A stretch of 64,000 nt of DNA from Umezawaea endophytica. GTDB lineage: Bacteria > Actinomycetota > Actinomycetes > Mycobacteriales > Pseudonocardiaceae. The translations under genes and the position numbers were made by a program. Under the pieces are notes generated by a model. It did not search any database. It saw only the letters and a list, made by a program, of their open reading frames with translations, and was not told the DNA's origin. Below are positions 1-64,000 of the stretch, one piece after another; the first letter of the stretch is position 1, and each line of letters starts with the position of its first letter. The DNA is taken from contig NZ_JANYMP010000001.1 of NCBI RefSeq assembly GCF_025061645.1, positions 1 to 64,000 on the forward strand. The letters run 5' to 3'.

Positions 1-1251
1 CAGCACGACCGCGTCGCGCAGGTAGCGGCCCAGCGCCCTGGTCGCCTCGGCGCGCTCGGTCCCCGGCTTCGTGACGGCCACCGCGTGGTCGCCGACGTCC
101 GGCAGCCGCAGGGCGTGCTGGGTCGCGCCGTGGGCGTGGGGGTTCGCGCTCATCCGCGCGTCGCCCGCCGGGTGCAGCGACGCGATCCCCGGCTCGGGCG
201 CCCCGGTCGCGGTGAACAGCTCCTCCGGCCGGTAGGAGCGCATCCACTCCTCCAGCCGCACCAGGTGCCGCGGGTTCTCCCGCACGGCGGTGATCGGCAC
301 CTGGTGCGCCCGCCACGTGCCCTCGACCTCGCGTCCGTCCACCGTGGACGGTCCGGTCCAGCCCTTCGGCGTGCGGAGCACGATCATCGGCCACCGGACC
401 CGCCCGCGGTGGCCGCGTTCGCGGGCGTCCTGCTGGATCTGCCGGATCTGGTCGACGCAGTCCTCCAGCGCCGCCGCGTACGCCTCGTGGACCTCCATCG
501 GCTCGCTGCCCGCCACCAGCACCGGGCGCCAGCCGTGGCCGCTGAGCACCGCGCGCAGGTCGCCGTGGTCGAGTCGGGACAGCACGGTCGGGTTGGCGAT
601 CTTGTACCCGTTGAGGTGCAGGACGGGCAGCACCGCGCCGTCGTTGACCGGGTCGAGGAACGCCGGGGCGTGCCAGCTCGCGGCCAGCGGCCCGGTCTCG
701 GCCTCGCCGTCACCGACCACGCACGCGACCAGCAGGTCGGGGTTGTCCAGCGCCGCGCCGGTCGCGTGGGCCAGCGAGTAGCCCAGTTCGCCGCCCTCGT
801 GGATCGAGCCGGGCAGGTGCGCCGACGCGTGGCTGGGCACGCCGCCGGGGAAGGAGAACTGGCGGAACAGGGCGCGCATCCCGGCAACGTCCTGGGACAC
901 CTGCGGGTACAGCTCGGAGTACGTGCCCTCCAGCCACGCGGCCGCGTTCAGCCCGGCGGCCCCGTGCCCCGGCCCGGCCACGTACAGGACGCTCAGGTCC
1001 CGGTCCACGATCACCCGGTTGAGGTGCGCGTAGGTCAACGTCAGGCCGGGCACGGTTCCCCAGTGGCCGAGCAGGCGCGGCTTCACGTGCTCCGGGAGCA
1101 GCGGCTCGCGCAGCAGCGGGTTGTCCAGCAGGTAGATCTGGCCGACGGACAGGTAGTTCGCGGCCCGCCACCACGCGTCCAGCCTGGTGAGCCAGGAGGT
1201 TTCCGAGCTTGCTGACCTGGCCGGGGTACCGGACGCGGTCTCCGTGGACAT
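1..1251 (-). CDS. xfp: phosphoketolase (xylulose-5-P / fructose-6-P), N-terminal part
   Basis: Thiamine-diphosphate enzyme that splits xylulose-5-phosphate (and often fructose-6-phosphate) with phosphate to acetyl phosphate plus glyceraldehyde-3-phosphate or erythrose-4-phosphate. It gives a glycolytic bypass used under low oxygen or carbon overflow. About 417 codons are visible, starting [13 protein letters not shown]. Family marks are the N-terminal block [20 protein letters not shown], the ThDP/Mg motif GDGEAETGP near residue 190, [16 protein letters not shown], and [15 protein letters not shown] near residue 295. The family is about 790 residues, so roughly half lies beyond the left edge. 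The ATG at 1249-1251 is the first start that includes the conserved N-terminus. A DosR-like palindrome lies about 120 bp upstream. Confidence 0.96.
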
Positions 1252-1368
1252 CGGTGCTCCTGTTCGGCTCGACGAGCGCGGGCAGCCCTCTGCGGGCCCC
1301 CTCGGTTCCTCGATCCAGACAGTCCTCGCCACGGCCCGCCCGCGGCAGCGCAGTCGGACCCCAGTGGT

Positions 1369-1386
1369 CAGGGACCTTCGTCCCTG
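1369..1386. promoter_or_regulatory. DosR/DevR-like palindrome upstream of xfp
   Basis: Perfect 7-bp inverted repeat CAGGGAC-CTTC-GTCCCTG, 118 bp before the phosphoketolase start. Its core GGGAC-N4-GTCCC has the same form as the dormancy regulator DosR/DevR box of mycobacteria. The neighbouring gene types (phosphoketolase, alcohol dehydrogenase, universal stress proteins) are typical of such a regulon. It also lies 32 bp past the stop of the alcohol dehydrogenase, so it could instead be a small terminator hairpin for that gene. Confidence 0.45.
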
Positions 1387-1417
1387 GTCCGCCCCGTCCT
1401 CCGCGCCGCCGCCCCGA

Positions 1418-2410
1418 TCACGGGACGAGCACGGCCGCTCCGTCGACCCGGTCCGCGGCCAGGTCCGCCAGCGCGGTGTCGGCCCGGTCCAGCGGGTAGG
1501 GCTGGGTGGACACGCGCAACCGGTGCCCGGCGGCGAAGTCGAGGAACGCCCGCGCGTCGGCGCGGGTGTTGGACGTGACGCTGCGGACCTGGCGCTCCTG
1601 GAACAGGTGCCGCTGGTAGTCCAGCACCGGGATGTCGCTGAGGTGGATGCCCGCCACCGCGAGCGTGCCACCCCGGTCCAGCGCTTCGAGAGCCGGGAGG
1701 ACGAGGTCGCCGACCGGGGCGAACAGGATGGCCGAGTCCAGCGGTTCCGGCGGCGGCTCCGCGGCGCACCCGGCGGACGCCGCCCCCAGTTCCAGCGCCA
1801 GCTCCCTGGCCCGCGCGCTGCGGGTCATCACGTGCACCACGGCACCCCGCGCCAGCGCGACCTGGGCCGCCAGGTGGGCGCTGCCGCCGAACCCGTAGAC
1901 GCCGAGCCGTCCGCCCGCGGGCACCTCGGCCCGCTCCAGCGCGCGGTAGCCGATGATCCCCGCGCACAGCAGCGGCGCCAGTTCCGTGTCGGAGTAGCCG
2001 CCGGGCAGGTGGTGGGCGTAGTCGGCGGGCACCACGGCGTACTCGGCGTACCCGCCGTGCTCGTCCCACCCCGTGTAGCGCGACCCCGGACAGAGGTTCT
2101 CCGCGCCGCGCAGGCAGTAGCGGCACGTGCCGCAGGTCCCGCGCAGCCACGCCACCCCCGCCCGGTCGCCGACGGCGAACCGGTCCGACCGGGTCTCGAC
2201 CACCTCGCCGACCACCTCGTGCCCCGGCGTCACCCCCGGCCGGTGGACCGGCAGGTCGCCCTCGGTCACGTGCAGGTCCGTCCGGCACACCCCGCACACC
2301 AGGACCTTCAGCAGCAGTTCACCGGGCGCGGGCTCGGGGAGCGGGTCCCGGCGGGCGCGCAGCGGCCCGCTCGCCACCGGTCCGGGCTGGTCGACGTGCC
2401 ACGCGAGCAT
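1418..2410 (-). CDS. zinc-dependent alcohol dehydrogenase (MDR family)
   Basis: Cytoplasmic NAD(P)-dependent alcohol/aldehyde oxidoreductase of the zinc MDR family; the exact substrate is unknown. The protein is 330 residues starting [12 protein letters not shown]. The catalytic-zinc region reads [15 protein letters not shown] followed by [10 protein letters not shown]. The structural-zinc cysteines lie in [18 protein letters not shown]. The nucleotide-binding turn is [23 protein letters not shown] matches the one-domain spacing of AdhA-type enzymes that reduce short aldehydes. An open frame continues upstream of the ATG at 2408-2410, but those residues look non-coding. It points the same way as xfp and away from the stress protein at 2553, which suggests a role in fermentation or redox balance. 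Confidence 0.93.
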
Positions 2411-2552
2411 GGAGTCCACGCCCTCCACCCAACCACCGCGGGATCCGGGGCGCGACGGCCCGTCCCCGCCGAAGGGTGCCGTTGGCCCCTGCCGGAGCGG
2501 GCACCGGGCGAGCAGCCTGGAGGCACGGGACACCTCGCTCGGGAGGTTCGGC

Positions 2553-2951
2553 ATGACGTCATCCGTGATCGTGGTCGGCGTGGACGGGTCCCCGGCCAGC
2601 CGAACCGCCCTGCGCTGGGCGCTGGGCGAGGCGGCCCGCACCGGCGCGCACGTCGAGGCGACGACCGCCTGGCCGCGCGAGCCCGCGACCGGCCGCCCGC
2701 ACCGGAGGTACCCCGCGCGCGAGCTGCACCGGATCGTCGAGGAGGTCCGCGCCGAGGTCCCCGGAGCGCCACCGGTCGCGGAGGTGACGGCCGTCGGCGA
2801 CGCCGCGTCGGTGCTGGTCGGCGCGTCCTGGCAGGCGGACCTGCTCGTCGTCGGCACGGGCGGGGGCGAACCGGTGGGCGGCGTCGCGACCGACTGCGTG
2901 CGGCACTCCGCCTGCCCGGTCGTGGTGATCCCGCCCGGCCTGCGGCTCTAG
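2553..2951 (+). CDS. universal stress protein, single UspA domain
   Basis: 132-residue cytoplasmic UspA-fold protein. The start [16 protein letters not shown] carries the first strand and the Asp of the nucleotide-binding site. The C-terminal block (about residues 98-128) has [31 protein letters not shown], split here as the core [10 protein letters not shown] and CPVVVIPPG. The usual ATP loop G-2x-G-9x-G(S/T) is degenerate, with no clear Ser after the last Gly, so ATP binding is uncertain. The ATG at 2553 is preferred because upstream codons lack domain character. It is divergent from the alcohol dehydrogenase across 142 bp and is followed by a second stress protein. Likely induced with its neighbours during hypoxia or stationary phase. 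Confidence 0.88.
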
Positions 2952-3107
2952 CCCGCGTCCCCCTCCTCGGTGGACACCGCGTTCCCACCTCGACAACGAC
3001 CACCTCCACCGGCACGCTGGGTACGCGACGAGCGCGACCCGACCGCGCCGCACCCGGCCGATCGCGCCCCTCGGACACCGGAGCCGGTGCGGACTCAGGA
3101 GGCGACC

Positions 3108-3965
3108 ATGCGCGTCGCACCGATCGACACCACCGGACAACCGCGACCGCCGAGGCTGGTGGTCGTGGGCAGCGACGGCTCGTCCTGGGGCCACGAGGCC
3201 GTGGCGTGGGCGGCCGAACACGCGTGGCTCACCGGAGCCGACCTCGACACCTGGTGGTGGGACACGGATCTCAGCGCCCTCGACCAGGTGATGAGGAGGT
3301 ACCCGCGGCTGCGGGTCCGCGTGCACGAGGCGGGCGCGGACCCGGTGCACGACCTGAAGTCGGCGAGCCACCGGGCCGCGCTGCTGGTGGTCGGGCGCAC
3401 GGCGGGCGCGCTCGGCCTTGGCGGGGCGGTGCTGTCGCTCGTGCGGGACGCGCTGTGCGACACGGTGGTCGTGCGGGGCGCGCCGTCCGCCGTGCACGGC
3501 GAGCACCGCCGGGTGGTGGCGCTGGTGAGCGGCGGGGAGGAGGACGAGCACGTGATCACGCGCGCGGCGGGCGCGGCGCTCGACCACGGGGCCGCGCTGC
3601 GCGTCGTGCACGCCGTCGCGCTGCCCGCCACCGGCCCGGTGCTCGACTCCGACCACCGGTTCGTGCTCGACAACGCCCTCCGGCTGCTCGACGAGCTCGA
3701 CCGGCGTCCACCCCACTCAGGCGTGCTGCTCCGCGTCCACCCGCACGAGGCCGTCACCCACTACGCCGACCACGACCTCGTCGTGGTCGGCGACGGCGGG
3801 CACGGGGAGGCGGGCGACAGGTCCGGCGCCGTCACGAGGGCGGCGCTGCACCACGCGCCGAGCCCGGTGCTGGTCGTGCACGGCCGCGGCCCGGTCCACG
3901 AGCGCCCGGCCTCCACCCTGCCGAGCGCGAGGACGTCCGCGGAGGCGGCCCACGCCCTGTTCTGA
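3108..3965 (+). CDS. universal stress protein, two tandem Usp-like domains
   Basis: 285-residue protein starting MRVAPIDTTGQPRPP, with an AGGAGG ribosome site 6 bases before the ATG. Domain 1 (about residues 18-125) begins RLVVVGSDGSSWGHEAVAW and ends near DTVVVRGAPSAV. Domain 2 (about 133-265) begins RRVVALVSGGEEDEHVI and ends HHAPSPVLVVHG. Both keep the alpha/beta Usp pattern, but their nucleotide loops are weak. Tandem Usp proteins are common in actinobacterial dormancy regulons. A strong hairpin follows the stop codon. The role is inferred from family and context only. Confidence 0.85.
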   Translation: MRVAPIDTTGQPRPPRLVVVGSDGSSWGHEAVAWAAEHAWLTGADLDTWWWDTDLSALDQVMRRYPRLRVRVHEAGADPVHDLKSASHRAALLVVGRTAGALGLGGAVLSLVRDALCDTVVVRGAPSAVHGEHRRVVALVSGGEEDEHVITRAAGAALDHGAALRVVHAVALPATGPVLDSDHRFVLDNALRLLDELDRRPPHSGVLLRVHPHEAVTHYADHDLVVVGDGGHGEAGDRSGAVTRAALHHAPSPVLVVHGRGPVHERPASTLPSARTSAEAAHALF

Positions 3966-3973
3966 CCCCTGCC

Positions 3974-4008
3974 CGGAGCCCCGGCGCTCAGCCCGCCGGG
4001 GCTCCGGA
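3974..4008. terminator. bidirectional hairpin terminator
   Basis: Perfect 14-bp stem CCGGAGCCCCGGCG paired with CGCCGGGGCTCCGG around a 7-base loop. It lies between two convergent genes (stress protein ending 3965, GerW-like gene ending 4023). There is no U-tract, which is usual for actinomycete hairpin terminators. Confidence 0.75.
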
Positions 4009-4022
4009 CAGGCGCGGTCCGG

Positions 4023-4385
4023 TCAGACCGACTCCCGCCACGCGCGTTCGGCGTTCGCCCGCGCCCTGGCCACGCGGGCGCGGGTGACCAGGAAGGCGAC
4101 CAGCACGGCGGCGAGCCCGGTGAGCAGCCGGTTCACGTCGATGGCAGGCCGCCACGACACCTGGCTCCCGGTGATGACGTAGGCGCCGACCGGCCTCCCG
4201 GCCGCGCCGAAGCCCCCGCCTTCCCCTTCCTTGCCCTTCTCGTCCTTGCCGACGCCGACGCCTCCGCCCCCGCCGACCGCGGCCGCGGTGATCACGGTGA
4301 CGCCGTCCCGCTCGTAGGGCTCCGAGTACACCCGTCGCACGGTGATCGTGTCGCGGGCCTTCTCCACCAGTTCCTCGATCTTCAC
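4023..4385 (-). CDS. GerW/YtfJ-family sporulation-type protein
   Basis: 120 residues starting (GTG) VKIEELVEKARDTITVRRVY. It has the GerW (YtfJ) pattern: a short helical lead, then DGVTVITAAAVGGGGGVGVG, a charged Gly/Lys/Glu stretch, and GRPVGAYVITGSQVSWRP. A C-terminal hydrophobic segment (about residues 88-106) is followed by an Arg-rich tail, so it is probably membrane-anchored. In Bacillus GerW is a spore-coat-associated germination factor; in actinomycetes the role is unknown. It is the last gene of a four-gene run, 5 bases after the DUF4342 gene. The GTG was chosen because it starts the conserved KIEELVEKAR helix. Confidence 0.8.
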   Translation of the reverse strand: MKIEELVEKARDTITVRRVYSEPYERDGVTVITAAAVGGGGGVGVGKDEKGKEGEGGGFGAAGRPVGAYVITGSQVSWRPAIDVNRLLTGLAAVLVAFLVTRARVARARANAERAWRESV

Positions 4386-4390
4386 GGCGC

Positions 4391-4696
4391 TCAGCCCTCC
4401 TCTTCGGGAGACCGCTGCTCGGGACCGGTGACGATCGGCGGCTTCACGCGCTCGACCTCGATGGACCACTCCTTGGCCAGCACGGCGATGGCGGCGACGG
4501 CGGTGACCACGGGCGCGGCGATGGCGGCGACCACGCCTGCCGTCACGGGGATCTCCACGATCGTGTGGCCGTGGTCGTCCTTGACCACGATCCGCCGGAC
4601 GTTCCCCTCGTGGATCAGCTCCTTCACCTTGGCCACCAGCGCGTGCCCGCGGACGCGCTCGCTGGTCGTGGTCGTCCGGTTGTTGGTGACGGTCAT
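4391..4696 (-). CDS. DUF4342 domain protein
   Basis: 101 residues starting MTVTNNRTTTTSERVRGHAL. The core VKELIHEGNVRRIVVKDDHG then VEIPVTAGVVAAIAAPVVTA matches DUF4342. The Ala/Val-rich segment (about residues 50-72) looks like a membrane or membrane-associated helix. The function is unknown. The ATG overlaps the TGA of the upstream VTT gene by 4 bases, and the GerW-like gene follows after 5 bases, so the three are translationally linked. DUF4342 beside GerW-like proteins suggests an envelope function, but this is inference. Confidence 0.82.
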   Translation of the reverse strand: MTVTNNRTTTTSERVRGHALVAKVKELIHEGNVRRIVVKDDHGHTIVEIPVTAGVVAAIAAPVVTAVAAIAVLAKEWSIEVERVKPPIVTGPEQRSPEEEG

Positions 4697-5418
4697 CGCT
4701 TCTCCTCACGCTCGGTCGACGGTGCAAGCTTCCCGCTTCCGCCGTCCCCGGCGGAAGCCACCAGATGACGTCCCCACAGCAGACCGGTGACGCTCAGGAC
4801 GAGCCAGGCCCCCAGCGCGACGAACGACCCTGGCGAACCGAGGTCCTGCAAGGCGTCGCCCAGCACCGCGGCGAGCACCGTCGAGGGCACGAGCCCGACC
4901 GCTGTGCCGACCGCGAACGACCGCAGGGGCACGGCGGTCACGCCCGCGCCGAAGTTGGAGGCGGTGAACGGCACCAGCGGCACCAGGCGGAGCACGAGCG
5001 TGGCCGACACGCCTCGGGTGGCGAAGACCGCGTCCAGCACGCGGAGCCGTCCGTGGCCGAGCCGGGCCGCGACGGCGTTCCGGCCGAGCTTGCGCGCGAC
5101 CCCGAAGGAGATCAGCGCACCGGCGGTGAACCCCACGACGGCGAGCGCGACACCGAGGACCACGCCGAACAGCAGCCCGGCGACCGTGGCCAGCACCGGT
5201 TTGGGGAAGAACGCGGCCGTGCCGACGGCGCAGAACGCGACGAAGGCGACGGACCCGAGCGACCCCGCCCCCAGCACCTGGGCCCGGAGCTGGTCGACCG
5301 TGGGGAGGTCGACCAGCACGGCCGCCACGGCCAACGCCACCGCGCCGACGACCAGCAGGACCAAGCCGCGAGCACCGCCGGGTGAGGTCTCCGCGGTAGG
5401 GCGTGGGGACCGCCGCAC
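4693..5418 (-). CDS. VTT-domain (SNARE-associated/TVP38-type) membrane protein
   Basis: 241-residue integral membrane protein, GTG start, with about six hydrophobic segments. The VTT signature is present: FFPKPVLATVAGLLFGVVLG, then GFTAGALISFGVARKLGRNA, then LRLVPLVPFTASNFGAGVT. The family includes DedA/TVP38 proteins, some of which are lipid scramblases or undecaprenyl-phosphate flippases. The specific substrate here is unknown. The start shares one base with the stop of the small upstream gene (TAGTG), and the stop overlaps the next ATG, so it sits in the middle of a coupled operon. Confidence 0.9.
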   Translation of the reverse strand: MRRSPRPTAETSPGGARGLVLLVVGAVALAVAAVLVDLPTVDQLRAQVLGAGSLGSVAFVAFCAVGTAAFFPKPVLATVAGLLFGVVLGVALAVVGFTAGALISFGVARKLGRNAVAARLGHGRLRVLDAVFATRGVSATLVLRLVPLVPFTASNFGAGVTAVPLRSFAVGTAVGLVPSTVLAAVLGDALQDLGSPGSFVALGAWLVLSVTGLLWGRHLVASAGDGGSGKLAPSTEREEKR

Positions 5419-5648
5419 TAGTCGGCGGGGCCGCGCAGCGTCAGCACGACGCGCAGCACGTGCTCGACGGCGGAGGGGAAGAGGGCGCCGCGCAGTTCGC
5501 CGCGGGCGCCGAGGGTCTTCGACGCGAAGTCGAGCATGCGGTCCGGGCCGACGCGGTGGACCACCAGCGCGGCGATCTCCTCCAGGTCGAGGCCGGGGTT
5601 GTCCAGGCGCGTCAGGGCGAACTCCACGATCAGCTCTTCGTCGGTCAC
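5418..5648 (-). CDS. small conserved-looking protein of unknown function
   Basis: 76 residues, GTG start preceded by GGGGAGGGA. It is rich in Leu, Asp and Glu, with segments ELIVEFALTRLDNPGLDLEE and LFPSAVEHVLRVVLTLRG, and predicted mostly helical and soluble. I do not recognise the family. It is the first gene of the operon with the VTT, DUF4342 and GerW-like genes, and its TAG shares one base with the GTG of the VTT gene. Codon use is normal for the window, which supports real coding. Confidence 0.7.
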   Translation of the reverse strand: MTDEELIVEFALTRLDNPGLDLEEIAALVVHRVGPDRMLDFASKTLGARGELRGALFPSAVEHVLRVVLTLRGPAD

Positions 5649-5686
5649 CGGCGCTCCCTCCCCTGCCCGACCGAGCCTAGTGGACG

Positions 5687-5719
5687 GCGCTCCTCCCACC
5701 GGACGGGCGGGAGGAGCGC
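5687..5719 (-). terminator. hairpin terminator of the BVMO operon
   Basis: 11-bp perfect stem GCGCTCCTCCC / GGGAGGAGCGC with an 11-base loop, just past the stop (5725) of the beta-propeller gene. Likely ends the minus-strand monooxygenase operon. Confidence 0.6.
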
Positions 5720-5724
5720 GCTGG

Positions 5725-7293
5725 TCAGGCCAGGTGCAGCACGGTGCCCTCGCCGTCGGCCGAGACGTAGAGGGACCCGTCCGGTGCCACGGCCAGCCCG
5801 GCGAACCGCCTCGGCGCGCCGGGGAGGCCGTGGGTGAACAGGGCGGGTTCCTCGCGGGTCTCGCCGGGTGGCGCGCCCACCGGCAGGTCCTCGGCCTCGA
5901 CGGTGCGGTCACCGGTGGGGAGTGCGACGGAGATCAGCCTGCGACCGCCCGTTTCCACGGTGTAGAGGGTGTCGCCGTGCACGGCCAGGCCCTGCGGCGC
6001 GTCGAGGCCGTCGGCGACGAGCACCGGTTTCCCGTCGTCGACCCGGAACACCGCGCCGCGCACGTCGTCGCTGACGTAGCAGCGCTGCTCGGCGTCCAGT
6101 GCGACGTCGACCGGCCGGTCGAAGCCGTCGGCGAGCACGGTGACGGTGTCGCTCCCGTCGACGGCCACGACGCGGCCCGCGCCGGACTCGGCGACCACGA
6201 GCGAGCCGTCCTCGCGCACGGCGATGCCCGTCGGCCGGTCCAGTCCTCTCGCCCGGACCACCGTCTTCCCGGTGACCGGGTCGTGGGTGCGCACGTCGCC
6301 GTACTGGGACGTCACGTGCAGGAGCCCGCCGTCGGCGGCGACGCCGTGGACGAAGGTGAGCAGCCCGTGCGTGACCACCCCGCCGTCCACCGGACCCGCC
6401 AGCCGGTAGTGGTCGGCCGCGTAGACCGTCCCGCCCAGGTCGACCGTCACGCCGAACGGGCCGTCGAACCCCTGGGGGACGACCTCCCTGGTCCGGCCGT
6501 CCGGCCGCATCTCGGCGACACCGCCGCTGGCGAAGCTGGAGACGAACATCCGGTTCTCGTCGTCGAACGCGGCGTTGTCCAGGCCCACGACACCGCTGGT
6601 GACGACCGTCCTGTCACCGGTGCCGAACAGGTCCAGCCTGGTCACGAAACCCGCCGCGCCGCGCGACAGCACGTGGAGCACACCACCGCGGTCGAAGCGC
6701 ACCGCGACCGGTTCGTGCACGTCCTCGGCGACCAACTCGGGTTCGCCGCCGTCCACCGGCACCCGGTAGACCCGGTTGGTCAGCATGTGCGGGTAGTACA
6801 GGCGCCCGTCCGGCCCGAGCTGCATCGCGTTGCCCATGGCCAGGTCGGCCGCGAGCACGCGGGGCGGGCCGCCGTCCGGGAGCAGCTCCAGCAGCCTGCC
6901 GTTCGGCCTCATCTCGTTGACGAAGAGCCGGTCGCCGACGAAGGCGATCCCGTTCGGGACACCGACCTGGTCCGTCACCAGGGAGAAGTCGCCGCGCGGG
7001 TCGCGGCGCCACACCCGGCCGGGGATCAGGTCGGTGATGTACATCGACCCGTCCGGGCCGAACGCGAGGTCGTCGGGGGACTGCACGGGGCCGTCGCCCG
7101 GCACGACCACCTCCACGTCGCCCGTCGCGAGGTCGACGGCGCTGATCCGGCCCGCGAGGAACTGGGCCACGTGCAGGCGGCCGTCCGGCCCGAACGCGAC
7201 CCCGTTCGAGCCCCACAGCGGGTTCGGGTCGGTGAGCCGCCGAACGGTCCGCCGGGCGCTCACGGGGGTCGCGTCCCCGTACCGGCCGCTCAT
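5725..7293 (-). CDS. NHL/SMP-30-like beta-propeller protein
   Basis: 522 residues starting MSGRYGDATPVSARRTVRRL. It is made of many 40-45 residue blades with the pattern xxGVAFGPDGRLHVAQF, DDLAFGPDGSMYITDL, NGIAFVGDRLFVNEM, QGLAVHGDTLYTVETG, i.e. a double NHL or SMP-30/gluconolactonase-type propeller. There is no signal peptide, so it is probably cytoplasmic. SMP-30-like proteins often act as lactonases, which would fit hydrolysis of lactones made by the Baeyer-Villiger enzyme upstream. That role is inference. The ATG overlaps the monooxygenase TGA by 4 bases (ATGA); an in-frame upstream extension is a shadow of the monooxygenase gene. Confidence 0.85.
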   Translation of the reverse strand: MSGRYGDATPVSARRTVRRLTDPNPLWGSNGVAFGPDGRLHVAQFLAGRISAVDLATGDVEVVVPGDGPVQSPDDLAFGPDGSMYITDLIPGRVWRRDPRGDFSLVTDQVGVPNGIAFVGDRLFVNEMRPNGRLLELLPDGGPPRVLAADLAMGNAMQLGPDGRLYYPHMLTNRVYRVPVDGGEPELVAEDVHEPVAVRFDRGGVLHVLSRGAAGFVTRLDLFGTGDRTVVTSGVVGLDNAAFDDENRMFVSSFASGGVAEMRPDGRTREVVPQGFDGPFGVTVDLGGTVYAADHYRLAGPVDGGVVTHGLLTFVHGVAADGGLLHVTSQYGDVRTHDPVTGKTVVRARGLDRPTGIAVREDGSLVVAESGAGRVVAVDGSDTVTVLADGFDRPVDVALDAEQRCYVSDDVRGAVFRVDDGKPVLVADGLDAPQGLAVHGDTLYTVETGGRRLISVALPTGDRTVEAEDLPVGAPPGETREEPALFTHGLPGAPRRFAGLAVAPDGSLYVSADGEGTVLHLA

Positions 7294-9104
7294 CCGCCGG
7301 TCACCACGACGTCGTCCAGACCGCCTTCCGCGCGCCAGCGCCGGAGTTCCCGGTGGAACGCGACGGGGCCGTCCGCGTACGTCTCGCGGCGCCCGAACGG
7401 CATGCCCTCGTTGTTGTAGTAGCCGGGGGTGCACTCGGCCTGGAACGCGTGCAGGTTCGGGGCGTTCGCCCGGATCTCCGCCACCCACGCCTCCTCGGCC
7501 GCCGCGCTCGGCTCGACGTAGCGGGCCTTGCGCTCGCGAGCCTCGGCGACGACCGCGGCCACGTGCAACGACTGCTCGTCGAGGATGTGGACGAAGTTGA
7601 CCGAGCTGGCGTTCTGGAGCGGGCCGAGGTGGAAGAGGTTGGGGAAGTTGTTGCTGTAGAACCCGTGCAGCGTCCTCGGTCCCCTGCCCCAGCTCTCCAG
7701 GAGTCCGACGCCGCCGCGACCGCGCACCGGCAGCAGCCCGGACAGGACACCGGACACGCCGACCTCGAACCCGGTCGCGAAGATCACGCAGTCGACCTCG
7801 TACTCGACACCGCCGACCACCACGGCCTTCTCGGTGATCCGCTCGACGCCACCGTGGTCAGCCGTGTCGACCAGCGTCACGGTGGGCCGGTTGAACGTCT
7901 CCAGGTAGTTGTCGCTGAACGTGGGCCGCTTGCACATGTAGCGGTACCAGGGCTTGAGCGCCTCCGCCGTCGCCGGGTCCTCGACCACGGCGTCCACCCT
8001 GTCGCGCAGCTCGTTCATCTTCTGGAAGTCGACGATCTCGTTGACGCGCTCGCGCTCCTCTGGCGTGAGGTCTGCGTAGGCGTTGCTGGGGATGAGGTTC
8101 TGCAACAGGCGGGCGCTGCCGGTCCAGCCGTCCGAGACCAGGTCCTCCTCCGCCCGCTCGCCGGTGACGATCGACAGGAAGTTCTCCATCCGCTCGCGCT
8201 GCCAGCCGGGGGCCAGCGACTCCGCCCACTCCGGGTCGGTGGGGCGGTTGCCGCGGGTGTCGACGGTCGACGGCGTGCGCTGGAAGACGTACAGGTGCTG
8301 GGCGTCGCGGCCGAGGTGGGGCACGATCTGGATGGCCGTCGCGCCGGTCCCGATGACCGCGACGCGCTTGTCGGCCAGTTTGTCGAGGCCGCCGTCCGCG
8401 TCGCCGCCGGTGTAGTCGTAGTCCCAGCGGCTGGTGTGGAACGTGTGCCCGGCGAACGTCTCGATGCCGGGGATGCCGGGCAGCTTGGGACGGCTCAGGG
8501 TCCCGCTGGACACCACGACGTACCGCGCGCGCGTCTCGTCGCCGCGGTTGGTGCGGACGATCCACTCCTCGGCCTCGTCGTCCCAGGCCAGGTCGGTGAC
8601 GCGGGTCTGGAAGCAGGTGTCGCGGTACAGGTCGAAGTGCCGCGCGATGGCCCGCGCGTGCTGCCGGATCTCCTCGCCCGGCGCGTACTTCCACTTCGGG
8701 ACGTAGCCGACCTCTTCGAGCAGGGGCAGGTAGATGTAGGACTCGATGTCGCAGTGGATGCCGGGGTAGCGGTTCCAGTACCAGGTCCCGCCGAAGTCAC
8801 CGGCCTCGTCGATCACCCGGATGTCCTGGACACCGGCCTGGCGCAGGCGCGCGCCACTGAGCAGGCCGCCGAAGCCCCCGCCGACCAGCACCACCTCGAC
8901 GCGGTCGGTCAGCGGTTCCCTGGTGGGCTCGTGCTCCACGTACGGGTCGTCGGCGTAGGAGCTGAACTCGCCCAGGACGCGCCGGTACTGCGCGTTCCCC
9001 TCGGGGTGGATCCGCCGGTCCCGCTCGGTCCGGTACTTGGCTCGGAGTGCGTCCGGGTCGAACCCCAGGTCGTCGGGGACCCCGGACGTGCGTGGCGTGG
9101 ACAT
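7290..9104 (-). CDS. Baeyer-Villiger monooxygenase (type I, FAD/NADPH)
   Basis: 604 residues starting MSTPRTSGVPDDLGFDPDAL, with GAGAGG upstream. It inserts an oxygen next to a ketone to make an ester or lactone. The FAD Rossmann motif is VGGGFGGLLSGARL (about 75-88). The type I BVMO fingerprint is FAGHTFHTSRWDYD (about 217-230). The NADPH motif is VIGTGATAIQI (about 250-260). The extra N-terminal ~70 residues are typical of the class that includes cyclopentadecanone and cyclododecanone monooxygenases. It heads an operon with the beta-propeller protein and is divergent from an MFS/SDR operon. Two near-identical palindromes sit in the shared promoter region, so both operons probably answer to one repressor. 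Confidence 0.94.
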   Translation of the reverse strand: MSTPRTSGVPDDLGFDPDALRAKYRTERDRRIHPEGNAQYRRVLGEFSSYADDPYVEHEPTREPLTDRVEVVLVGGGFGGLLSGARLRQAGVQDIRVIDEAGDFGGTWYWNRYPGIHCDIESYIYLPLLEEVGYVPKWKYAPGEEIRQHARAIARHFDLYRDTCFQTRVTDLAWDDEAEEWIVRTNRGDETRARYVVVSSGTLSRPKLPGIPGIETFAGHTFHTSRWDYDYTGGDADGGLDKLADKRVAVIGTGATAIQIVPHLGRDAQHLYVFQRTPSTVDTRGNRPTDPEWAESLAPGWQRERMENFLSIVTGERAEEDLVSDGWTGSARLLQNLIPSNAYADLTPEERERVNEIVDFQKMNELRDRVDAVVEDPATAEALKPWYRYMCKRPTFSDNYLETFNRPTVTLVDTADHGGVERITEKAVVVGGVEYEVDCVIFATGFEVGVSGVLSGLLPVRGRGGVGLLESWGRGPRTLHGFYSNNFPNLFHLGPLQNASSVNFVHILDEQSLHVAAVVAEARERKARYVEPSAAAEEAWVAEIRANAPNLHAFQAECTPGYYNNEGMPFGRRETYADGPVAFHRELRRWRAEGGLDDVVVTGG

Positions 9105-9143
9105 GCACACCTCTCTGGCTGTGCTGGACAAGGGCGCGAAGCG

Positions 9144-9161
9144 AAGTCAAGCGACTGACTT
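9144..9161. promoter_or_regulatory. operator 1 of the BVMO/MFS divergent promoter
   Basis: AAGTCAAGCGACTGACTT: AAGTCA arms around a 6-base centre, with an inner AGTC-N4-GACT repeat. It lies 40 bases upstream of the monooxygenase ATG and is nearly identical to the site at 9262. Probably a TetR- or MarR-type operator; no such regulator gene is adjacent. Confidence 0.7.
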
Positions 9162-9261
9162 AAATTGTGGGCACCATCATTGCGTGATCGGCCGACGCCA
9201 CCCCGTGACGTCTTCGACGAGACTGGCACATCCGGGGGCCCGCTGTCCCGGAGGGGCCACC

Positions 9262-9281
9262 TAAGTCAATCGACTGCTTTA
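9262..9281. promoter_or_regulatory. operator 2 of the BVMO/MFS divergent promoter
   Basis: TAAGTCAATCGACTGCTTTA, sharing AAGTCAA(G/T)CGACTG with the site at 9144, 118 bp away, and 38 bp before the MFS start. The core GTCAATCGACT also recurs in the alkB promoter near 28.2 kb. Confidence 0.7.
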
Positions 9282-9319
9282 ATCATGATCTGATCCACTC
9301 GTCCCCCGGAGGCCTGCCC

Positions 9320-10747
9320 GTGCCGTCCACGCCGTCCACCGCCCCCGTCGACCTGCCCGGCGGCCCGCCACCGGACGTGACCGGGCGGCCGAACACCGTC
9401 GTGGCCGTGCTCGCGTTCGCGGGCGTCACCGTGGCGCTGATGCAGACGATCGTGATCCCGCTGGTCCCCCGCCTGCCCGCGCTGCTGGGGTCCACTCCCG
9501 CCGACACGGCGTGGGCCATCACCGCCACGCTGCTGGCCGCCGCCGTCGCCACCCCGACGACGGGACGGCTCGGCGACATGTACGGCAAGCGCCGGATGCT
9601 GCTGATCAGCCTGGCGCTGCTGGTCGCGGGCTCGACGCTCGGCGCGCTGAGCACCAGCCTCGCCCCGCTCGTGGTGGCGCGCGTGCTCCAGGGCCTCGCG
9701 TCCGGCGTGATCCCGCTCGGCATCAGCATCATGCGGGACGAGCTGCCCGCCGAACGGCTCGGCTCGGCCACCGCGCTGATGAGCGCCTCACTGGGCGTCG
9801 GCGGCGCGCTGGGCCTGCCCACCGCGACCCTGCTCGCCGACAGCGTCGACTGGCACGCCCTGTTCTGGCTCGCCGCCGCGCTCGGCGTCGTGGCGACGGC
9901 GCTGGTGGTGGCGCTGGTGCCGGAGTCGTCGGTCCGCACGGGCGGGCGCTTCGACCTCGTCGGCGCGATCGGCCTCTCGATCGTCCTGGTGTGCCTGCTG
10001 CTGGCGGTGTCCAAGGGCTCGGCGTGGGGGTGGACCAGCGGGCTGACCCTCGGACTCGTCGGCACGGCCGTCGTCGTCCTGCTGGTGTGGTGCCGGTGGG
10101 AGCTGCGGACCCGTGAACCGCTGGTGGACCTGCGCACCAGCGCGCGCAAGCCGGTCGCGCTGACCAACCTCGCCTCCGCCGTGTTCGGCTTCTCGATGTT
10201 CGCGATGTCGCTGGTCCTGCCGCAGTTGCTGCTGCTCCCCTCCGCCACCGGTCACGGCCTGGGGCAGCCGATGGTCGTCGTCGGCCTGGTCCTCGCCCCG
10301 TCCGGGCTGGTGATGATGGCGATGGCCCCGGTGTCCGCCCGGATCACCCGGACCCGCGGACCGCGCACGACCCTGATCGTCGGCACGCTGGTGGTCGCGG
10401 CCGGGTACGCGCTCAACCTGGTGCTGCTGAGCCAGATCTGGCACCTCGTGCTCATCTCCAGCGTGGTCGGCGCGGGCATCGGCCTGGCGTACGGGGCCAT
10501 GCCCGCCCTGATCATGTCCGCCGTGCCCGTCTCCGAGACCGCCGCCGCCAACAGCCTCAACACGCTGATGCGCTCCATCGGCACCTCGGTGTCGAGCGCC
10601 GTCGCGGGCGTCGTCCTGTCGCAGGTGACCGTCCCGTTCGGGTCGACCGCCGTGCCGTCGCTGACGGCGTTCCGCGTGATCATCGGGATCGGCGTGGTCA
10701 CGGCGCTCGTCGCCGCGGCCGTCGCGAGCCTGCTCTCCCGCCGCTGA
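9320..10747 (+). CDS. MFS transporter, DHA2 (14-TM, EmrB/QacA) type
   Basis: 475 residues with a GTG start after GGAGG. About 14 hydrophobic segments. Motif A reads GRLGDMYGKRRMLL (about residues 93-106), and motif C-type Gly-rich helix LGVGGALGLPTATLLAD is present. DHA2 proteins are proton-driven exporters of organic compounds. Placement opposite the Baeyer-Villiger monooxygenase and before an SDR suggests export of, or tolerance to, the ketone/lactone substrate family. This is inferred from context. The SDR follows 24 bases after the stop, so the two are co-transcribed. Confidence 0.9.
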   Translation: MPSTPSTAPVDLPGGPPPDVTGRPNTVVAVLAFAGVTVALMQTIVIPLVPRLPALLGSTPADTAWAITATLLAAAVATPTTGRLGDMYGKRRMLLISLALLVAGSTLGALSTSLAPLVVARVLQGLASGVIPLGISIMRDELPAERLGSATALMSASLGVGGALGLPTATLLADSVDWHALFWLAAALGVVATALVVALVPESSVRTGGRFDLVGAIGLSIVLVCLLLAVSKGSAWGWTSGLTLGLVGTAVVVLLVWCRWELRTREPLVDLRTSARKPVALTNLASAVFGFSMFAMSLVLPQLLLLPSATGHGLGQPMVVVGLVLAPSGLVMMAMAPVSARITRTRGPRTTLIVGTLVVAAGYALNLVLLSQIWHLVLISSVVGAGIGLAYGAMPALIMSAVPVSETAAANSLNTLMRSIGTSVSSAVAGVVLSQVTVPFGSTAVPSLTAFRVIIGIGVVTALVAAAVASLLSRR

Positions 10748-10771
10748 CCCACCACGACAACGGAGAACTCG

Positions 10772-11521
10772 ATGACCGGGCTCGACAACAGCAGTGTGAT
10801 CGTCACCGGCGGGGGCTCGGGCATCGGCCGGGCCGCCGCGCTGCGCTTCGCCGCCGAGGGCGCCAGGGTCCTGGTCGCCGACCTGGACGCGTCCCGAGCC
10901 GCGGCGGTGGTCGAGGAGATCGGCGGCGCCGCGGTGGCGGTGGTCGGCGACCTCGGCGAGCAGGCCGTGGTGGACCGGGTGGTCGCGACGGCCGTGGAGG
11001 CGTTCGGCGGCGTGGACGTGCTGGTCAACAACGCCGGGATCATGGACGGCATGACGGCGACGGCCGACGTCACCGACGAGGAGTGGGACCGGCTGATCCG
11101 GGTCAACCTGACCGCGCCGTTCCGGCTCGCCAGGGCGGTCGTGCCGCACATGCTCGCCAAGGGCAAGGGCGCGATCGTCAACACGGCCTCCGAGGCCGCG
11201 CTGCGCGGCAGCGCCGCGGGAACGGCGTACACCGTGTCCAAGCACGGTGTCGTGGGGCTGACCAGGTCGCTCGCGATCATGTACCGCAAGGACGGCATCC
11301 GCACGAACGCCATCGCCCCCGGCGCCACCATCACCGGGATCGTGGCGAACGTCGACCCCGAAGCGCACGGACCGTCCACGCTGATGCCGTACATGGGCAA
11401 CTTCGGCCGCGTCTCCGAGGCCGACGAGCAGGCCGCCGTGATCGTGTTCCTCGCCTCGGACGAGGCGAGCAACCTCAACGGCGTCGTCCTGCCCGTCGAC
11501 AACGGCTGGTCGGCGGTCTGA
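10772..11521 (+). CDS. short-chain dehydrogenase/reductase (classical SDR)
   Basis: 249 residues starting MTGLDNSSVIVTGGGSGIGR, with GGAGA upstream. Cofactor motif TGGGSGIG (12-19), VADLDAS with an acidic residue after strand 2 suggesting NAD(H) preference, NNAG (86-89), catalytic Ser140, Tyr153 and Lys157 (YTVSK). The late loop AIAPGATITGIV is typical. In this operon it may oxidise an alcohol to the ketone used by the Baeyer-Villiger enzyme, giving an alcohol-to-lactone route (SDR, BVMO, propeller lactonase). That pathway is inference. The gene ends 5 bases before the convergent STAND gene. Confidence 0.92.
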   Translation: MTGLDNSSVIVTGGGSGIGRAAALRFAAEGARVLVADLDASRAAAVVEEIGGAAVAVVGDLGEQAVVDRVVATAVEAFGGVDVLVNNAGIMDGMTATADVTDEEWDRLIRVNLTAPFRLARAVVPHMLAKGKGAIVNTASEAALRGSAAGTAYTVSKHGVVGLTRSLAIMYRKDGIRTNAIAPGATITGIVANVDPEAHGPSTLMPYMGNFGRVSEADEQAAVIVFLASDEASNLNGVVLPVDNGWSAV

Positions 11522-11526
11522 GCCCG

Positions 11527-14500
11527 TCACCCGCACGACGGCTGGAACGGCGCCCCCTCGAAGTGCCCGTCCCACTCCTCCGGGGTGATGGGCGGGGCGG
11601 TGGCGCAGATCCACGTCGCCGCGCGGTCCGGATCGGTCTCCCACAGCCGGGTCGTGCGGTCCTCCCCCGCGGTGGCGAGGGTGTGGCCGTCCGGGTGGAA
11701 GGCGACGGCGTAGATCCGGGCGGTGTGCCCGGAGAGGACGGCGGTCCCGGTGGCGCGGGCGGGGTCCCGGACGTCCCACAGCCGGGTGGTGCCGTCCGCG
11801 CTCGCCGTGGCGAGGGTGCGGCCGTCCGAGCTCATCGCGACGGAGTGGACGGTCTCGGTGTGGCCCGTCAGGTGGGCGACCTCCCGGCCGTCCTGGGGGT
11901 TCGAGACGTCCCACAGGCGCACGGAGTGGTCACCGCTGCCGGTGGCCAGCACGCGGCCGTCCGGGCTGAAGGACAGCGACTTCACTGCGTCCGTGTGGCC
12001 CGACAGGCTCTTCAGCTCCCGCGGCCGGTCCGGCGCGCTGACGTCCCACAGCCGCACGACCTGGCCCGACGTGCCCGCGGCCAGCGTGCGGCCGTCCGGG
12101 CTGAACGCCACGGTCTCGACGTTGTCCGTCCCGGTGTGGACGCTCAGCTCGCGCGGACCGGCGAGATCCGAGACGTCCCACAGCCGCACCGCGTGGTCGG
12201 CGGACCCCGTGACCAGGAGGCGGCCGTCGGGGCTGAACGCCGCCGTCTGCACGGAGTCCGCGTACCCGGCGAGGACGACGGGCTCACCGATGTGGTCGAG
12301 GTCTCCGACCCGCCACAGCCGGACCACGCGGTCGAGGCCCGCCGTGGCCAGCACCTGGCCGTCCGGGCTGAACACGACGGCGTTGACCGCCTGGGAGTGG
12401 GCCGTGAGCAGCGCGGCCGGACGCGCGCGGCGCACGTCGCGGGCGTCCCACAGGCGCACCGCGCCGTCGAAGCTGGACGTGGCGAGCACCCGGCCCGTCG
12501 GGCTGAAGCCGACGGCGTAGACGGCGGAGTCGTGCCCGCCGAGCACGGGTCCTGGGAGGTCCCACAGGCGCACGACCCGGTCGAACCCCGAACTGACCAC
12601 CGAACGCCCGTCCGGCGTGAACCGGACCGACACCACCGGGCCCGTGTGCCCGTGCAGCGCGGTGAGCTGCCTCGGCGCGCGCGGATCGGTGACGTCCCAC
12701 AGCCGCACGGTGCGGTCGAGCCCGGCGGTCGCGAGTGACCTGCCGTCCGGGCTGAACACGACGGCGTGCGCGGTGCCGTCGGTGACGGCCGCGACCTGCT
12801 CGGGGCGGGTCGGGTCGGCGAGGTTCCACAGCCGCACGACGAAGTCGCGGCTGACGGCGGCCAGCACCGCGCCGTCCGCCCTGAAGGCCAGCGACCCCGG
12901 CCGGTCCAGGCCCTCCGCGGGCCTGGACACCTCGTGCTGGTCGGCCACGTCCCAGATCCGGACGGTGCCGTCCCAGCTCGCCGTGGCCAGCGTCCGCCCC
13001 TGGCGGCCGAACGCCACCGAGGTCACCACGTCGGTGTGGCCGGTGATGGTCGTGATCAGCTTGGCGCGGCCGGGATCAGCGACGTTCCACAGCTTCGCCG
13101 TGTGGTCGGCGCTCGCCGTGGCCAGCACGGTCCCGTCCGGGGAGAACACCGCGGCGAGCACCGGGCCCGTGTGCCCGGTGAGCGTGGCCGACTCGACCGG
13201 GTGGCGCGGATCGGTCACGTCCCACAGGCGGGCCGTGCCGTCCTCGCTCGTGGTCGCCAGCAGCGTCCCGGCGGGGGTGAACACCGCCGTCCACAGGGCG
13301 GCGGTGTGCGTGGCGAGGGTCGCCAGCGGCACCGGCGCGCGCCGGTCCGACACGTCCCACAGGCGCGCGGTGCGGTCGGCGCTCGCGGTCGCGACGATCC
13401 GGCCGTTCGGGCTGACCGCCACCGACTCGACGATCTTCTCGTGCCCGGCCAGCCTGGTCACGTCGGGCGTCGAGGTGGTGCTCAGCAGGCCGCCGCGCGC
13501 CTCGGCCGTGGGCGCGAGGCGGAACGCCGCGAGGCTGAGCCGCGCGGCCAGCCCCGGATCACCCGCGCGCACCTCGGCCGACTGGCCGGCGACCTTCTGC
13601 GACAGGGCGGTGTTGCGCTGGCCCGCGACGGTGCGCGCCGCGGTCACTGCGTAGACGGACGTCCCGACGGCGAGCAGGAGGAGCACGGCGAGCAGCGCGA
13701 CCAGGTGCCGCAGCCGCCGGGCCCGGCGCCGGACCGCCGTCCGCTCCGCGCTCCGCGCGTCGACGCCCAGGTCGAGGAACCGCCGTTCCACGGCCGTGAG
13801 CGCGGCGCCGTCGCGACCGGCCCAGTCCTCGGCGGTGTCCAGGCGCAGCCCGCGGTACAGGGCGCCGGGATCGCGGTCGAGCGCGAGCCACGCCGCCGTC
13901 GCCTCGGTCAGCGCCCGGTGCACCCTCAGCCCCTCGCGGTCCTCGGCCAGCCAGGCGCGCAGCCGCGGCCACGACCGGATGAGGGCCTCGTGGGCGATCT
14001 CGACGCCGTCCCCGTCGAGCACGACCAGCCGCGCGTGCGCCAGCTCGTCCAGCACCTCGTGCGCGGGGTGGTCGGCCGGGCCGAACTCGTCGCGCCGCAC
14101 CCGGCGCTTGGTGTCCTCCGTGCCCTCGCCGAACGCGCACAGCCGCAGGAACAGGTGCCGCGCGACGGTCCGCTGGTCGTCGGACAGTCCGGTGTAGACG
14201 GTCTCGGCGCTGTGGGCGACGGCCTGCTCGACACCGCCCGCCGCCTCGTACCCCTTCAGGGTCACCGCGTTGCCGCGCCTGCGCCGCCAGGCCTCCCGCA
14301 GCGCGTGCGACACCAGGGGCAGCACGCCGGGCTGACCGGTCGCGTCGGCGACGACCCGCGCGACCAGTGCCGTCTCCGCGGTGAGCCCGGAGCGGACGGC
14401 GGGCTGCACGACGGCGGCCCGCAACTCCTCGGCCGTCATCGCGCCGACCGTGACCTGGCTCTCGCGCAGGGCTTCGAGCAGACGGGGGTGCGCGGTGCAG

Positions 14501-15285
14501 TGGCCGTAGAAGTCCGCCCGCACGCCCAGCACCACGCGGCAGGCGCTGTGGTGGGACCGGGCCGCCGTCACCACCTGGTCGATGAACGCGGCCCGCTCGG
14601 CGAGGTCGTGGCAGAGGGTGAACACCTCCTCGAACTGGTCGACGACGACCACCACCTCACCGTCACCGGGCACCGCGCCCCGGATCGCCCGGTGCAGCGC
14701 GCGCGGGTCGTCGACCGGCAGGTCGACCGGCCCGCCGGTGAGCACGGCCAGCCGGGTCGCGCACTCGCGCAGGGGCTTCGCGCCGGGCGTGAACAGCAGG
14801 ACCGGCCCGTCCAGCCGCGCGACCAGACCGGCGCGCAGCAGTGACGACTTGCCCGACCCGGACGCGCCCACGACCACCACCACGCGGTGCTCGGCGAGGC
14901 TCGACCGCAGTTCCTCCACCAGGTGCTCGCGGCCGAAGAACCGGTCCGCGTCCGACGGCTGGAACGCGGCCAGCCCGACGTACGGACCCTCCTCCTCGGG
15001 GTCGGCGGCGGGCGGCGGCCCGAGGTCGGCGGCCACCTCGCGCCAGCGCTCCTCCCACTCCCCCGCCGCTCCGCCGCACGCCCGCACGTAGGCGAGCGCC
15101 ACCGCGAGGCTGGGCAGCTTGCGTCCCCCCGCGGCCAGCGACAGCGCGGCCTCCGAGTACCGCGCCCGGTCGCTGAGCTCCCGGTACGTGGGCCCACCCG
15201 CTTCCTCGCGGAGCAGGCGCAGGTCGCGGGCGAACCGGAGCAGCGCGGTGTCACCTTCGTCAAGCGGACGTTCCCGACGGGGCAT
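11527..15285 (-). CDS. HTH-nSTAND1-type NTPase with transmembrane segment and 14 WD40 repeats
   Basis: 1252 residues starting MPRRERPLDEGDTALLRFAR after GGGAGG. Domains in order: Xre-like helix-turn-helix (about 14-88); STAND NTPase with Walker A GASGSGKSS (140-148) and Walker B VVVVVDQFEE (211-220), then the winged-helix/helical STAND tail to about 500; one hydrophobic segment LVALLAVLLLLAVGTSVYAV (about 518-540); then 14 WD40 repeats (about 606-1230) ending in LWDV-type motifs, enough for two seven-bladed propellers. STAND proteins are ATP-driven switches that oligomerise on ligand sensing. No effector domain is visible, so signalling may go through the HTH or a partner. Blade 5 is degraded. 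It is convergent with the SDR and divergent from the aldolase. Confidence 0.9.
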   Translation of the reverse strand: MPRRERPLDEGDTALLRFARDLRLLREEAGGPTYRELSDRARYSEAALSLAAGGRKLPSLAVALAYVRACGGAAGEWEERWREVAADLGPPPAADPEEEGPYVGLAAFQPSDADRFFGREHLVEELRSSLAEHRVVVVVGASGSGKSSLLRAGLVARLDGPVLLFTPGAKPLRECATRLAVLTGGPVDLPVDDPRALHRAIRGAVPGDGEVVVVVDQFEEVFTLCHDLAERAAFIDQVVTAARSHHSACRVVLGVRADFYGHCTAHPRLLEALRESQVTVGAMTAEELRAAVVQPAVRSGLTAETALVARVVADATGQPGVLPLVSHALREAWRRRRGNAVTLKGYEAAGGVEQAVAHSAETVYTGLSDDQRTVARHLFLRLCAFGEGTEDTKRRVRRDEFGPADHPAHEVLDELAHARLVVLDGDGVEIAHEALIRSWPRLRAWLAEDREGLRVHRALTEATAAWLALDRDPGALYRGLRLDTAEDWAGRDGAALTAVERRFLDLGVDARSAERTAVRRRARRLRHLVALLAVLLLLAVGTSVYAVTAARTVAGQRNTALSQKVAGQSAEVRAGDPGLAARLSLAAFRLAPTAEARGGLLSTTSTPDVTRLAGHEKIVESVAVSPNGRIVATASADRTARLWDVSDRRAPVPLATLATHTAALWTAVFTPAGTLLATTSEDGTARLWDVTDPRHPVESATLTGHTGPVLAAVFSPDGTVLATASADHTAKLWNVADPGRAKLITTITGHTDVVTSVAFGRQGRTLATASWDGTVRIWDVADQHEVSRPAEGLDRPGSLAFRADGAVLAAVSRDFVVRLWNLADPTRPEQVAAVTDGTAHAVVFSPDGRSLATAGLDRTVRLWDVTDPRAPRQLTALHGHTGPVVSVRFTPDGRSVVSSGFDRVVRLWDLPGPVLGGHDSAVYAVGFSPTGRVLATSSFDGAVRLWDARDVRRARPAALLTAHSQAVNAVVFSPDGQVLATAGLDRVVRLWRVGDLDHIGEPVVLAGYADSVQTAAFSPDGRLLVTGSADHAVRLWDVSDLAGPRELSVHTGTDNVETVAFSPDGRTLAAGTSGQVVRLWDVSAPDRPRELKSLSGHTDAVKSLSFSPDGRVLATGSGDHSVRLWDVSNPQDGREVAHLTGHTETVHSVAMSSDGRTLATASADGTTRLWDVRDPARATGTAVLSGHTARIYAVAFHPDGHTLATAGEDRTTRLWETDPDRAATWICATAPPITPEEWDGHFEGAPFQPSCG

Positions 15286-15394
15286 CGCCACCTCCCGCCC
15301 AAGATCCTTCCGAACCCGGCCGGTCCCGTCAGGTGGTTCCCGAGCGGAGAACCCGTTCGGCCGAAAGGACATCAGGCCGCCCGTGGTCGCGGGC

Positions 15395-15418
15395 GTCGCC
15401 GACCGCCGGGTCGGCGAC
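15395..15418. repeat. inverted repeat in the STAND/aldolase intergenic region
   Basis: Perfect 10-bp arms GTCGCCGACC / GGTCGGCGAC with a 4-base loop, midway in the 234-bp divergent gap. Either a hairpin in a leader or a binding site for a dimeric regulator. I saw nothing else recognisable in the gap. Confidence 0.5.
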
Positions 15419-15519
15419 CCGCGTCCACTACACCTACGCTGCGTCGACACGACCCGCACGACCGTCGAGGCCTGCCTCACCGCCGGGGTCGACACCGACC
15501 ACGGCGAACGAGGCGACTG

Positions 15520-16560
15520 ATGGCGACCCGCAACTTCAGGTCCGACAACCAGGCGGGCGTGCACCCGGAGGTGCTCGCCGCCGTGGCCGCGGCCAACACC
15601 GCGCACCAGCCGTCCTACGGCGCGGACGAGCACACGACGAGGCTCCAGGACGTCGTCGCCAGCCACTTCGGCGCGGGCGCGGTGGTCTTCCCGGTGTTCA
15701 ACGGCACGGGGGCCAACGTGCTGGCGCTCCAGGCCGCCGTGCCGCGCTGGGGTTCGGTGGTGTGCGCGGCGGAGGCGCACCTGAACAACGACGAGAGCAC
15801 GGCGCCGGAAGGCGTGGGCGGGCTGAAGCTGGTCCCCGTGCCCGCCGACGACGGCAAGCTCACGCCGGAGGCGATCGACCGGCACACCTGGGGCTGGGGC
15901 GACGAGCACCGGGCGCAGCCGTCCGCCGTGACGATCACCCAGTCCACCGAGCTGGGCACCGTCTACGAGGTCGACGAGGTGCGCGCCATCGCCGAGTACG
16001 CGCACGGCAAGGGGATGCTGCTGCACGTGGACGGCGCGCGGATCGCCAACGCCGCCGCGCACTTGGACGTGGGGCTGGCGGAGCTGACCACCCGCGCGGG
16101 CGTGGACCTGCTGTCGTTCGGCGGCACCAAGAACGGGCTGCTGTTCGGCGACGCGGTGGTGGTGCTGCGGCCGGACCTGCACGAGCTGGTGCGCAGCATC
16201 CCCTTCCTGCGCCTGCGGAACCTCCAGTTGGCGTCGAAGATGCGGTTCGTCTCGGCCCAGCTCGTCGCCCTGCTGGACGGCGACCTGTGGCTCCGGTCCG
16301 CCCGCCGCGCCAACGCGATGGCCACGCTGCTCGCCGAGCGGCTGAGCGACGTCGACGGCGTGCGGATCCTGCACCGGGTGCAGGCCAACGCCGTGTTCGC
16401 CGAGATCGACCAGGCCCTCGTCGCGCCGCTCCAGGGGGCGTTCGACTTCGAGGAGTGGGGCGGGGGCGGCGGGGTGCGCTGGATGTGCGCCTTCGACACC
16501 ACCGAGCAGGACGTGGCCGACTTCGTCGCGGAGCTGATGCGGCTGTCCGCCGCGCGGTGA
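15520..16560 (+). CDS. low-specificity threonine aldolase / beta-eliminating lyase family (PLP)
   Basis: 346 residues starting MATRNFRSDNQAGVHPEVLA. The fold-type I PLP family Beta_elim_lyase: FNGTGANVLAL phosphate-binding turn, LHVDGARIANAAA with the PLP-contacting Asp, and SFGGTKNGLLFGD with the Schiff-base Lys. It cleaves L-threonine/L-allo-threonine to glycine and acetaldehyde, or a related beta-hydroxy amino acid. The ATG overlaps an upstream TGA-like frame end and is preceded by GAGG; an open frame upstream is a shadow. It stands alone, facing the convergent kdp operon, with a strong terminator after it. Confidence 0.9.
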   Translation: MATRNFRSDNQAGVHPEVLAAVAAANTAHQPSYGADEHTTRLQDVVASHFGAGAVVFPVFNGTGANVLALQAAVPRWGSVVCAAEAHLNNDESTAPEGVGGLKLVPVPADDGKLTPEAIDRHTWGWGDEHRAQPSAVTITQSTELGTVYEVDEVRAIAEYAHGKGMLLHVDGARIANAAAHLDVGLAELTTRAGVDLLSFGGTKNGLLFGDAVVVLRPDLHELVRSIPFLRLRNLQLASKMRFVSAQLVALLDGDLWLRSARRANAMATLLAERLSDVDGVRILHRVQANAVFAEIDQALVAPLQGAFDFEEWGGGGGVRWMCAFDTTEQDVADFVAELMRLSAAR

Positions 16561-16586
16561 CCTGGGTGCCCCGGCTCGCGGGTGGA

Positions 16587-16626
16587 AACCGGTCGGCGGC
16601 GTCGGGTCCGACGCCGCCGACCGGTT
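16587..16626. terminator. bidirectional terminator between aldolase and kdpC
   Basis: 19-bp perfect stem beginning AACCGGTCGGCGGCGTCGG, with a 2-base loop, in the 106-bp gap between two convergent genes. One of the longest hairpins in the window. Confidence 0.85.
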
Positions 16627-16666
16627 CGCGGACCTCAGTGGCGGGCGACCGCGGTCAGCGCGAACC

Positions 16667-17275
16667 TCACTTCGCGGCCCGCACGGCGAGGTTCAGGTCG
16701 AGGACGGTGACCGCCGGGTCGCCGAGCACGCCGAGACCGCGTCCGGTGGTGTGGTCCGCGACCAGCGCCCGCACCTCGTCCACGGGCAGCCCGGTCACCC
16801 GCGCGACCCGTGCCACCTGCAACTCGGCGTAGGCCGGGCTGATCTGCGGGTCCAGGCCCGAGGCCGACGCGGTCACGGCGTCCTGGGGCACCCGGTCCTC
16901 GGCGACGCCCTCCCGGCGGGCGATCAGGGTTCGGCGTTCGGCGACCACCGCGTCGTAGTCCTCGTTGACCGCGGACTTGTTGCTGCCCAACGACGACGAC
17001 GGGTCGCCGGGGCCGAGCGGGTCCTTGGCCAGTGCCGACGGCCGGGTGTGGAACCACGGGTCGTTCGCCGGGTCCTCGGCGACCGGGTCGACGCCGATCA
17101 GCGACGACCCGACGGCCTGGCCGTTCCGGCTGGTGATCGAGCCCTCGGCGTTGGCCTGGAGACCGGGGACCCGGCTGACGCCCCACACCGCGAGCGGGTA
17201 GAGGACGCCGGTGATCACGGTCAGGACCAGCAGGACGCGCAGTCCGGCGAGGGATTGCTTGACGAGGTTGTTCAC
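16667..17275 (-). CDS. kdpC: KdpC, potassium-transporting ATPase subunit C
   Basis: 202 residues starting MNNLVKQSLAGLRVLLVL. One N-terminal membrane helix (about 10-32), then a periplasm-side type domain with NGQAVGSSLIGVD, WFHTRPSA, SNKSAVNEDY and SGLDPQISPAYAELQV, all KdpC signatures. It stabilises the KdpFABC complex, a P-type ATPase for high-affinity K+ uptake. It lies 3 bases after kdpB and is the last gene of the operon. Confidence 0.96.
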   Translation of the reverse strand: MNNLVKQSLAGLRVLLVLTVITGVLYPLAVWGVSRVPGLQANAEGSITSRNGQAVGSSLIGVDPVAEDPANDPWFHTRPSALAKDPLGPGDPSSSLGSNKSAVNEDYDAVVAERRTLIARREGVAEDRVPQDAVTASASGLDPQISPAYAELQVARVARVTGLPVDEVRALVADHTTGRGLGVLGDPAVTVLDLNLAVRAAK

Positions 17276-17278
17276 GGG

Positions 17279-19372
17279 TTACCCGATTCCAGGGATGAGT
17301 CGGACGAGCAGGTCGATCAGCCAGATCCCGGCGAACGGCGTCACGACGCCGCCCAGGCCGTAGACCAGCAGGTTGCGCCGAAGCAGCGCCGAAGCGCTGG
17401 ACGGGCGGTACCGCACACCCCGCAGCGCCAACGGGATCAGCACCACGATGATCAGCGCGTTGAAGATCACCGCCGACAGGATCGCGGACTGCGGGGTGGC
17501 GAGGTTCATGATGTTGAGCTGGTCGAGCTGCGGGTAGATGCCCGCGAACATGGCGGGCAGGATCGCGAAGTACTTGGCCAGGTCGTTGGCCACGCTGAAC
17601 GTCGTGAGCGCGCCGCGGGTGATCAGGAGCTGCTTGCCGATCTCGACGATCTCGATCAGCTTGGTCGGGTCCGAGTCGAGGTCGACCATGTTGCCCGCCT
17701 CCTTCGCGGCGGACGTGCCGGTGTTCATCGCGACACCGACGTCGGACTGGGCCAGCGCTGGGGCGTCGTTGGTGCCATCGCCGGTCATCGCGACCAGCTT
17801 GCCGCCCTCCTGCTCCCGGCGGATCAGCGCCATCTTGTCCTCGGGCTTGGCCTCGGCCAGGAAGTCGTCCACCCCGGCCTCGTTCGCGATGGCCTTGGCG
17901 GTCAACGGGTTGTCGCCCGTCACCATGACCGTCCTGATGCCCATCGCCCGCAGTTCGGCGAACCGCTCCTTCATACCGGGTTTGACCACATCGGACAGTC
18001 GGATCACGCCGCGCACGGAGGCGACACCACCGCGGATCTCGGCGACCACCAGCGGTGTGCCGCCCTGCCCGCTGATCTCGTCCACGACGGGTCCCACCTC
18101 GCCGGACACCTCGCCACCGTTCTCGGCCACCCACGCCCGCACCGCACTCGCCGCGCCCTTGCGCACCTTCAGGTCGCCGAGGTCGATACCGCTCATCCGG
18201 GTGTTGGCGCTGAACTCGACGAACTCGCCGGTCTTCTCGTGGTCGGTCGCCTCAGCGGAGAGACCGAACTTCTCGACGCACAGCTCGACGATGCTGCGCC
18301 CCTCGGGCGTGCCGTCGGCCAGGCTGGACAACCGGACCGCCGCGGCCAGCTCCTCCGGCGTGGTCCCGCCGACCGCCACGAACTCCGTGGCACGACGGTT
18401 GCCGAAGGTGATCGTGCCGGTCTTGTCCAGCAGCAGCGTGTCGATGTCACCCGCCGCCTCGACGGCCTTGCCCGACGTCGCCAGGACGTTGCGCTGCACC
18501 AGCCGGTCCATGCCCGCGATGCCGATCGCCGACAGCAGCGCGCCGATCGTGGTCGGGATCAGGCACACCAGCAGAGCGGTCAGCACGATCACCGACTGGA
18601 CGCTGCCCGAGTACGCCGCCATCGGCTGCAACGCCACCACGGCCAGCAGGAAGATGATCGTCAGCGTGGACAGCAGGATCGTCAACGCGATCTCGTTCGG
18701 CGTCTTCTGCCGCTCCGCGCCCTCGACCAGCGCGATCATCCGGTCCACGAACGACTCGCCGGGCTTGGTGCTGATCTTCACCACGACCCGGTCCGACAAG
18801 ACCGTCGTGCCGCCGGTCACCGCGCACCGGTCACCGCCGGACTCGCGGATCACCGGCGCGGACTCGCCGGTGATGGCCGACTCGTCGACGGTGGCGATGC
18901 CCTCGACCACGTCGCCGTCACCGGGGATCACCTCCCCCGCCTCGACCACGACCAGGTCGCCGATCCGCAGTTCGGTGCCGGGCACCCGTTCCTCGACGCC
19001 GTCGACCAGCCTGCGGGCGACGGCGTCCTTCTTGCTCTGGCGCAACGACTCCGCCTGCGCCTTGCCCCGCCCCTCGGCGACGGCCTCGGCCAGGTTCGCG
19101 AACAGCACGGTGAACCACAGCCACGCCGCGACGCCGATGGAGAACCCGCTCGGGTCGCCGACGGCGAACACCGTCACGAGCACCGAGCCGACCCAGACGA
19201 CGAACATCACCGGGTTGCGGAGCTGGTGGCGCGGGTCGAACTTGCGCAGCGCGTCCGGGAAGGAGGTCAGCAACTGCCGGGGGGTGAACGCTCCCCCACC
19301 GACCTGACGACCGGGCGCGGGTGGGCGGACGTCGTCGGGAGTCCGCTGTGGACGGTGGGTGGTGGTGGTCAC
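17279..19372 (-). CDS. kdpB: KdpB, ATP-hydrolysing subunit of the K+ pump
   Basis: 697 residues with a GTG start overlapping the kdpA stop (GTGA). P-type ATPase catalytic chain: phosphorylation motif [13 protein letters not shown] with Asp at about 316, TGESAPV in the actuator domain, [14 protein letters not shown] and [14 protein letters not shown] in the hinge. Several membrane helices flank these. It couples ATP hydrolysis to K+ import through KdpA. The length agrees with the family. A much longer open frame upstream of the GTG is only the shadow of kdpA. Confidence 0.97.
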
Positions 19373-21006
19373 AGCAGTGCCTCCGCGATGGGACCGAGTG
19401 CGAGAGCGGGAACGAACGTGAGCGCGGCGACCAGCACGACGCTGCCGCCGAGCAGCGTGGCGAACAGCGGGCCGGTGGTGGGCAGGGTGCCCGCGGACTC
19501 CGGGACCTTCTTCTGCGCGGCCAGCGAACCGGCGAGGCAGAGGACCGCGACGATCGGGATGAACCGGCCGAGCAGCATGCACACGCCGAGCGAGGACTGG
19601 AACCAGTCGTTGGTGACCGTGATGCCTGCGAACGCGCTGCCGTTGTTGTTCGACGCCGAGGCGTAGGCGTAGAGGACCTCGGAGAATCCGTGCGCGCCGG
19701 GGTTGTTGAGCGCGCCGCTGGTGCCGGGCAGCACCAGCGCGATGCCGACGCCGAGCAGCAGCACCGTCGGCATCGCCAGGATCGACACCGCCGCGGCGGT
19801 CACCTCGCGCTTGCCGAGCTTCTTGCCCAGGTACTCCGGTGTGCGGCCGACCATCAGCCCGGCCAGGAACATCGCGATGATCGCCATCACCAGGATGCTG
19901 TACAGACCGGTGCCGACACCGCCGGGCGTCATCTCGCCGAACAGCATGTTCAGCAGCGTCCCGCCGCCGCCCAGCCCGCTGTAGCTGTCGTGCATGGAGT
20001 TCACCGCACCCGTGGAGGTGCCCGTGGTCGAGTCGGCGAACAACGCCGAGCCCGCGACGCCGAAGCGGGTCTCCTTGCCCTCCAACGGCCGCAGTCCGGT
20101 GGACTCGGCCCACCAGATCACCGCGAGCATCCCGGACCACAGCGTCCCCATGACCCCGAGCAGCACGTAACCCTGCTTGGGGTTGCCGACGAGCTTGCCG
20201 AACGTGCGGGTCAGCGACACCGGGATCACCAGCAGCAGGAAGATCTCCACCAGGTTCGACCACGAGTTCGGGTTCTCGAACGGGTGCGCCGAGTTCGCGT
20301 TGAAGATGCCACCGCCGTTGGTGCCGAGCAGCTTGATGGACTCCTGGCTCGCGGCCGGGGCGAGCGCGATGGTGTGCTCCGCGCCGTCCGGGCCGACGAC
20401 CGTGACGCCGGAGCGCAGGCTCATCACCACGCCGAGTCCGATGAGGACGATCGCGGAGAGGAACGCCATCGGCAGCAGGATCCGCAGCGTGCCGCGGACC
20501 AGGTCGACCCAGAAGTTGCCGAGCCTGTCGGTCTTCGAGCGGATGAACCCGCGCACCAGCGCCATCGCGACCGCCAGCCCCACGGCGGCGGACACGAAGT
20601 TCTGCACGGTCAGCCCGACCATCTGCACGGTGTGGCCCATGACGACCTCGGGCACGTAGGACTGCCAGTTCGTGTTGGACACGAAGCTGGCGGCGTTGTT
20701 GAACGCCATGCCCGGCGGGACCGCGCCGCGACCGAAGTCGAACGGCAGCAGCGGTTGCAGCCGTTGCAGCAGGTAGAGGAGGACGACGGACACGAAGGAG
20801 AACCCGAGCACTCCCTGGGCGTAGGTGCCCCACCGCTGCTCGGAGTCCGGGTCGACCCGGACGACGCGGTAGACGGCGGCCTCCGCGCGGGTGTGCTTCG
20901 CCGTGCTGAACACGCGGGCCATGTAGTCGCCGAGCGGGCGGTAGACCACCGCCAGCGCGGCGAGGAGGACGGCGACCTGGAGCAGGCCCGCCACGGTCGA
21001 TGACAT
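19369..21006 (-). CDS. kdpA: KdpA, K+-translocating subunit
   Basis: 545-residue integral membrane protein starting [20 protein letters not shown]. It contains the four selectivity-loop regions of the Trk/Kdp superfamily, for example [35 protein letters not shown] and [14 protein letters not shown]. It forms the K+ channel-like path of KdpFABC. The ATG overlaps the kdpF TGA by 4 bases and its stop overlaps the kdpB GTG, so the whole set is translationally coupled. Confidence 0.97.
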
Positions 21007-21107
21007 CAGAACTTCTCCGGCCTGATCAGCGCGACGAACAGGTACACGATCAACAGCAGGGCGAGCACGCCACCCACGGCGTTCGCCAGTACCCCGGTGC
21101 CGCTCAC
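21006..21107 (-). CDS. kdpF: KdpF, small stabilising subunit
   Basis: 33 residues: a single membrane helix ending [17 protein letters not shown], the characteristic KdpF C-terminus (YL-ALL-PE-F). The GTG start overlaps the stop of a 27-codon gene upstream, and the TGA overlaps the kdpA ATG. It stabilises the Kdp complex in the membrane. Easily missed because of its size. Confidence 0.9.
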
Positions 21108-21187
21108 AGCCGCTCCAGTCCGCGCACCGCGAGCGCCACCAGCGCGAACACCCCGATCAGCAGCAAGGCGTAGGCCAGGTCGGCCAT
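21104..21187 (-). CDS. 27-residue membrane microprotein leading the kdp operon
   Basis: ATG start with GGAAGGAG about 9 bases upstream. The protein is MADLAYALLLIGVFALVALA plus VRGLERL: one membrane helix with an Arg-rich end. The TGA overlaps the kdpF GTG by 4 bases, the same coupling seen through the rest of the operon, which argues that it is translated. I recall similar short membrane peptides ahead of kdp genes in other actinobacteria, but cannot check. It may be an extra KdpF-like accessory subunit or a leader peptide. Confidence 0.7.
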   Translation of the reverse strand: MADLAYALLLIGVFALVALAVRGLERL

Positions 21188-21515
21188 CTGCGCTGCTCCT
21201 TCCCCACATGGGCTCCGGGCCACCCCGACGGCGACCTCCACGAGGAGGAGCGTGCGCCGCCGGATCGCCCGTTCGGCGGTCCCTGACGGCTCCTTGACAC
21301 GCCTGACCGGCGCGTTGACGCGATCTTGACGCCGTGGTGACGCCGGTCATCCGCCATCACCCGGCCGAGCGGGACGCCGGGGCGTCGGCTCTCACGCGGA
21401 GTAGCCCCCGGCGGTGGACCGGACCGCCACCCCCTGCGCGAGCCACCGGCCGTTCGGAGCAGCGCGGTCCCCCGTTCCCGTCCCCGCTGTCGGACCCACC
21501 GCCTACGATCCGCCC
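21188..21515. other. 328-bp gap between kdp and the DUF4253 gene
   Basis: No convincing gene. It holds the kdp ribosome site, the TGAC repeat array (21284-21341) and presumably the promoters of both divergent units. No clear -35/-10 pair stood out. Confidence 0.6.
21284..21341 (-). promoter_or_regulatory. 11-bp-phased GTCA/TGAC direct repeats upstream of kdp
   Basis: TGAC occurs at 21284, 21295, 21304, 21316, 21327 and 21338, steps of 11, 9, 12, 11 and 11 bp. On the kdp strand they read GCGTCA or GGTCA units. Helically phased direct repeats are the usual site of OmpR/PhoB-family response regulators, the family of KdpE and PhoP. No kdpDE genes are in the window. Confidence 0.5.
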
Positions 21516-22343
21516 GTGATCTCCGAACCATCACTGCCCGCCGAGTTGCGGGACCTGTTCGCCGACGGCGCCGCGGGCCGAGTCCTCTCCGTCCCGCTCC
21601 CGCCCGGCCGTTCCGTCGTCTCCGAGGAAGAGGAGGAGGGCGACCGGCCCGCGTTCTGGCTGAGCGACAAGCCCGCCCCCGAGGGGCTGTGGGCGAGGTT
21701 GCGCGCCGACCACGCCCGGTCCGGCCTGTGGCCGCTGCTGCTCGACGCGCTGGACGACGAGGACGAGGACTACCGCCCGTGGGGCAACGGCGAGGTGCTG
21801 CCGGGCGACATGTCCTCCCCCGCCGACCACGACCCGGACGCGCTGCTCAAGGGCTGGTGGGCCCACTACAGCGAGGGGGGCGAGGCACTGACCGCCCCCT
21901 ACGGCCGGGTGTGGCCGGGTCTGGCCTCCACGACGGCGCCGCGCGTCGACCCGGACGTCGTCGCCGACGGCCTCGCCGAGCAACTGCTGGCGGGCCACGG
22001 CTCGATGCGCCTCGGCCTGGTCGCGGCGGACCGGGGCTCGGACGCGCTGGCCGTGTCGGGCTGGACCGGTCCGATGAACTACACGAACGACACGGCAGAG
22101 GTGTCGGCCGTGCTGCGGAACTGGGAGGACCGGTTCGGCGTGCGGGTGGTGGGCGTCGGGTTCGCCACGCTCCTGCTCAGCGTCGCCGCGCCGCCGAGCA
22201 CGTACGTGGAGGCGCTGGCCGTGGCCGCCGAGCACTTCGCGTTCTGCCCGGACAACGTCCTCCAGGGTCCTTCACCGCAGACGCTGGCCGCCTACGCCGA
22301 ACGCCTGGTCGGCGACCACTCGTGGGCCTTCTGGTGGGACTGA
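21516..22343 (+). CDS. DUF4253 domain protein
   Basis: 275 residues with a GTG start (VISEPSLPAELRDLF). The C-terminal domain (about 165-275) matches DUF4253: RLGLVAADRGSDALAVSGWT, then GPMNYTNDTAEVSAVLRNWE, FGVRVVGVGFATLLLSVA and a terminal WAFWWD. The function is unknown; the family is often found near toxin-immunity or stress genes. Acidic (EEEEEGD, DDEDEDY), soluble, no signal peptide. It is divergent from kdp and ends 20 bases from a convergent FAD monooxygenase. Confidence 0.87.
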   Translation: MISEPSLPAELRDLFADGAAGRVLSVPLPPGRSVVSEEEEEGDRPAFWLSDKPAPEGLWARLRADHARSGLWPLLLDALDDEDEDYRPWGNGEVLPGDMSSPADHDPDALLKGWWAHYSEGGEALTAPYGRVWPGLASTTAPRVDPDVVADGLAEQLLAGHGSMRLGLVAADRGSDALAVSGWTGPMNYTNDTAEVSAVLRNWEDRFGVRVVGVGFATLLLSVAAPPSTYVEALAVAAEHFAFCPDNVLQGPSPQTLAAYAERLVGDHSWAFWWD

Positions 22344-22363
22344 CGGCCGGGGGCGCCGCCTGA

Positions 22364-23473
22364 TCAGGCAGCGCCCGTGGCCCGCAGGCGCTCGTCGCGC
22401 GCGGCGATGGCCTCCCACGTGGACGGCACGACGAGGTCGGCGCCGTCGCCCACGCTGTTCTGGGCGAACTCGACGTACGGGCGCTGGCGGGCCGCGTAGC
22501 GCTCGAACGCGGCGGTGTGGTCCCCGGCGGCCCGCTCCAGTTCCTCGGCGAGGAAGTGCGCGCCGGTGAAGGCGAGCGACGTGCCGCGCCCGGACAACCC
22601 GGTGGCGCAGTGGGCGGCGTCGCCGATGAGCACGACCCGGCCGCGGTGCCAGGTCGGCAGGTGGATCTGGCTCACCGAGTCGAAGTACAGCTCGGGGTCG
22701 TCGTGGACGGCGTCGACCAGGTCGGGCACCTTCCACGCCCGGTGGTCGGCGAACGCGTCGACGAGGATCTTCTTCTGCGCGTCCAGGTCCCGGTAGTCGT
22801 AGGCGATGGGTTCCGACCGGAACATGAGGATGCCGAGCGCCCGGTCCTGGTAGCGCGCGATCCCCGCCAGGTGGCCGGGGTAGTTGTACATCGGGTTGAG
22901 CCGGTCGGACCCGACTTCGCCGGGCAGGTCGACGAGCGAGATGTAGAGCCCCAGGTGGCGGGCGTAGTCGCTCTCGGGCCCGAAGACCAGGCGCCGCACC
23001 GTCGAGTGCTGGCCGTCGGCGCCGACCACGAGGTCGAAGCGCGCGGTGTCGCCGGACTCGAACCGCACGTCGACGCCGGCGCCGTCGTCGACCAGCGACT
23101 CCACGGAGTCGCGGAACCGGATCACCACGTCCGGCGGCAGCGCGTCGACCAGGACGTTGGCCAGGTCCTCCCTGGCGATCTCGACGTCGTCGTCGGAGTC
23201 GCCGATCTCGCGCAGCGGCAGGCGGGCGACCGGCGTGCCGTCGCCGTCCACGAACTGGGTCAGCTCCGTCATGCGGACCCGCCGCTCGCGGATCCCCTCC
23301 AGCAGGCCCATCTCGGCGGCGACCTGGATCGCGTCGCCGCGGATGTCGATCGGCGACCCGTTGACGCGGAAGTGCGACGCGCGTTCGACGACGGTCACGC
23401 CGTGACCCCGTGAGGCGAGGTCCACCGCCACCGCCAGCCCTGCCATGCCCGCGCCGGAAACGAGGATGTTCAT
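22364..23473 (-). CDS. FAD-dependent monooxygenase (PheA/TfdB, TetX-like)
   Basis: 369 residues starting MNILVSGAGMAGLAVAVDLA: the FAD GxGxxG motif is at the very N-terminus. Other group A flavin hydroxylase marks are VVGADGQHSTVRRLVFG (DG motif) and GRVVLIGDAAHCATGLSGRG (GD motif). Such enzymes hydroxylate aromatic compounds or inactivate antibiotics. It is divergent from a TetR gene with a perfect inverted repeat just upstream of its start, so it is probably repressed by that TetR and induced by its substrate. Confidence 0.92.
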   Translation of the reverse strand: MNILVSGAGMAGLAVAVDLASRGHGVTVVERASHFRVNGSPIDIRGDAIQVAAEMGLLEGIRERRVRMTELTQFVDGDGTPVARLPLREIGDSDDDVEIAREDLANVLVDALPPDVVIRFRDSVESLVDDGAGVDVRFESGDTARFDLVVGADGQHSTVRRLVFGPESDYARHLGLYISLVDLPGEVGSDRLNPMYNYPGHLAGIARYQDRALGILMFRSEPIAYDYRDLDAQKKILVDAFADHRAWKVPDLVDAVHDDPELYFDSVSQIHLPTWHRGRVVLIGDAAHCATGLSGRGTSLAFTGAHFLAEELERAAGDHTAAFERYAARQRPYVEFAQNSVGDGADLVVPSTWEAIAARDERLRATGAA

Positions 23474-23485
23474 CGGACACCGTCC

Positions 23486-23510
23486 TTAAAGTGATTTTCT
23501 GTCACTTTAA
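23486..23510. promoter_or_regulatory. TetR operator between FAD monooxygenase and TetR genes
   Basis: Perfect 9-bp arms TTAAAGTGA / TCACTTTAA with a 7-base spacer, 12 bases upstream of the monooxygenase ATG and 66 bases before the TetR ATG. A classic position for a divergent autoregulated repressor. Confidence 0.85.
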
Positions 23511-23576
23511 CGTACCACCGTCGCCGGTCTGCGAAGATCGAGCCGACGTCCACGACCGGACCGGGAGCGACGACGG

Positions 23577-24164
23577 ATGACGAAACCGGTGGCCCAGCGC
23601 CCTGGCGGCCGCACCGCCCGCGTGCGCGCCCAGATCCTCGACGCGACGGCGAGGCTGGTCGCGCGCGACGGCATCGCGGGCTTCCGCTACGAGGAGGTCG
23701 CCGAGCTGGCGGGCGCGCACAAGATGACCGTCTACCGGAACTGGCCGGACCGGAACAGCCTGGTCAGCGAGGCGCTGCTGGCCGCGGCCGAGCACACCGC
23801 CACCCTCTCGGACACCGGGGACCTCCGCCAGGACCTGGTCGACTTCCTGCTGGCGCTGGCCGCGGGCATGGCCGACCCGACCGGCCGCGCGCTCGTGCTG
23901 GCGATCCAGTCGGCCAAGGACAACCCCGACCTCCGCGCCACGACGAACACCGTCCTGGCCCACCGCGTGGCACTGGTCCAGCACCGGGTCGACCACGCGG
24001 TGGCCCTGGGCGAGATCCCCCAGGTCGACGCCCTCCTGCTGGCGGACCTCCTCTCCGGCCCGGTGCAGCTCCACGTGAGCCGCGACCTCCGCCCGTTCAC
24101 CCGCGAGGACGCGGAGAGGATCGTCGACGTGGTGCTCGCGGGCCTCCGGGCGACGGCTCGGTAA
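23577..24164 (+). CDS. TetR-family repressor, divergent to FAD monooxygenase
   Basis: 195 residues starting MTKPVAQRPGGRTARVRAQI. The N-terminal HTH (about 16-62) reads ILDATARLVARDGIAGF then EEVAELAGAHKMTVYRNWPD. The C-terminal ligand domain is of the TetR_C_16-like all-helical type. Probably represses the divergent monooxygenase and itself through the palindrome at 23486-23510. A ribosome site GGGAG lies upstream. The S9 peptidase follows 13 bases after the stop and may be co-transcribed. Confidence 0.92.
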   Translation: MTKPVAQRPGGRTARVRAQILDATARLVARDGIAGFRYEEVAELAGAHKMTVYRNWPDRNSLVSEALLAAAEHTATLSDTGDLRQDLVDFLLALAAGMADPTGRALVLAIQSAKDNPDLRATTNTVLAHRVALVQHRVDHAVALGEIPQVDALLLADLLSGPVQLHVSRDLRPFTREDAERIVDVVLAGLRATAR

Positions 24165-24177
24165 CCGCCGCGAGAAC

Positions 24178-26169
24178 ATGGCGATGTCCTTGCCGGAGCA
24201 GCTCCTCCGCACGCGGCTGTTCACCCTCGGCGTGCCGGACCGGTTCACCGTCGTGCCGGACGGGCGAACCGTGCTCTACCTGCGCGGCCGTGCGGGCGAC
24301 GACCCGCTGACCTGCCTGTGGGCGTTGGACCTCGACTCCGGCGAGGAGCGGGTGCTGGCCGATCCCGCGGCACTGGGCCGGGACGCGGGTATCGACGCCT
24401 GCGCCGCGGCCGGGAGGACCGTGGTCTTCGCGCTGGCGGGTGAGCTGTGGACGGTGGCGGGCGGGGACGCGCCGCTGCCGGTCCGAGGTCCCGCGACCGA
24501 TCCGCGTCCCGATCCCCGTGGCGAGCGGATCGCCTACCTGTCCGGCGGTTCCCTGCGCGTGGTCGACGCCGACGGCACCGGGGACCGGGCCGTCGCCGAC
24601 CCCGACGGGCCGGAGGTCGTGTTCGGGAGGGCCGAGCACACCGCCGTCACGGACCCCGACGGCAATCGCGGGTACTGGTGGGCGCCGGACGGCACCCGGC
24701 TGCTGGTCGCACGGGTGGACTCGTCGGCCGTCGACGTGTGGCACCTGGCCGATCCGACCGAGCCCGCCCGGCCGCCGCGACAGGTGCGGTACGCGGCGGT
24801 CGGGAGGGCCAACGCCGAGGTGTCGCTGTGGATCGCGGGGCTCGACGGGACGCGCGTCGAAGCGCGGTGGGACCGGGCCGCCTTCGAGTACCTGGTGGGC
24901 GCAGGGTGGGACGCGCACGGGCCGTACGCCGTGGTGCAGTCTCGCGACCAGCGCACGGTGCGGTTCCTCGGGATCGCTCCGGCCGACGGCCGCACGACCG
25001 TCCTGGCCGAGCAGCGGGACGACCGCTGGGTGAGCCTGGTTCCCGGCCTCCCGGCGCGCACGGCGGGAGGCGCGCTCGTCTCGCACGCCGACGACCGGGG
25101 CACTCGACGACTGACGGTCGACGGGGCGGCTGTCACACCACCGGGCCTCCAGGTGCGGGCCGTGCACGGCGTCGACGGTGACGAGGTGCTGTTCGCCGCG
25201 TCCGAGGACCCCACCGAGAGCCACCTGTGGAGTTGGCGGGCCGGGCGGCTCCGGCGGCTGACCACCGGCGCGGCGGTGCACGCGGGAGTGGTCCGCGACG
25301 GGGTCGTGGTCCGGGTCGCGAGGGGCGCGGACGTCCGCGTTTCCGTGCTGCGCCAGGGGAAGCCGCCGGTTTCCGTCCCGTCTCGGGCACAGGCGCCGGT
25401 ACTGGACGCGCGGCCGACGCACCTCGTCCTGGGGCCGCGGGCGCTGCGGGCCGCGCTGCACCTGCCGTCCTGGCACGGCGGCGACGGGACGCTGCCGGTC
25501 TTGGTCGACTCCTACGGCGGTGCCGCCACGCAGCGGGTCACGGCCGAGGTCGGCTGGCGGTCGCTGGTGTCGCGGTGGTTCGCGGAGCAGGGTTTCGCGG
25601 TCCTGGTGGTCGACGGCGCGGGCACGCCGGGGCGTGGGCCGGACTGGGAGCGGGAGGTGCACGGCGACCTGTTCGGGCCGGTGCTGGACGACCAGGTGGC
25701 CGCGCTGCGGGAGGCCGCCGCGCTGCACCCGGTGCTGGACCTCGGCCGGGTCGGCGTGCGCGGGTGGTCGTTCGGCGGGTCGCTCGCGGCGCTGGCCGTG
25801 CTGCGCAGGCCGGACGTGTTCCACGCCGCCGTGGCGGGCGCCGGGGTGACCGACCAGCGGCTCTACAACGCGCACTGGCGCGAGCGGTTCCTCGGCCACC
25901 CCGACGAGTTCCCGGAGCGGTACGAGGCCGCTTCGCTGGTGCGGATGGCGCCGGAGCTGACCCGGCCGCTGCTGCTGGTCCACGGCCTCGCCGACGACAA
26001 CGTCCACCCGGCCAACGCGCTGCGCCTCTCACGGGCCCTGCTGGAGGCGGGACGGCCGCACGAGGTGCTGCTCCTGCCCGGTGTCGGTCACCAGGCGATG
26101 GGCCTCGCGGTCAGCGAGAACCTCCTGCTGCGCCAGGCGCGGTTCCTGCGACGGCACCTGGGCGGGTGA
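24178..26169 (+). CDS. S9 family prolyl oligopeptidase / dipeptidyl peptidase IV-like
   Basis: 663 residues starting MAMSLPEQLLRTRLFTLGVP. An N-terminal beta-propeller (about 20-420) resembles DPP IV, with GYWWAPDGTRLLVARVD and the DPP IV-type Glu-bearing segment. The C-terminal alpha/beta-hydrolase has the nucleophile motif GVRGWSFGGSLAALAVL, the acid in VHGLADDNVHPANAL and the His in LPGVGHQAMG. No signal peptide is visible, so it is cytoplasmic, cleaving short peptides, often after Pro or Ala. Its last 59 bases overlap the tail of the convergent TetR gene. Confidence 0.93.
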   Translation: MAMSLPEQLLRTRLFTLGVPDRFTVVPDGRTVLYLRGRAGDDPLTCLWALDLDSGEERVLADPAALGRDAGIDACAAAGRTVVFALAGELWTVAGGDAPLPVRGPATDPRPDPRGERIAYLSGGSLRVVDADGTGDRAVADPDGPEVVFGRAEHTAVTDPDGNRGYWWAPDGTRLLVARVDSSAVDVWHLADPTEPARPPRQVRYAAVGRANAEVSLWIAGLDGTRVEARWDRAAFEYLVGAGWDAHGPYAVVQSRDQRTVRFLGIAPADGRTTVLAEQRDDRWVSLVPGLPARTAGGALVSHADDRGTRRLTVDGAAVTPPGLQVRAVHGVDGDEVLFAASEDPTESHLWSWRAGRLRRLTTGAAVHAGVVRDGVVVRVARGADVRVSVLRQGKPPVSVPSRAQAPVLDARPTHLVLGPRALRAALHLPSWHGGDGTLPVLVDSYGGAATQRVTAEVGWRSLVSRWFAEQGFAVLVVDGAGTPGRGPDWEREVHGDLFGPVLDDQVAALREAAALHPVLDLGRVGVRGWSFGGSLAALAVLRRPDVFHAAVAGAGVTDQRLYNAHWRERFLGHPDEFPERYEAASLVRMAPELTRPLLLVHGLADDNVHPANALRLSRALLEAGRPHEVLLLPGVGHQAMGLAVSENLLLRQARFLRRHLGG

Positions 26170-26725
26170 TCACCGCGTCCACCAGCCAGGCGATGTCGTC
26201 GGCCGTGCGCTCCGGCGTGTCAGACGGCTGCATCACGTGGCTGAGCACGGCGCGGACGACCACGTCGATCGTGACGGCGAACTGGTGGTCGTCGAGCGGG
26301 TGCGCGAACGTCGTGAGGCGGTGGGTCAGCACGGCCTTCGCCGTCGTGAGCAGTGAACTCGCGTGCGTGGTGAGCAGGGGCAGCAGGGCGGTGTCCGCGT
26401 CGTGCGTGGCGGACACGATGGCGCGCAGCAGGGCGTTGTCCCGCGCCAGGTCCAGCACCGCCCGGACGGCGCCGCGGATCGACGCCGCCAGGTCGTCCGG
26501 GTCGCGGTCGAAGGCCCGCTCCACCGCGGCGAGGAACCGGCCCAGCTCGTCGTGGACCATGGCCTCGGCCAGCGCCTGCTTGGACCCGATCTCGTTGTAG
26601 ACGGTCTGCCTGCTCACGCCGACGGTCTCGGCCAGTGCCGCCATGGTGACCGTCGACCACCCGGACCGGGCCGTCAGCTCGATCGCGGCGGCGATGATGC
26701 GCCGCCGGTGCGCGCCGTCCGTCAT
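26111..26725 (-). CDS. TetR-family regulator downstream of alkB (AlkX-like)
   Basis: 204 residues from the second in-frame ATG (MTDGAHRRRIIAAAIELTAR), which has AGGA 8 bases upstream; an ATG 9 bases earlier is possible. HTH: STVTMAALAETVGVSRQTVYNEIGSK, cited here as the core VGVSRQTVYNEIGSKQALAE. It lies 10 bases after the alkB-rubredoxin gene. A TetR directly behind alkB is a known arrangement in alkane-degrading actinobacteria, where the regulator represses the operon until long-chain fatty acids accumulate. That is the likely role here. Its 3' end runs 59 bases into the convergent peptidase gene. Confidence 0.9.
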   Translation of the reverse strand: MTDGAHRRRIIAAAIELTARSGWSTVTMAALAETVGVSRQTVYNEIGSKQALAEAMVHDELGRFLAAVERAFDRDPDDLAASIRGAVRAVLDLARDNALLRAIVSATHDADTALLPLLTTHASSLLTTAKAVLTHRLTTFAHPLDDHQFAVTIDVVVRAVLSHVMQPSDTPERTADDIAWLVDAVITRPGAVAGTAPGAAGGSR

Positions 26726-26735
26726 GGTGATCATC

Positions 26736-28133
26736 CTAGGCGGCCCCCGACACGACGAAGTCGCGCTTCTCCCGCACGCCGCAGTCGGGGCAACACCAGG
26801 TGTCGGGCACGGCGGACCACGGTGTGCCCGCGGGGAAGCCCTCCCGCGGGTCGCCGACCCGCTCGTCGTAGACGTACCCGCATCCGGGGCACCGCCCGCC
26901 CGTGCCCGCCGCGGCGACGACCGGGAGGTCTGCGACCACGACCTCGGGCCGCGTCGCGGGCACCGGGTACTTCGCCAGCACCTCCTCCCGCCTGCTGGGC
27001 TGGATGTTCGCCAGGCTCATGTCGCCGTCGAAGTGCGCGAGCACCCTGGGGTCCATGACTCGGCGCCACGCGGGCGGCACGAGCGCCAGGAGGATCATCC
27101 CGGCGTACCCGGTCGGCAGCGACGGCGATTCCTCGAAGTCGCGCAGCGACTGGTAGCGGCGGGTCGGGTTCGCGTGGTGGTCGCTGTGCCGCTGGAGGTG
27201 GTACAGCAGGACGTTGGTGGCGATGTTGTTGGAGTTCCAGCTATGCCGCGGCGCCACCCGCTCGTAGCGCCGCCTGCCGGGCGCGCCGACCATCCGCCGG
27301 GCCATCCCGTAGTGCTCCAGGTAGTTGACGACCTCCAGCAGGGAGAAGCCGACGACCGCCTGCACGACGAGGTACGGCAGGACCCCGAAGCCCAGCCACG
27401 CCACCACCGCACCCCACAGCACGACGGACATCAGCCACGCGTTCAGCACGTCGTTGCCGAGGTGGATCGGGTGCCCGCCGCGCCGGGCGTAGCGCTTCTC
27501 CTCCAGCCGCCACGCGCTGGCGAGCGACCCGAGCACGGTGCGCGGCCAGAACCGGTAGAAGCTCTCCCCCACCCGGCTGCTGGCCGGGTCGTCCGGTGTC
27601 GCGACGCGCACGTGGTGGCCGCGGTTGTGCTCGATGGAGAAGTGGCCGTAGAAGCTCTGCGCCAGCGCGATCTTGGACAGCCACCGCTCGTGGCTCTCCT
27701 TCTTGTGGCCCAGTTCGTGCGCGGTGTTGATGCCGATCCCGCCGACGCACCCGATCGTCACCGCCAGGCCGATCTTGTCCACTGTGGACAGCCCGCTGTG
27801 CGCGATCGCCCAGAACGCCGTCGCGAAGCCCGCGTACTGGATCGGCAGGAACAGGTAGGTGATCCAGCGGTAGTACCGGTCGTTCTCCAGCGCCTCGATC
27901 ACGTCGTCCGGCGGGTTCGACCGGTCGAGCCCGGTCAGCAGGTCGATCGCGGGGACGACCACCAGGATCACGATCGGCCCGAGCCAGAACCACACGCCCC
28001 AGCCGGTCAGCGCGTGCAGCCCCACCGCGGCGAAGACCAGCGACGGGACCACGAGGCCGATCAGCCACAGGTACCGCTTCCCGTCGGTCCACCCCTCGGT
28101 CGACCCGTCGGGGATCGTGCCGGTGTCCGCCAT
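26736..28133 (-). CDS. alkB: alkane 1-monooxygenase fused to rubredoxin (AlkB-Rub)
   Basis: 465 residues starting MADTGTIPDGSTEGWTDGKR, with AGGAGG 8 bases before the ATG. It is a diiron membrane hydroxylase that converts n-alkanes to 1-alkanols. The His clusters are NTAHELGHKKESHER, EHNRGHHVRVATPDDP and LQRHSDHHANPTRRYQSL, with NYLEHYGMARR. About six membrane helices. The C-terminal rubredoxin domain (about 405-455) has CPGCGYVYDERVGD and WCCPDCG, the electron donor. AlkB-rubredoxin fusions are typical of actinobacteria. Two palindrome-like elements lie upstream, and a TetR gene follows in the same operon. Confidence 0.96.
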   Translation of the reverse strand: MADTGTIPDGSTEGWTDGKRYLWLIGLVVPSLVFAAVGLHALTGWGVWFWLGPIVILVVVPAIDLLTGLDRSNPPDDVIEALENDRYYRWITYLFLPIQYAGFATAFWAIAHSGLSTVDKIGLAVTIGCVGGIGINTAHELGHKKESHERWLSKIALAQSFYGHFSIEHNRGHHVRVATPDDPASSRVGESFYRFWPRTVLGSLASAWRLEEKRYARRGGHPIHLGNDVLNAWLMSVVLWGAVVAWLGFGVLPYLVVQAVVGFSLLEVVNYLEHYGMARRMVGAPGRRRYERVAPRHSWNSNNIATNVLLYHLQRHSDHHANPTRRYQSLRDFEESPSLPTGYAGMILLALVPPAWRRVMDPRVLAHFDGDMSLANIQPSRREEVLAKYPVPATRPEVVVADLPVVAAAGTGGRCPGCGYVYDERVGDPREGFPAGTPWSAVPDTWCCPDCGVREKRDFVVSGAA

Positions 28134-28176
28134 GAGCCCGACCTCCTGCGCTCGCTGATTTACACGAAGGTAGCTT

Positions 28177-28196
28177 TTGTAAAGTCGATTTGACAA
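28177..28196. promoter_or_regulatory. alkB operator, 20-bp palindrome
   Basis: TTGTAAAGTCGATTTGACAA, an imperfect palindrome centred on TCGA, 44 bp before the alkB ATG. The reverse strand contains GTCAAATCGACT, close to the operator core in front of the Baeyer-Villiger operon. Likely bound by the alkB-linked TetR. Confidence 0.65.
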
Positions 28197-28208
28197 GAGG
28201 GCACGATC

Positions 28209-28224
28209 TGTAAAGCCGATTGAC
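28209..28224. promoter_or_regulatory. second alkB operator-like element
   Basis: TGTAAAGCCGATTGAC, sharing TGTAAAG(T/C)CGATT with the palindrome 32 bp away. On the reverse strand it reads GTCAATCGGCT, one base different from the BVMO operator core GTCAATCGACT. Confidence 0.5.
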
Positions 28225-28271
28225 GGCTTGACGACACCCCCGCGAGTTGCCACGCTCGGTCCACCGGTTGT

Positions 28272-28285
28272 TGTTAGCGCTAACA
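28272..28285. promoter_or_regulatory. LacI-family operator before the GH30 gene
   Basis: Perfect 14-bp palindrome TGTTAGCGCTAACA, 40 bp before the GH30 ATG. It has the form typical of LacI-family repressors of glycoside hydrolase genes (central CG, TTAGCGCTAA). No LacI gene is present in the window, so the regulator is encoded elsewhere. Confidence 0.8.
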
Positions 28286-28324
28286 TCGCCCTGCTGATGG
28301 CGGCGCCCGTTCAACGGAGAACTG

Positions 28325-30334
28325 ATGACCGCTGCACGCACGCACTCCCGCGTCCTCCGCCTCGCGGTGGCCGCGTCCCTGCTACTGGCCACCTGCGCGG
28401 CGACGGCCGGAACGGCCTCCGCCGCGGCCGTCACCGTCCGACCCGACCCGAGCTACCAGCAGCAGCCCTTCCAGGGCTGGGGCACCAGCCTGGTGTGGTT
28501 CGCCAACGCCACCGGCGGCTACCCCGACGCCATCCGCACCCGCCTCGCGGACCTGCTGTTCGGCGCGGACGGCCTGAACCTGAACATCGCCCGGTACAAC
28601 ATCGGCGGCGGCAACGCGCCCGACGTGCCGCCGTACCTGCGGGCGGGCGGCGCGGTGCCCGGCTGGTGGAAGGCGCCCGCGGGCACCACCAGGACCGATA
28701 CCGACTGGTGGCGCCCCGGCGATCCCGCGCTGTTCGACCGGGCCGCCGATCCCCGCCAGCGCTGGTGGGTCGACCGGATCAAGTCGCGGGTCGACCGGTG
28801 GGAGGCGTTCAGCAACTCGCCGCCGTGGTTCCAGACCGTCAGCGGCTACGTCTCCGGCGGGTTCGACGCCAACGCCGACCAGCTCCGCCGGGACCGGATC
28901 GGCGACTTCGCCTCCTACCTGACGCAGGCGGTCGACGAGCTGGAACGGGCGCACGGCATCAGGTTCGGCACGCTGGACCCGTTCAACGAGCCCAACACCT
29001 CCTACTGGCGCACGACCCTGGGCGCCAACGGCAACCCGACCGGCGGCAGGCAGGAGGGCGCCCACCTGGGTCCGGCGTTGCAGGCGGAGGTCGTTCCGGC
29101 CGTCGCCGCCGCACTCGCGCGGGCGGCGACCGACGCGGTGGTGTCCGCCCCCGACGAGACCAACCCCGGCACGTTCGCCACCGACTGGAACGGCTACCCG
29201 CAGGCGGTGCGCGGCCAGGTCGGGCAGCTCAACGTGCACACCTACGGCACCGCCCGCCGCACGTCGGCGCGCGACATCGCCAAGGGCGCGGCGAAGCCGC
29301 TGTGGATGAGCGAGGTCGACGGGTCGTGGGGCGACGGCCAGAGCTTCACCAGCATGGACCCCGGCCTGGGGATCGCCGAGCGCGTCATCGACGACCTGCG
29401 CGAGTTGGAACCGGTGTCGTGGCTGCTCTGGCAGGCGATCGAGGACTACGACAACATGAAGCCCGGCGGTGAATCGCCGAACGGGATGAATTGGGGCGTC
29501 GTGCAGATCCCCTTCACCTGCGGCCCGAACGACACGCTCACGACCTGTCCGATCAGGACGAACACCAAGTTCCACACCCTGCGCAACTTCACCCATCACA
29601 TCCGGCCGGGCGACCGGCTGGTCAAGGTCGGGACGACGTCCGACGTGGCGGCCGTGCGCGGGACCTCCGACGCGCTGAAGTCGGTGGTGCACCTCAACAA
29701 GACCACCGAGGCGCAGCAGGTGACGCTCGACCTCTCGGCGTTCGCCACCGTCACCTCGGGCGCCACCGTCCGCCCGGTGACCACCGACGCGAACGGCGCC
29801 CTCGTCACCGGAACCGCCGTGCCCGTGCGCGACCGCGCCGCCACGCTCACCGTGCCCGCCCGGTCGGTCACCACGTTCGTCGTCGACGGCGTCTCCGGCG
29901 TCGCCCAGGGCACCGGGCTGCCGGGCAGGGACCACCGGCTCACCGGCGTGCAGAGCGGCAAGTCGTTGGCGCCGAACGGAACCGGCCTCGTGCAGCGCGA
30001 CACCAACACCGCGGCGGCCGATCAGCGCTGGCGCTTCGAGCGCCGCACCGACGGCTTCGGCAACCGGACCCAGTTCGCGATCACCAACGTCGGCACCGGC
30101 CAGCGCCTCGCGGCCACCGGGTCCGGCGTCGGGCTGACCACGCCGACCTCCGACGGACCGACCGCGCGGTGGGTGCTGTCCACCACCGGCGACGGCACGT
30201 GGACGGTGGTCAACGCCGGAACGGGGACGCTGCTGGACGTCACGGGCGAGTCGCGCGCGAACGGGGCGCCGATCGGGCTGTACCAGCCGACGTCCGGCGA
30301 CAACCAGCGGTGGACGGCGGTCGCCGTGAGCTGA
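28325..30334 (+). CDS. secreted GH30-type glycoside hydrolase with ricin-B-like (CBM13) domain
   Basis: 669 residues with a signal peptide (about 1-34, ending TASAAA). The catalytic barrel (about 36-510) begins QGWGTSLVWFANATGGYP. Acid/base Glu222 lies in DPFNEPNTSYW and nucleophile Glu330 in WMSEVDGSW, as in GH30. The family includes endo-beta-1,6-galactanases, which this most resembles; a glucosidase or xylan activity is possible. A C-terminal beta-trefoil (about 530-669) has two QRW-type repeats (ADQRWRFE, DNQRWTAV) for sugar binding. The promoter carries a LacI operator, so expression is probably sugar-induced. It is convergent with the CE15 gene across a strong terminator. Confidence 0.88.
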   Translation: MTAARTHSRVLRLAVAASLLLATCAATAGTASAAAVTVRPDPSYQQQPFQGWGTSLVWFANATGGYPDAIRTRLADLLFGADGLNLNIARYNIGGGNAPDVPPYLRAGGAVPGWWKAPAGTTRTDTDWWRPGDPALFDRAADPRQRWWVDRIKSRVDRWEAFSNSPPWFQTVSGYVSGGFDANADQLRRDRIGDFASYLTQAVDELERAHGIRFGTLDPFNEPNTSYWRTTLGANGNPTGGRQEGAHLGPALQAEVVPAVAAALARAATDAVVSAPDETNPGTFATDWNGYPQAVRGQVGQLNVHTYGTARRTSARDIAKGAAKPLWMSEVDGSWGDGQSFTSMDPGLGIAERVIDDLRELEPVSWLLWQAIEDYDNMKPGGESPNGMNWGVVQIPFTCGPNDTLTTCPIRTNTKFHTLRNFTHHIRPGDRLVKVGTTSDVAAVRGTSDALKSVVHLNKTTEAQQVTLDLSAFATVTSGATVRPVTTDANGALVTGTAVPVRDRAATLTVPARSVTTFVVDGVSGVAQGTGLPGRDHRLTGVQSGKSLAPNGTGLVQRDTNTAAADQRWRFERRTDGFGNRTQFAITNVGTGQRLAATGSGVGLTTPTSDGPTARWVLSTTGDGTWTVVNAGTGTLLDVTGESRANGAPIGLYQPTSGDNQRWTAVAVS

Positions 30335-30337
30335 GAA

Positions 30338-30380
30338 CCGGAGTCCGGTGTGGAGGGCGCGACTCCACACCGGACTCCGG
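30338..30380. terminator. bidirectional terminator between GH30 and CE15 genes
   Basis: 18-bp perfect stem beginning CCGGAGTCCGGTGTGGAG with a 7-base loop, filling the 50-bp gap between convergent genes. Confidence 0.88.
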
Positions 30381-30384
30381 AAAA

Positions 30385-32004
30385 CTACCCGGCGGAGCAG
30401 GTGGGCGTCGGCCCGCCTCCGGTGCCGGTGCCCTGGTAGCCGAACTCGGTCGACTGGCCCGCCGCGATGGTGCCGTTGAACGCGACGTTGGCGAACTGGA
30501 CCGCGCCGCTGTTCGCGCTCTTGGTGGCGTTCCAGATGCTCGTGATCGCCGCGCCGGACGGCAGGGTCGCGTCGACCTTCCACCCGTTGATCTGCGACGA
30601 GCCCGCGGTGACCTTCACGGTGGCGACGAAGCCGCCGTTCCACTGGTTGACCGACACCGACGCCGTGCACCCGCCACCGACCGACGGGGTGGTCGTCGTG
30701 GTCGTGGTGGTGGTCGTCGTGGTTGTCGTCGTCGTGGTCGGGCCGTCGGAGAGGGTCGGGGTCGTCCAGTCCCGCCACTGCGCGAGGTTCCCCGCCGCCT
30801 TGCCGGAGATCCGGATGACGCCGGGGGCGTTGCCGGTCTTCAGCAGGAACTTCTGGATGTTCTGCTGCAACGGCGTCCGCCACTCGGACCGGTTGGCGCA
30901 GTGGTTGCCGTCCTGGACGTCGGACCAGTAGGTGATGTTCTCGCCCGCGCCGAGCGCCTTGTACACCTCCGCGCCGCCGAGGGCCGCCACGCTCGCGGAC
31001 CTCGGGCCGAGGTTGGCGATGTGCGGGTTGTCCATGATGAACAGCCCTCGCGGCGCGACCATGGCCACCATCTCGTGCGTGTCCACCGGCAGGCCGTTCG
31101 GATTGCCGGTGAACGAGCCGAACGCGTCGCCGAACCAGGGCTGCTCGCCGTACGCGCTGCTCAGGCTCTGCGCGCCCTCGCCGGGGATCCCGCGGAAGAT
31201 CGGCACCCCCGCCGTGCCGGACTCGATCGGCATGGTCAGTGCGACGCGCTGGTCGAACACCCCGACCGTGAAGGCGCCCTTGCCGAAGCGGGAGCACCCC
31301 GTGACGCCGACCGCGTCCGCCTTGAGGACGCTGCCGCCGGACGACTCGATCACGTCGATCAGCCTGCTCACGCCCCAGGCCCAGGCGGCCAGCAGACCCG
31401 TGCCGCTCGACGAGCCGTAGACGCTGTAGAACGCGCCCTGCTTGTTGCTGCGGGGTGTGCCCTCCTTGCCGACGGCGTACGGGTCGTAGCTGATGACGGC
31501 CGCGCCCGCGGCCTTGATGGTGGCGGTGTCCGCGCCGAACCCGCCCAGCACGACGACGGCCGGGAACGGGCCGGTGCCGCTGGGCAGTTCGACCCGCGCC
31601 GAGAAGCTGGAGCTCTTGCCGTTGTGGGAGACGTTGACGGTGATGCCGGTGCTCGACACCGTTCCCGTGACGGTGGCGGGTTTCGGGGGCTTCTCGCCGT
31701 AGACGGACCTCTCCGCGAGCTTCTTGATCTCCGCGCGCCTGCACCGCCAGTCGGACCTGCTGCTGACGCGCGTGCCGTTCAGCCTGGTGAAGGGGTCGGG
31801 GAGCTTCGCGTTGGAGGGTGTCGAACCGGGGAGGGTCACCGGGCAGTCGGCGCCCTCGTCCTCGACGGCGGCGACGGCCGCCACGACGTCGGGGGCCGCC
31901 GCGGTCGTCGCGATCACCGTCGCCGAGCCGACGACCGTGAGCACCGCCGCCGCCAGCAGGACGACCGCCGAACGGATCCTGGATCGAGCCGAGCTGATGA
32001 TCAC
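30385..32004 (-). CDS. secreted glucuronoyl esterase (CE15) with Thr linker and CBM2
   Basis: 539 residues with a long signal peptide (about 1-37). The CE15 domain (about 55-405) has the nucleophile motif GVTGCSRFGKGA (Ser238), the acid region MPIESGTAG (Glu261) and His368 in DGNHCANRSEW. Such enzymes cut the ester bond between lignin alcohols and 4-O-methyl-glucuronate on xylan. A run of 17 Thr then leads to a CBM2 (about 440-539) with CTASVSVNQWNGGFVATVKV and FGYQGTGTGGGPTPTC, a cellulose/xylan binder. The promoter has GAAACTTT- and GTTAGCG-type elements; the first is shared with the GH10 gene 10 kb away. Confidence 0.93.
   Translation of the reverse strand: MIISSARSRIRSAVVLLAAAVLTVVGSATVIATTAAAPDVVAAVAAVEDEGADCPVTLPGSTPSNAKLPDPFTRLNGTRVSSRSDWRCRRAEIKKLAERSVYGEKPPKPATVTGTVSSTGITVNVSHNGKSSSFSARVELPSGTGPFPAVVVLGGFGADTATIKAAGAAVISYDPYAVGKEGTPRSNKQGAFYSVYGSSSGTGLLAAWAWGVSRLIDVIESSGGSVLKADAVGVTGCSRFGKGAFTVGVFDQRVALTMPIESGTAGVPIFRGIPGEGAQSLSSAYGEQPWFGDAFGSFTGNPNGLPVDTHEMVAMVAPRGLFIMDNPHIANLGPRSASVAALGGAEVYKALGAGENITYWSDVQDGNHCANRSEWRTPLQQNIQKFLLKTGNAPGVIRISGKAAGNLAQWRDWTTPTLSDGPTTTTTTTTTTTTTTTTTPSVGGGCTASVSVNQWNGGFVATVKVTAGSSQINGWKVDATLPSGAAITSIWNATKSANSGAVQFANVAFNGTIAAGQSTEFGYQGTGTGGGPTPTCSAG
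30688..30738. repeat. Thr-codon microsatellite (interdomain linker)
   Basis: 17 consecutive Thr codons (ACC, ACG and one ACA) linking the CE15 and CBM2 domains. The trinucleotide tract may vary in length between strains. Confidence 0.9.
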
Positions 32005-32074
32005 CTGGGCTCTCCTTCCGTGAGGGGTGGTGGAGGAGTCGGCAGGATCGACGCTCGCCGGTGTCGACGAGCTA

Positions 32075-32098
32075 AAGTTTCGGGGAAGTTAGCGAAAC
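32075..32098. promoter_or_regulatory. candidate operator of the CE15 gene
   Basis: AAAGTTTCGG at 32075-32084, GTTTCG/CGAAAC arms at 32077-32082 and 32093-32098, and a GTTAGCGAAAC element inside. On the gene strand it reads CCGAAACTTT, the core also found twice before the GH10 gene (42858-42888). Confidence 0.5.
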
Positions 32099-32198
32099 AT
32101 GTCAATGCGCCGATCCCGGCGCGCGGTCTCACATGGCGCTCACAGCGGGTAGCGAGCGGACGGCCGGTTGCCCGCTCGACCGACGCCGCCCTACAGTC

Positions 32199-32225
32199 AG
32201 GGCAGTCGTACAGGGCGACTGCCCT
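32199..32225. promoter_or_regulatory. TetR autoregulatory operator
   Basis: Perfect 10-bp arms AGGGCAGTCG / CGACTGCCCT with a 7-base spacer, 15 bases before the TetR GTG start. Likely bound by that TetR. Confidence 0.8.
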
Positions 32226-32240
32226 ACGTGGGAGGTGCGC

Positions 32241-32807
32241 GTGAGTTCTCCGGCGGCGCGACGGGGTCTGGAGGTCCGGCGGCGGCTGCTGGCCGCGGCG
32301 GTCGAACTCGTCCCGGAACGCGGCTGGGCGGGCGTGAGCACGAGGGTCCTGGCCGAGCGCGCCGGGGTGACGCCGAGCGTCGTGCACTACCACTACCCCA
32401 CGCTGCGGGCGCTGCTGACCGAGGCCGTGGTCGGGCACGTGCGGCAGGCGCTGGGCGAGGTGGAGGCGTTCCTCGCCACCGCGTCCACCCCAGAGGACGC
32501 CGTCGACGCGCTGATCGCGTCGGTGGAGCGGTACACCGGGTCCGACCCGACGTCCCTGCTGCTCACCGAGTCCTACCTCGCGGCGACGCGCGACGAGGAG
32601 CTGCGCGAACGGCTCGGCGGGGCGGTCGTGGAGTTCCGGCTGCGGTTCGGCGCCTGGCTGGGCGAGCGCGGCGTGCCGGACCCCGAGCGGACGGCCGCCG
32701 TGCTGATCGCCGCGGTCGACGGGCTGCTGCTGCACCGCGGCCTCGGGGCGGCGCCGGACTCGGCCGCCGTCCTGCGCAGGCTCGTCGACCGGGGTGGCCG
32801 CGCGTGA
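32241..32807 (+). CDS. TetR-family regulator, operon with FAD monooxygenase
   Basis: 188 residues from the GTG at 32241, chosen because GGAGG lies 5 bases upstream and the residues before it run through the operator. HTH (about 10-56): RRRLLAAAVELVPERGWAGV then TRVLAERAGVTPSVVHYHYP. The TGA overlaps the GTG of the FAD monooxygenase by 4 bases, so the two are translationally coupled. It probably represses its own operon through the palindrome at 32199-32225 and is released by the monooxygenase substrate. Confidence 0.92.
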   Translation: MSSPAARRGLEVRRRLLAAAVELVPERGWAGVSTRVLAERAGVTPSVVHYHYPTLRALLTEAVVGHVRQALGEVEAFLATASTPEDAVDALIASVERYTGSDPTSLLLTESYLAATRDEELRERLGGAVVEFRLRFGAWLGERGVPDPERTAAVLIAAVDGLLLHRGLGAAPDSAAVLRRLVDRGGRA

Positions 32808-33985
32808 GGGTCGTGGTCTGCGGAGCGGGGATCGCCGGGCTCACCTTCGCGAACCGGATGTCGTCCTCGGGCCATGAGGTCGTGCTGCTGGACCGCGCCC
32901 CCGGTCCCCGGCCGCAGGGGTACATGATCGATTTCTTCGGCCCCGGCCTGGACGCCCTCGACGCGATGGGGCTGCTGCCCGCGGTCGACGAGGTCCGCTA
33001 CCACGTCGACGAGGCGACCCTCGTGGACGGGCGCGGGCGGCGCACGGTCGGGGTCCGCACCCCCGGACTCGCGGGCGGCACGCTGGTCAACGTCCTGCGA
33101 CCGGACCTCGAAGGCGTGCTGCGCGCCCGCCTCCCGGCGGGCGTCGACGTGCGCTACGGCACCGGGCCGGTCGCCGTGACCGACCGCGGCGACCGGGTGG
33201 AGGTCGCGCTCACCGACGGGTCCACGCTCGGGGCGGACCTGCTCGTCGGCGCCGACGGCGTCCACTCGACGGTCCGCCGACTCGTCTTCGGCGACGAGCG
33301 GGAGTACCTGCGGTACCTGGGTTTCCACACCGCCGCGTTCCTCTTCGACGCGCCGCGGGTGCACGCCGCCACCCGCGGCCGCTTCACCCTCACCGACACC
33401 GTCGGCAGGCAGATGGGGTTCTACGGGCTGCGCGACGGCCGGGTCGCGACGTTCGCCGTGCACCGCACCCCGGACCCGACCACCCCCGCCGACGTCAGGG
33501 AGTCCGTCCGCGACACCTACCGCGGCCTCGGCTGGATCGTCCCCGAGGCGCTCGACCTGTGCCCGCCGTCGGAGGAGATCTACTACGACCAGGTCTCCCA
33601 GGTGCACGTCCCGGAGTGGAGCAGGGGCCGGGTCGTGCTCATCGGGGACGCGTGCCACGCCGTGTCCCTGCTCGCGGGCCAGGGGGCGTCGCTCGGCGTC
33701 GCGGGCGCCTACGTGCTCGCCGACCAGCTCACCCGCGCACCGGTCGACCGGGCGACGGCGGCGTACGAACGCCTGTGGCGCCCCGTCGTCGAGGAGAGGC
33801 AGCGGGTGGGCCGCGCGGGCGCCCGCTGGTTCCTGCCCGCTTCGGCGGTCGAACTCGTCGTCCGCCGCGCCGCGCTGCGCCTGACCCGCTTCCCGGCCGT
33901 CAGCCGCTGGGTCGCCGCCACGATCGTCGGCAAGTCGACCGACGTCGTCACCACCCCGCGCCGGGAACCGATCGATCCGGCATAG
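32804..33985 (+). CDS. FAD-dependent monooxygenase (PheA/TfdB type)
   Basis: 393 residues, GTG start overlapping the TetR stop. FAD motif VVVCGAGIAGLTFANRM at the N-terminus, LVGADGVHSTVRRLVFG (DG motif) and GRVVLIGDACHAVSLLAGQG (GD motif). Related to the enzyme at 22364-23473: both share YDQVSQ/FDSVSQ-(V/I)H-P-W-RGRVVLIGDA. The C-terminal tail (about 330-393) is longer and basic. A group A hydroxylase of an aromatic or polyketide-like compound, possibly a self-resistance or xenobiotic enzyme. Confidence 0.9.
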   Translation: MRVVVCGAGIAGLTFANRMSSSGHEVVLLDRAPGPRPQGYMIDFFGPGLDALDAMGLLPAVDEVRYHVDEATLVDGRGRRTVGVRTPGLAGGTLVNVLRPDLEGVLRARLPAGVDVRYGTGPVAVTDRGDRVEVALTDGSTLGADLLVGADGVHSTVRRLVFGDEREYLRYLGFHTAAFLFDAPRVHAATRGRFTLTDTVGRQMGFYGLRDGRVATFAVHRTPDPTTPADVRESVRDTYRGLGWIVPEALDLCPPSEEIYYDQVSQVHVPEWSRGRVVLIGDACHAVSLLAGQGASLGVAGAYVLADQLTRAPVDRATAAYERLWRPVVEERQRVGRAGARWFLPASAVELVVRRAALRLTRFPAVSRWVAATIVGKSTDVVTTPRREPIDPA

Positions 33986-34152
33986 CCACCGGTGGGCCGT
34001 TCGCCCGAACCCGCTGCCGCCGTATCCGTTTCGTGACCCTCGGATCTGAATCCAGCAGAGGGGTAGTCCTCTCTCGATCGTGTGTACGGACACACCGCGC
34101 TCGTGGACCACACCCGCGTCGGCCGCGTCCCGCGCGAGTGGTCACCCAAGAC

Positions 34153-34189
34153 CGAGTGGGTGGTCGTGACAGGACCGGTCACCCACTCG
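34153..34189. promoter_or_regulatory. inverted repeat upstream of the subtilase-sigma-CHAT operon
   Basis: 10-bp perfect arms CGAGTGGGTG / CACCCACTCG with a 17-base spacer, 77 bp before the operon start. A third related copy, CGAGTGGTCACCC, lies at about 34135. The 280-bp gap before the operon otherwise shows no gene. Likely a regulator site or a leader hairpin. Confidence 0.5.
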
Positions 34190-34265
34190 CACCCAGTTCA
34201 GCCGAGCACCGCACCACGCACCGTCGGAGCCGCCACGACGACGGCGGTCAGAAGGGACGCACACG

Positions 34266-35834
34266 ATGACGATCCGTTCGCCTCAGCGGCCTGCCACCAG
34301 GGCCGACCACCCCGACCTGCCCGTGTGGCCGCAGTGGTCGCTGGACAAGCACGGCGCTCGGATGCTGCACCCCGTGGGCGCGACGCGGAGGCCAGACGGC
34401 TCGGTCACGCGGTCGACCGTGTACCGCACGGCGGTCATGCTCATGCCGCACGGGGTGCTCGCCAACACCGAGTCGTGCGCCGAGGTCGACGCCGAGCTGA
34501 ACCTCGTCGGGCTGAGCATGAAGCGCTCCGCCGAGGAGGCCTGGCCCGTTCCGGAGCTGCCGGAGGAGCTGGACGTGCTGGACGGTCCGACCCGCGACCG
34601 CGTCCCCGTCCCCGTCGTCCTCTTCCCCCACGGCAGGACCACCGCGGAGGTGGACGCGTGGACCGGTGTGCGGCAGATCCGCCTGGGCCTGGACCAGGGG
34701 CGGATCGACCGGCTCCGGCCCGGCGTCGACGCGATCGCGCTGGAGCACCTGATGGTCGGGGCCTCCTTCGGCGGCGTGCCGACGTGGAGCCCGCACGACG
34801 TGCGCGGCGACACCGACGACGGCGGCGCGGGCGAGCCCTACCGGCTGCTGCCCGTGGCCTTCACGGGTGCGCGCCCACGGCGGCGGCGGGTGTGCGCGCA
34901 GGACGAGCGCCGGGTCGTCGTCGCCGTGCCGGACTCCGGTCTCAACACCCACCCCTGGTTCGGGGTCGAGGAGATCGGCGACCCGCTGCCCGCCGACGGG
35001 TTCGTGCAGGTCTTCGAGGCGGCCGAGGTCGCGCTGCGCGAGCAGGCGCGGCGGCTCGACGGCCTGACGCCGACGCAGGTACTGACCAGCGTGTGGGAGG
35101 ACCCGCCGTACACCGACGAGCTGTCGGAGCAGATCGGCAGGGCCACCGGGCACTTCACGTTCATCGCGGGCCGGATCCACCAGAACGCGCCGGACGCGGA
35201 CGTGCTCGCGCTGCGGGTCCTGCACCCCGACAACGTCTGCTACGAGGCGGACCTGCTGCTGGCGCTGTGGATGCTCGTCGGCCGGATCAAGCGGGGCGGG
35301 CACGTGGACGTCGTGTCGCTGTCGATCGGCGGGTACGTCGAGGACGACTCCGACGCCGCGCGGCACCTGCGCGAGGTCGTCACCGAGCTGACCGACCTCG
35401 GTGTGGTCGTCGTGGCGGCGGCGGGCAACGACGCCACCACCCGGCCCTTCTACCCGGCGGCGCTCTCGGAGGACGACCCTCTGGTGCTGGGCGTCGGCGC
35501 GCTCAACCCGGACGGCACCGAGGCGTGGTTCAGCAACGCCGGGGCGTACGTCACCGTCGAGGCCACCGGCGCGAACGTCCTGAGCACGTTCCCGACGAGC
35601 CTGCGCGGGGCGCGGGGCGCGCAGATGACGACCCTGTCCGGTGCCAGGCAGACCGCCGACCCGGACTGCTTCACCAGCGGGTTCGCCATCGGGTCCGGCA
35701 CGTCCTACGCCGCGCCCGAGGTCGCGGCCGAGGTGGCCGTGACGCTGGCGGGCGCCGCGGGCGGCATCGCGGTCCCGGAGACCGCGTCCAGGGCGGAGCG
35801 CGCGGCCGACGCGGTGAAACGGCTGCTGACGTGA
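34266..35834 (+). CDS. cytoplasmic subtilase-like S8 serine peptidase
   Basis: 522 residues starting MTIRSPQRPATRADHPDLPV, with no signal peptide, unlike most subtilases. An N-terminal region of about 215 residues has no recognised domain. The S8 domain keeps the catalytic set: Asp223 (VAVPDSGLNTHPWF), His296 (ATGHFTFIAG in place of the usual GHGTHVAG), oxyanion Asn388 (AAAGNDATTRP) and Ser480 (GSGTSYAAP). It is the first gene of a four-gene coupled operon with a sigma factor and a CHAT protease. The context points to intracellular regulated proteolysis, perhaps of the sigma factor's partner or of the CHAT protein. Substrate unknown. Confidence 0.88.
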   Translation: MTIRSPQRPATRADHPDLPVWPQWSLDKHGARMLHPVGATRRPDGSVTRSTVYRTAVMLMPHGVLANTESCAEVDAELNLVGLSMKRSAEEAWPVPELPEELDVLDGPTRDRVPVPVVLFPHGRTTAEVDAWTGVRQIRLGLDQGRIDRLRPGVDAIALEHLMVGASFGGVPTWSPHDVRGDTDDGGAGEPYRLLPVAFTGARPRRRRVCAQDERRVVVAVPDSGLNTHPWFGVEEIGDPLPADGFVQVFEAAEVALREQARRLDGLTPTQVLTSVWEDPPYTDELSEQIGRATGHFTFIAGRIHQNAPDADVLALRVLHPDNVCYEADLLLALWMLVGRIKRGGHVDVVSLSIGGYVEDDSDAARHLREVVTELTDLGVVVVAAAGNDATTRPFYPAALSEDDPLVLGVGALNPDGTEAWFSNAGAYVTVEATGANVLSTFPTSLRGARGAQMTTLSGARQTADPDCFTSGFAIGSGTSYAAPEVAAEVAVTLAGAAGGIAVPETASRAERAADAVKRLLT

Positions 35835-36403
35835 CGAACGGCCACCGGCGTCTGGACGACGAGCAGTTGGGCGCGCTGCTGGAGAAGACGCGGTCGGGTG
35901 ACCGGTCGAGCCTCGAAGCGGTGGTGCGCGACCTGACGCCGCTGCTGTGGCACGTCGCCAGGGCGCAGGGCCTCGACTCCGAGACGAGCGCGGACGTCGT
36001 GCAGACGACCTGGTTGAAGCTGCTGCGCGCCCTGGACGCCATCCGCGCCCCCGGCGCGCTGGTGAGCTGGCTGGTCACCACGACGAAGCGGGAGGCGTGG
36101 CGGGTCAGCCGAGCCCAGCGCACCGAACGGCCGGTGGGCGACGACGCGTTCTTCGACGAGCCCGACGAGGCTCCCGGTCCGGAGGACCACGTCGTCGTGT
36201 CGACGCGCAACAAGGAGCTGTGGGCGGCGGTGGAGCAGTTGCCGCAGCGGTGCAGGCAACTGCTGCGCATCGTCGCGTTCCTGCACCGACCGGACTACAG
36301 CGAGGTGTCCGCCGCGCTGGGCATGCCGCGCGGGTCGATCGGTCCGCAGCGCGGCCGGTGCCTCGGCAGGCTGCGCACCCTGCTGGCCCCGAAGGGAGAG
36401 TGA
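35831..36403 (+). CDS. ECF-like sigma-70 factor
   Basis: 190 residues, GTG start overlapping the subtilase TGA (GTGA). Region 2 (about 25-90): LEAVVRDLTPLLWHVARAQG, then SADVVQTTWLKLLRALDAIR and APGALVSWLVTTTKREAWRV. Region 4 (about 132-185): LPQRCRQLLRIVAFLHRPDY and SEVSAALGMPRGSIGPQRGR. It should direct RNA polymerase to a small regulon, possibly its own operon. No classical anti-sigma factor (zinc or membrane type) follows; the next product is a small beta-rich protein, so control may be unusual. Confidence 0.9.
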   Translation: MTNGHRRLDDEQLGALLEKTRSGDRSSLEAVVRDLTPLLWHVARAQGLDSETSADVVQTTWLKLLRALDAIRAPGALVSWLVTTTKREAWRVSRAQRTERPVGDDAFFDEPDEAPGPEDHVVVSTRNKELWAAVEQLPQRCRQLLRIVAFLHRPDYSEVSAALGMPRGSIGPQRGRCLGRLRTLLAPKGE

Positions 36404-36406
36404 CCG

Positions 36407-36844
36407 GTGAGCACCGACGACGAACTGCTGGGCAGGCTGAGGGACGTGTGGGACGAGGCGGACCCCGCGCCCGCGATCCTCGCCGACCTCGCGTGCTTCG
36501 CGCTCGACCACGCCACCGCCGACGACGAGGTGCTCGACGTCGTGCGGAAGCCCCGGCTCACGGCGTCCGCGCGCGGCGACGAGCGCTCGCAGCTCATCAC
36601 GTTCGACAGCGCCAGCCTGACCATCATGGTCAACGTGACGCCGCACGCCGACGGCTCGCTGAGGCTCGACGGGTGGATCACGCCGCCCGCCGCGTACCCG
36701 GTGGAGCTGCGCACGCCCACGAGCACGCGCTCCACGTCGTGCGACGGCAACGGCCGGTTCGCGTTCACCGGCGTGGTCCCGGCGCTGGCCCAGCTCTTCG
36801 TGCGGGCCAACGGGACGGTCACCACGCCGGCCATAGCGCTGTGA
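36407..36844 (+). CDS. small acidic/beta-rich protein of the subtilase-sigma-CHAT operon
   Basis: 145 residues, GTG start three bases after the sigma stop, with GGGAG upstream. The N-terminal helix (about 1-45) STDDELLGRLRDVWDEADPA resembles regulatory segments paired with sigma factors. The C-terminal ~85 residues look like a beta-sandwich (SLTIMVNVTPHADGSLRLDG, NGRFAFTGVVPALAQLFVRA) similar to carboxypeptidase-regulatory-like folds. It may be an anti-sigma or adaptor protein, or a substrate of the proteases beside it. No enzyme motif is visible. The stop overlaps the CHAT gene start. Confidence 0.75.
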   Translation: MSTDDELLGRLRDVWDEADPAPAILADLACFALDHATADDEVLDVVRKPRLTASARGDERSQLITFDSASLTIMVNVTPHADGSLRLDGWITPPAAYPVELRTPTSTRSTSCDGNGRFAFTGVVPALAQLFVRANGTVTTPAIAL

Positions 36845-39351
36845 CCGGTGCCTCAGCGCGGGCGCGGGCCCTGCACGACCGCGGCCGGGCGGCGCTGGGC
36901 GCGGGCCGGTCGGCGGAGAGCCTGCGGCTGTTCCGGACGGCGCTCGGGCTGCTGTCCTGGCCCGGTGCGACCGATCCGGACGACCGGACGGCCGCCGCGC
37001 GAGTGCTGATCAGCGCGGCGGCGGCCGAGGTCCACCTCGGCCGCTCCCCCGCGGGCTTCGCCCTGCTCGACGAGGCCGAGACCGCCGTCGCCCCCGAGGA
37101 CCGCGGCACGCTGCTGCTGCAACGGGGGCTGCTGTGCATCCTCACCGGCCGCATGGACGAGGCGTTGCGGCACCTCAACGAGGGCATCCCGCTGCACACC
37201 GACCCGGCGGACCGCTACGGCCTCGCGAGCGCCCTGCTCAACCGGGCCATGGTGCACAGCCTGGCGGGCAGGCCCCGGATCGCGGCGGCCGACCTGGAGC
37301 GGTGCGAGGAGATCGCCCACGCCGCGGACCTCCCGCTGATGGTCGCCAAGGCCAGGCTCAACCGCGGCTACTGCGAGATGCTGATGGGCGACATCCCGGC
37401 CGCGCTGCACTCGTTCGACCTGGCGAAGCCGGGGTTCGCCCGGCACGCCGAGGGTTTGCTGCCGGTGCTGGCGATCGACCGGGCGCGAGCGCTCATGCAG
37501 GCCGGGCTGGCCGACGAGGCCGCCGCGGAGCTGGACGAGGCGATCCGGCTGCTCGGGCGCGCCGGGCCGACCTACGAGCGCGCGGAGGCGGCGCTGACCC
37601 GTGCGAGCGCCGCCGTGTCCCAGGGGGACGCGCGGACGGCGCGACTGTGGGCGCGGCGGGCGGAGCGCCGCTTCCTGCGCCGGGGTGACCGGAGCTGGGC
37701 CGCCGTCGCCGTGCTCACCCGGCTGCGCGCCGACTTCCAGGCCGGGCGCAGGCTCGCCGCCATCGCCGCGGAGGCCGAGGACCTGGCGTCGACCCTGCAC
37801 GGCCTCGGGCTGCCGAACGACGGCGAGGCGGCCACGCTCCTGGCCGCCCGCGCGCTGGTGCGGCTCGGCAGGCACGGCGAGGCGGGACTCCTGCTGAGGC
37901 GCCGCCGCAGCCCGTCCCCGGTGCAGGAGACGGTGCTGCTGCGCAGGGTGGCGTGGGCCGAGTGGCACGCCGCGACCGGCGACACCGCGAAGGCGTTGCG
38001 CCAGGCCAGGTCCGGGCTGCGCGTGCTGCACGGCAGGCGCAGCCGGTTCGGCAGCATCGACCTGCGCACGGGCACGGCCGCGATGGGCGTCGACCTGGCC
38101 GCCGTCGGCCTCGCCACGGCACTGCGGCACGGCAGGCCCCCCGCGGTGTTCGCCTGGGCGGAACGCTCACGCGCGCAGGCGTTCCTGATGTCACCCGCGC
38201 ACCCGCCCGCCGACACCGAGACGTCCGACGCGGTGGCGGAGCTGCGCCAGTTGGCGACGGTCGTGCGCGCGGCGGAACTCGCGGGCCGTCGCGACGCGGA
38301 GGCGGCCCGGCGCTGCGCCGAGTTGGAGCACACCATCCGCGCCCGCGGCTGGCAGGCGCAGGGCGACGGCGAACAGACCGGACCGCACTCCCTGCACGAG
38401 GTCGCCGCCGAACTGGGCGACGCCGTCCTGGTCAGCTTCCTGCCGTCCGACGGGCGCCTGCTCGGGCTGGTGGTCGTGGACGGCACGAGCCGGATGGTGG
38501 CCTGCGGCGACCTGGCCGCCATCGCGGAGACGGTCGCCCGCCTGCGGTCCGACCTGGACGCCCTGTGCGGGCGCAGGCACCCGGCCGCGCTCGTCGAGGT
38601 GGTCAAGCTGTCCCTGCGGCACCAGCTCGACACCCTGCGGGACCAGGTCATCGCCCCGCTGGAGGCCCTGCTGGGCGACCGCGACCTGGTGATCGTGCCG
38701 ACCGGCCCGCTGTCCGGCGTGCCGTGGGGGCTGCTCGACGGGCTGCGCGGCCGTCCGGTGACCGTGGCGCCGTCGGCGTCCGTGTGGCTGCGCGGCCGAC
38801 GTCCGACGGGCAAGCCGACCACGCCGGAACCGCTGCTGGTGGCGGGCCCCGACCTGGACCACGCGCCGGGCGAGGTCGGCAAGATCGCCGAGGTCCTGCC
38901 GGACAGCACCGTCCTCACCGGCGCGTCGGCGTCCGTCGGCGGCACGCTGGCGGCCATGGCGGAACGCCGCATGGTGCACTTCGCCGCCCACGGCCACCAC
39001 GAGCCGGGCAACATCCTCTTCTCCCGCCTCGACCTGGCCGACGGCCCGCTCATGGCGTACGACATCGGCACCCTGCCCACCGCGCCGGAACACGTGGTGC
39101 TGTCCTCCTGCGACACGGGGCAGTCCGTGGTGCGCGCGGGCGACGAGATGCTCGGCTTCGCCGCCGCGTTCCTCTACGGCGGCACGAGAACGGTCGTCGC
39201 GGGCGTGGCCCGCGTCCCGGACGACGCGGTGGTCGACGTGATGACCACCTACCACCACCTCCTGCACCACGGCGCCCCACCGGCCAGGGCCCTCGCCGAA
39301 GCCTCGGAGACGACCCCGCTGATCCCGCTGGTGTGCTTCGGTTCCGGCTGA
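36841..39351 (+). CDS. TPR-CHAT caspase-like protease
   Basis: 836 residues, GTG start overlapping the previous stop (GTGA). The N-terminal half (about 1-480) is all-helical tetratricopeptide-like repeats, for example GTLLLQRGLLCILTGRMDEA and ALLNRAMVHSLAGRPRIAAA. The C-terminal CHAT domain (about 560-836) has the dyad His717 (MVHFAAHGHHEP) and Cys757 (HVVLSSCDTGQS), both intact, so it should be an active cysteine peptidase of the caspase/separase clan. CHAT proteins act in bacterial immunity and programmed death, usually after activation by a partner. It closes the operon and converges on a TIR gene 9 bases away. Confidence 0.92.
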   Translation: MTGASARARALHDRGRAALGAGRSAESLRLFRTALGLLSWPGATDPDDRTAAARVLISAAAAEVHLGRSPAGFALLDEAETAVAPEDRGTLLLQRGLLCILTGRMDEALRHLNEGIPLHTDPADRYGLASALLNRAMVHSLAGRPRIAAADLERCEEIAHAADLPLMVAKARLNRGYCEMLMGDIPAALHSFDLAKPGFARHAEGLLPVLAIDRARALMQAGLADEAAAELDEAIRLLGRAGPTYERAEAALTRASAAVSQGDARTARLWARRAERRFLRRGDRSWAAVAVLTRLRADFQAGRRLAAIAAEAEDLASTLHGLGLPNDGEAATLLAARALVRLGRHGEAGLLLRRRRSPSPVQETVLLRRVAWAEWHAATGDTAKALRQARSGLRVLHGRRSRFGSIDLRTGTAAMGVDLAAVGLATALRHGRPPAVFAWAERSRAQAFLMSPAHPPADTETSDAVAELRQLATVVRAAELAGRRDAEAARRCAELEHTIRARGWQAQGDGEQTGPHSLHEVAAELGDAVLVSFLPSDGRLLGLVVVDGTSRMVACGDLAAIAETVARLRSDLDALCGRRHPAALVEVVKLSLRHQLDTLRDQVIAPLEALLGDRDLVIVPTGPLSGVPWGLLDGLRGRPVTVAPSASVWLRGRRPTGKPTTPEPLLVAGPDLDHAPGEVGKIAEVLPDSTVLTGASASVGGTLAAMAERRMVHFAAHGHHEPGNILFSRLDLADGPLMAYDIGTLPTAPEHVVLSSCDTGQSVVRAGDEMLGFAAAFLYGGTRTVVAGVARVPDDAVVDVMTTYHHLLHHGAPPARALAEASETTPLIPLVCFGSG

Positions 39352-39360
39352 CCCGGCCGG

Positions 39361-40302
39361 TCACCTTGCCTGTTGCTCTGCGACAACCGCCAACTCAGCC
39401 AGTTCCTTCCGCGCGAAGTGCTGGTCGAAGAGTTTGCTCGCCTTCGCCATCGCCTTGAGCTTCCAGCCGGACCCGAACGCCCAACCCTTGCAGGTTATAT
39501 AGGTCGCTCCACCTTCGGCGGACGCGAGTACATATTCTAAACGAGTAGTCGGCGACCCGGAGATCAATTGTATTACGACCAGGGAGAACGGAGGATCGAA
39601 TACCACGACCACGGCATCCGAACTGATTCCGACGCCAATAACATTGATCGTCTGCCGATATCTGGTACCGATTCCAGCAGGCCCGTCCGATAAAAGCTCT
39701 AAAGACTGCGTCATCGAGTATATTTCAGGCGCCCTCTCAAAGTCGATGAGCAACGCCCAAACAACATCCAGAGGTGCCTCAATCCTGCGTCCCACGTCAA
39801 AAGCAAGAACTCTCGGTTCATCCAACTCGCTTCGAAGATCGACAGGAGCGGAGTCCACCACGCTCTCAACCGCGGAGACGACTCTACCCGCATCGTATTG
39901 GAAGCGGCTTGCACTCAGTTCGACCGCATTGCGCGAGGCCAACGCCCGAAGCTCGACAGGAAGGTCGCCCGCCGTCGGCATCACCGCGTTGTCCACCAGG
40001 ACCGGAATAACGCGGATACCGTGGTCGAAGGCCTTCTCGATCTCCATCCTCACCACGTCGTTGACGTCGCGAAGGCGGTCTGTGAGCCAGGAGGGGCCAA
40101 TCACCACGATGAGCGCACCGGCACGCGCGATGGTGCGGTCGATTGCCTCAATGAAGTCTTCGCCGGGTTCGATCGAGTCGACGTCCATGAAGACGTTGTC
40201 CTCGCCGAACCTGTCGACCAGCGCGTCGTACAGACGACCTGCGTGACCAGCGCTGTCGCTTCGGCGATAGGAGAGGAACACAGCTTTCCGCCTCGACCAC
40301 AT
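39361..40302 (-). CDS. TIR domain fused to a START/SRPBCC lipid-binding-type domain
   Basis: 313 residues starting MWSRRKAVFLSYRRSDSAGH. The TIR domain (about 5-135) has FLSYRRSD, VFMDVDSIEPGEDF, VVIGPSWL and VVRMEIEKAF, the Glu at about 87 matching the catalytic Glu of NAD-cleaving TIRs. The second domain (about 165-300) is SRPBCC/START-like: VGRRIEAPLDVVWALLIDFE, APEIYSMTQSLEL and ATYITCKGWAFGSGWKLK. The gene is visibly poorer in GC than its neighbours, uses rare codons (ATA) and contains three in-frame TTA Leu codons (residues 201, 204, 255). It was probably acquired by transfer and may depend on the bldA tRNA. A ligand-sensing TIR effector is the best guess. Confidence 0.88.
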   Translation of the reverse strand: MWSRRKAVFLSYRRSDSAGHAGRLYDALVDRFGEDNVFMDVDSIEPGEDFIEAIDRTIARAGALIVVIGPSWLTDRLRDVNDVVRMEIEKAFDHGIRVIPVLVDNAVMPTAGDLPVELRALASRNAVELSASRFQYDAGRVVSAVESVVDSAPVDLRSELDEPRVLAFDVGRRIEAPLDVVWALLIDFERAPEIYSMTQSLELLSDGPAGIGTRYRQTINVIGVGISSDAVVVVFDPPFSLVVIQLISGSPTTRLEYVLASAEGGATYITCKGWAFGSGWKLKAMAKASKLFDQHFARKELAELAVVAEQQAR

Positions 40303-40396
40303 ACCCCCAGCATCGCACCGCCGACCTGGTAGATCACGGCATTAACCGTAATCTGGTCGAACTTGGCGCCAGCACGATTGGATACGTCCTCCCTGC

Positions 40397-41644
40397 TCAC
40401 CTGAACACCCGCAGCGGCACCGCCGCGGCCATCGCGGCCATGCCCGCGTCGTTCGGGTGCAGGTGGTCGCCGCTGTCGTACGCGGGTCGGAGGCGGGTGG
40501 GGTCGGTCGGGTCGCGGAGGGCGCGGTCGAAGTCGATCACGCTGTCGTGCTCGCCGCTGGTGCGGATCCAGTGGTTGACGGTTTGCCGCGCGGCCTCGTT
40601 CTCGGGGCTGTAGAAGCCGAAGGTGTCGTCCTTGAACGGGGTGATGGTGCCGCCGTGGATCCGCAGTCCGGCGGCGTGTGCGCGGGCGATGAGCTGGCGG
40701 TGGGCGGCGATGATGTCCTGCGCGGTGACCCGCTCCGATTCCGGGGCGCTGGTGCCGGGGTGGCCGAGGTCGTTGACGCCGAGCAGGACCACGACGTGGG
40801 CGGCTCCGGGCTGGGACAGGACGTCGCGGTCGAAGCGGCGGAGGGCGGCTTGGCCGAAGTAGTTCGCGTACGCCTCGGCCGGGTGGCCCGCGGGCGGGTT
40901 CGGGTCGTGCAGCAGGCGGTTGCCGCTGATGCCCGCGTTGACGACGCCGAGGTGGCGCGGGCCCGGCTCGGCCCGGAGGCGCCTGGCCAGCACGTCGGGC
41001 CAGCGGCGGTTCGCGCCGCGCGTCGTCTCGGCGCCGTCGGTGATCGAGTCGCCGAACGCCACGACGGTCGCGTCGCGCCCGCCCGTGACGCTGACGCCGG
41101 TGAGGAAGTGCCACTTGCCGAGCACGGCGGTCGGCGTGATGTCGACGCGGCCAGCGACGTTGCCCGCCGCCAGGTACCCGTCCTGGTACGGGAAGGCGTG
41201 CACGGTCGTCGCCGGGGTGCGGCGGGGCAGGTGGACGCTGACCACCAGGTCGGAGTCGGCCGCCACGGGCAGCGCGACGGGGTCGCTCAGCAGGGGCGCG
41301 CCGGGTGGCACGGTGGCCGACGCGCGGCCGCCGAACGTCAGCCGCCGGTCGGTGCGCGGGTCGATCGCCGAGGCCGCCCCGGCGCGGCGGGCGACGCGCG
41401 CCTCGCCGATGACCAGGGGCTGGGCACCGAACTCGTTGGACAGCCGCACGCGCACGGTGGACCCGCCCGCGCTCAGGTGCACGACCTGCCGCAGCGTCTG
41501 GTCCTCGAACGTCGTCGTGTCGGACGCGGGCACGGTCGTGGGCGAGGTCGCCCACGACCCGACCCACGCCGCGCGCGGTTCGGCGGCCACCGGTGACGCA
41601 GTCAGGAGCACCAGGGTGACCGCGGTGAGGAAGCGTTTCAGCAC
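40397..41644 (-). CDS. secreted SGNH/GDSL hydrolase (esterase)
   Basis: 415 residues from the GTG at 41644, with GGAGG 5 bases upstream and a signal peptide (LKRFLTAVTLVLLTASPVAA). A beta-rich N-terminal part (about 30-160) precedes the SGNH domain: VVAFGDSITDGAET (Ser block I), NAGISGN, VVLLGVNDLGHP (block III) and DHLHPNDAGMA (block V, Asp-His). Such proteins include carbohydrate acetyl esterases and other secreted esterases. Lying 64 bases downstream of the GH10 gene, it is probably co-transcribed and may remove acetyl groups from xylan. The substrate is inferred. Confidence 0.88.
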   Translation of the reverse strand: MLKRFLTAVTLVLLTASPVAAEPRAAWVGSWATSPTTVPASDTTTFEDQTLRQVVHLSAGGSTVRVRLSNEFGAQPLVIGEARVARRAGAASAIDPRTDRRLTFGGRASATVPPGAPLLSDPVALPVAADSDLVVSVHLPRRTPATTVHAFPYQDGYLAAGNVAGRVDITPTAVLGKWHFLTGVSVTGGRDATVVAFGDSITDGAETTRGANRRWPDVLARRLRAEPGPRHLGVVNAGISGNRLLHDPNPPAGHPAEAYANYFGQAALRRFDRDVLSQPGAAHVVVLLGVNDLGHPGTSAPESERVTAQDIIAAHRQLIARAHAAGLRIHGGTITPFKDDTFGFYSPENEAARQTVNHWIRTSGEHDSVIDFDRALRDPTDPTRLRPAYDSGDHLHPNDAGMAAMAAAVPLRVFR

Positions 41645-41658
41645 AGGGACCTCCGGGT

Positions 41659-41690
41659 CGGTCGTGGACGGCCGCGGAGGTCCACGACCG
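41659..41690. repeat. inverted repeat between GH10 and SGNH genes
   Basis: 11-bp arms CGGTCGTGGAC / GTCCACGACCG with a 10-base loop in the 64-bp gap. Could attenuate or terminate transcription between the two genes, or stabilise the upstream messenger. Confidence 0.5.
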
Positions 41691-41708
41691 TCCACGGAGG
41701 ACGGACGT

Positions 41709-42824
41709 TCAGCGGCGGGACGCCCCGGCGAGGGTGGAGCGCAGGGTGGAGTAGGCGGGTTTGCGGGAGAAGTCCTCCCACATCACGGTCGCCGCGCCCT
41801 GGCCCTGGAAGAACACCGGGACCCACGAGTACTTGTCGGTGAAGCCCCAGATCGTGAACGAGTCGCAGCCCTCGACGTTCAGGCACGCGGTGAGGGTGCG
41901 GTTGTAGTAGTCGGCCTGCTGGGCGAGCTGCGCCTCGGTCGGGACCCCGCCCTCCGGCAGGTCCATCCGGACGTCCAGCTCGGTGATGGCGGTGTCCAGG
42001 CCCAGCGCGGAGAACCGCCGCAGGTTGGTCTCCAGGTCACCGGGGAAGCCGTAGCGGATGCTCAGGTGCGCCTGCGCGGAGAAGCCGTGCACGGGGACGC
42101 GCTGGGCCCGCAGCCGCTTGATCAGCGCGAGGTAGGCGTCGCTCTTGGCGTTGACGCTCTCCACGCCGTAGTCGTTGAAGAAGAGCTTGGCACCGGGATC
42201 GGCCTCGTGCGCCCAGCGGAACGCGTCGGCGATGATGTCGGGACCGAGTTCGCGGAGCCAGATGTTGTCGGTGGTGCGCAGTTCGCCGGTGTCGGTGAAG
42301 ATCTCGTTGGCCACGTCCCACTGCTGGACGCTGCCCCGGTAGCGCCCGACGACCTTCTTGACGTGGTCGCGGAGGATCGAGCGCAGCTCGGCCTTGGAGA
42401 AGCCGCCCTGCTCCAGCCAGGCGGGGTTCTGGCTGTGCCACAGCAGCGTGTGCCCGCGCACGACCTGCCGGTTCTGCTTGGCGAACCGGACGATCTTGTC
42501 GGCCATGCCGAAGTTGTAGCGGTCGCGCTCCGGGTGGATGTACTCCCACTTCATCTGGTTCTCGGCCGACACGGAGCCGAACTCCGCCGCGAGCACCTTC
42601 CGGTACTCGCGGTCGGAGGTGAAGGGGTCGGGGTAGGGCTGGGACTCGTGGTGACCGCCACCCGCGACGGCGGTGCCGATGAAGAACCCCCTCGGCGCCG
42701 CTTGGCGCAGGGTGTCCTTGCGGGTGTGGCCGAGCGGTTGGACGTCGGCCGCGGCCACGGGGATCAGGGGGACCGACAGCGCCACGGCGGTGAACGCCGC
42801 GGCGGCCAGACGGGTCGGCTTCAT
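41709..42824 (-). CDS. secreted endo-1,4-beta-xylanase, GH10
   Basis: 371 residues with a signal peptide (about 1-26, ending VAAA). The GH10 barrel: acid/base Glu174 in QQWDVANEIF, nucleophile Glu282 in ITELDVRMDLP, plus GHTLLWHSQNPAW and NDYGVES. It cuts xylan backbones outside the cell. There is no attached binding domain. The promoter carries CGAAACTTTCG and GAAAGTTTC elements, motifs reported upstream of actinomycete xylanase genes. The SGNH esterase gene follows. Confidence 0.95.
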   Translation of the reverse strand: MKPTRLAAAAFTAVALSVPLIPVAAADVQPLGHTRKDTLRQAAPRGFFIGTAVAGGGHHESQPYPDPFTSDREYRKVLAAEFGSVSAENQMKWEYIHPERDRYNFGMADKIVRFAKQNRQVVRGHTLLWHSQNPAWLEQGGFSKAELRSILRDHVKKVVGRYRGSVQQWDVANEIFTDTGELRTTDNIWLRELGPDIIADAFRWAHEADPGAKLFFNDYGVESVNAKSDAYLALIKRLRAQRVPVHGFSAQAHLSIRYGFPGDLETNLRRFSALGLDTAITELDVRMDLPEGGVPTEAQLAQQADYYNRTLTACLNVEGCDSFTIWGFTDKYSWVPVFFQGQGAATVMWEDFSRKPAYSTLRSTLAGASRR

Positions 42825-42857
42825 CAGGCTCTCGCTTCCTTGCGACGGGCTTGATCT

Positions 42858-42888
42858 CGAAACTTTCGATTCACCAGGGGAAAGTTTC
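42858..42888. promoter_or_regulatory. paired xylanase operator motifs
   Basis: CGAAACTTTCG (perfect 11-bp palindrome, 42858-42868) and GAAAGTTTC (42880-42888), centres 21 bp apart (two helix turns), 34-64 bp before the GH10 ATG. The same core precedes the CE15 gene. Confidence 0.7.
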
Positions 42889-43026
42889 TGAGTTGCCGGA
42901 CCTTAAAATGCCGCCGTCGTCACCGTCAAGGGCCGACCGGCCCGCCTTGATCGGTCCACGGGCCGCCTACCAACGCCACTCGAACGAGTCGAGCGGCCGG
43001 ACGGGTGATCGACCTACGATTCGGCG

Positions 43027-43617
43027 ATGGCGACGACGGGCAGGCCGAGGGAGTTCGTCCTGGAGGACGCCCTCGACCGCGCCGTCGTGGTGTTCTGGCG
43101 GCTGGGGTACGAGGGCACGAGGCTCGACGACCTGACCACCGCCATGGGCATCAACCGGCCGAGCCTCTACAACGCCTTCGGCAACAAGGAGGCCACGTTC
43201 CGCCTCGCCGTCCTGCGGTACGCCGACACCGAGATGGCGTACCTGGCCGACGCCGTCGCCCAGCCGACCGCCCGAGCCGCCGCCGCCCGCTACCTGAGCG
43301 CCAACCTGGTCGCCATCACCACGCCCGGCAAACCGCCCGGCTGCCTGACCGTCCAAGGTGGACTGACGGGCGGCGGGGCCGACGAGCGGCGGGCGGCCGA
43401 ACTGCTGGCGGACTGCCGCGCCGCCGCGGAGGTCCGGCTGGCCCAGCGCCTGCACGCCGCGCTCGTCGACGGCGACCTGCCCCGCACCGAACGCCCGGCG
43501 GACCTGGCGAGGTACCTCTTCACCGTCACGGCGGGCCTGGCCGTGCAGGCGGCGGCGGGCGCGACCCGGCAGCAGCTCAGCCCGGTGGTCGACCGAACCC
43601 TCAGCGCGTTCCCCTGA
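43027..43617 (+). CDS. TetR-family regulator (AcrR-like)
   Basis: 196 residues starting MATTGRPREFVLEDALDRAV. HTH (about 15-60): LDDLTTAMGINRPSLYNAFG, with the pattern VFWRLGYEGT typical of the TetR group that ends TetR_C_33-like (segment PGCLTVQGGLTGG). Such regulators often control adjacent oxidoreductases, but none is next to it here, so its target is unknown. Divergent from the GH10 gene across 202 bp; a role in xylanase control is possible but unsupported. Confidence 0.9.
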   Translation: MATTGRPREFVLEDALDRAVVVFWRLGYEGTRLDDLTTAMGINRPSLYNAFGNKEATFRLAVLRYADTEMAYLADAVAQPTARAAAARYLSANLVAITTPGKPPGCLTVQGGLTGGGADERRAAELLADCRAAAEVRLAQRLHAALVDGDLPRTERPADLARYLFTVTAGLAVQAAAGATRQQLSPVVDRTLSAFP

Positions 43618-43695
43618 CCCCCGGCGCGGGCAACGCCTCAGCGCGTTCGCCTGACCGGGCCGCCGATCCCACCGCCACCGCGGGCAGGCGGCACC

Positions 43696-44559
43696 TCAGC
43701 GCATCCGCACGACCGGGTCGCCGATCTCGTGCGTGCGGTACTCGCGCAGGGCCCGCAGGTGGACCGCGACCCACGTGCGGAACGGCCGCCACGCCTCGGC
43801 CACGTCAACCGGTGAACGGTCCGCGCCGTACCGGTGGGCGATCTCGTCGTTCAGCCTGTGTTCGTTGCGCGGCAGCGCGTCCGGCGCGTTGGCGCCGCGG
43901 ATCACGACGAGTTCCGCCGCGAACGGCCCGAGCCCCTTGACCTCCTGGACCGCCCGCACGGCGGCGTCGGGGTCCATCGCGCGGAGCGCGGCGCCGTCGA
44001 GGAGCCCGTCCAGCGCGGCGTCGGCGACCGCTCGCAGGTACTCCGCCTTGCGGCCGGGCAGGTCGAGGTCCAGCGCTCGCAGCGCTTCCGGGGCGGGGAA
44101 CGCGCCGTCCTCGCCCACGAACGAGTCGCGCAGCGCCGCGGCCTGGACGATCCGCGTGCGCTGCGACAGCACGGCCCACGCCGCCGCCTCGTACGGCGAG
44201 TGGAACCCGCACGGCCGCAGGCCGGGCAGCCGCCGCTGGGCGTCGGCGACGACCGGGTCGCGGCGGCCGACCTCGGGCCAGCCGCGGGCGTCGACGTCCA
44301 GGGACAGGAACCGGCTGGTCTGCGCGGCGGCCAGGTCGAGGTCGCCGTCGCCGGTCACGGTGATCACCGCCGTGCTCCCCCGCTGGACGACGCGCGCCTC
44401 GGCGCTGCTCCAGTCGCCGTCGACGCGGAACACCGTCCGCAGCTCGTCGGAGCGCTCCTGGGAGGCCAGCGCGTCGGGCGCGAAGCCTTCCCAGAAGCGC
44501 TTCCCGGTGTCCAGCGACCACGGTCCGAGCACGTCGACGGTCAGCTCGTGGCGCGCCAC
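43696..44559 (-). CDS. DNA-3-methyladenine glycosylase 2 family (AlkA-like, HhH-GPD)
   Basis: 287 residues with a GTG start one base after the VOC gene stop. The N-terminal ~100 residues form an AlkA-like beta domain (DGDLDLAAAQTSRFLSLD). The HhH-GPD region has WAVLSQRTRIVQAAALRDSF, then the hairpin VKGLGPFAAELVVIRGANAP and the catalytic-type Asp in NAPDALPRNE. It would excise alkylated bases in base-excision repair. The missing FeS cluster cysteines agree with the AlkA branch. Operon with a VOC protein under a MarR-type regulator suggests response to electrophiles or alkylating agents. Confidence 0.88.
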   Translation of the reverse strand: MARHELTVDVLGPWSLDTGKRFWEGFAPDALASQERSDELRTVFRVDGDWSSAEARVVQRGSTAVITVTGDGDLDLAAAQTSRFLSLDVDARGWPEVGRRDPVVADAQRRLPGLRPCGFHSPYEAAAWAVLSQRTRIVQAAALRDSFVGEDGAFPAPEALRALDLDLPGRKAEYLRAVADAALDGLLDGAALRAMDPDAAVRAVQEVKGLGPFAAELVVIRGANAPDALPRNEHRLNDEIAHRYGADRSPVDVAEAWRPFRTWVAVHLRALREYRTHEIGDPVVRMR

Positions 44560-44560
44560 G

Positions 44561-44932
44561 TCAGGCCTTGTCGTGGACGGTCACCACGTAGCCGTCGGGG
44601 TCGGCGAACGAGAACGTGCGCCCGAACGGGCTGTCGAACGGGGGCGCGGCGATCGGGACGCCGGCGGCGGCCAGGTCGTCGTGCAGGGCCTGGGCGTCGT
44701 CGGAGCCCAGCCACAGCGCGACACCCAGTCCCGGTCGCGGGGTCGCGGCTTCGAGGTCCACGCCGGGCAGCGGTTCGCGCACCGCGAACGGGATCGGCGC
44801 GGTGTCGAACACCACCGCGCCGGGCGGGGTGACGGGTGCCCGGCGCAGCCCGAGGCGGGTCTCGTAGAACTCGGCGGAGCGGTCGAGGTCGCGCACTTGC
44901 AGAGCCAGGAAGTCGGGTCCGGTGATGGTCAT
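44561..44932 (-). CDS. VOC-superfamily (glyoxalase/bleomycin-resistance) protein
   Basis: 123 residues starting MTITGPDFLALQVRDLDRSA. The ATG at 44932 is preferred to a GTG 12 bases upstream because GGAGG lies between them. Two beta-alpha-beta-beta-beta halves are seen: FYETRLGLRR in the first and FGRTFSFADPDGYVVTVHD in the second. VOC proteins are metal enzymes or drug binders; a lactoylglutathione lyase-like or binding role cannot be decided. First gene of the operon with the AlkA-like glycosylase, with twin MarR-type palindromes directly upstream. Confidence 0.88.
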   Translation of the reverse strand: MTITGPDFLALQVRDLDRSAEFYETRLGLRRAPVTPPGAVVFDTAPIPFAVREPLPGVDLEAATPRPGLGVALWLGSDDAQALHDDLAAAGVPIAAPPFDSPFGRTFSFADPDGYVVTVHDKA

Positions 44933-44948
44933 GTCGTCCTCCACTTGA

Positions 44949-44966
44949 ATGTCAGCGTGTTGACAT
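44949..44966. promoter_or_regulatory. MarR-type operator 1
   Basis: ATGTCA-N6-TGACAT, perfect 6-bp arms, 16 bases upstream of the VOC start. Same design as the site 27 bp away. Confidence 0.85.
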
Positions 44967-44975
44967 CCAGAAGCT

Positions 44976-44993
44976 ATGTCATGATGCTGACAT
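44976..44993. promoter_or_regulatory. MarR-type operator 2, overlapping the marR start
   Basis: ATGTCA-N6-TGACAT; its last bases form the ATG of the MarR gene. Binding here would block transcription or translation start of the regulator, giving tight autorepression. Confidence 0.85.
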
Positions 44994-45441
44994 GAGTCAA
45001 GTCGAGCAGGTCGGCCCCCTGGACAAGGCGGTGGGTTACACGCTGAAACGAGCGGCCACCGCGCTGCGCACGGCCATGGACGCCGCGCTCCAGCCGCTGG
45101 GCCTGACCGTGCCGCAGTACTCCTGCCTCGAGGTGCTCTCGCAGCGGCCGGGGCTGTCCAACGCCGAGCTGGCCCGAGCCGTGTTCGTCACCCGCCAGTC
45201 GATGAACCTGGTGCTGCGCGGCTTGCAGGACCGCGGCCTGGTCACCCGCCCGACGACCGCGCCACACGGCCGCGCCCTGCCCACCTCCCTCACCGCCGAC
45301 GGCGACGAGCACCTGCGCGCCGCCAGCGCGGCCGTGCGGGCGGTGGAGAAGCGCATGCTCGCCCCGCTCTCCGCGAGCAGGCAGGACCGACTGCTGCACG
45401 ACCTCACCGCCTGCGTCGACGCGCTCACCCCCGAGGACTGA
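44992..45441 (+). CDS. MarR-family regulator of the VOC/AlkA operon
   Basis: 149 residues starting MSQVEQVGPLDKAVGYTLKR. Winged HTH (about 45-105): QYSCLEVLSQRPGLSNAELA, RAVFVTRQSMNLVLRGLQDR and GLVTRPTTAPHGRALPTSLT (wing). No Cys near the N-terminus, so thiol sensing of the OhrR kind is unlikely. Divergent from the VOC/AlkA operon over two identical-format palindromes; it most likely represses both directions. Confidence 0.93.
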   Translation: MSQVEQVGPLDKAVGYTLKRAATALRTAMDAALQPLGLTVPQYSCLEVLSQRPGLSNAELARAVFVTRQSMNLVLRGLQDRGLVTRPTTAPHGRALPTSLTADGDEHLRAASAAVRAVEKRMLAPLSASRQDRLLHDLTACVDALTPED

Positions 45442-45475
45442 TCACCGCAGGTACACGAACGCGGGCGGCACGGGC

Positions 45476-46405
45476 TCACCTCCGGCTGACGCCGTCCACC
45501 GCCCCCGGACCGTCCACGATGGACAGGAACGCCCGTGTGGCTGGCGACGGGGTGACGCCGGTCGCCGTCGCCGCGTAGACCTGCCGCGGCGGGATGTCGT
45601 CGGGGTGCAGCCGGGCCAGCACGAGGTCCGGTCGTACGGCGTCCGCGATCAGCGACGGGATCAGGGTGATGCCGACCCCGGCGGCGACGAAGCCCTGCTT
45701 GGCGATCCAGTCGCGCGCCACGAAACCGATCCTGGGCCGGAACCCGGTGCGCAGGCACGAGCTGATCAGCGTGTCCTCGGGGCGGGAACTGCCCGCGATC
45801 CACTCCTCGTCGGCCAGGTCGGTCAGCCGGACCTGGCGGACGCCCGCCAAGCGGTGGCCGCGGGGCAGGGCGACGTGCATGTGGTCGTCGCACAGCCAGC
45901 GCAGGTCGACCCCCTCGACCTGGCGCGCGGTCGGGTAGCTGACGACGGCCACGTCGACCTCGCCCTTCCCGAGCAGCCCGACCAGGACCTGGCTGAACGC
46001 CTCGCGCAGGGTCACCGTGACGTCGGGGTGCCTGCGCCGGAACGTCGCGACCGCCCGCGGGACCAGTGCCGCGTCGGCGGTGGCGAAGGCACCGACGCGC
46101 AGCCGTCCGGTCGTCAACTCCTGGAGGTCCGCGAGTTCCCGGCGGGCCGCGCCGAGGTGTTCCAGGACCACCTGGGCGTGGCCCAGCAGGCGCCTGCCGA
46201 GCTCGGTGAGCCGGACGCCGCGCGGCAGGCGGTCGAACAGGACGGCGCCCGCCTCCGCCTCCAGCGCCGAGATCTGCCGGGAGACGGCCGACTGGGTGTA
46301 GTCCAGCTCGGCCGCCGCGGCGGTGAAGGAACCGAGTCGGGCCACCTCGACGAACACCCCGAGGAGCGAGGTGGACAAGTCATGCTGACGGGGCATGGCA
46401 GCCAT
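45476..46405 (-). CDS. LysR-family transcriptional regulator
   Basis: 309 residues from the ATG at 46405 (MAAMPRQHDLSTSLLGVFVE); an ATG 9 bases later is possible. The HTH (about 10-70) has FVEVARLGSFTAAAAELDYT and QSAVSRQISALEAEAGAVLF. The effector domain begins GRLRVGAFATADAALVPRAV. Divergent from an NAD-dependent dehydrogenase across 48 bp, the standard layout for a LysR activator and its target; the inducer is unknown. Confidence 0.93.
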   Translation of the reverse strand: MAAMPRQHDLSTSLLGVFVEVARLGSFTAAAAELDYTQSAVSRQISALEAEAGAVLFDRLPRGVRLTELGRRLLGHAQVVLEHLGAARRELADLQELTTGRLRVGAFATADAALVPRAVATFRRRHPDVTVTLREAFSQVLVGLLGKGEVDVAVVSYPTARQVEGVDLRWLCDDHMHVALPRGHRLAGVRQVRLTDLADEEWIAGSSRPEDTLISSCLRTGFRPRIGFVARDWIAKQGFVAAGVGITLIPSLIADAVRPDLVLARLHPDDIPPRQVYAATATGVTPSPATRAFLSIVDGPGAVDGVSRR

Positions 46406-46453
46406 GCTAGACATTCGCTTCTCGCACCGCGCGGTCCGGCCTAGCGTGGGGGC

Positions 46454-47263
46454 ATGGACAAGAACACCAGGATCGCGTTCCTCGGACTGGGCACGATGGG
46501 CGCGCCGATGGCCGGGCGCGTGCTGGCCGCCGGCTACCCGTTGACGGTCTGGAACCGCACGCCGGAGCGGGCGGACGACCTCCGCGCACGGGGCGCCACC
46601 GTCGCCGGGTCGCCCGCCGACGCGGTGCGCGACGCCGACGTCGTCGTCACCATGCTCGCCGACCCCGCGGCCGTGCGGGAGGTGGTCGCGGCCGTCGTGC
46701 CCGCGCTGCGCCCCGGCGCCCACCTCGTCGACGCCTCCACCGTCGGCCCCGACGTCGTGCGCGAGGTCGCCGCCCTGCTGCCCGCGGGCGTGACGCTCGT
46801 CGACGCCCCGGTGATGGGCAGCGCCGACCGGGCCGCCACCGGCGAACTGTCGCTGCTGGTCGGCGGCGACGCCGACGCGGTCACCCCGCTCCTGTCGGTG
46901 TTCGGCGCGATCACCCGCACCGGCGAGCTGGGCACCGGCGCGGCGCTGAAGCTCGTGCTGATCAACGCCGTCGTGGTGGGCGTGACCGCGGTGGCCGAGG
47001 CGATGACCCTCGCCGACGCGCTCGGCCTGCCGGAGGACCTGACCAAGGGGGCGTTGGCGGTCTCGCCGCTGGCGGGTCTGGCGGGCCGCGCCTTCGCCAC
47101 CGGCGCCCACTTCCCGATCCGCCTGGCCGCGAAGGACGTCGGACTCGCCGCGGCCGCCGCGTCGCTGCCGCTGTCGAGCACCGTCCACAAGCGACTCACC
47201 GAGCCGGGTGTGCCCGGTGACGAGGACCTGGGCCGGATCGTCGACCACCTCCGGAAGGCCTGA
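46454..47263 (+). CDS. NAD(P)-dependent beta-hydroxyacid dehydrogenase (3-hydroxyisobutyrate dehydrogenase-like)
   Basis: 269 residues starting MDKNTRIAFLGLGTMGAPMA. N-terminal Rossmann domain with GLGTMG and WNRTPERAD (Arg after strand 2 suggests NADP+). The substrate motif DAPVMGSADRAATGELSLLVGG is seen as DAPVMGSADRAATGELSLLV, and the catalytic Lys lies in GAALKLVLINAVV. The C-terminal domain is helical and slightly short for the family. It oxidises or reduces small beta-hydroxy acids or imines. Probably activated by the divergent LysR regulator. Confidence 0.9.
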   Translation: MDKNTRIAFLGLGTMGAPMAGRVLAAGYPLTVWNRTPERADDLRARGATVAGSPADAVRDADVVVTMLADPAAVREVVAAVVPALRPGAHLVDASTVGPDVVREVAALLPAGVTLVDAPVMGSADRAATGELSLLVGGDADAVTPLLSVFGAITRTGELGTGAALKLVLINAVVVGVTAVAEAMTLADALGLPEDLTKGALAVSPLAGLAGRAFATGAHFPIRLAAKDVGLAAAAASLPLSSTVHKRLTEPGVPGDEDLGRIVDHLRKA

Positions 47264-47298
47264 ACAGCGACCCGTCCGTCCACACAGGACCCATCGAG

Positions 47299-47323
47299 GC
47301 CGTCGGCGACGCTCGCCGACGGC
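47299..47323 (+). terminator. hairpin terminator after the dehydrogenase
   Basis: 11-bp perfect stem GCCGTCGGCGA / TCGCCGACGGC with a 3-base loop, followed by TTCGTC. Lies 36 bases after the stop. Confidence 0.7.
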
Positions 47324-47456
47324 TTCGTCGCGTCCGCCGTACACCGATCACGGCACCACTGGCGCGCGACGGGGCCGACGAACAACCTTCCGCGCACCCG
47401 TCGTAGACGAAGGTCGACGTCCACGTCCGACCTTGGTCGGAAAGTTTCCACCGAGC

Positions 47457-47487
47457 TTGACCGTGCCGTTACGGCATGGTTTCCACT
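47457..47487 (+). promoter_or_regulatory. MerR-type promoter with 19-bp spacer
   Basis: TTGACC (47457-47462), then 19 bases containing the palindrome TGCCG-TTA-CGGCA, then TCCACT as a possible -10. Over-long spacers with a central dyad are the hallmark of MerR-family activated promoters; it sits 50 bp before the merR gene. The -10 match is weak. Confidence 0.4.
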
Positions 47488-47537
47488 TGGTGCGTCGACG
47501 TGACCGCGTCGACGCAGCCGAGTACCGGGGGGCCGTC

Positions 47538-48254
47538 GTGGGATGGAGCACCAACCAGCTCGCCGACCTCGCGGACACGACGCTGCGCACCATCCGGCAC
47601 TACCACGAGGTCGGGCTGCTCACCGAGCCCGAACGCAGGCCCAACGGCTACAAGAGCTACGGCGTGGCCCACCTGGTGCGCGTGCTGCGGATCAAGCGCC
47701 TCACCGGGCTCGGGCTGTCGCTCGCCCAGATCGCCGAGTTGGGCGACGCGGACGAGCACCCCGGCGCGGCGCTGCGCAGGCTCGACGCCGAACTGGCCGC
47801 GACGATCGACCGCCTCCAGCGGGCGCGGGCGGACCTCGCGCTGATCCTGCGCCAGGAGAAGGTGACCGACCTGCCGGTCGACATCGCCTCGACGATCGCC
47901 GAGGCGGACCTGTCTCCGCAGGAACGCTCGTTGACCACGCTGATGGCCCAGCTCGTCTCGCCGGAGGCGATGTCCGCCTACGCCGAGGCGCTGGCGAGCT
48001 ACACCAAGGACCCCGCCAAGGCGGAGTTCGAGGCACTGCCCGTCGACGCGGACGAGGAAACCCGCCAGCGCCTGGCGGAACGCCTGCTCGCGCTCCCGTT
48101 CACCCAGGAGGTGCGCGCGATGTTCCCGGACGCCACCGCCATGTACGCCGGTGGGCCGCGGGGCGCGGAGTTCGCGATGAAGACGATGGGCAAGGTCGTC
48201 GTGGAGCTCTACAACAAGGCGCAGATCGACGTTCTGATCCGCATGAACGGCTGA
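47538..48254 (+). CDS. MerR-family regulator (TipA-like layout)
   Basis: 238 residues from the GTG at 47538 (VGWSTNQLADLADTTLRTIR). N-terminal MerR HTH (about 4-70): TLRTIRHYHEVGLLTEPERR and NGYKSYGVAHLVRVLRIKRL. A coiled region (about 80-115) is followed by an effector part of about 120 residues. No conserved metal Cys pair, so it is not a heavy-metal sensor. It is probably autoregulated from the promoter at 47457. The neighbouring secreted peptidase starts 56 bases after the stop and may be a target. Confidence 0.88.
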   Translation: MGWSTNQLADLADTTLRTIRHYHEVGLLTEPERRPNGYKSYGVAHLVRVLRIKRLTGLGLSLAQIAELGDADEHPGAALRRLDAELAATIDRLQRARADLALILRQEKVTDLPVDIASTIAEADLSPQERSLTTLMAQLVSPEAMSAYAEALASYTKDPAKAEFEALPVDADEETRQRLAERLLALPFTQEVRAMFPDATAMYAGGPRGAEFAMKTMGKVVVELYNKAQIDVLIRMNG

Positions 48255-48310
48255 GTTTTCCCAACTTCCGGCGCGCTGACGTGGCGCGCCACAGGGGGAG
48301 GTATTCGCAC

Positions 48311-49801
48311 ATGCGAACAACACTGTCCATGGTCGCGGTGATGACCGCCGCTGCCGCGCTGGTGGTACCGGGAGCGGCGTCGGCGACGCCCGCGACGACC
48401 GTCACGTGGGTCGAGTGCCCGGCGGACGTCGCGGCTCCCGGCCTGGAGTGCGGGACGCTCCGGGTGCCGTTGGACTACCGACGACCGGACGGCCGCGAGA
48501 TCGAGGTGATGATCTCGCGGCTGGCCAGCAAGAACCCGGAGAAGCGCCGGGGCGTCCTGCTCACCAACCCCGGCGGGCCGAACCCCGGCCTGACCTTCCC
48601 GGCGGACCTGAGGAGGGCAGGCCTGCCGCAGAGCGTGCAGGACGCGTACGACGTCATCGGCGTCGACCCGCGCGGCCTCGGCCACAGCACGCCCACGACG
48701 TGCGACCTGACGGAGGAGCAGCAGTTCGCGGGCAGCGTCCCGCCGTACGCCGTGACGCCCGCCGACGTGCGGAAGAGGGCGGACGAGGTGCGGCAGGTCG
48801 CGCGGCAGTGCGCCGCCGCGTCGACGGCGGACCTGGTGCCGCACAACACGACCGCGAACATCGCCCGCGACCTGGACCGGGTCCGCGCCGCGCTGGGTGA
48901 GCGGAAGGCGTCGTTCCTCGGCTACTCCTACGGCACGTACCTGGGCTCGGTGTACACCACGCTGTTCCCGCGGACGACCGACCGAGTCGTGATCGACAGC
49001 AACCTCGGCGCGGGCGGCTGGGACGTCGAGGGCGGCCGGATGTACGGCCGCGGCGTGGAGGACACGTTCCCGGACTTCGCGAAGTGGGCGGCCGCTCGCC
49101 CCGAGTTCGGCCTGGGCGGGACGCCGGAGCAGGTGCGGGCGAAGTACTTCGACATCGCCGCCCGCCTCGACGCGACGCCGTCGGTGGACGGCGTGACCGG
49201 TCCGCTGTTCCGGATGCTCACGTTCGGCGGCCTCTACTCCACCGCCGACGTCGCGTTCACCAAGCTCGCCGAGACGTGGCAGGCGCTGGACACCGGCGTC
49301 CCGCTGCCGCCCGCCGAGACGCCCGACCTCAGCGGACTGGAGAACCTGATCTCCGGGAGGCTCTCCGTGGTGTGCGGCGACTCCCGCTGGCCCAGGTCGG
49401 TGGCGACCTACGAGCACAACGTCGCCGTCGACCGCGTCCGCCACCCGATGTTCGGCGCGGCGGCGGCCAACATCTACCCGTGCGCCTTCTGGCCGGACCC
49501 GGTGGAGCAGCCCGTGCGGATCTCCGACCGCGGCCCGCGCAACGTGCTCATGGTGCAGAACGAGCGGGACCCCGCCACGCCGCTGGCGGGCGCGCTGTCG
49601 ACGCGCCGCGCGTTCGGTGACCGGGCGGCGATGCTGACCGTCGACCAGGGCGGGCACGGCGCCTACGTCTTCGGCGCGAACACCTGCGCGAACAACAAGG
49701 TCACCGAGTACCTGCTCGGCGGGCAACGACCGCACGACCTCACGTGCGCGGCCGAAGCCCCGACCACCACCACCGCCACCGGGCTCCCGCCCATCGGCTG
49801 A
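48311..49801 (+). CDS. secreted alpha/beta-hydrolase, Tap/Slp-type tripeptidyl aminopeptidase
   Basis: 496 residues starting MRTTLSMVAVMTAAAALVVP, signal peptide about 1-25, with GGAGG upstream. S33-type features: LECGTLRVPLDYRRPDG, LLTNPGGPNPG (oxyanion loop), FLGYSYGTYLGSVY with nucleophile Ser206, the acid in QNERDPATPL and His in DQGGHGAYV, and paired Cys. Streptomyces Tap/Slp enzymes remove tripeptides from secreted proteins. The C-terminus ends in a short Thr/Pro tail. A strong intrinsic terminator follows. Confidence 0.92.
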   Translation: MRTTLSMVAVMTAAAALVVPGAASATPATTVTWVECPADVAAPGLECGTLRVPLDYRRPDGREIEVMISRLASKNPEKRRGVLLTNPGGPNPGLTFPADLRRAGLPQSVQDAYDVIGVDPRGLGHSTPTTCDLTEEQQFAGSVPPYAVTPADVRKRADEVRQVARQCAAASTADLVPHNTTANIARDLDRVRAALGERKASFLGYSYGTYLGSVYTTLFPRTTDRVVIDSNLGAGGWDVEGGRMYGRGVEDTFPDFAKWAAARPEFGLGGTPEQVRAKYFDIAARLDATPSVDGVTGPLFRMLTFGGLYSTADVAFTKLAETWQALDTGVPLPPAETPDLSGLENLISGRLSVVCGDSRWPRSVATYEHNVAVDRVRHPMFGAAAANIYPCAFWPDPVEQPVRISDRGPRNVLMVQNERDPATPLAGALSTRRAFGDRAAMLTVDQGGHGAYVFGANTCANNKVTEYLLGGQRPHDLTCAAEAPTTTTATGLPPIG

Positions 49802-49811
49802 CCCCCACCCC

Positions 49812-49851
49812 GTGCGGGCCCACCCTCGTCGGGGGTGGGCCCGCACCTTTT
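49812..49851 (+). terminator. intrinsic terminator after the Tap-type gene
   Basis: 14-bp perfect stem GTGCGGGCCCACCC / GGGTGGGCCCGCAC, 7-base loop, followed by CTTTT: the most canonical rho-independent terminator in the window. Confidence 0.92.
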
Positions 49852-49921
49852 CGCGTGGTATTCCGGATTCATCCACCCCGGAACACGGACGTGAATCATC
49901 GTCGAACGGGTTCGACTGACG

Positions 49922-51595
49922 TCAGCGGTGGTTGCACAGCTCCAGTGGCGCCCCTTCGGACGTCGTGCACGGCAGGTAGCCCGCGTCGGTCAGCCTGGCG
50001 CGGGCGCTGTCGTGCCGCAGCAGGTAGTCGACGAAGTTGGCCGCCACCGAACCCGGCTCCGGCTTCTTCCTGGCGTACAGGTACTCCACCGTCCAGAACG
50101 GGTAGCCCGAGTCCACGCCGACGGCGGGGTCGAACGCCTTGCCGTCCACGGTGAGCGCGGTCAGCGGGTTGTCCTTGCGGGCCTGGGCGACCGACGGGGC
50201 GTCGGCGTAGCCGATCGCGCCCTCCGTGCGGCCGACCTCGCGCGCCACCTCGGGGTTCGAGCCGCGTTCGCAGCGGATCGTGGCGGCCTCGGGGTTCCGG
50301 TCCTTGGTGCGGCACCCGTTGGACGACAGCTCACCCTCCCCCGTGCCGAGCACCTTCTGCTCGAACAGCTCCCGGCTCCCCGACTCCCCACCGCGGCCGA
50401 CGATGCGGATCGGCAGCGACTCCCCGCCGCGCACCTGGTTCCAGTCGGTCGTGGTGCCGTCGTAGATGGACCGGAGCTGCGCGGTGGTCACGGTGTCCAG
50501 GCCGACCGAGGCGTTCACGACCACGTGGTAGACGACGATCCCGATCTGCTCGGAGTGCGGGGTGGCGCCGTCGGTCCGCTGCCTGCCGTCGGCCAGCGCC
50601 AGCAGCCCCAGGTCGTCGGGCCCGAGCGCGCTCACGGCGCGGACCCCCTCGACGCTGCCGGTGGGCGCGGTGGTGATCCGCGTGCCCTGGCTCTCGCAGA
50701 CGCGCTGGAAGTCCTGGGCGATGGCCGACGCGGTCGGCATGAACACGCTGGACCCCTCGATCCGCACCTCGCCGGACGCGCACGCCACCGTCGAGTCCGC
50801 GGGCGGCGGCACGAACACCAGGCTCAGCACCAGGAACACGGTGAGCAGCGCGGCGAGCGCTCCCGTGGCCCTGGGCAGGGTGATCAGCCGTTCGCGCTTC
50901 TCGTCCTTGAGCAGGCCGCTGTCCTTGAGCTTGCCGGTGGCCTCGATGTCCTTGGTGACACCGCTGTCGTCGGGTTCGCGCAGGATCACGACGAGCTTGA
51001 ACTTCTGCTTGCGCCGCAACGCCAGGTCCTCGACCCGGACGCCGTGCCAGTGCTGCTCGACGTCGAGCTTCGGGCTCGGCACGGTGCCGACCCACCTGGC
51101 CATCCACAGCGGCAGCCGTTCGCGGACGGTGCGGAGGCTGTCGCGGTCCACCGGGTCGTGGGAGCCTTCGGCGCCGAAGAACCTCAGACCCGCGCGGACC
51201 CGCTCGCGGATCTCCTCGGTGCTCGCCTCCGACACGCGGGCGTTCCACACGACCCGGCGGCCGAACGTGAACGACAGCGGCCGGTCGAAGTCGTCCGCGT
51301 CGATGTCGTACCCGCCGGTGTTGCGGATGCGGATGACCACGATGCTCATCCGGTCCAGCAGCTCGGCGACCTGGTAGAGCTGGCGCTGACCGGCCCTGGC
51401 CGGTTCGGTGCCGTCGTGCAGCCTCTCCAGGCCGAGCCCGATCTTCGAGTTGTAGAGCACCCGGTAGGTGATCCGCTTGCGCCGGATCAGGAAGCGGTCG
51501 ACGAAGGGCGTCGCGATCAGCAGGACGATCCCCAGCACGACGTTGCCGGGGCCGAGGAAGTCCAGCACCGACTGCAACGCCCTCAGCACGACCAC
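49922..51595 (-). CDS. two-TM protein with extracytoplasmic PstS-like phosphate-binding domain
   Basis: 557 residues, GTG start with GAGAGGAG upstream. Membrane helix 1 (about 12-36) and helix 2 (about 244-263) bracket a ~205-residue inward region (VIRIRNTGGYDIDADDFDRP, LSFTFGRRVVWNARVSEAST). After helix 2 a PBP-type domain (about 275-557) has VRIEGSSVFMPTASAIAQDF, IYDGTTTDWNQVRGG, IVGRGGESGSRELFE and PFWTVEYLY, like PstS. Ordinary PstS is a lipoprotein; here it is anchored and joined to a cytoplasmic region. It may be a ligand sensor rather than a transporter part. No pst genes are nearby. Confidence 0.82.
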   Translation of the reverse strand: MVVLRALQSVLDFLGPGNVVLGIVLLIATPFVDRFLIRRKRITYRVLYNSKIGLGLERLHDGTEPARAGQRQLYQVAELLDRMSIVVIRIRNTGGYDIDADDFDRPLSFTFGRRVVWNARVSEASTEEIRERVRAGLRFFGAEGSHDPVDRDSLRTVRERLPLWMARWVGTVPSPKLDVEQHWHGVRVEDLALRRKQKFKLVVILREPDDSGVTKDIEATGKLKDSGLLKDEKRERLITLPRATGALAALLTVFLVLSLVFVPPPADSTVACASGEVRIEGSSVFMPTASAIAQDFQRVCESQGTRITTAPTGSVEGVRAVSALGPDDLGLLALADGRQRTDGATPHSEQIGIVVYHVVVNASVGLDTVTTAQLRSIYDGTTTDWNQVRGGESLPIRIVGRGGESGSRELFEQKVLGTGEGELSSNGCRTKDRNPEAATIRCERGSNPEVAREVGRTEGAIGYADAPSVAQARKDNPLTALTVDGKAFDPAVGVDSGYPFWTVEYLYARKKPEPGSVAANFVDYLLRHDSARARLTDAGYLPCTTSEGAPLELCNHR

Positions 51596-51705
51596 GAGAA
51601 CTCCTCTCCGCAGAACCGGATTCTCGGTGCCGAACCGCCGTCAGCGGCCCCGGTCGCCCGTCCGTTCACCCGGAGTTCGGCGCGTGGACACCGCGCGGAC
51701 GCCGA

Positions 51706-53544
51706 CTACCGGATCGCGGTCAGGAACTGCTCCGGCCGCAGGGCCCGCGAGACGATCCGGGTGTCGCCGATCCAGCCGTAGAACCCGTGGCCGTAGCGCA
51801 GCGCGAACTGCGTCGCCCCGATGACGAACGGCTTGCCCAGCGTGGAGATGCCCTTGGACTCCTCGGAGGCGTTGCGGGCGATCTTCGCCCCGTCGACGTA
51901 CATCGTGGTGCGCCGCCCGTCGTTGACCACGGCCACATGCGTCCACCGCCCGGTCGGGATCGCGTGGCTCCACGAGGTCGGGTCGGCGTCGGTGGGCACC
52001 GGGTAGACGACGAACTGGAGGAACCGCTCGCCCGACACGTTCAGGCTGCACGTCGGCTCCTCCGGCGACCAGCCCGCGGTCTTGCCCGCGTCACCGCTGC
52101 GCCCCTCCCAGCTCAGGACGCCCATGAACGCGTGGTCGCCCTCGAACGGCTCGGGCAGCTTGAGGTAGGTCTCGATGGTGTAGCCGGACTCGAACCTCAT
52201 CCGGTTGACCGGCGCCGTCTCCGCCGCGCGCAGGATCGCGCCGCGGTCGGGGTTGCGCGCGCCGCCGAACCGCAGGCTCGCGTGGGCGGGCTGGGTGTCG
52301 TGGTGCTCGTTCGACCACGTCAGGACTTCGGCGCCGTTCGCGTTCAGGTGCTGGACGGTGAGGTCGTTGCCGTTGCCGGTCAGGTCGCGGGCCACGCTGC
52401 CGGGTGCCACGGCCTGGCCGTCGGCCCCGGCGGCGGGCAGACCGGCGGCGTCGAACCGCCAGTACGCCACGGTGTCCTTCACCAGCACCGCCGACGCGGG
52501 CCGCGGCTTCGGCAGCACCGGGGGCGCGAACGCGGCGAAGCGGGTCCGGAAGTCGATCTCCACCGAGAAGCGGTCGGCGTCGCCGGTCAGCCGCGCGGTC
52601 TCGGTCTCCGGGACGGTGTCGCCGCGGGTGAGCAGCCACGGGGAGTACGTCTCGACGTCGATCACGCCGCGGTCGAGGTCGAAGGTGTAGAACCGGACCA
52701 TGCCCGCGCCGCCGTAGTAACGGTCCTGGTAGTTGGTGATGTGCAGGTGCACGGCGTTGCCGTGGTCGTTGGTGAGCGTGGTGCGGCCGGGCGGCCAGTA
52801 GTGCCCGTTGAGGGTGAGGAACACCTGGTCGTTGCGCCGGATCAGGCCGTCCCACAGCCGCTGCCCGTGCGCGGACAGCTCGGCCCGCCCGCTGTCGGCG
52901 GACACCAGGTCGTGGGTGGTGAGGATGACCGGCAGCGTCCGGTGGTCGTCGATCACCCGCTGCGCCCACGCCAGGCCGCGGTCGGACACCCGCCAGTCCA
53001 GCGCGAGCACCAGCCACTCGCGACCGCCCGCCTTGACGACGTGGAAGCTGTTGTACCCCTTGGGTTCCATCCCGCCGAACGTCTTCATCCTGGCGAACCT
53101 GCTCGCCGGGAACGTCCGCGAGTACGGGGTGGACCCGCGCTGGTCGTCCGTGCTGCCGGGGATGTCGTGGTTGCCCGCCAGGACGCTGTAGGGCATGCGG
53201 CCGTCGATCGTGCGGAACACCGCGTCGGCCGTGCGCATCTCGCGTTCGGTGCCGTGCTCGGTCACGTCGCCCAGGTGCGCCAGGAACACGACGTCGTCGC
53301 GCTTGAGCAGCGCCCGCAGGGTGTGGCGGACCGGCTCGGCGTCCGAACCACCCTCGTCCAGCAGGTACTGGGTGTCCGGCAGGACGGCGATCGTGAACCG
53401 CGAGTCGTCGCCGCCGGTCGACGACGTCCGCGCCGACGCCTCGGACCCCGTCGCGCCGAGCAGGGCCGCCGTGGCGGGCACGGTGAACGCCGCCTGCAAC
53501 AGCGTGCGCCGACCGACGTCGCCGTGGAGTGGGTTGTCGGCCAT
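51706..53544 (-). CDS. Tat-exported metallophosphoesterase with LamG domain
   Basis: 612 residues starting MADNPLHGDVGRRTLLQAAF, with a twin-arginine signal. Calcineurin-like phosphoesterase domain (about 48-285): VLPDTQYL, HLGDVTEHG, SVLAGNHDIPG, THDLVS and LNGHYW, all five metal motifs. After a linker, a LamG/concanavalin-like domain (about 400-612) begins YWRFDAAGLP and includes RWTHVAVVNDGRRTTMYVDG. It probably hydrolyses phosphomono- or diesters outside the cell while binding a glycan or surface. The substrate is unknown. Confidence 0.9.
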   Translation of the reverse strand: MADNPLHGDVGRRTLLQAAFTVPATAALLGATGSEASARTSSTGGDDSRFTIAVLPDTQYLLDEGGSDAEPVRHTLRALLKRDDVVFLAHLGDVTEHGTEREMRTADAVFRTIDGRMPYSVLAGNHDIPGSTDDQRGSTPYSRTFPASRFARMKTFGGMEPKGYNSFHVVKAGGREWLVLALDWRVSDRGLAWAQRVIDDHRTLPVILTTHDLVSADSGRAELSAHGQRLWDGLIRRNDQVFLTLNGHYWPPGRTTLTNDHGNAVHLHITNYQDRYYGGAGMVRFYTFDLDRGVIDVETYSPWLLTRGDTVPETETARLTGDADRFSVEIDFRTRFAAFAPPVLPKPRPASAVLVKDTVAYWRFDAAGLPAAGADGQAVAPGSVARDLTGNGNDLTVQHLNANGAEVLTWSNEHHDTQPAHASLRFGGARNPDRGAILRAAETAPVNRMRFESGYTIETYLKLPEPFEGDHAFMGVLSWEGRSGDAGKTAGWSPEEPTCSLNVSGERFLQFVVYPVPTDADPTSWSHAIPTGRWTHVAVVNDGRRTTMYVDGAKIARNASEESKGISTLGKPFVIGATQFALRYGHGFYGWIGDTRIVSRALRPEQFLTAIR

Positions 53545-53674
53545 GTCGTGGTTCCTCCCGAGTCCGATGAGGACGCCAGCCTGTCGACCGCCCCCGCCCG
53601 GCGATCGACGTCCGGTCGAACAACAGCCGCACACCGGCTGAAATCTCGACACCGGCCGCCGGTCGGACCGGCCG

Positions 53675-54232
53675 CTACCAGGTGTCCTGGAACAGGACGC
53701 CGCCCGAGGCGTCCAGCGCCCGCACGACGTGCTCGTCCACGAGCGGCCTGCCGACGACGGTGACCAGGAACGCGCCGGACTCGACCACGGCCGTCGCCAC
53801 GGCCGTGCCGTCGAGCGTCGTCACGTGCACCGAGGCGACGGCGGGCGACACCCGACCCCACCACGTGCACTCGGCGCCGTCCTGGACGCACGCGGGCGCT
53901 GGACCGACGGTCAGCGGCGGGTCCTGCGCCGTGTTCACCCCGTCGCCGCCGGCGAGCATCGTCATCGTGGCGGGGTCGTCGGATTCGCACAGGGTCGACC
54001 ACTGCTCCGCGACGATCACGATCACGACGGCGCCGTCGGCGCGGGTCAGCGACGGTCCCAGCGTCACACCGCGCCGCTTCATGGCGCACATGTCGAACAG
54101 CTCCTGCGGCGTCGGCGGCATCGTGATCGCGCTCGCCCACCCCTTCACCTTCGACGAGGTCGCCAACCCGGCCACCAGTACCGCGGCCAGGAACACGGCC
54201 AGCACGGTCACGCCGGCCCGCAACATCCTCAT
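53675..54232 (-). CDS. membrane-anchored or secreted protein of unknown function
   Basis: 185 residues starting MRMLRAGVTVLAVFLAAVLV: one N-terminal hydrophobic segment (about 7-26), then an extracytoplasmic part. It has four Cys (CAMKRR, LCESDD, CVQDGAEC) that could form disulfides, and a C-terminal beta-rich stretch (VHVTTLDGTAVATAVVESGA). I do not recognise a family. It lies between the phosphoesterase and the DksA-like gene on the same strand. Confidence 0.65.
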   Translation of the reverse strand: MRMLRAGVTVLAVFLAAVLVAGLATSSKVKGWASAITMPPTPQELFDMCAMKRRGVTLGPSLTRADGAVVIVIVAEQWSTLCESDDPATMTMLAGGDGVNTAQDPPLTVGPAPACVQDGAECTWWGRVSPAVASVHVTTLDGTAVATAVVESGAFLVTVVGRPLVDEHVVRALDASGGVLFQDTW

Positions 54233-54315
54233 CAGGGGAGTATGGCCGACCCGCGGTGTGCCGCGCGGCCTTTTCCGGACCGGGGTACGGGTTCCGGCGG
54301 GCCGTCACGGCCGGG

Positions 54316-54657
54316 TCAGCGACGCCGGTCGGCGCAGGCGACGCACGTCCTGGCGGCGGGCAGCACCTCCAGGCGGCCGTCGCCGACGGGTCGGCCGCAC
54401 CGCTCGCACACCCCGTAGGCGCCCGCCCTGATCCGGGCCTCGGCCAGGTCCAGTTCGCCGAGTTCGGTCCGCGCCATCTCCAGCAGTCCGGCGACCTGCG
54501 CGCGCTCGAACGCGATCGTCACGCCCTCGGGGTCGTGCTCGTCGTCGTTCGACGTCCACTCGGACGCCTCCTTGATGCCCGCCAGCCGCCGGGACAGCGA
54601 CGTGACCACGTCGGTCAGGTCGGCCCGTCGCTCGGCGACCCGCTGGATGGCGTCCAC
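54316..54657 (-). CDS. DksA/TraR C4 zinc-finger protein
   Basis: 113 residues from the GTG at 54657 (VDAIQRVAERRADLTDVVTS); the start is the least certain part. Helical/coiled N-terminus, then the zinc finger CERCGRPVGDGRLEVLPAAR and TCVACADRR (C-x2-C-x17-C-x2-C). DksA/TraR proteins bind the RNA polymerase secondary channel and tune the stringent response; actinobacterial short forms often act differently. Divergent from a small membrane protein gene. Confidence 0.85.
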   Translation of the reverse strand: MDAIQRVAERRADLTDVVTSLSRRLAGIKEASEWTSNDDEHDPEGVTIAFERAQVAGLLEMARTELGELDLAEARIRAGAYGVCERCGRPVGDGRLEVLPAARTCVACADRRR

Positions 54658-54742
54658 CCCCGTTCCAACGGTCCACGCCGCTCGGCTGTTCCGCACGTCC
54701 GGGTAGGGTTCCGACCACCCGGTCGACCCACGAGGAACCCGA

Positions 54743-55123
54743 ATGATCGCTGTACTGCCCGTCGTGCTCACGGTCGTCGCGCTGCTGGCGGGCCTGGGCG
54801 CCCTCGTGATGCTCATCGCCGACCGGCCGCTGGTCCTCGGTTCGAAGCCGACCACGGCGCTGCTGGTCGCGCTGGTGCTGCTGGAGATCGGCCTGCTGGT
54901 GCAGGCGGTGGTCGGGGTGGTGCTGCTGAACGGCACGGACCGGGAGGTCGACGGGCTGACCTTCGTCGGCTACCTCTTCGGGCCCGTGGTGATCGTGCCG
55001 GTGGCCGTGGTGTGGGGGCTGTCCGAGCGCACCCGGTTCGGGCCCGGTGTGCTGCTGGTCGGCTGCCTGAGCGTGCCGGTGATGATCCTGCGCCTCACGC
55101 AGATCTGGGCGGGCCATGCCTGA
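54743..55123 (+). CDS. small four-TM membrane protein
   Basis: 126 residues starting MIAVLPVVLTVVALLAGLGA. Four hydrophobic segments (about 3-24, 37-60, 72-91, 100-118). No motif that I recognise. Its last 8 bases overlap the start of the next gene, so the two membrane proteins are translated together and may form one complex. Confidence 0.78.
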   Translation: MIAVLPVVLTVVALLAGLGALVMLIADRPLVLGSKPTTALLVALVLLEIGLLVQAVVGVVLLNGTDREVDGLTFVGYLFGPVVIVPVAVVWGLSERTRFGPGVLLVGCLSVPVMILRLTQIWAGHA

Positions 55124-55532
55124 GCCGACGACCGACCTGTCCGAGGCCACCCGCTCGGGGCCCGGCCGCCTCCTCATCGCCGTGTACGGGATCTTCGCGC
55201 TCGCCGCGACCGCCCGCTCCGCCGTGCAGATCGGGACCCGCTTCTCCGAGGCGCCGCTGCCCTACCTGCTGTCCGCGTTCGCGGCCCTGGTCTACATCCT
55301 CGCGACGGTGGCGCTGGCGCGCGGCGACGGCACGTCCCGCCGGGTGGCGTTCGTCTCGTGCGCGGTCGAACTCGCCGGGGTCCTCGTCGTCGGCGCGGTC
55401 AGCCTCCTCGTCCCCGACGCCTTCCCGGACGCCACCGTCTGGTCCGGGTTCGGCAGCGGGTACGGCTTCATCCCGCTGGTCCTGCCCGTGCTGGGCCTGC
55501 TGTGGATCCGCCGGGTCAACGCCAGGGCGTAG
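55116..55532 (+). CDS. small four-TM membrane protein, partner of the previous gene
   Basis: 138 residues starting MPEPTTDLSEATRSGPGRLL. Four hydrophobic segments (about 18-37, 48-67, 76-98, 112-131). The pattern GFGSGYGFIPLVLPVLGLLW resembles actinobacterial integral membrane proteins of unknown function. Pairs with the gene before it; ends 1 base from the convergent permease gene. Confidence 0.78.
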   Translation: MPEPTTDLSEATRSGPGRLLIAVYGIFALAATARSAVQIGTRFSEAPLPYLLSAFAALVYILATVALARGDGTSRRVAFVSCAVELAGVLVVGAVSLLVPDAFPDATVWSGFGSGYGFIPLVLPVLGLLWIRRVNARA

Positions 55533-55533
55533 G

Positions 55534-56361
55534 TCAGCCCTTCACCGCCCCGGCCGTCAGCCCCGCCACGATCCGGCGGTTGGCGACCAGGAACGCCAGC
55601 AGCGGCGGGATCGTGATGAGCAGGATGTTCGTGAACAGCAGGTTGTACTGCGTGCCGTACTGGCTCTGGAAGTTGTAGAGCGTCAACTGCACGGTGACGT
55701 TCTTGTCGCCCGGCAGGAAGTACAGCGGGTTGGTGAAGTCGTTGTAGACGACCACGGACTGCACGACGACGGCCGTCACGGCGACCGACCGCATCAGCGG
55801 GAACACCACCAGGAAGAAGACGCGGAACGGGCCCGCGCCGTCGATCACCGCCGAGTCGTCCAGTTCGCGCGGGACGGTGGCGAGGAAGTTGCGGAACAGC
55901 AGGACGCAGAACGACAGGCCGAACGCGACCTCGATCAGGATCAGGCCGGTCATGGTCCGGAACAGCCCGAGCCCTTGCAGCACGCGGATCGTGGGCACCA
56001 CGGCGGGCGGGATGATCAGACCGGACAGCACCACGAAGTCGACGACCTTCGTCCACCGGCCGGGGCGGCGTTGCAGCACGAACGCCACCATCGCCGCCAG
56101 CACGACCATCACCGCCACGCTGGCGACGGTGAGGATCGCGCTGTTCACGAACGCGATGATCAGCGTGTAGTCGCGGGCGGTCACCACGTCGACGAAGTTC
56201 TGCGCGAACCGGAACTGCCGGGGCCAGGAGAAGTCCAGCTCGGCCGACTGGGCGCGGTCCTTGAACGCGGTGAGCACGACGAACGCGAACGGCACCAGGA
56301 ACACCACGGCCGACGCCAGGATCGCGACACCGCCCAGCACGTACCTCCCGCGCGGCCTCAC
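55534..56361 (-). CDS. ABC sugar transporter permease (MalG/CUT1 type)
   Basis: 275 residues, GTG start overlapping the upstream permease stop (GTGA). Six membrane helices and the EAA-loop motif ELDDSAVIDGAGPFRVFFLV (about 165-185), typical of binding-protein-dependent permeases. Partner of the permease at 56358-57239; takes up the sugar released by the rhamnosidase. No ATPase gene is in the operon, so a shared MsiK-like ATPase is probably used. Confidence 0.93.
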   Translation of the reverse strand: MRPRGRYVLGGVAILASAVVFLVPFAFVVLTAFKDRAQSAELDFSWPRQFRFAQNFVDVVTARDYTLIIAFVNSAILTVASVAVMVVLAAMVAFVLQRRPGRWTKVVDFVVLSGLIIPPAVVPTIRVLQGLGLFRTMTGLILIEVAFGLSFCVLLFRNFLATVPRELDDSAVIDGAGPFRVFFLVVFPLMRSVAVTAVVVQSVVVYNDFTNPLYFLPGDKNVTVQLTLYNFQSQYGTQYNLLFTNILLITIPPLLAFLVANRRIVAGLTAGAVKG

Positions 56362-57239
56362 AGCTCCACCCGCTTGCGGCCCAGCGCCCACGACAGCGGC
56401 AGCACGATCACCGTCACCACCAGGAACAGCACGACGTTGCCCGCGGTCGACAGCCCGAAGAACCCGGCCTGGTACTGCTTGTAGATCACCGACGCGATCA
56501 CGTCCGAGGTGAAGCCGGGACCGCCGCGGGTCATGGTCCAGATCAGGTCGAACGACCGCAGGCCGCCGATCAGCGACAGGATGACGACCGTCACCGTCGC
56601 CGGGCGGCACAGCGGCAGCAGGATGTGCCGGAACGTGGTGAACCGGCCCGCGCCGTCGACCCTGGCGGCCTCGAAGTACTCGCTCGGGATGGACACGATC
56701 CCGGCGATGTAGATCAGGGTCGCCAGCCCGACGCCCTTCCACACGTCGACGAGCGCCACCGACAGCAGCGCGGACGACGGGTCGGTCAGCCACGCGGGTC
56801 CCCGCACGCCGAGGACGGCGAGCGCGTCGTTGATCAGCCCGCCGTTCGGCTGCATGAGGACGGTGAACGTGATGCCCACGCCGATGGTGCTGACGAGGAC
56901 CGGGAAGAACACGACCGAGCGCAGGTAGGCGCGGCCGACGATGTCGGAGGTGAGCAGCACCGCGAGCGGCAGCGCGAGGACGACCTTGAGCCCGGACGTC
57001 ACCACGGCGTAGACCAGGGTGTTCGTCAGGCCCTTCACCAGCGCGGGCTCCTGGAAGAACACGACGAAGTTCTCCAGGCCGATGAACTCGTGGTCGAACA
57101 GCGTCCACCTGGTCAGGCTGAAGTAGAACGACGCGAAGGTCGGGACCAGGAACAGGGTCCCGTAGACGACCGCGGCGGGCAGGTAGAACCAGTGCGGGTA
57201 GACCGACCCGGCCCGGTGCCGCCGCCGCGGTCCCGCCAC
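56358..57239 (-). CDS. ABC sugar transporter permease (MalF/CUT1 type)
   Basis: 293 residues, GTG start 2 bases after the binding-protein stop. The first helix (about 22-45) reads FYLPAAVVYGTLFLVPTFAS. The EAA motif is EYFEAARVDGAGRFTTFRHI. About six membrane helices; forms the channel with the downstream permease. The short Arg-rich N-terminus is normal for this branch. Confidence 0.93.
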   Translation of the reverse strand: MAGPRRRHRAGSVYPHWFYLPAAVVYGTLFLVPTFASFYFSLTRWTLFDHEFIGLENFVVFFQEPALVKGLTNTLVYAVVTSGLKVVLALPLAVLLTSDIVGRAYLRSVVFFPVLVSTIGVGITFTVLMQPNGGLINDALAVLGVRGPAWLTDPSSALLSVALVDVWKGVGLATLIYIAGIVSIPSEYFEAARVDGAGRFTTFRHILLPLCRPATVTVVILSLIGGLRSFDLIWTMTRGGPGFTSDVIASVIYKQYQAGFFGLSTAGNVVLFLVVTVIVLPLSWALGRKRVEL

Positions 57240-57241
57240 GG

Positions 57242-58561
57242 CTACCAACCCGGTATCCCGAGCTGCTTGGCCTGCTTCTCCACGTCCCGGTCGTAGAGCG
57301 CCGCGCCGTCGGCCGCCGACCGGATGCCGGAGCCGACCTCGACGGTGATCTGCTCCAGCGCGGGGCCCTTGATGGGCGAGACGAACTCCAGCGCGGGAGT
57401 CGTGCGCCCGGCGGCGTCGAAGTACGGCAGCATGTCCCGCACGGCTCGCGGCAGGTCGTCGGGCAGCGGGCAGTCCTTCACGACGTACGGCCCGGTCGGC
57501 GCGTAGGCCTTGGTCTGCGCCTCGCAGCCCTCGCTGCTCGCGATGAACGCGAGGAACTCCTTGGCCGCCTTCAGCTTGGCGCCCTCGGTGGTCTTGGGGA
57601 TGTAGATCCCGGCCGGGGTCCAGACGGTGAGGCCGTTCTTGGCGGCGTCGTCGCCGGGCAGCGCGAAGAACCCGACGTCGTCGGCCTGGTCCGAGTGGTT
57701 CGCGACGAGCGTGCCGACGACGAACGTCAGGATCGGGAAGTGCGCGCCCTCCCCCGCGGCGAGCTGCCGGAGCCCGCCCTCGTACTTGGTGGAGGCGAAG
57801 TCCGCGGTGAGGTACCCGGCGTCGTGGACCTCTTGCAGGCGCTGGAAACCCTTGAGCGCGGCGGGCGACCTGGCGTAGCTGGTCTTGTTGGCCGTGTAGT
57901 CCTCGGCGAAGCGAGGTTCCGCGGCGGCGACGTTGTGGAAGTCGGCGAGCACGAAGATCTGCGACGTCCAGGTGTCCTGGTAGGTCTGGATCACCGGCGC
58001 GACGCCCGCAGCCTTGATCTTCGCGTTGTTCGCCATGAACTCGGCCCACGTCTTGGGCACCTGGAGGCCGAGCCGGTCGTAGACGGCCCTGTTGTACAGC
58101 ACGCCACCGCCCATGGCGCCGCCGATCGGGACGCCGTACACCTCGTCCCCCGCGGAGACGGTGGGGAAGAACGTGTCCTGGATGTTGCCGAGGAAACCCT
58201 CGCCCTTCAACGACACCAGGGTCTCCGCGGGTTTCAGCGCCTGGAGCAGCGAACCCGAGTTGTACAGGAACACGTCGGTCATGTCCCCTGTGGACAGACG
58301 CGTCTTCACGACGTTGTCGCCCTCACCGCCCTGCGGGCGCACCTCGACCTTCACCTCGACGTCCGGGTTCTTCTCGGTGAACGCCTTGGCGAGTCCTTCG
58401 GCGGGGCGCACGCTCGCGTCGGAGTTGTCGACCAGGAACGTGAGCGAGACCTTGTCGCCGTCGCTGGAGCCGAGGTCGCCGGGACTGCACGACGCGAGCG
58501 CGAGCGCCGCGACCAGGACCGCGGCGAGTCCGGTCCACCGGGAACGGTGTGGGGGTTTCAT
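57242..58561 (-). CDS. extracellular sugar-binding lipoprotein (CUT1)
   Basis: 439 residues starting MKPPHRSRWTGLAAVLVAAL, GGAGG upstream. Lipobox ALASCS with the lipidated Cys near residue 26. SBP family 1 features: AFTEKNPDVEVKVEVRPQGG, DVFLYNSGSLLQAL, VPKTWAEF and FLAFIASSEGCEAQ. It captures the sugar at the cell surface and delivers it to the permeases. 25 bases after the rhamnosidase gene, so rhamnose or a rhamno-oligosaccharide is the likely ligand (inferred). Confidence 0.93.
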   Translation of the reverse strand: MKPPHRSRWTGLAAVLVAALALASCSPGDLGSSDGDKVSLTFLVDNSDASVRPAEGLAKAFTEKNPDVEVKVEVRPQGGEGDNVVKTRLSTGDMTDVFLYNSGSLLQALKPAETLVSLKGEGFLGNIQDTFFPTVSAGDEVYGVPIGGAMGGGVLYNRAVYDRLGLQVPKTWAEFMANNAKIKAAGVAPVIQTYQDTWTSQIFVLADFHNVAAAEPRFAEDYTANKTSYARSPAALKGFQRLQEVHDAGYLTADFASTKYEGGLRQLAAGEGAHFPILTFVVGTLVANHSDQADDVGFFALPGDDAAKNGLTVWTPAGIYIPKTTEGAKLKAAKEFLAFIASSEGCEAQTKAYAPTGPYVVKDCPLPDDLPRAVRDMLPYFDAAGRTTPALEFVSPIKGPALEQITVEVGSGIRSAADGAALYDRDVEKQAKQLGIPGW

Positions 58562-58586
58562 CGGGACCTCCGGGGCTGGGTGCGGT

Positions 58587-61385
58587 TCAGCGGTCGGCGT
58601 CGGCGGGCCGCGCCAGCAGCCGGTCGAGGCGCGATCGGAGTTCGTCGACGCCGCGGGTGAACGCGCCGTGGGCGAGCGCGGCGGGCAGTGCCGCCGCCGG
58701 GGCGTCGAGGTGGGGCAGCAGGCGGACGGCCGCCTGCCGCTCGCCGTCGACCACCTCGGCGGCGACGGCGGCCTCCACCACCGCCGTCCACGTCGGGTGG
58801 TGGTCGAGGACGTCGCGCACGGTGGCGTCGGCGGGCGGGAACGGTTCCGCGACCACGGGATCGGGCACGCGCCACTCGTGGCGCCCGTGGTCGACGGCGA
58901 CCGGGTCGGGCACGCCGGGGACGTGCACGGTGGCGGTGGCGCCGACGGGGACGACCACCGAGAGCGTGAGTTCACCGTCCGCGCGGCGCCAGGAGACGGC
59001 GGCCTCGCCGTAGGGCGTGAGGTGGCGGGCCGACGCCCAGGTGAGGCCTTCGCGGAGCAGCGGTCGCACGCTCAGCTCGCGGTAGCCGGGCCGGGCGGGC
59101 GCCAGTCCGGCGACGGACCGGTGCAGCCAGTCGGCGACCGCGCCCAGCGCGTAGTGGTTGAACGACGTCATCTCGCCGGGGTTGACGGAGCCGTCGGGCA
59201 GCATGCTGTCCCACCGCTCCCACACCGTCGTGGCGCCCATGGTGACCGGGTGCAGCCACGACGGGGACCCGGTCTGGAGCAGCAGCCGGTAGGCGACGTC
59301 GAGGTGCCCCGACACCGTCAGCGCGTCCATGACCAGCGGCGTGCCGACGAACCCGGTGCCGATCCGGAACCCGGCCGCCCGCACGAGGTCCGCGAGCCGG
59401 TCACCCGCGCGGGTCCGCTGCTCCGCCGTGGGCAGCAGGTCCCACACCAGTGCCAGCGCGTACACCGTCGGCGCGTCGCTGAGCACCCGCCCGCCCGCCG
59501 TGACGTACTCGCGGACGAACGCGTCGCGGACCCGTGAGGCCAGTTCCGCGTACCGCGCGGCCCCGGCCTCGTCGCCCAGCAGGAGGGCGCTGTCGGACAC
59601 GACCCGCGCGGACTTCGCCAGGTGGGCGGTGGCGATCACGTCGGGGTCGGCCTTGGCCGCGAAGGGGTTGTCCGGCGGCGCGTCGGGGTCGAGCCAGTCG
59701 CCGAACTGGAAGCCGCCCGACCAGAGCAGGTCGGCACCCGCCAGGCCCGCCGCGTGGTCGACCCAGGCCCGCATGCTCGGCCACTGCGCGCGCAGCACCT
59801 CCAGGTCCCCCGTGCGCTGGTACAGCGTCCACGGCACGAGCGCCGCGGCGTCCGCCCACGCCGCGGCGGCCCGTGGCGCCCCCGGCAGCACGTCGGGCAC
59901 GACGAACGGCACCGAGCCGTCCTCGTGCTGGTCGGCGGCGAGGTCCGCGAGCCAGGAGGTGAGGAACCCCGTGCTGTCGAACAGGAAGCAGGCCGTGGCG
60001 GCGAAGACCTGGATGTCACCGGTCCAGCCCAGCCGCTCGTCGCGCTGCGGGCAGTCGGTCGGCACGTCCAGGAAGTTGCCCCGCGCGCTCCACACGACGT
60101 TGTCGTGCAGGCGGGCGAGGAGGTCGTTCGAGCAGTCGAACCAGCCCGTGCGGCGCAGGTCGGTGCCGACCACGACCGCCAGCAGGTCCTCCGCCCGCAG
60201 GTCGGGAACGCCCGTGACCTCCGCGTACCGGAAGCCGTGGAACGTCAGCGCCGGTTCGAGCACGGGTCGGCCGCCCGCCGCCACATAGGTGTCCGTCGCC
60301 CGTGCCGTGCGCAGCGGACGGACGCCGAGTTCCCCGTCCTCCAGCACCTCGGCGTGCCGCACCACCACCTCGTCCGCGACGGCCCGGTCCCCCACCAGCA
60401 GCCGGACCCAGCCGACGACGTTCTGGCCGAAGTCGACCAGCGTGGCGCCGCGCGGGAACGTCCAGACCTCCACGGCGGGCAGGACGTCGGTGATCCGCAC
60501 CGGCGGCCCGTCGGGGGCGACCAGCCGGTCGAGGCGGCTGTCGAGCACGTCGACCGGGCCCTCGGGCCGGGCCGCGGGGCGCAGGTCGGTCCGCTGGCCG
60601 TCGTACAGGTCGTCCGCCACCACGTCGCTCTCGCGCGCCGTCCACGAGCCGTCGGTGGCCAGGACGTGCACCGCCCCGTCGCGCGTGGTCACCTCCAGTT
60701 GGGCCAGCAGCGCGAGCCGGTCGCCGTAGGTCGCGCGCCGCCCGGTGAAGCCCAGCCTGCCCCGGAACCACCCGTTGCCGAGCAGCACCTCCAGGACGTT
60801 GGCGCCGGGGCGGACCAGCTCGGTAACGTCGTGGGTCCGGTGGCGCAGCCGGTGGTCGTAGCCGGTCCAGCCGGGCGCCAGCACCTCGTCGCCGACGCGG
60901 TGGCCGTTCAGCTCGGCGACGTAGACCCCGTGCGCCGTCGCGTGGAGGCGGGCGGAGACGACGTCGCCCGGAACGGTCAGCTCGCCGCGCAGGACCGGCG
61001 CGGGGGCGTCCAGGCCGCCGACGGTCCGGGGGCTGACCAAGCGCGCCGTCCAGTCGTCGACGGCGAGCAGCCCGGCCTCGACGTCGGTCGGGTCGCTCCA
61101 CCCGGTCCAGTCGTCGTCGCGGACCCGGACGCGCACCCGGACCCGTTCGCGCGACTCCAGCGGCGCCCCCGGCCACGGGACCAGGACCTGGTCCCCGGAC
61201 TCGACATCGAAGCTCCGCGCGTCCCCGGTCCCACGGGTCAGCTCCACCTCGTAGGCCCGTTGGCGGAAGCCGGGTTCGGCCTCCGGGAGGTACCACGACA
61301 GCCGCGGGCGGGCGTGGCCCACGCCCAGCGCCGGGCCGGGGTGGTGCTCGAACCGGAGACCGGTCGGGGGTGCGGCGCCGGGCAT
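58587..61385 (-). CDS. alpha-L-rhamnosidase, GH78
   Basis: 932 residues starting MPGAAPPTGLRFEHHPGPAL, no signal peptide, so intracellular. Order: N-terminal beta-sandwiches (RPRLSWYLPEAEPGFRQRAY; AELNGHRVGDEVLAPGWTGY), the (alpha/alpha)6 barrel with DCPQRDERLGWTGDIQVFA (general-acid region) and GFQFGDWLDP, then a C-terminal beta domain (SVVVPVGATATVHVPG). It removes terminal L-rhamnose from plant or microbial glycosides. First gene of the operon with the ABC uptake genes; the substrate is probably imported and then cleaved. A LacI-like site lies 16 bases upstream and an AraC gene is divergent. Confidence 0.94.
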   Translation of the reverse strand: MPGAAPPTGLRFEHHPGPALGVGHARPRLSWYLPEAEPGFRQRAYEVELTRGTGDARSFDVESGDQVLVPWPGAPLESRERVRVRVRVRDDDWTGWSDPTDVEAGLLAVDDWTARLVSPRTVGGLDAPAPVLRGELTVPGDVVSARLHATAHGVYVAELNGHRVGDEVLAPGWTGYDHRLRHRTHDVTELVRPGANVLEVLLGNGWFRGRLGFTGRRATYGDRLALLAQLEVTTRDGAVHVLATDGSWTARESDVVADDLYDGQRTDLRPAARPEGPVDVLDSRLDRLVAPDGPPVRITDVLPAVEVWTFPRGATLVDFGQNVVGWVRLLVGDRAVADEVVVRHAEVLEDGELGVRPLRTARATDTYVAAGGRPVLEPALTFHGFRYAEVTGVPDLRAEDLLAVVVGTDLRRTGWFDCSNDLLARLHDNVVWSARGNFLDVPTDCPQRDERLGWTGDIQVFAATACFLFDSTGFLTSWLADLAADQHEDGSVPFVVPDVLPGAPRAAAAWADAAALVPWTLYQRTGDLEVLRAQWPSMRAWVDHAAGLAGADLLWSGGFQFGDWLDPDAPPDNPFAAKADPDVIATAHLAKSARVVSDSALLLGDEAGAARYAELASRVRDAFVREYVTAGGRVLSDAPTVYALALVWDLLPTAEQRTRAGDRLADLVRAAGFRIGTGFVGTPLVMDALTVSGHLDVAYRLLLQTGSPSWLHPVTMGATTVWERWDSMLPDGSVNPGEMTSFNHYALGAVADWLHRSVAGLAPARPGYRELSVRPLLREGLTWASARHLTPYGEAAVSWRRADGELTLSVVVPVGATATVHVPGVPDPVAVDHGRHEWRVPDPVVAEPFPPADATVRDVLDHHPTWTAVVEAAVAAEVVDGERQAAVRLLPHLDAPAAALPAALAHGAFTRGVDELRSRLDRLLARPADADR

Positions 61386-61400
61386 GGTCCTCCTCGGGAG

Positions 61401-61412
61401 TGAAACGATTCA
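61401..61412. promoter_or_regulatory. LacI-like operator before the rhamnosidase operon
   Basis: TGAAACGATTCA, an imperfect palindrome (TGAA-CG-TTCA) with the central CG typical of LacI-family sites, 16 bp upstream of the GH78 ATG. Confidence 0.45.
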
Positions 61413-61463
61413 ACTTCGCCGCCGCGACCCGTTAACGAACGGTGTCGCGGGGGTTTCGTGCCT

Positions 61464-61525
61464 AGATCGTGTGGCCGACGGGCGGACTGGTGCTAGCCCG
61501 AGGTGCACCGGTGGTAGCACGATCT
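61464..61525. promoter_or_regulatory. nested inverted repeats in the rhamnosidase/AraC promoter gap
   Basis: Outer arms AGATCGTG (61464) and CACGATCT (61518); inner arms GTGCTA (61490) and TAGCAC (61515). The spacing suits paired AraC-type half sites, 38 bp before the araC-like gene. Confidence 0.45.
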
Positions 61526-61562
61526 TCACCTCGGGCCGTCCGCGGTCGTAGGGTGGTCGGCC

Positions 61563-62501
61563 ATGGACGGCCTCCCCGTGGGGAACGTGAACGACCTGCT
61601 GCACTTCACCGACGGCTCACTCGCCTACGCCGGGCACCACCAGCACGACCCCGGCCACCACCTGCACACCCACAGCTTCGTCGAGGTCGCGGTGGTCACC
61701 GGCGGTGTCGGCGTGCACGTCTCCCACGCGGGAAGGCAGCCCATCGGCGTCGGCGACGTCGTCCTGCTCCGGCCGGGCGTGTGGCACGGGTACGAGGAGT
61801 GCACGCGCCTCGACGTGTTCAACTGCTGCTTCTCCGCCGACCTGCTGCACCGCGAACTGGCCTGGACCCGCGAGGACCCGCTGCTCGGCTACCTGCTCTG
61901 GACCGGGCCGTACTCGGACCGGCGGCACGGCCTGCTCACCACCAATCTGCCCCCGGCCGCCCTCGCGGAGTGCGTCGACCACCTGGACGCGCTCGGCGCG
62001 CTGCGGTTCCGCGCCGCGCACCTGCACCGGGGCGACGTCATCGGCAGGCTCGCGCTGTTCCTCAGCACCCTGGCCCGCACCGTGGCGGAGGACCGCGCGG
62101 CGCCGGAGGCGCGGTCGACCCACCCGGCCGTGGTCCACGCGATGCGGCTCATGGAGGCCAGGCCCGAACACCGCTGGACGCTCTGCGAACTGGCCGAACG
62201 CCTGCACCTCGCGCCCGGCTACGTGGTCAGGCTGTTCAAGAACGCCACCGGCCTGCCACCGATCGCCTACCTGTCACGCCACCGCGTCGAGGTCGCGGCG
62301 GGCCTGCTCCTGCACACCGACCAGTCCATCGCGCACATCGCCCGCACGGTCGGCTGGCCGGACCAGAACTACTTCGCCCGCCGCTTCAAAGTCCACTTCG
62401 GACTGACCGCGTCCGCGTACCGCGAGCGGTTCAGCGACAACGCCGTGCGCCTGGAGTCCGGGACGATCATGAGCAGGCACAAGCGGCTGCGGGACCTCTG
62501 A
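61563..62501 (+). CDS. AraC-family regulator with cupin sensor domain
   Basis: 312 residues starting MDGLPVGNVNDLLHFTDGSL. N-terminal cupin (about 20-110): GHHLHTHSFVEVAVVTGGVG and GVGDVVLLRPGVWHGYEEC. C-terminal double HTH (about 205-300): TLCELAERLHLAPGYVVRLF and IAHIARTVGWPDQNYFARRF. Similar in layout to RhaS/RhaR, fitting control of the divergent rhamnosidase and transport operon in response to rhamnose. The inducer is inferred from context. Confidence 0.92.
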   Translation: MDGLPVGNVNDLLHFTDGSLAYAGHHQHDPGHHLHTHSFVEVAVVTGGVGVHVSHAGRQPIGVGDVVLLRPGVWHGYEECTRLDVFNCCFSADLLHRELAWTREDPLLGYLLWTGPYSDRRHGLLTTNLPPAALAECVDHLDALGALRFRAAHLHRGDVIGRLALFLSTLARTVAEDRAAPEARSTHPAVVHAMRLMEARPEHRWTLCELAERLHLAPGYVVRLFKNATGLPPIAYLSRHRVEVAAGLLLHTDQSIAHIARTVGWPDQNYFARRFKVHFGLTASAYRERFSDNAVRLESGTIMSRHKRLRDL

Positions 62502-62527
62502 GCGCCGCGTCGAGGACCCGCCACGGG

Positions 62528-63073
62528 TCAGAGTTCCGGGAGCCGCTCGCCGACGTCCGGGTAGCGGCCCTGTTCCAGGCGGAAGACGTAGGCCCGCAGG
62601 TCGGCCTCGAGGTCGCCCGCGAGGTAGGCGAGGAAGTCGCGCGCGCCTTCGGCGGCCTCGGCCACCACCTGACGAGCGCTCTCGGTGGTCCACACGGCGA
62701 GCAGCGCGAGGACGTGCTCCTCGACCCGGCCCCGCTGATCCCACCAGGCGCGGACGGCGTCCGGCGTCCACCGCGAGTCGCCGTCACCGGAGTAGCCGCC
62801 GAGGGGTTCGAAACCGGCGGCGCCCAACAGGCGTTCGACCTCCGCACGGGTCTTCGGCTGCCGGTAGACGAACTCGGTGTCGTACTCGCCGCCGTAGAGG
62901 ACGTGGCGCGGCGCGAACGTCCGGCCGGTCCAGCCGGTGTCGGTCTCACCCGTGTAGAAGGGGCCGGGCACGGTCAACCAGAGCTTCTCCGCCCAGTTCG
63001 CCCCACCGTCCGGCGTGAAGAAGTCCGCCGGGACGAACGAGACGGGATCCCGGGGCGCACGCGTGTCGGTCAC
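62528..63073 (-). CDS. protein of unknown function
   Basis: 181 residues starting MTDTRAPRDPVSFVPADFFT. Trp- and acid-rich, soluble, with segments ANWAEKLWLTVPGPFYTGET, GWTGRTFAPRHVLYGGEYDT and QPKTRAEVERLLGAAGFEPL, and a helical C-terminus. No catalytic motif that I recognise, and no signal peptide. It looks like a ferredoxin-free cytoplasmic protein seen in Streptomyces-type genomes. It follows the DUF2252 gene by 31 bases on the same strand and may be co-transcribed. Confidence 0.75.
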   Translation of the reverse strand: MTDTRAPRDPVSFVPADFFTPDGGANWAEKLWLTVPGPFYTGETDTGWTGRTFAPRHVLYGGEYDTEFVYRQPKTRAEVERLLGAAGFEPLGGYSGDGDSRWTPDAVRAWWDQRGRVEEHVLALLAVWTTESARQVVAEAAEGARDFLAYLAGDLEADLRAYVFRLEQGRYPDVGERLPEL

Positions 63074-63104
63074 GCCACCAGGATTCCCAACCGCTCCGGA
63101 GACG

Positions 63105-64000
63105 TCACGTCGTCTCGGTCGACCCGACCCCCTTGATCCGCCCGTCGCGGAAGGCGTCCACGAACAGCCGGTGGTCCTCGCGGGTCTGGGCGGCGTAGCG
63201 CAGGGCGAACTCGACGACCGAGTCGGCGAACTCGGCCTCGCGGTCGCCGATCGCCGCGGCGATGGCCTCCTCGCACTGGAAGTCGACCAGCGTCTGCTCG
63301 GAGTCCGAGTCGGCGACGCAGTGCATCTTGGCCGTCGCCCGGCCGAGGTACCCCAGCACCGGCAGCATGTCCGCGGGCTCGGTCAGGTCCGACCAGTCGA
63401 GGTCCGAGACGTACGGGGACAGCTCGGCCACGACGTAGCCCACGCCGTCGATCCGCGTGTGCCCGAGCCACGGGTCCGCGTGCGCCTGCAACGCCCGCTG
63501 CGACACGGCGGTGCGGTGGCCGTGGTCGGTGAAGTACTCCCGGATGCGCTCGTCGCGCACGATCCGGCTGGGCGCGGCCACGTTCGCCTGCTTCATCGAC
63601 AGGACCACGTCGTTCTCCAACGCCTGCGTGCGGCCCTCGACCAGGACGTTGTACGCGGGCAGCCCGGCGGACCCGATGCCGAACCCGCTGCGCCCCACCA
63701 CGTCCTTGACGGCGTAGGTGAGGCTGCTGCTGGCCCTCTTGCCGGTGGGGATGGTCTCCAGGTACTCGGCGAACGCCCGCTCGACGCCCGCGCGCTCCTC
63801 GTCACCCAGCTCCCGCACGCCCGAGCGGTCCCGGCGGAAGTGCCGCTCGTAGTCGACGACGACCGTGGTCTCGTCGAGCAGTTCGACCCTGGTCGCCAGC
63901 CTGGCCCGCAGCAGCACCTGGTGCAGCACACCTTCCGTGCTGTCCAACCGCAGGCTGAACAACTCGTCGTCCGGGTTCTCGGCGAACGACCGGACCTGCC
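63105..64000 (-). CDS. DUF2252 family protein, truncated at the right edge
   Basis: About 298 C-terminal codons; the frame stays open to the window end, so the N-terminus is missing (family about 430-470 residues). DUF2252 marks: DVVGRSGFGIGSAGLPAYNV, VLSMKQANVAAPSR, HTRIDGVGYVVAELSPYVSD and YLGRATAKMHCVAD. The fold is kinase-like (aminoglycoside phosphotransferase-related) with unknown substrate. A TTG inside the frame could be mistaken for a start, but the upstream residues are also family-like. Confidence 0.85.
   Translation of the reverse strand, partial: QVRSFAENPDDELFSLRLDSTEGVLHQVLLRARLATRVELLDETTVVVDYERHFRRDRSGVRELGDEERAGVERAFAEYLETIPTGKRASSSLTYAVKDVVGRSGFGIGSAGLPAYNVLVEGRTQALENDVVLSMKQANVAAPSRIVRDERIREYFTDHGHRTAVSQRALQAHADPWLGHTRIDGVGYVVAELSPYVSDLDWSDLTEPADMLPVLGYLGRATAKMHCVADSDSEQTLVDFQCEEAIAAAIGDREAEFADSVVEFALRYAAQTREDHRLFVDAFRDGRIKGVGSTETT

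Follow-up and report, generated by a model that had tools for sequence, protein, structure and literature searches.

A conserved module linking two proteases to an ECF-type sigma factor in Umezawaea endophytica: a candidate proteolytic switch

Introduction

Why would a bacterium encode two proteases of different families in tight linkage with a sigma factor, and what could such an assembly control? The question is raised by four co-directional genes of Umezawaea endophytica (assembly GCF_025061645.1), which lie at 34266-39351 of the window, that is, the 64,000-nt stretch of DNA analyzed here (positions 1 to 64,000, forward strand, of contig NZ_JANYMP010000001.1). Their products are a subtilase, an ECF-type sigma factor, a small protein, and a caspase-like protease (Table 1). 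GTGA stop/start overlaps at 35831 and 36841 join the genes, and a 3-base gap (36404-36406) separates those of the sigma factor and the small protein; these features are read directly in the sequence. An earlier, sequence-only reading of the locus had placed the four ORFs, the overlaps and the gap exactly, and its description of intact catalytic residues in both proteases was confirmed. It had also assigned all four proteins to the cytoplasm for lack of an export signal, which agrees with the finding that none of them (0/4) carries a strongly hydrophobic N-terminal segment. A TIR-SRPBCC gene (39361-40302), overlooked in that reading, adjoins the module in convergent orientation.

Table 1. Features of the module in the window
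Feature	Coordinates	Strand	Details
S8 subtilase	34266..35834	+	522 aa; predicted cytoplasmic pro-subtilisin-like zymogen; D223/H296/N388/S480
S8 propeptide-like N-domain, residues about 49-164	34410..34757	+	AF2 model, PDB structure matches
S8 single junction unit GGVPTWSPHD, residues 169-178	34770..34799	+	alignment with relatives, survey, low pLDDT
ECF-type sigma factor	35831..36403	+	190 aa; Pfam, NCBIfam
Small protein	36407..36844	+	145 aa; two N-terminal helices and Ig/FN3-like beta sandwich (AF2)
TPR-CHAT caspase-like protease	36841..39351	+	836 aa; H717/C757
CHAT domain of TPR-CHAT protease, residues 596-822	38626..39306	+	Pfam
Weak diverged promoter candidate TGAATCC-N-CTCTCT	34045..34075	+	score 7.3

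Conservation of the module

In relatives, the same genes stay together in several orders. The sigma factor gene lies directly upstream of, or is fused to, the small-protein gene for 145 of 154 distinct small-protein genes, with a median overlap of 4 nt, and all four genes are found within five genes at 107/154 small-protein loci and together at 65/77 loci selected through the subtilase. The S8 catalytic residues are intact in 127/127 relatives and those of CHAT in 139/141. Because linkage holds in several orders and the catalytic residues are conserved, the four-gene set is a real conserved module and not a chance arrangement; the sequence-only proposal of a co-directional unit is thus upheld, since the genes do not lie apart in most relatives and both the small ORF and the N-terminal region of the subtilase are conserved. 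Simpler sub-sets also exist, comprising the sigma factor and small protein alone (17 loci), these two with CHAT but without S8 (23 loci), and S8 with CHAT but without the sigma factor or small protein (6 loci), which is the pattern expected from one sigma pair plus one protease pair. CHAT is the shared element, since it is present in both of the latter sub-sets.

The sigma factor and its small partner

The sigma protein matches Pfam Sigma70_r2 (E 7e-10) and scores 69.6 bits against the NCBIfam sigma70-ECF model, above the cut-off of 42.9, in line with its earlier description as ECF-like; its sigma4 region, weak in Pfam, completes the sigma2 plus sigma4 composition of the ECF type. The small protein is modeled with confidence (AF2, pLDDT 90) as two helices followed by an Ig/FN3-like sandwich, a fold with which its weak CarboxypepD_reg match (18.6 bits, 32.3 required by Pfam) is compatible. 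Its best structure matches are generic beta sandwiches with Z of at most 7.4, and those listed include no known anti-sigma fold. Sequence searches revealed no significant relative of solved structure, and no relation between the small protein and known anti-sigma domains could be detected. One natural fusion joins a sigma factor to this protein (L046:6599-7528), and because of it the small protein is probably a partner or inhibitor (anti-sigma) of the sigma factor.

Two intracellular proteases

The subtilase belongs to peptidase family S8 by its D/H/N/S residues, its fold, and its Peptidase_S8 match (Pfam, E 2.6e-19). In its AF2 model (pTM 0.88) a propeptide fold is packed before the catalytic domain, and unprocessed pro-forms are matched over residues 49/55-522; among the best PDB matches are pro-subtilisin E in unprocessed form (3whi, Z 26.4, over model residues 55-522), pro-Tk-subtilisin, and PCSK9 with its prodomain in the same chain. 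Pfam Inhibitor_I9 gave no match in the subtilase up to E = 1. The predicted structure indicates that the window subtilase is a pro-subtilisin-like zymogen. The propeptide-like N-terminal third, as well as the junction repeats of relatives described below, had been missed in the sequence-only reading.

The partner protease combines a CHAT domain (Pfam, E 1.5e-32, 113.7 vs 24 bits) that carries the His/Cys dyad of caspase-like enzymes with a TPR_12 region (Pfam, E 3e-9), and sequence searches found no significant relative of solved structure. In Microbacterium, a candidate small RNA with some compensatory pairs follows the CHAT gene and has no Rfam match. It was rejected as a feature of the module, as its model finds nothing convincing outside the Microbacterium group or at the window module; a match at 19644 of the window (E 0.004) is far from the module and was taken as chance.

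Junction peptide arrays

Between the propeptide and protease domain of the subtilase, 78 of 116 relatives carry perfect tandem peptides. The units are mostly hexapeptides with a Pro-aromatic core, and differ between species while being identical inside one array. In 78% of distinct Pro-containing units the residue after proline is F/Y/W/L/M, against a background of 15%. The classic subtilisin substrate AAPF likewise presents Pro-Phe at P2-P1. The window subtilase has one junction unit; like about a third of module S8s it has no array, and its residues 170-191 have low pLDDT in the AF2 model, the junction being predicted as disordered. No sequence-level sign of the junction unit was found in the small protein, the sigma factor, or CHAT, and the unit was rejected as a cleavage sequence shared with these proteins, cognate scores being no better than non-cognate ones. 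A literature search for junction repeats found nothing, and as far as such searches reach, the tandem arrays are unreported.

A predicted module promoter

In many modules the first gene is preceded by the motif TGTATCA-N16-CTCCT, which scores above 8 in 97/181 upstream regions, vs 19 on the other strand. Across 40 genomes it has 62 matches, many of them at modules, vs 12 for a reversed-pattern control. This shared motif is a candidate module promoter, predicted from sequence. The genome of the window holds no exact match to the strict motif, and the window candidate (Table 1) scores under the level that separates true upstream regions from controls.

Proposed mechanism and alternatives

The module may be an autoregulated, ECF54-like proteolytic sigma-factor switch, a proposal that we hold about equally likely to be right or wrong, and two intracellular proteases probably control a transcription factor in it. 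At its core would be a pair made up of the sigma factor and the small protein with the Ig fold, the latter most likely keeping the former inactive. The subtilase would be made as a zymogen. Its propeptide would precede a disordered junction, where the enzyme probably cuts itself at one or more Pro-hydrophobic sites, and the TPR-CHAT protease would be the probable sensor or trigger. A cytoplasmic signal could render both proteases active, leading to the removal of the small protein, either directly or by one protease via the other, and the sigma factor thus freed would transcribe the operon that encodes it, along with a few further genes in some hosts. A more tentative idea, possible but short of probable, concerns the arrays of short identical units (mostly 6 residues, in 2 to about 12 copies). 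Selection would keep them as repeated self-cleavage sites, which would either impose a delay or liberate a private peptide in many copies; this peptide would in turn control both the partner TPR-CHAT protease and the sigma factor, in an intracellular peptide-counting protease switch without known precedent. The arrays could thereby reveal a new way of timing or multiplexing a proteolytic signal.

Other readings distribute these roles differently. CHAT could act as a Craspase-like hub with two substrates: cutting of the small protein would free the sigma factor, and cutting of the S8 junction would activate the subtilase, then a downstream destructive effector. Its occurrence with either sub-set of the module fits this arrangement, as does the cleavage of the sigma inhibitor Csx30 by Csx29 (PMC10028731), but the small protein lacks a shared unit, unit residues after the Pro-hydrophobic core vary freely, and unit similarity tracks both S8 domains, propeptide and catalytic, more closely than the CHAT domain, with which the Mantel correlation, confounded like the others by shared ancestry, is lowest (r 0.31; given sigma, the partial value of 0.06 is not significant). 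A hub of this kind is rather unlikely, and reading of the junction unit by CHAT was rejected, the Mantel tests being weak and confounded. Alternatively, self-cleavage of S8 could free one hexapeptide in several copies, which would be a ligand for the TPR region in the partner CHAT protein and a private intracellular signal, by analogy with the logic of RRNPP systems. The retention of multiple identical copies at the peptide level would suit such ligands, as would the co-duplication of S8:CHAT pairs with different units in L091, L178, and L200; the TPR part also shows a higher correlation with the unit than the CHAT domain does (0.38; partial given sigma 0.16, p 0.014), though this correlation is small, extends to other proteins of the module, and is confounded by phylogeny. 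Arrays that could provide ligands are missing from about a third of module S8s, that of the window among them, and we consider this reading improbable.

Arrays of variable copy number in a disordered linker could also be a neutral by-product of replication slippage. Despite their identical peptides, however, 0/78 arrays have DNA-identical copies, dN/dS among copies is about 0.11 (biased downwards because perfect or near-perfect arrays were chosen), the Pro-aromatic bias is strong, and arrays occur in 60% of module S8s against 0/22 other S8s, all of which makes slippage very improbable. CHAT proteins act in immunity elsewhere. The module could accordingly serve phage defence or programmed death, with the junction as bait for foreign proteases, a reading to which the adjoining TIR-SRPBCC gene and the differences in junction units between species could be added. 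The immunity or death role suggested in the sequence-only reading nevertheless finds little support, and filing under phage defence was rejected: the PADLOC models do not match the module, no convincing plasmid or phage copy was found, and no toxic partner is constant across modules. In addition, the rate at which units change among close relatives does not exceed that of the remaining module. Since the modules sit at fixed places in the core chromosome, either beside groEL or flanked by rplA and rplJ, and PADLOC matches are absent, defence is a very doubtful function.

Comparison with known systems

Craspase/CASP (Cas7-11, Csx29, Csx30, CASP-sigma; PMC10028731) provides the precedent for a TPR-CHAT protease that cuts a sigma inhibitor. 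Unlike Craspase, the window module has no CRISPR effector, no Cas gene occurring among the neighbors scanned, and has an additional subtilase; its small protein matches no NCBIfam model, and its TPR-CHAT protein reaches 23 of the 300 bits required by the Csx29 model, which sets it apart from type III-E Craspase. EACC2-caspase systems likewise gather a caspase-like peptidase, an ECF sigma factor, and a TPR protein in one neighborhood, but with other domains (EACC2, DUF1822, TRADD-N), and their account in PMC8195603, in the passages concerned, describes no subtilase with them. Pro-subtilisins (subtilisin E, Tk-subtilisin) and PCSK9 share with the module S8 the order of propeptide and catalytic domain; the module enzyme differs in lacking an export signal and a Pfam I9 match, and in the enlargement of the junction to tandem peptides in many relatives.

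The closest likeness is to ECF54 (Casas-Pastor 2021; Huang 2015), presented in the relevant passages of the review PMC8999054 as an ECF sigma factor without a classical anti-sigma factor, with carboxypeptidase, subtilase, and CHAT neighbors, and with proteolytic control already proposed. The window sigma factor has the conserved subtilase and CHAT neighbors of this type, a likeness judged by neighborhood, and the gene set is therefore not new as such. Of a carboxypeptidase-type neighbor the single trace is the weak, sub-threshold CarboxypepD_reg match of the small protein. The earlier claim that no such system has been described experimentally holds as far as the literature was searched, no experiment on an ECF54-type proteolytic switch having been found there. 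Relative to ECF54 as those passages describe it, the predicted helices and Ig/FN3-like fold of the small protein, the predicted S8 zymogen, the junction arrays, and the candidate promoter motif are new. The proposal of ECF54 proteolysis thereby gains concrete, testable parts: a fold is predicted for the candidate sigma inhibitor, the junction of the zymogen is mapped, the predicted promoter can serve as a reporter, and some hosts have simple sub-sets.

Gene content and conservation of the module

The sequence-only reading had described four open reading frames joined by overlaps and a short gap, with intact S8 and CHAT catalytic residues and no export signal; the window sequence bears it out in each respect, a hydrophobic N-terminus being absent from all four proteins. 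Comparison with Pfam and NCBIfam identifies an S8 peptidase, an ECF-type sigma factor and a TPR-CHAT protein, while the 145-residue small protein has a single, sub-threshold profile match, to CarboxypepD_reg. PADLOC returned no match for any of the four. An inverted repeat 5' of the S8 start codon is a possible operator or hairpin.

Relatives came from three sources. S8, sigma and the small protein were each used to search 100 relatives; a small-protein alignment was run against 296 genomes sampled evenly from the phylum, of which 32 were positive; and an S8 alignment yielded 80 named loci. Gene calling relied on a simple codon-usage script, and labels came from profiles built on the collected loci, so that a missing label may denote a missed gene. 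The sigma gene lies immediately 5' of the small-protein gene, or is fused to it, for 145 of 154 distinct small-protein genes (median overlap 4 nt), and sigma, CHAT and S8 genes all occur within five genes of it for 107, counts that describe the loci seen rather than rates, since the samples are partly selected and contain close relatives. S8 alone is missing at 23 of the 154 and sigma-small protein pairs stand without other module genes at 17, and six loci have S8 and CHAT but neither sigma nor small protein. All four genes are present at 65 of 77 loci of the S8-selected set, where two main orders prevail, sigma-small-S8-CHAT (n=39) and S8-sigma-small-CHAT (n=23). The S8 catalytic D/H/N/S residues are kept in 127/127 proteins and the CHAT H/C dyad in 139/141. 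At least two more complete sets occur elsewhere in the genome of the window, on contigs 20 and 28, and so does a pair without CHAT next to groEL (loci L072, L049 and L070).

Module inheritance looks vertical and core. The module sits at the ribosomal protein cluster in 16 loci, typically between rplK-rplA and rplJ-rplL, and sigma-small(-CHAT) genes lie beside groEL in 11 loci, all of the window's family. No convincing copy was found in plasmid and phage collections, the only near-full-length 'plasmid' match being a chromosome-sized Nonomuraea record of 11.85 Mb. Insertion of the whole module between rplK-rplA and rplJ-rplL is seen in several actinobacterial families (loci L036, L037, L040, L138, L152, L156, L157, L159, L169, L176, L188, L189, L191, L193 and L194). 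In the window, the genes around the module make up a region of polysaccharide degradation rather than a defence island.

Coordinates of the module and associated features (window positions, or loci in other genomes, L)
Feature	Position or locus	Remark
S8 subtilase	34266-35834	
ECF sigma factor	35831-36403	
Small protein	36407-36844	
TPR-CHAT	36841-39351	
Inverted repeat	34140-34196	CGAGTGGGTG...CACCCACTCG
Candidate module promoter	34045-34075	weak motif match
Gene convergent with CHAT gene	39361-40302 (-)	TIR_2 domain joined to SRPBCC/Polyketide_cyc2 domain
Surrounding genes	26736-33985, 40397-42824	glycoside hydrolases, glucuronoyl esterase with CBM2, GDSL lipase, desaturase-rubredoxin, TetR, FAD-binding protein
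Sigma-small protein fusion	L046:6599-7528	one relative
Genes directly 3' of distant motif copies	L205:1618-2406, L217:1573-2406, L208, L213, L225	
Candidate small RNA	L166:10678-10878, L168:10679-10862, L171, L173, L175, L179, L184, L186	
Candidate small RNA, more distant loci	L160, L162, L164, L170, L172, L180	

The predicted subtilase zymogen and junction arrays in relatives

The structure model of the window S8 (pTM 0.88) resembles pro-enzymes that carry the propeptide in the same chain, matching unprocessed pro-subtilisin E over residues 55-522 (Z 26.4), as well as pro-Tk-subtilisin and PCSK9 (Z 27.0). Pfam I9 has no match in this protein, and propeptide homology thus rests on structure. 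Residues 170-191, which follow the last propeptide strand, are predicted to be disordered.

The most interesting part of the findings lies at this junction in the relatives, where 78 of 116 module S8 proteins carry perfect tandem peptides, arrays that to our knowledge, from a literature search on junction repeats, are unreported. Units span 5-9 residues, mostly 6, in 2 to about 12 copies (NPFTRT x3 in Microbacterium, PFTSGG x7, NPAYQG x8, PFWGGH x4), and 64 distinct units occur in the 78 arrays. The window S8 has one unit only, GGVPTWSPHD, and its closest relatives one or two. Among the other genes of these loci, 1-2% encode comparable tandem peptides, and none of 22 other S8 proteins from three genomes has them. 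Peptide identity of the copies is part of the definition used; at the DNA level they are identical in no array (mean identity 0.89), and near-perfect arrays give a dN/dS of about 0.11 among copies, a value biased downward by array selection.

Pro is followed by F/Y/W/L/M in 78% of Pro-containing units versus 15% elsewhere in the same proteins. The standard subtilisin substrate AAPF presents Pro-Phe at P2-P1, and the units, sharing this Pro-aromatic core, may therefore be read as self-cleavage sites. A search of the partner proteins did not find the units there. Unit similarity tracks both parts of S8, propeptide and catalytic domain (r 0.42 for each), and the small protein (0.40) more closely than the CHAT domain (0.31), which is compatible with self-recognition, if confounded by common descent. 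There is no arms-race signature, since units in close relatives diverge no faster than the rest of the module. Two S8 and two CHAT genes per locus are found at L091, L178, L200, L038 and L039; in the first three, the two S8 proteins bear differing units (PFTSGG and HPMYDG or HPLYDG), which suggests separate S8-CHAT pairs.

The small protein and the promoter motif

The AlphaFold2 model of the small protein, built with 45 relatives, is confident (pLDDT 90) and predicts helices at 4-18 and 24-35, a linker and a beta sandwich, for which PDB comparison yields generic Ig/FN3-like sandwiches only (best Z 7.4). The constant pairing with sigma and the natural fusion of the two support direct contact between them, and by analogy with other sigma-partner pairs, the small protein most likely acts as a sigma inhibitor.

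A two-box motif, TGTATCA-N16-CTCCT, recurs 5' of the first module gene, scoring >8 in 97 of 181 upstream regions versus 19 on the opposite strand, and its strict form has 62 matches in 40 genomes, many at modules, versus 12 for the reversed pattern. The motif is consistent with an autoregulated ECF promoter. The strict motif has no match in the window's genome. A few distant copies precede possible regulon members: two PG_binding_1 proteins, from two genomes, an M66-like peptidase, a DUF3892-PASTA protein and one product without Pfam match. In Microbacterium, the TGTATCA-N-CTCCT pattern recurs about 5-75 bp past the CHAT stop codon. This second site is followed by some 150-180 nt of conserved, apparently non-coding sequence, which holds hairpins with GGGG loops and one that resembles a terminator; it is a candidate for a small RNA under sigma control, and Rfam has no match for it.

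Proposed mechanism and known systems

On the established frame of a conserved module, with its catalytic residues, gene pairing, predicted zymogen architecture, arrays and motif, a mechanism can be proposed in which the small protein would inhibit sigma, CHAT would sense a trigger, S8 would cut its own junction, the proteases would remove the small protein, and sigma would amplify the operon.

The gene set is of a kind already known bioinformatically. A review of non-canonical ECF factors (PMC8999054) describes ECF54 members as having neighbouring genes for carboxypeptidase, subtilase and CHAT proteins, and notes that proteolytic control has been proposed for them; the window module fits this account, and is set beside ECF54 by description, not by sequence. 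NCBIfam comparison rejected membership of the window proteins in the Csx29/Csx30/CASP-sigma system. That system, in which Csx30 inhibits CASP-sigma and is cut by the TPR-CHAT protease Csx29 (PMC10028731), provides a mechanistic precedent for the module.
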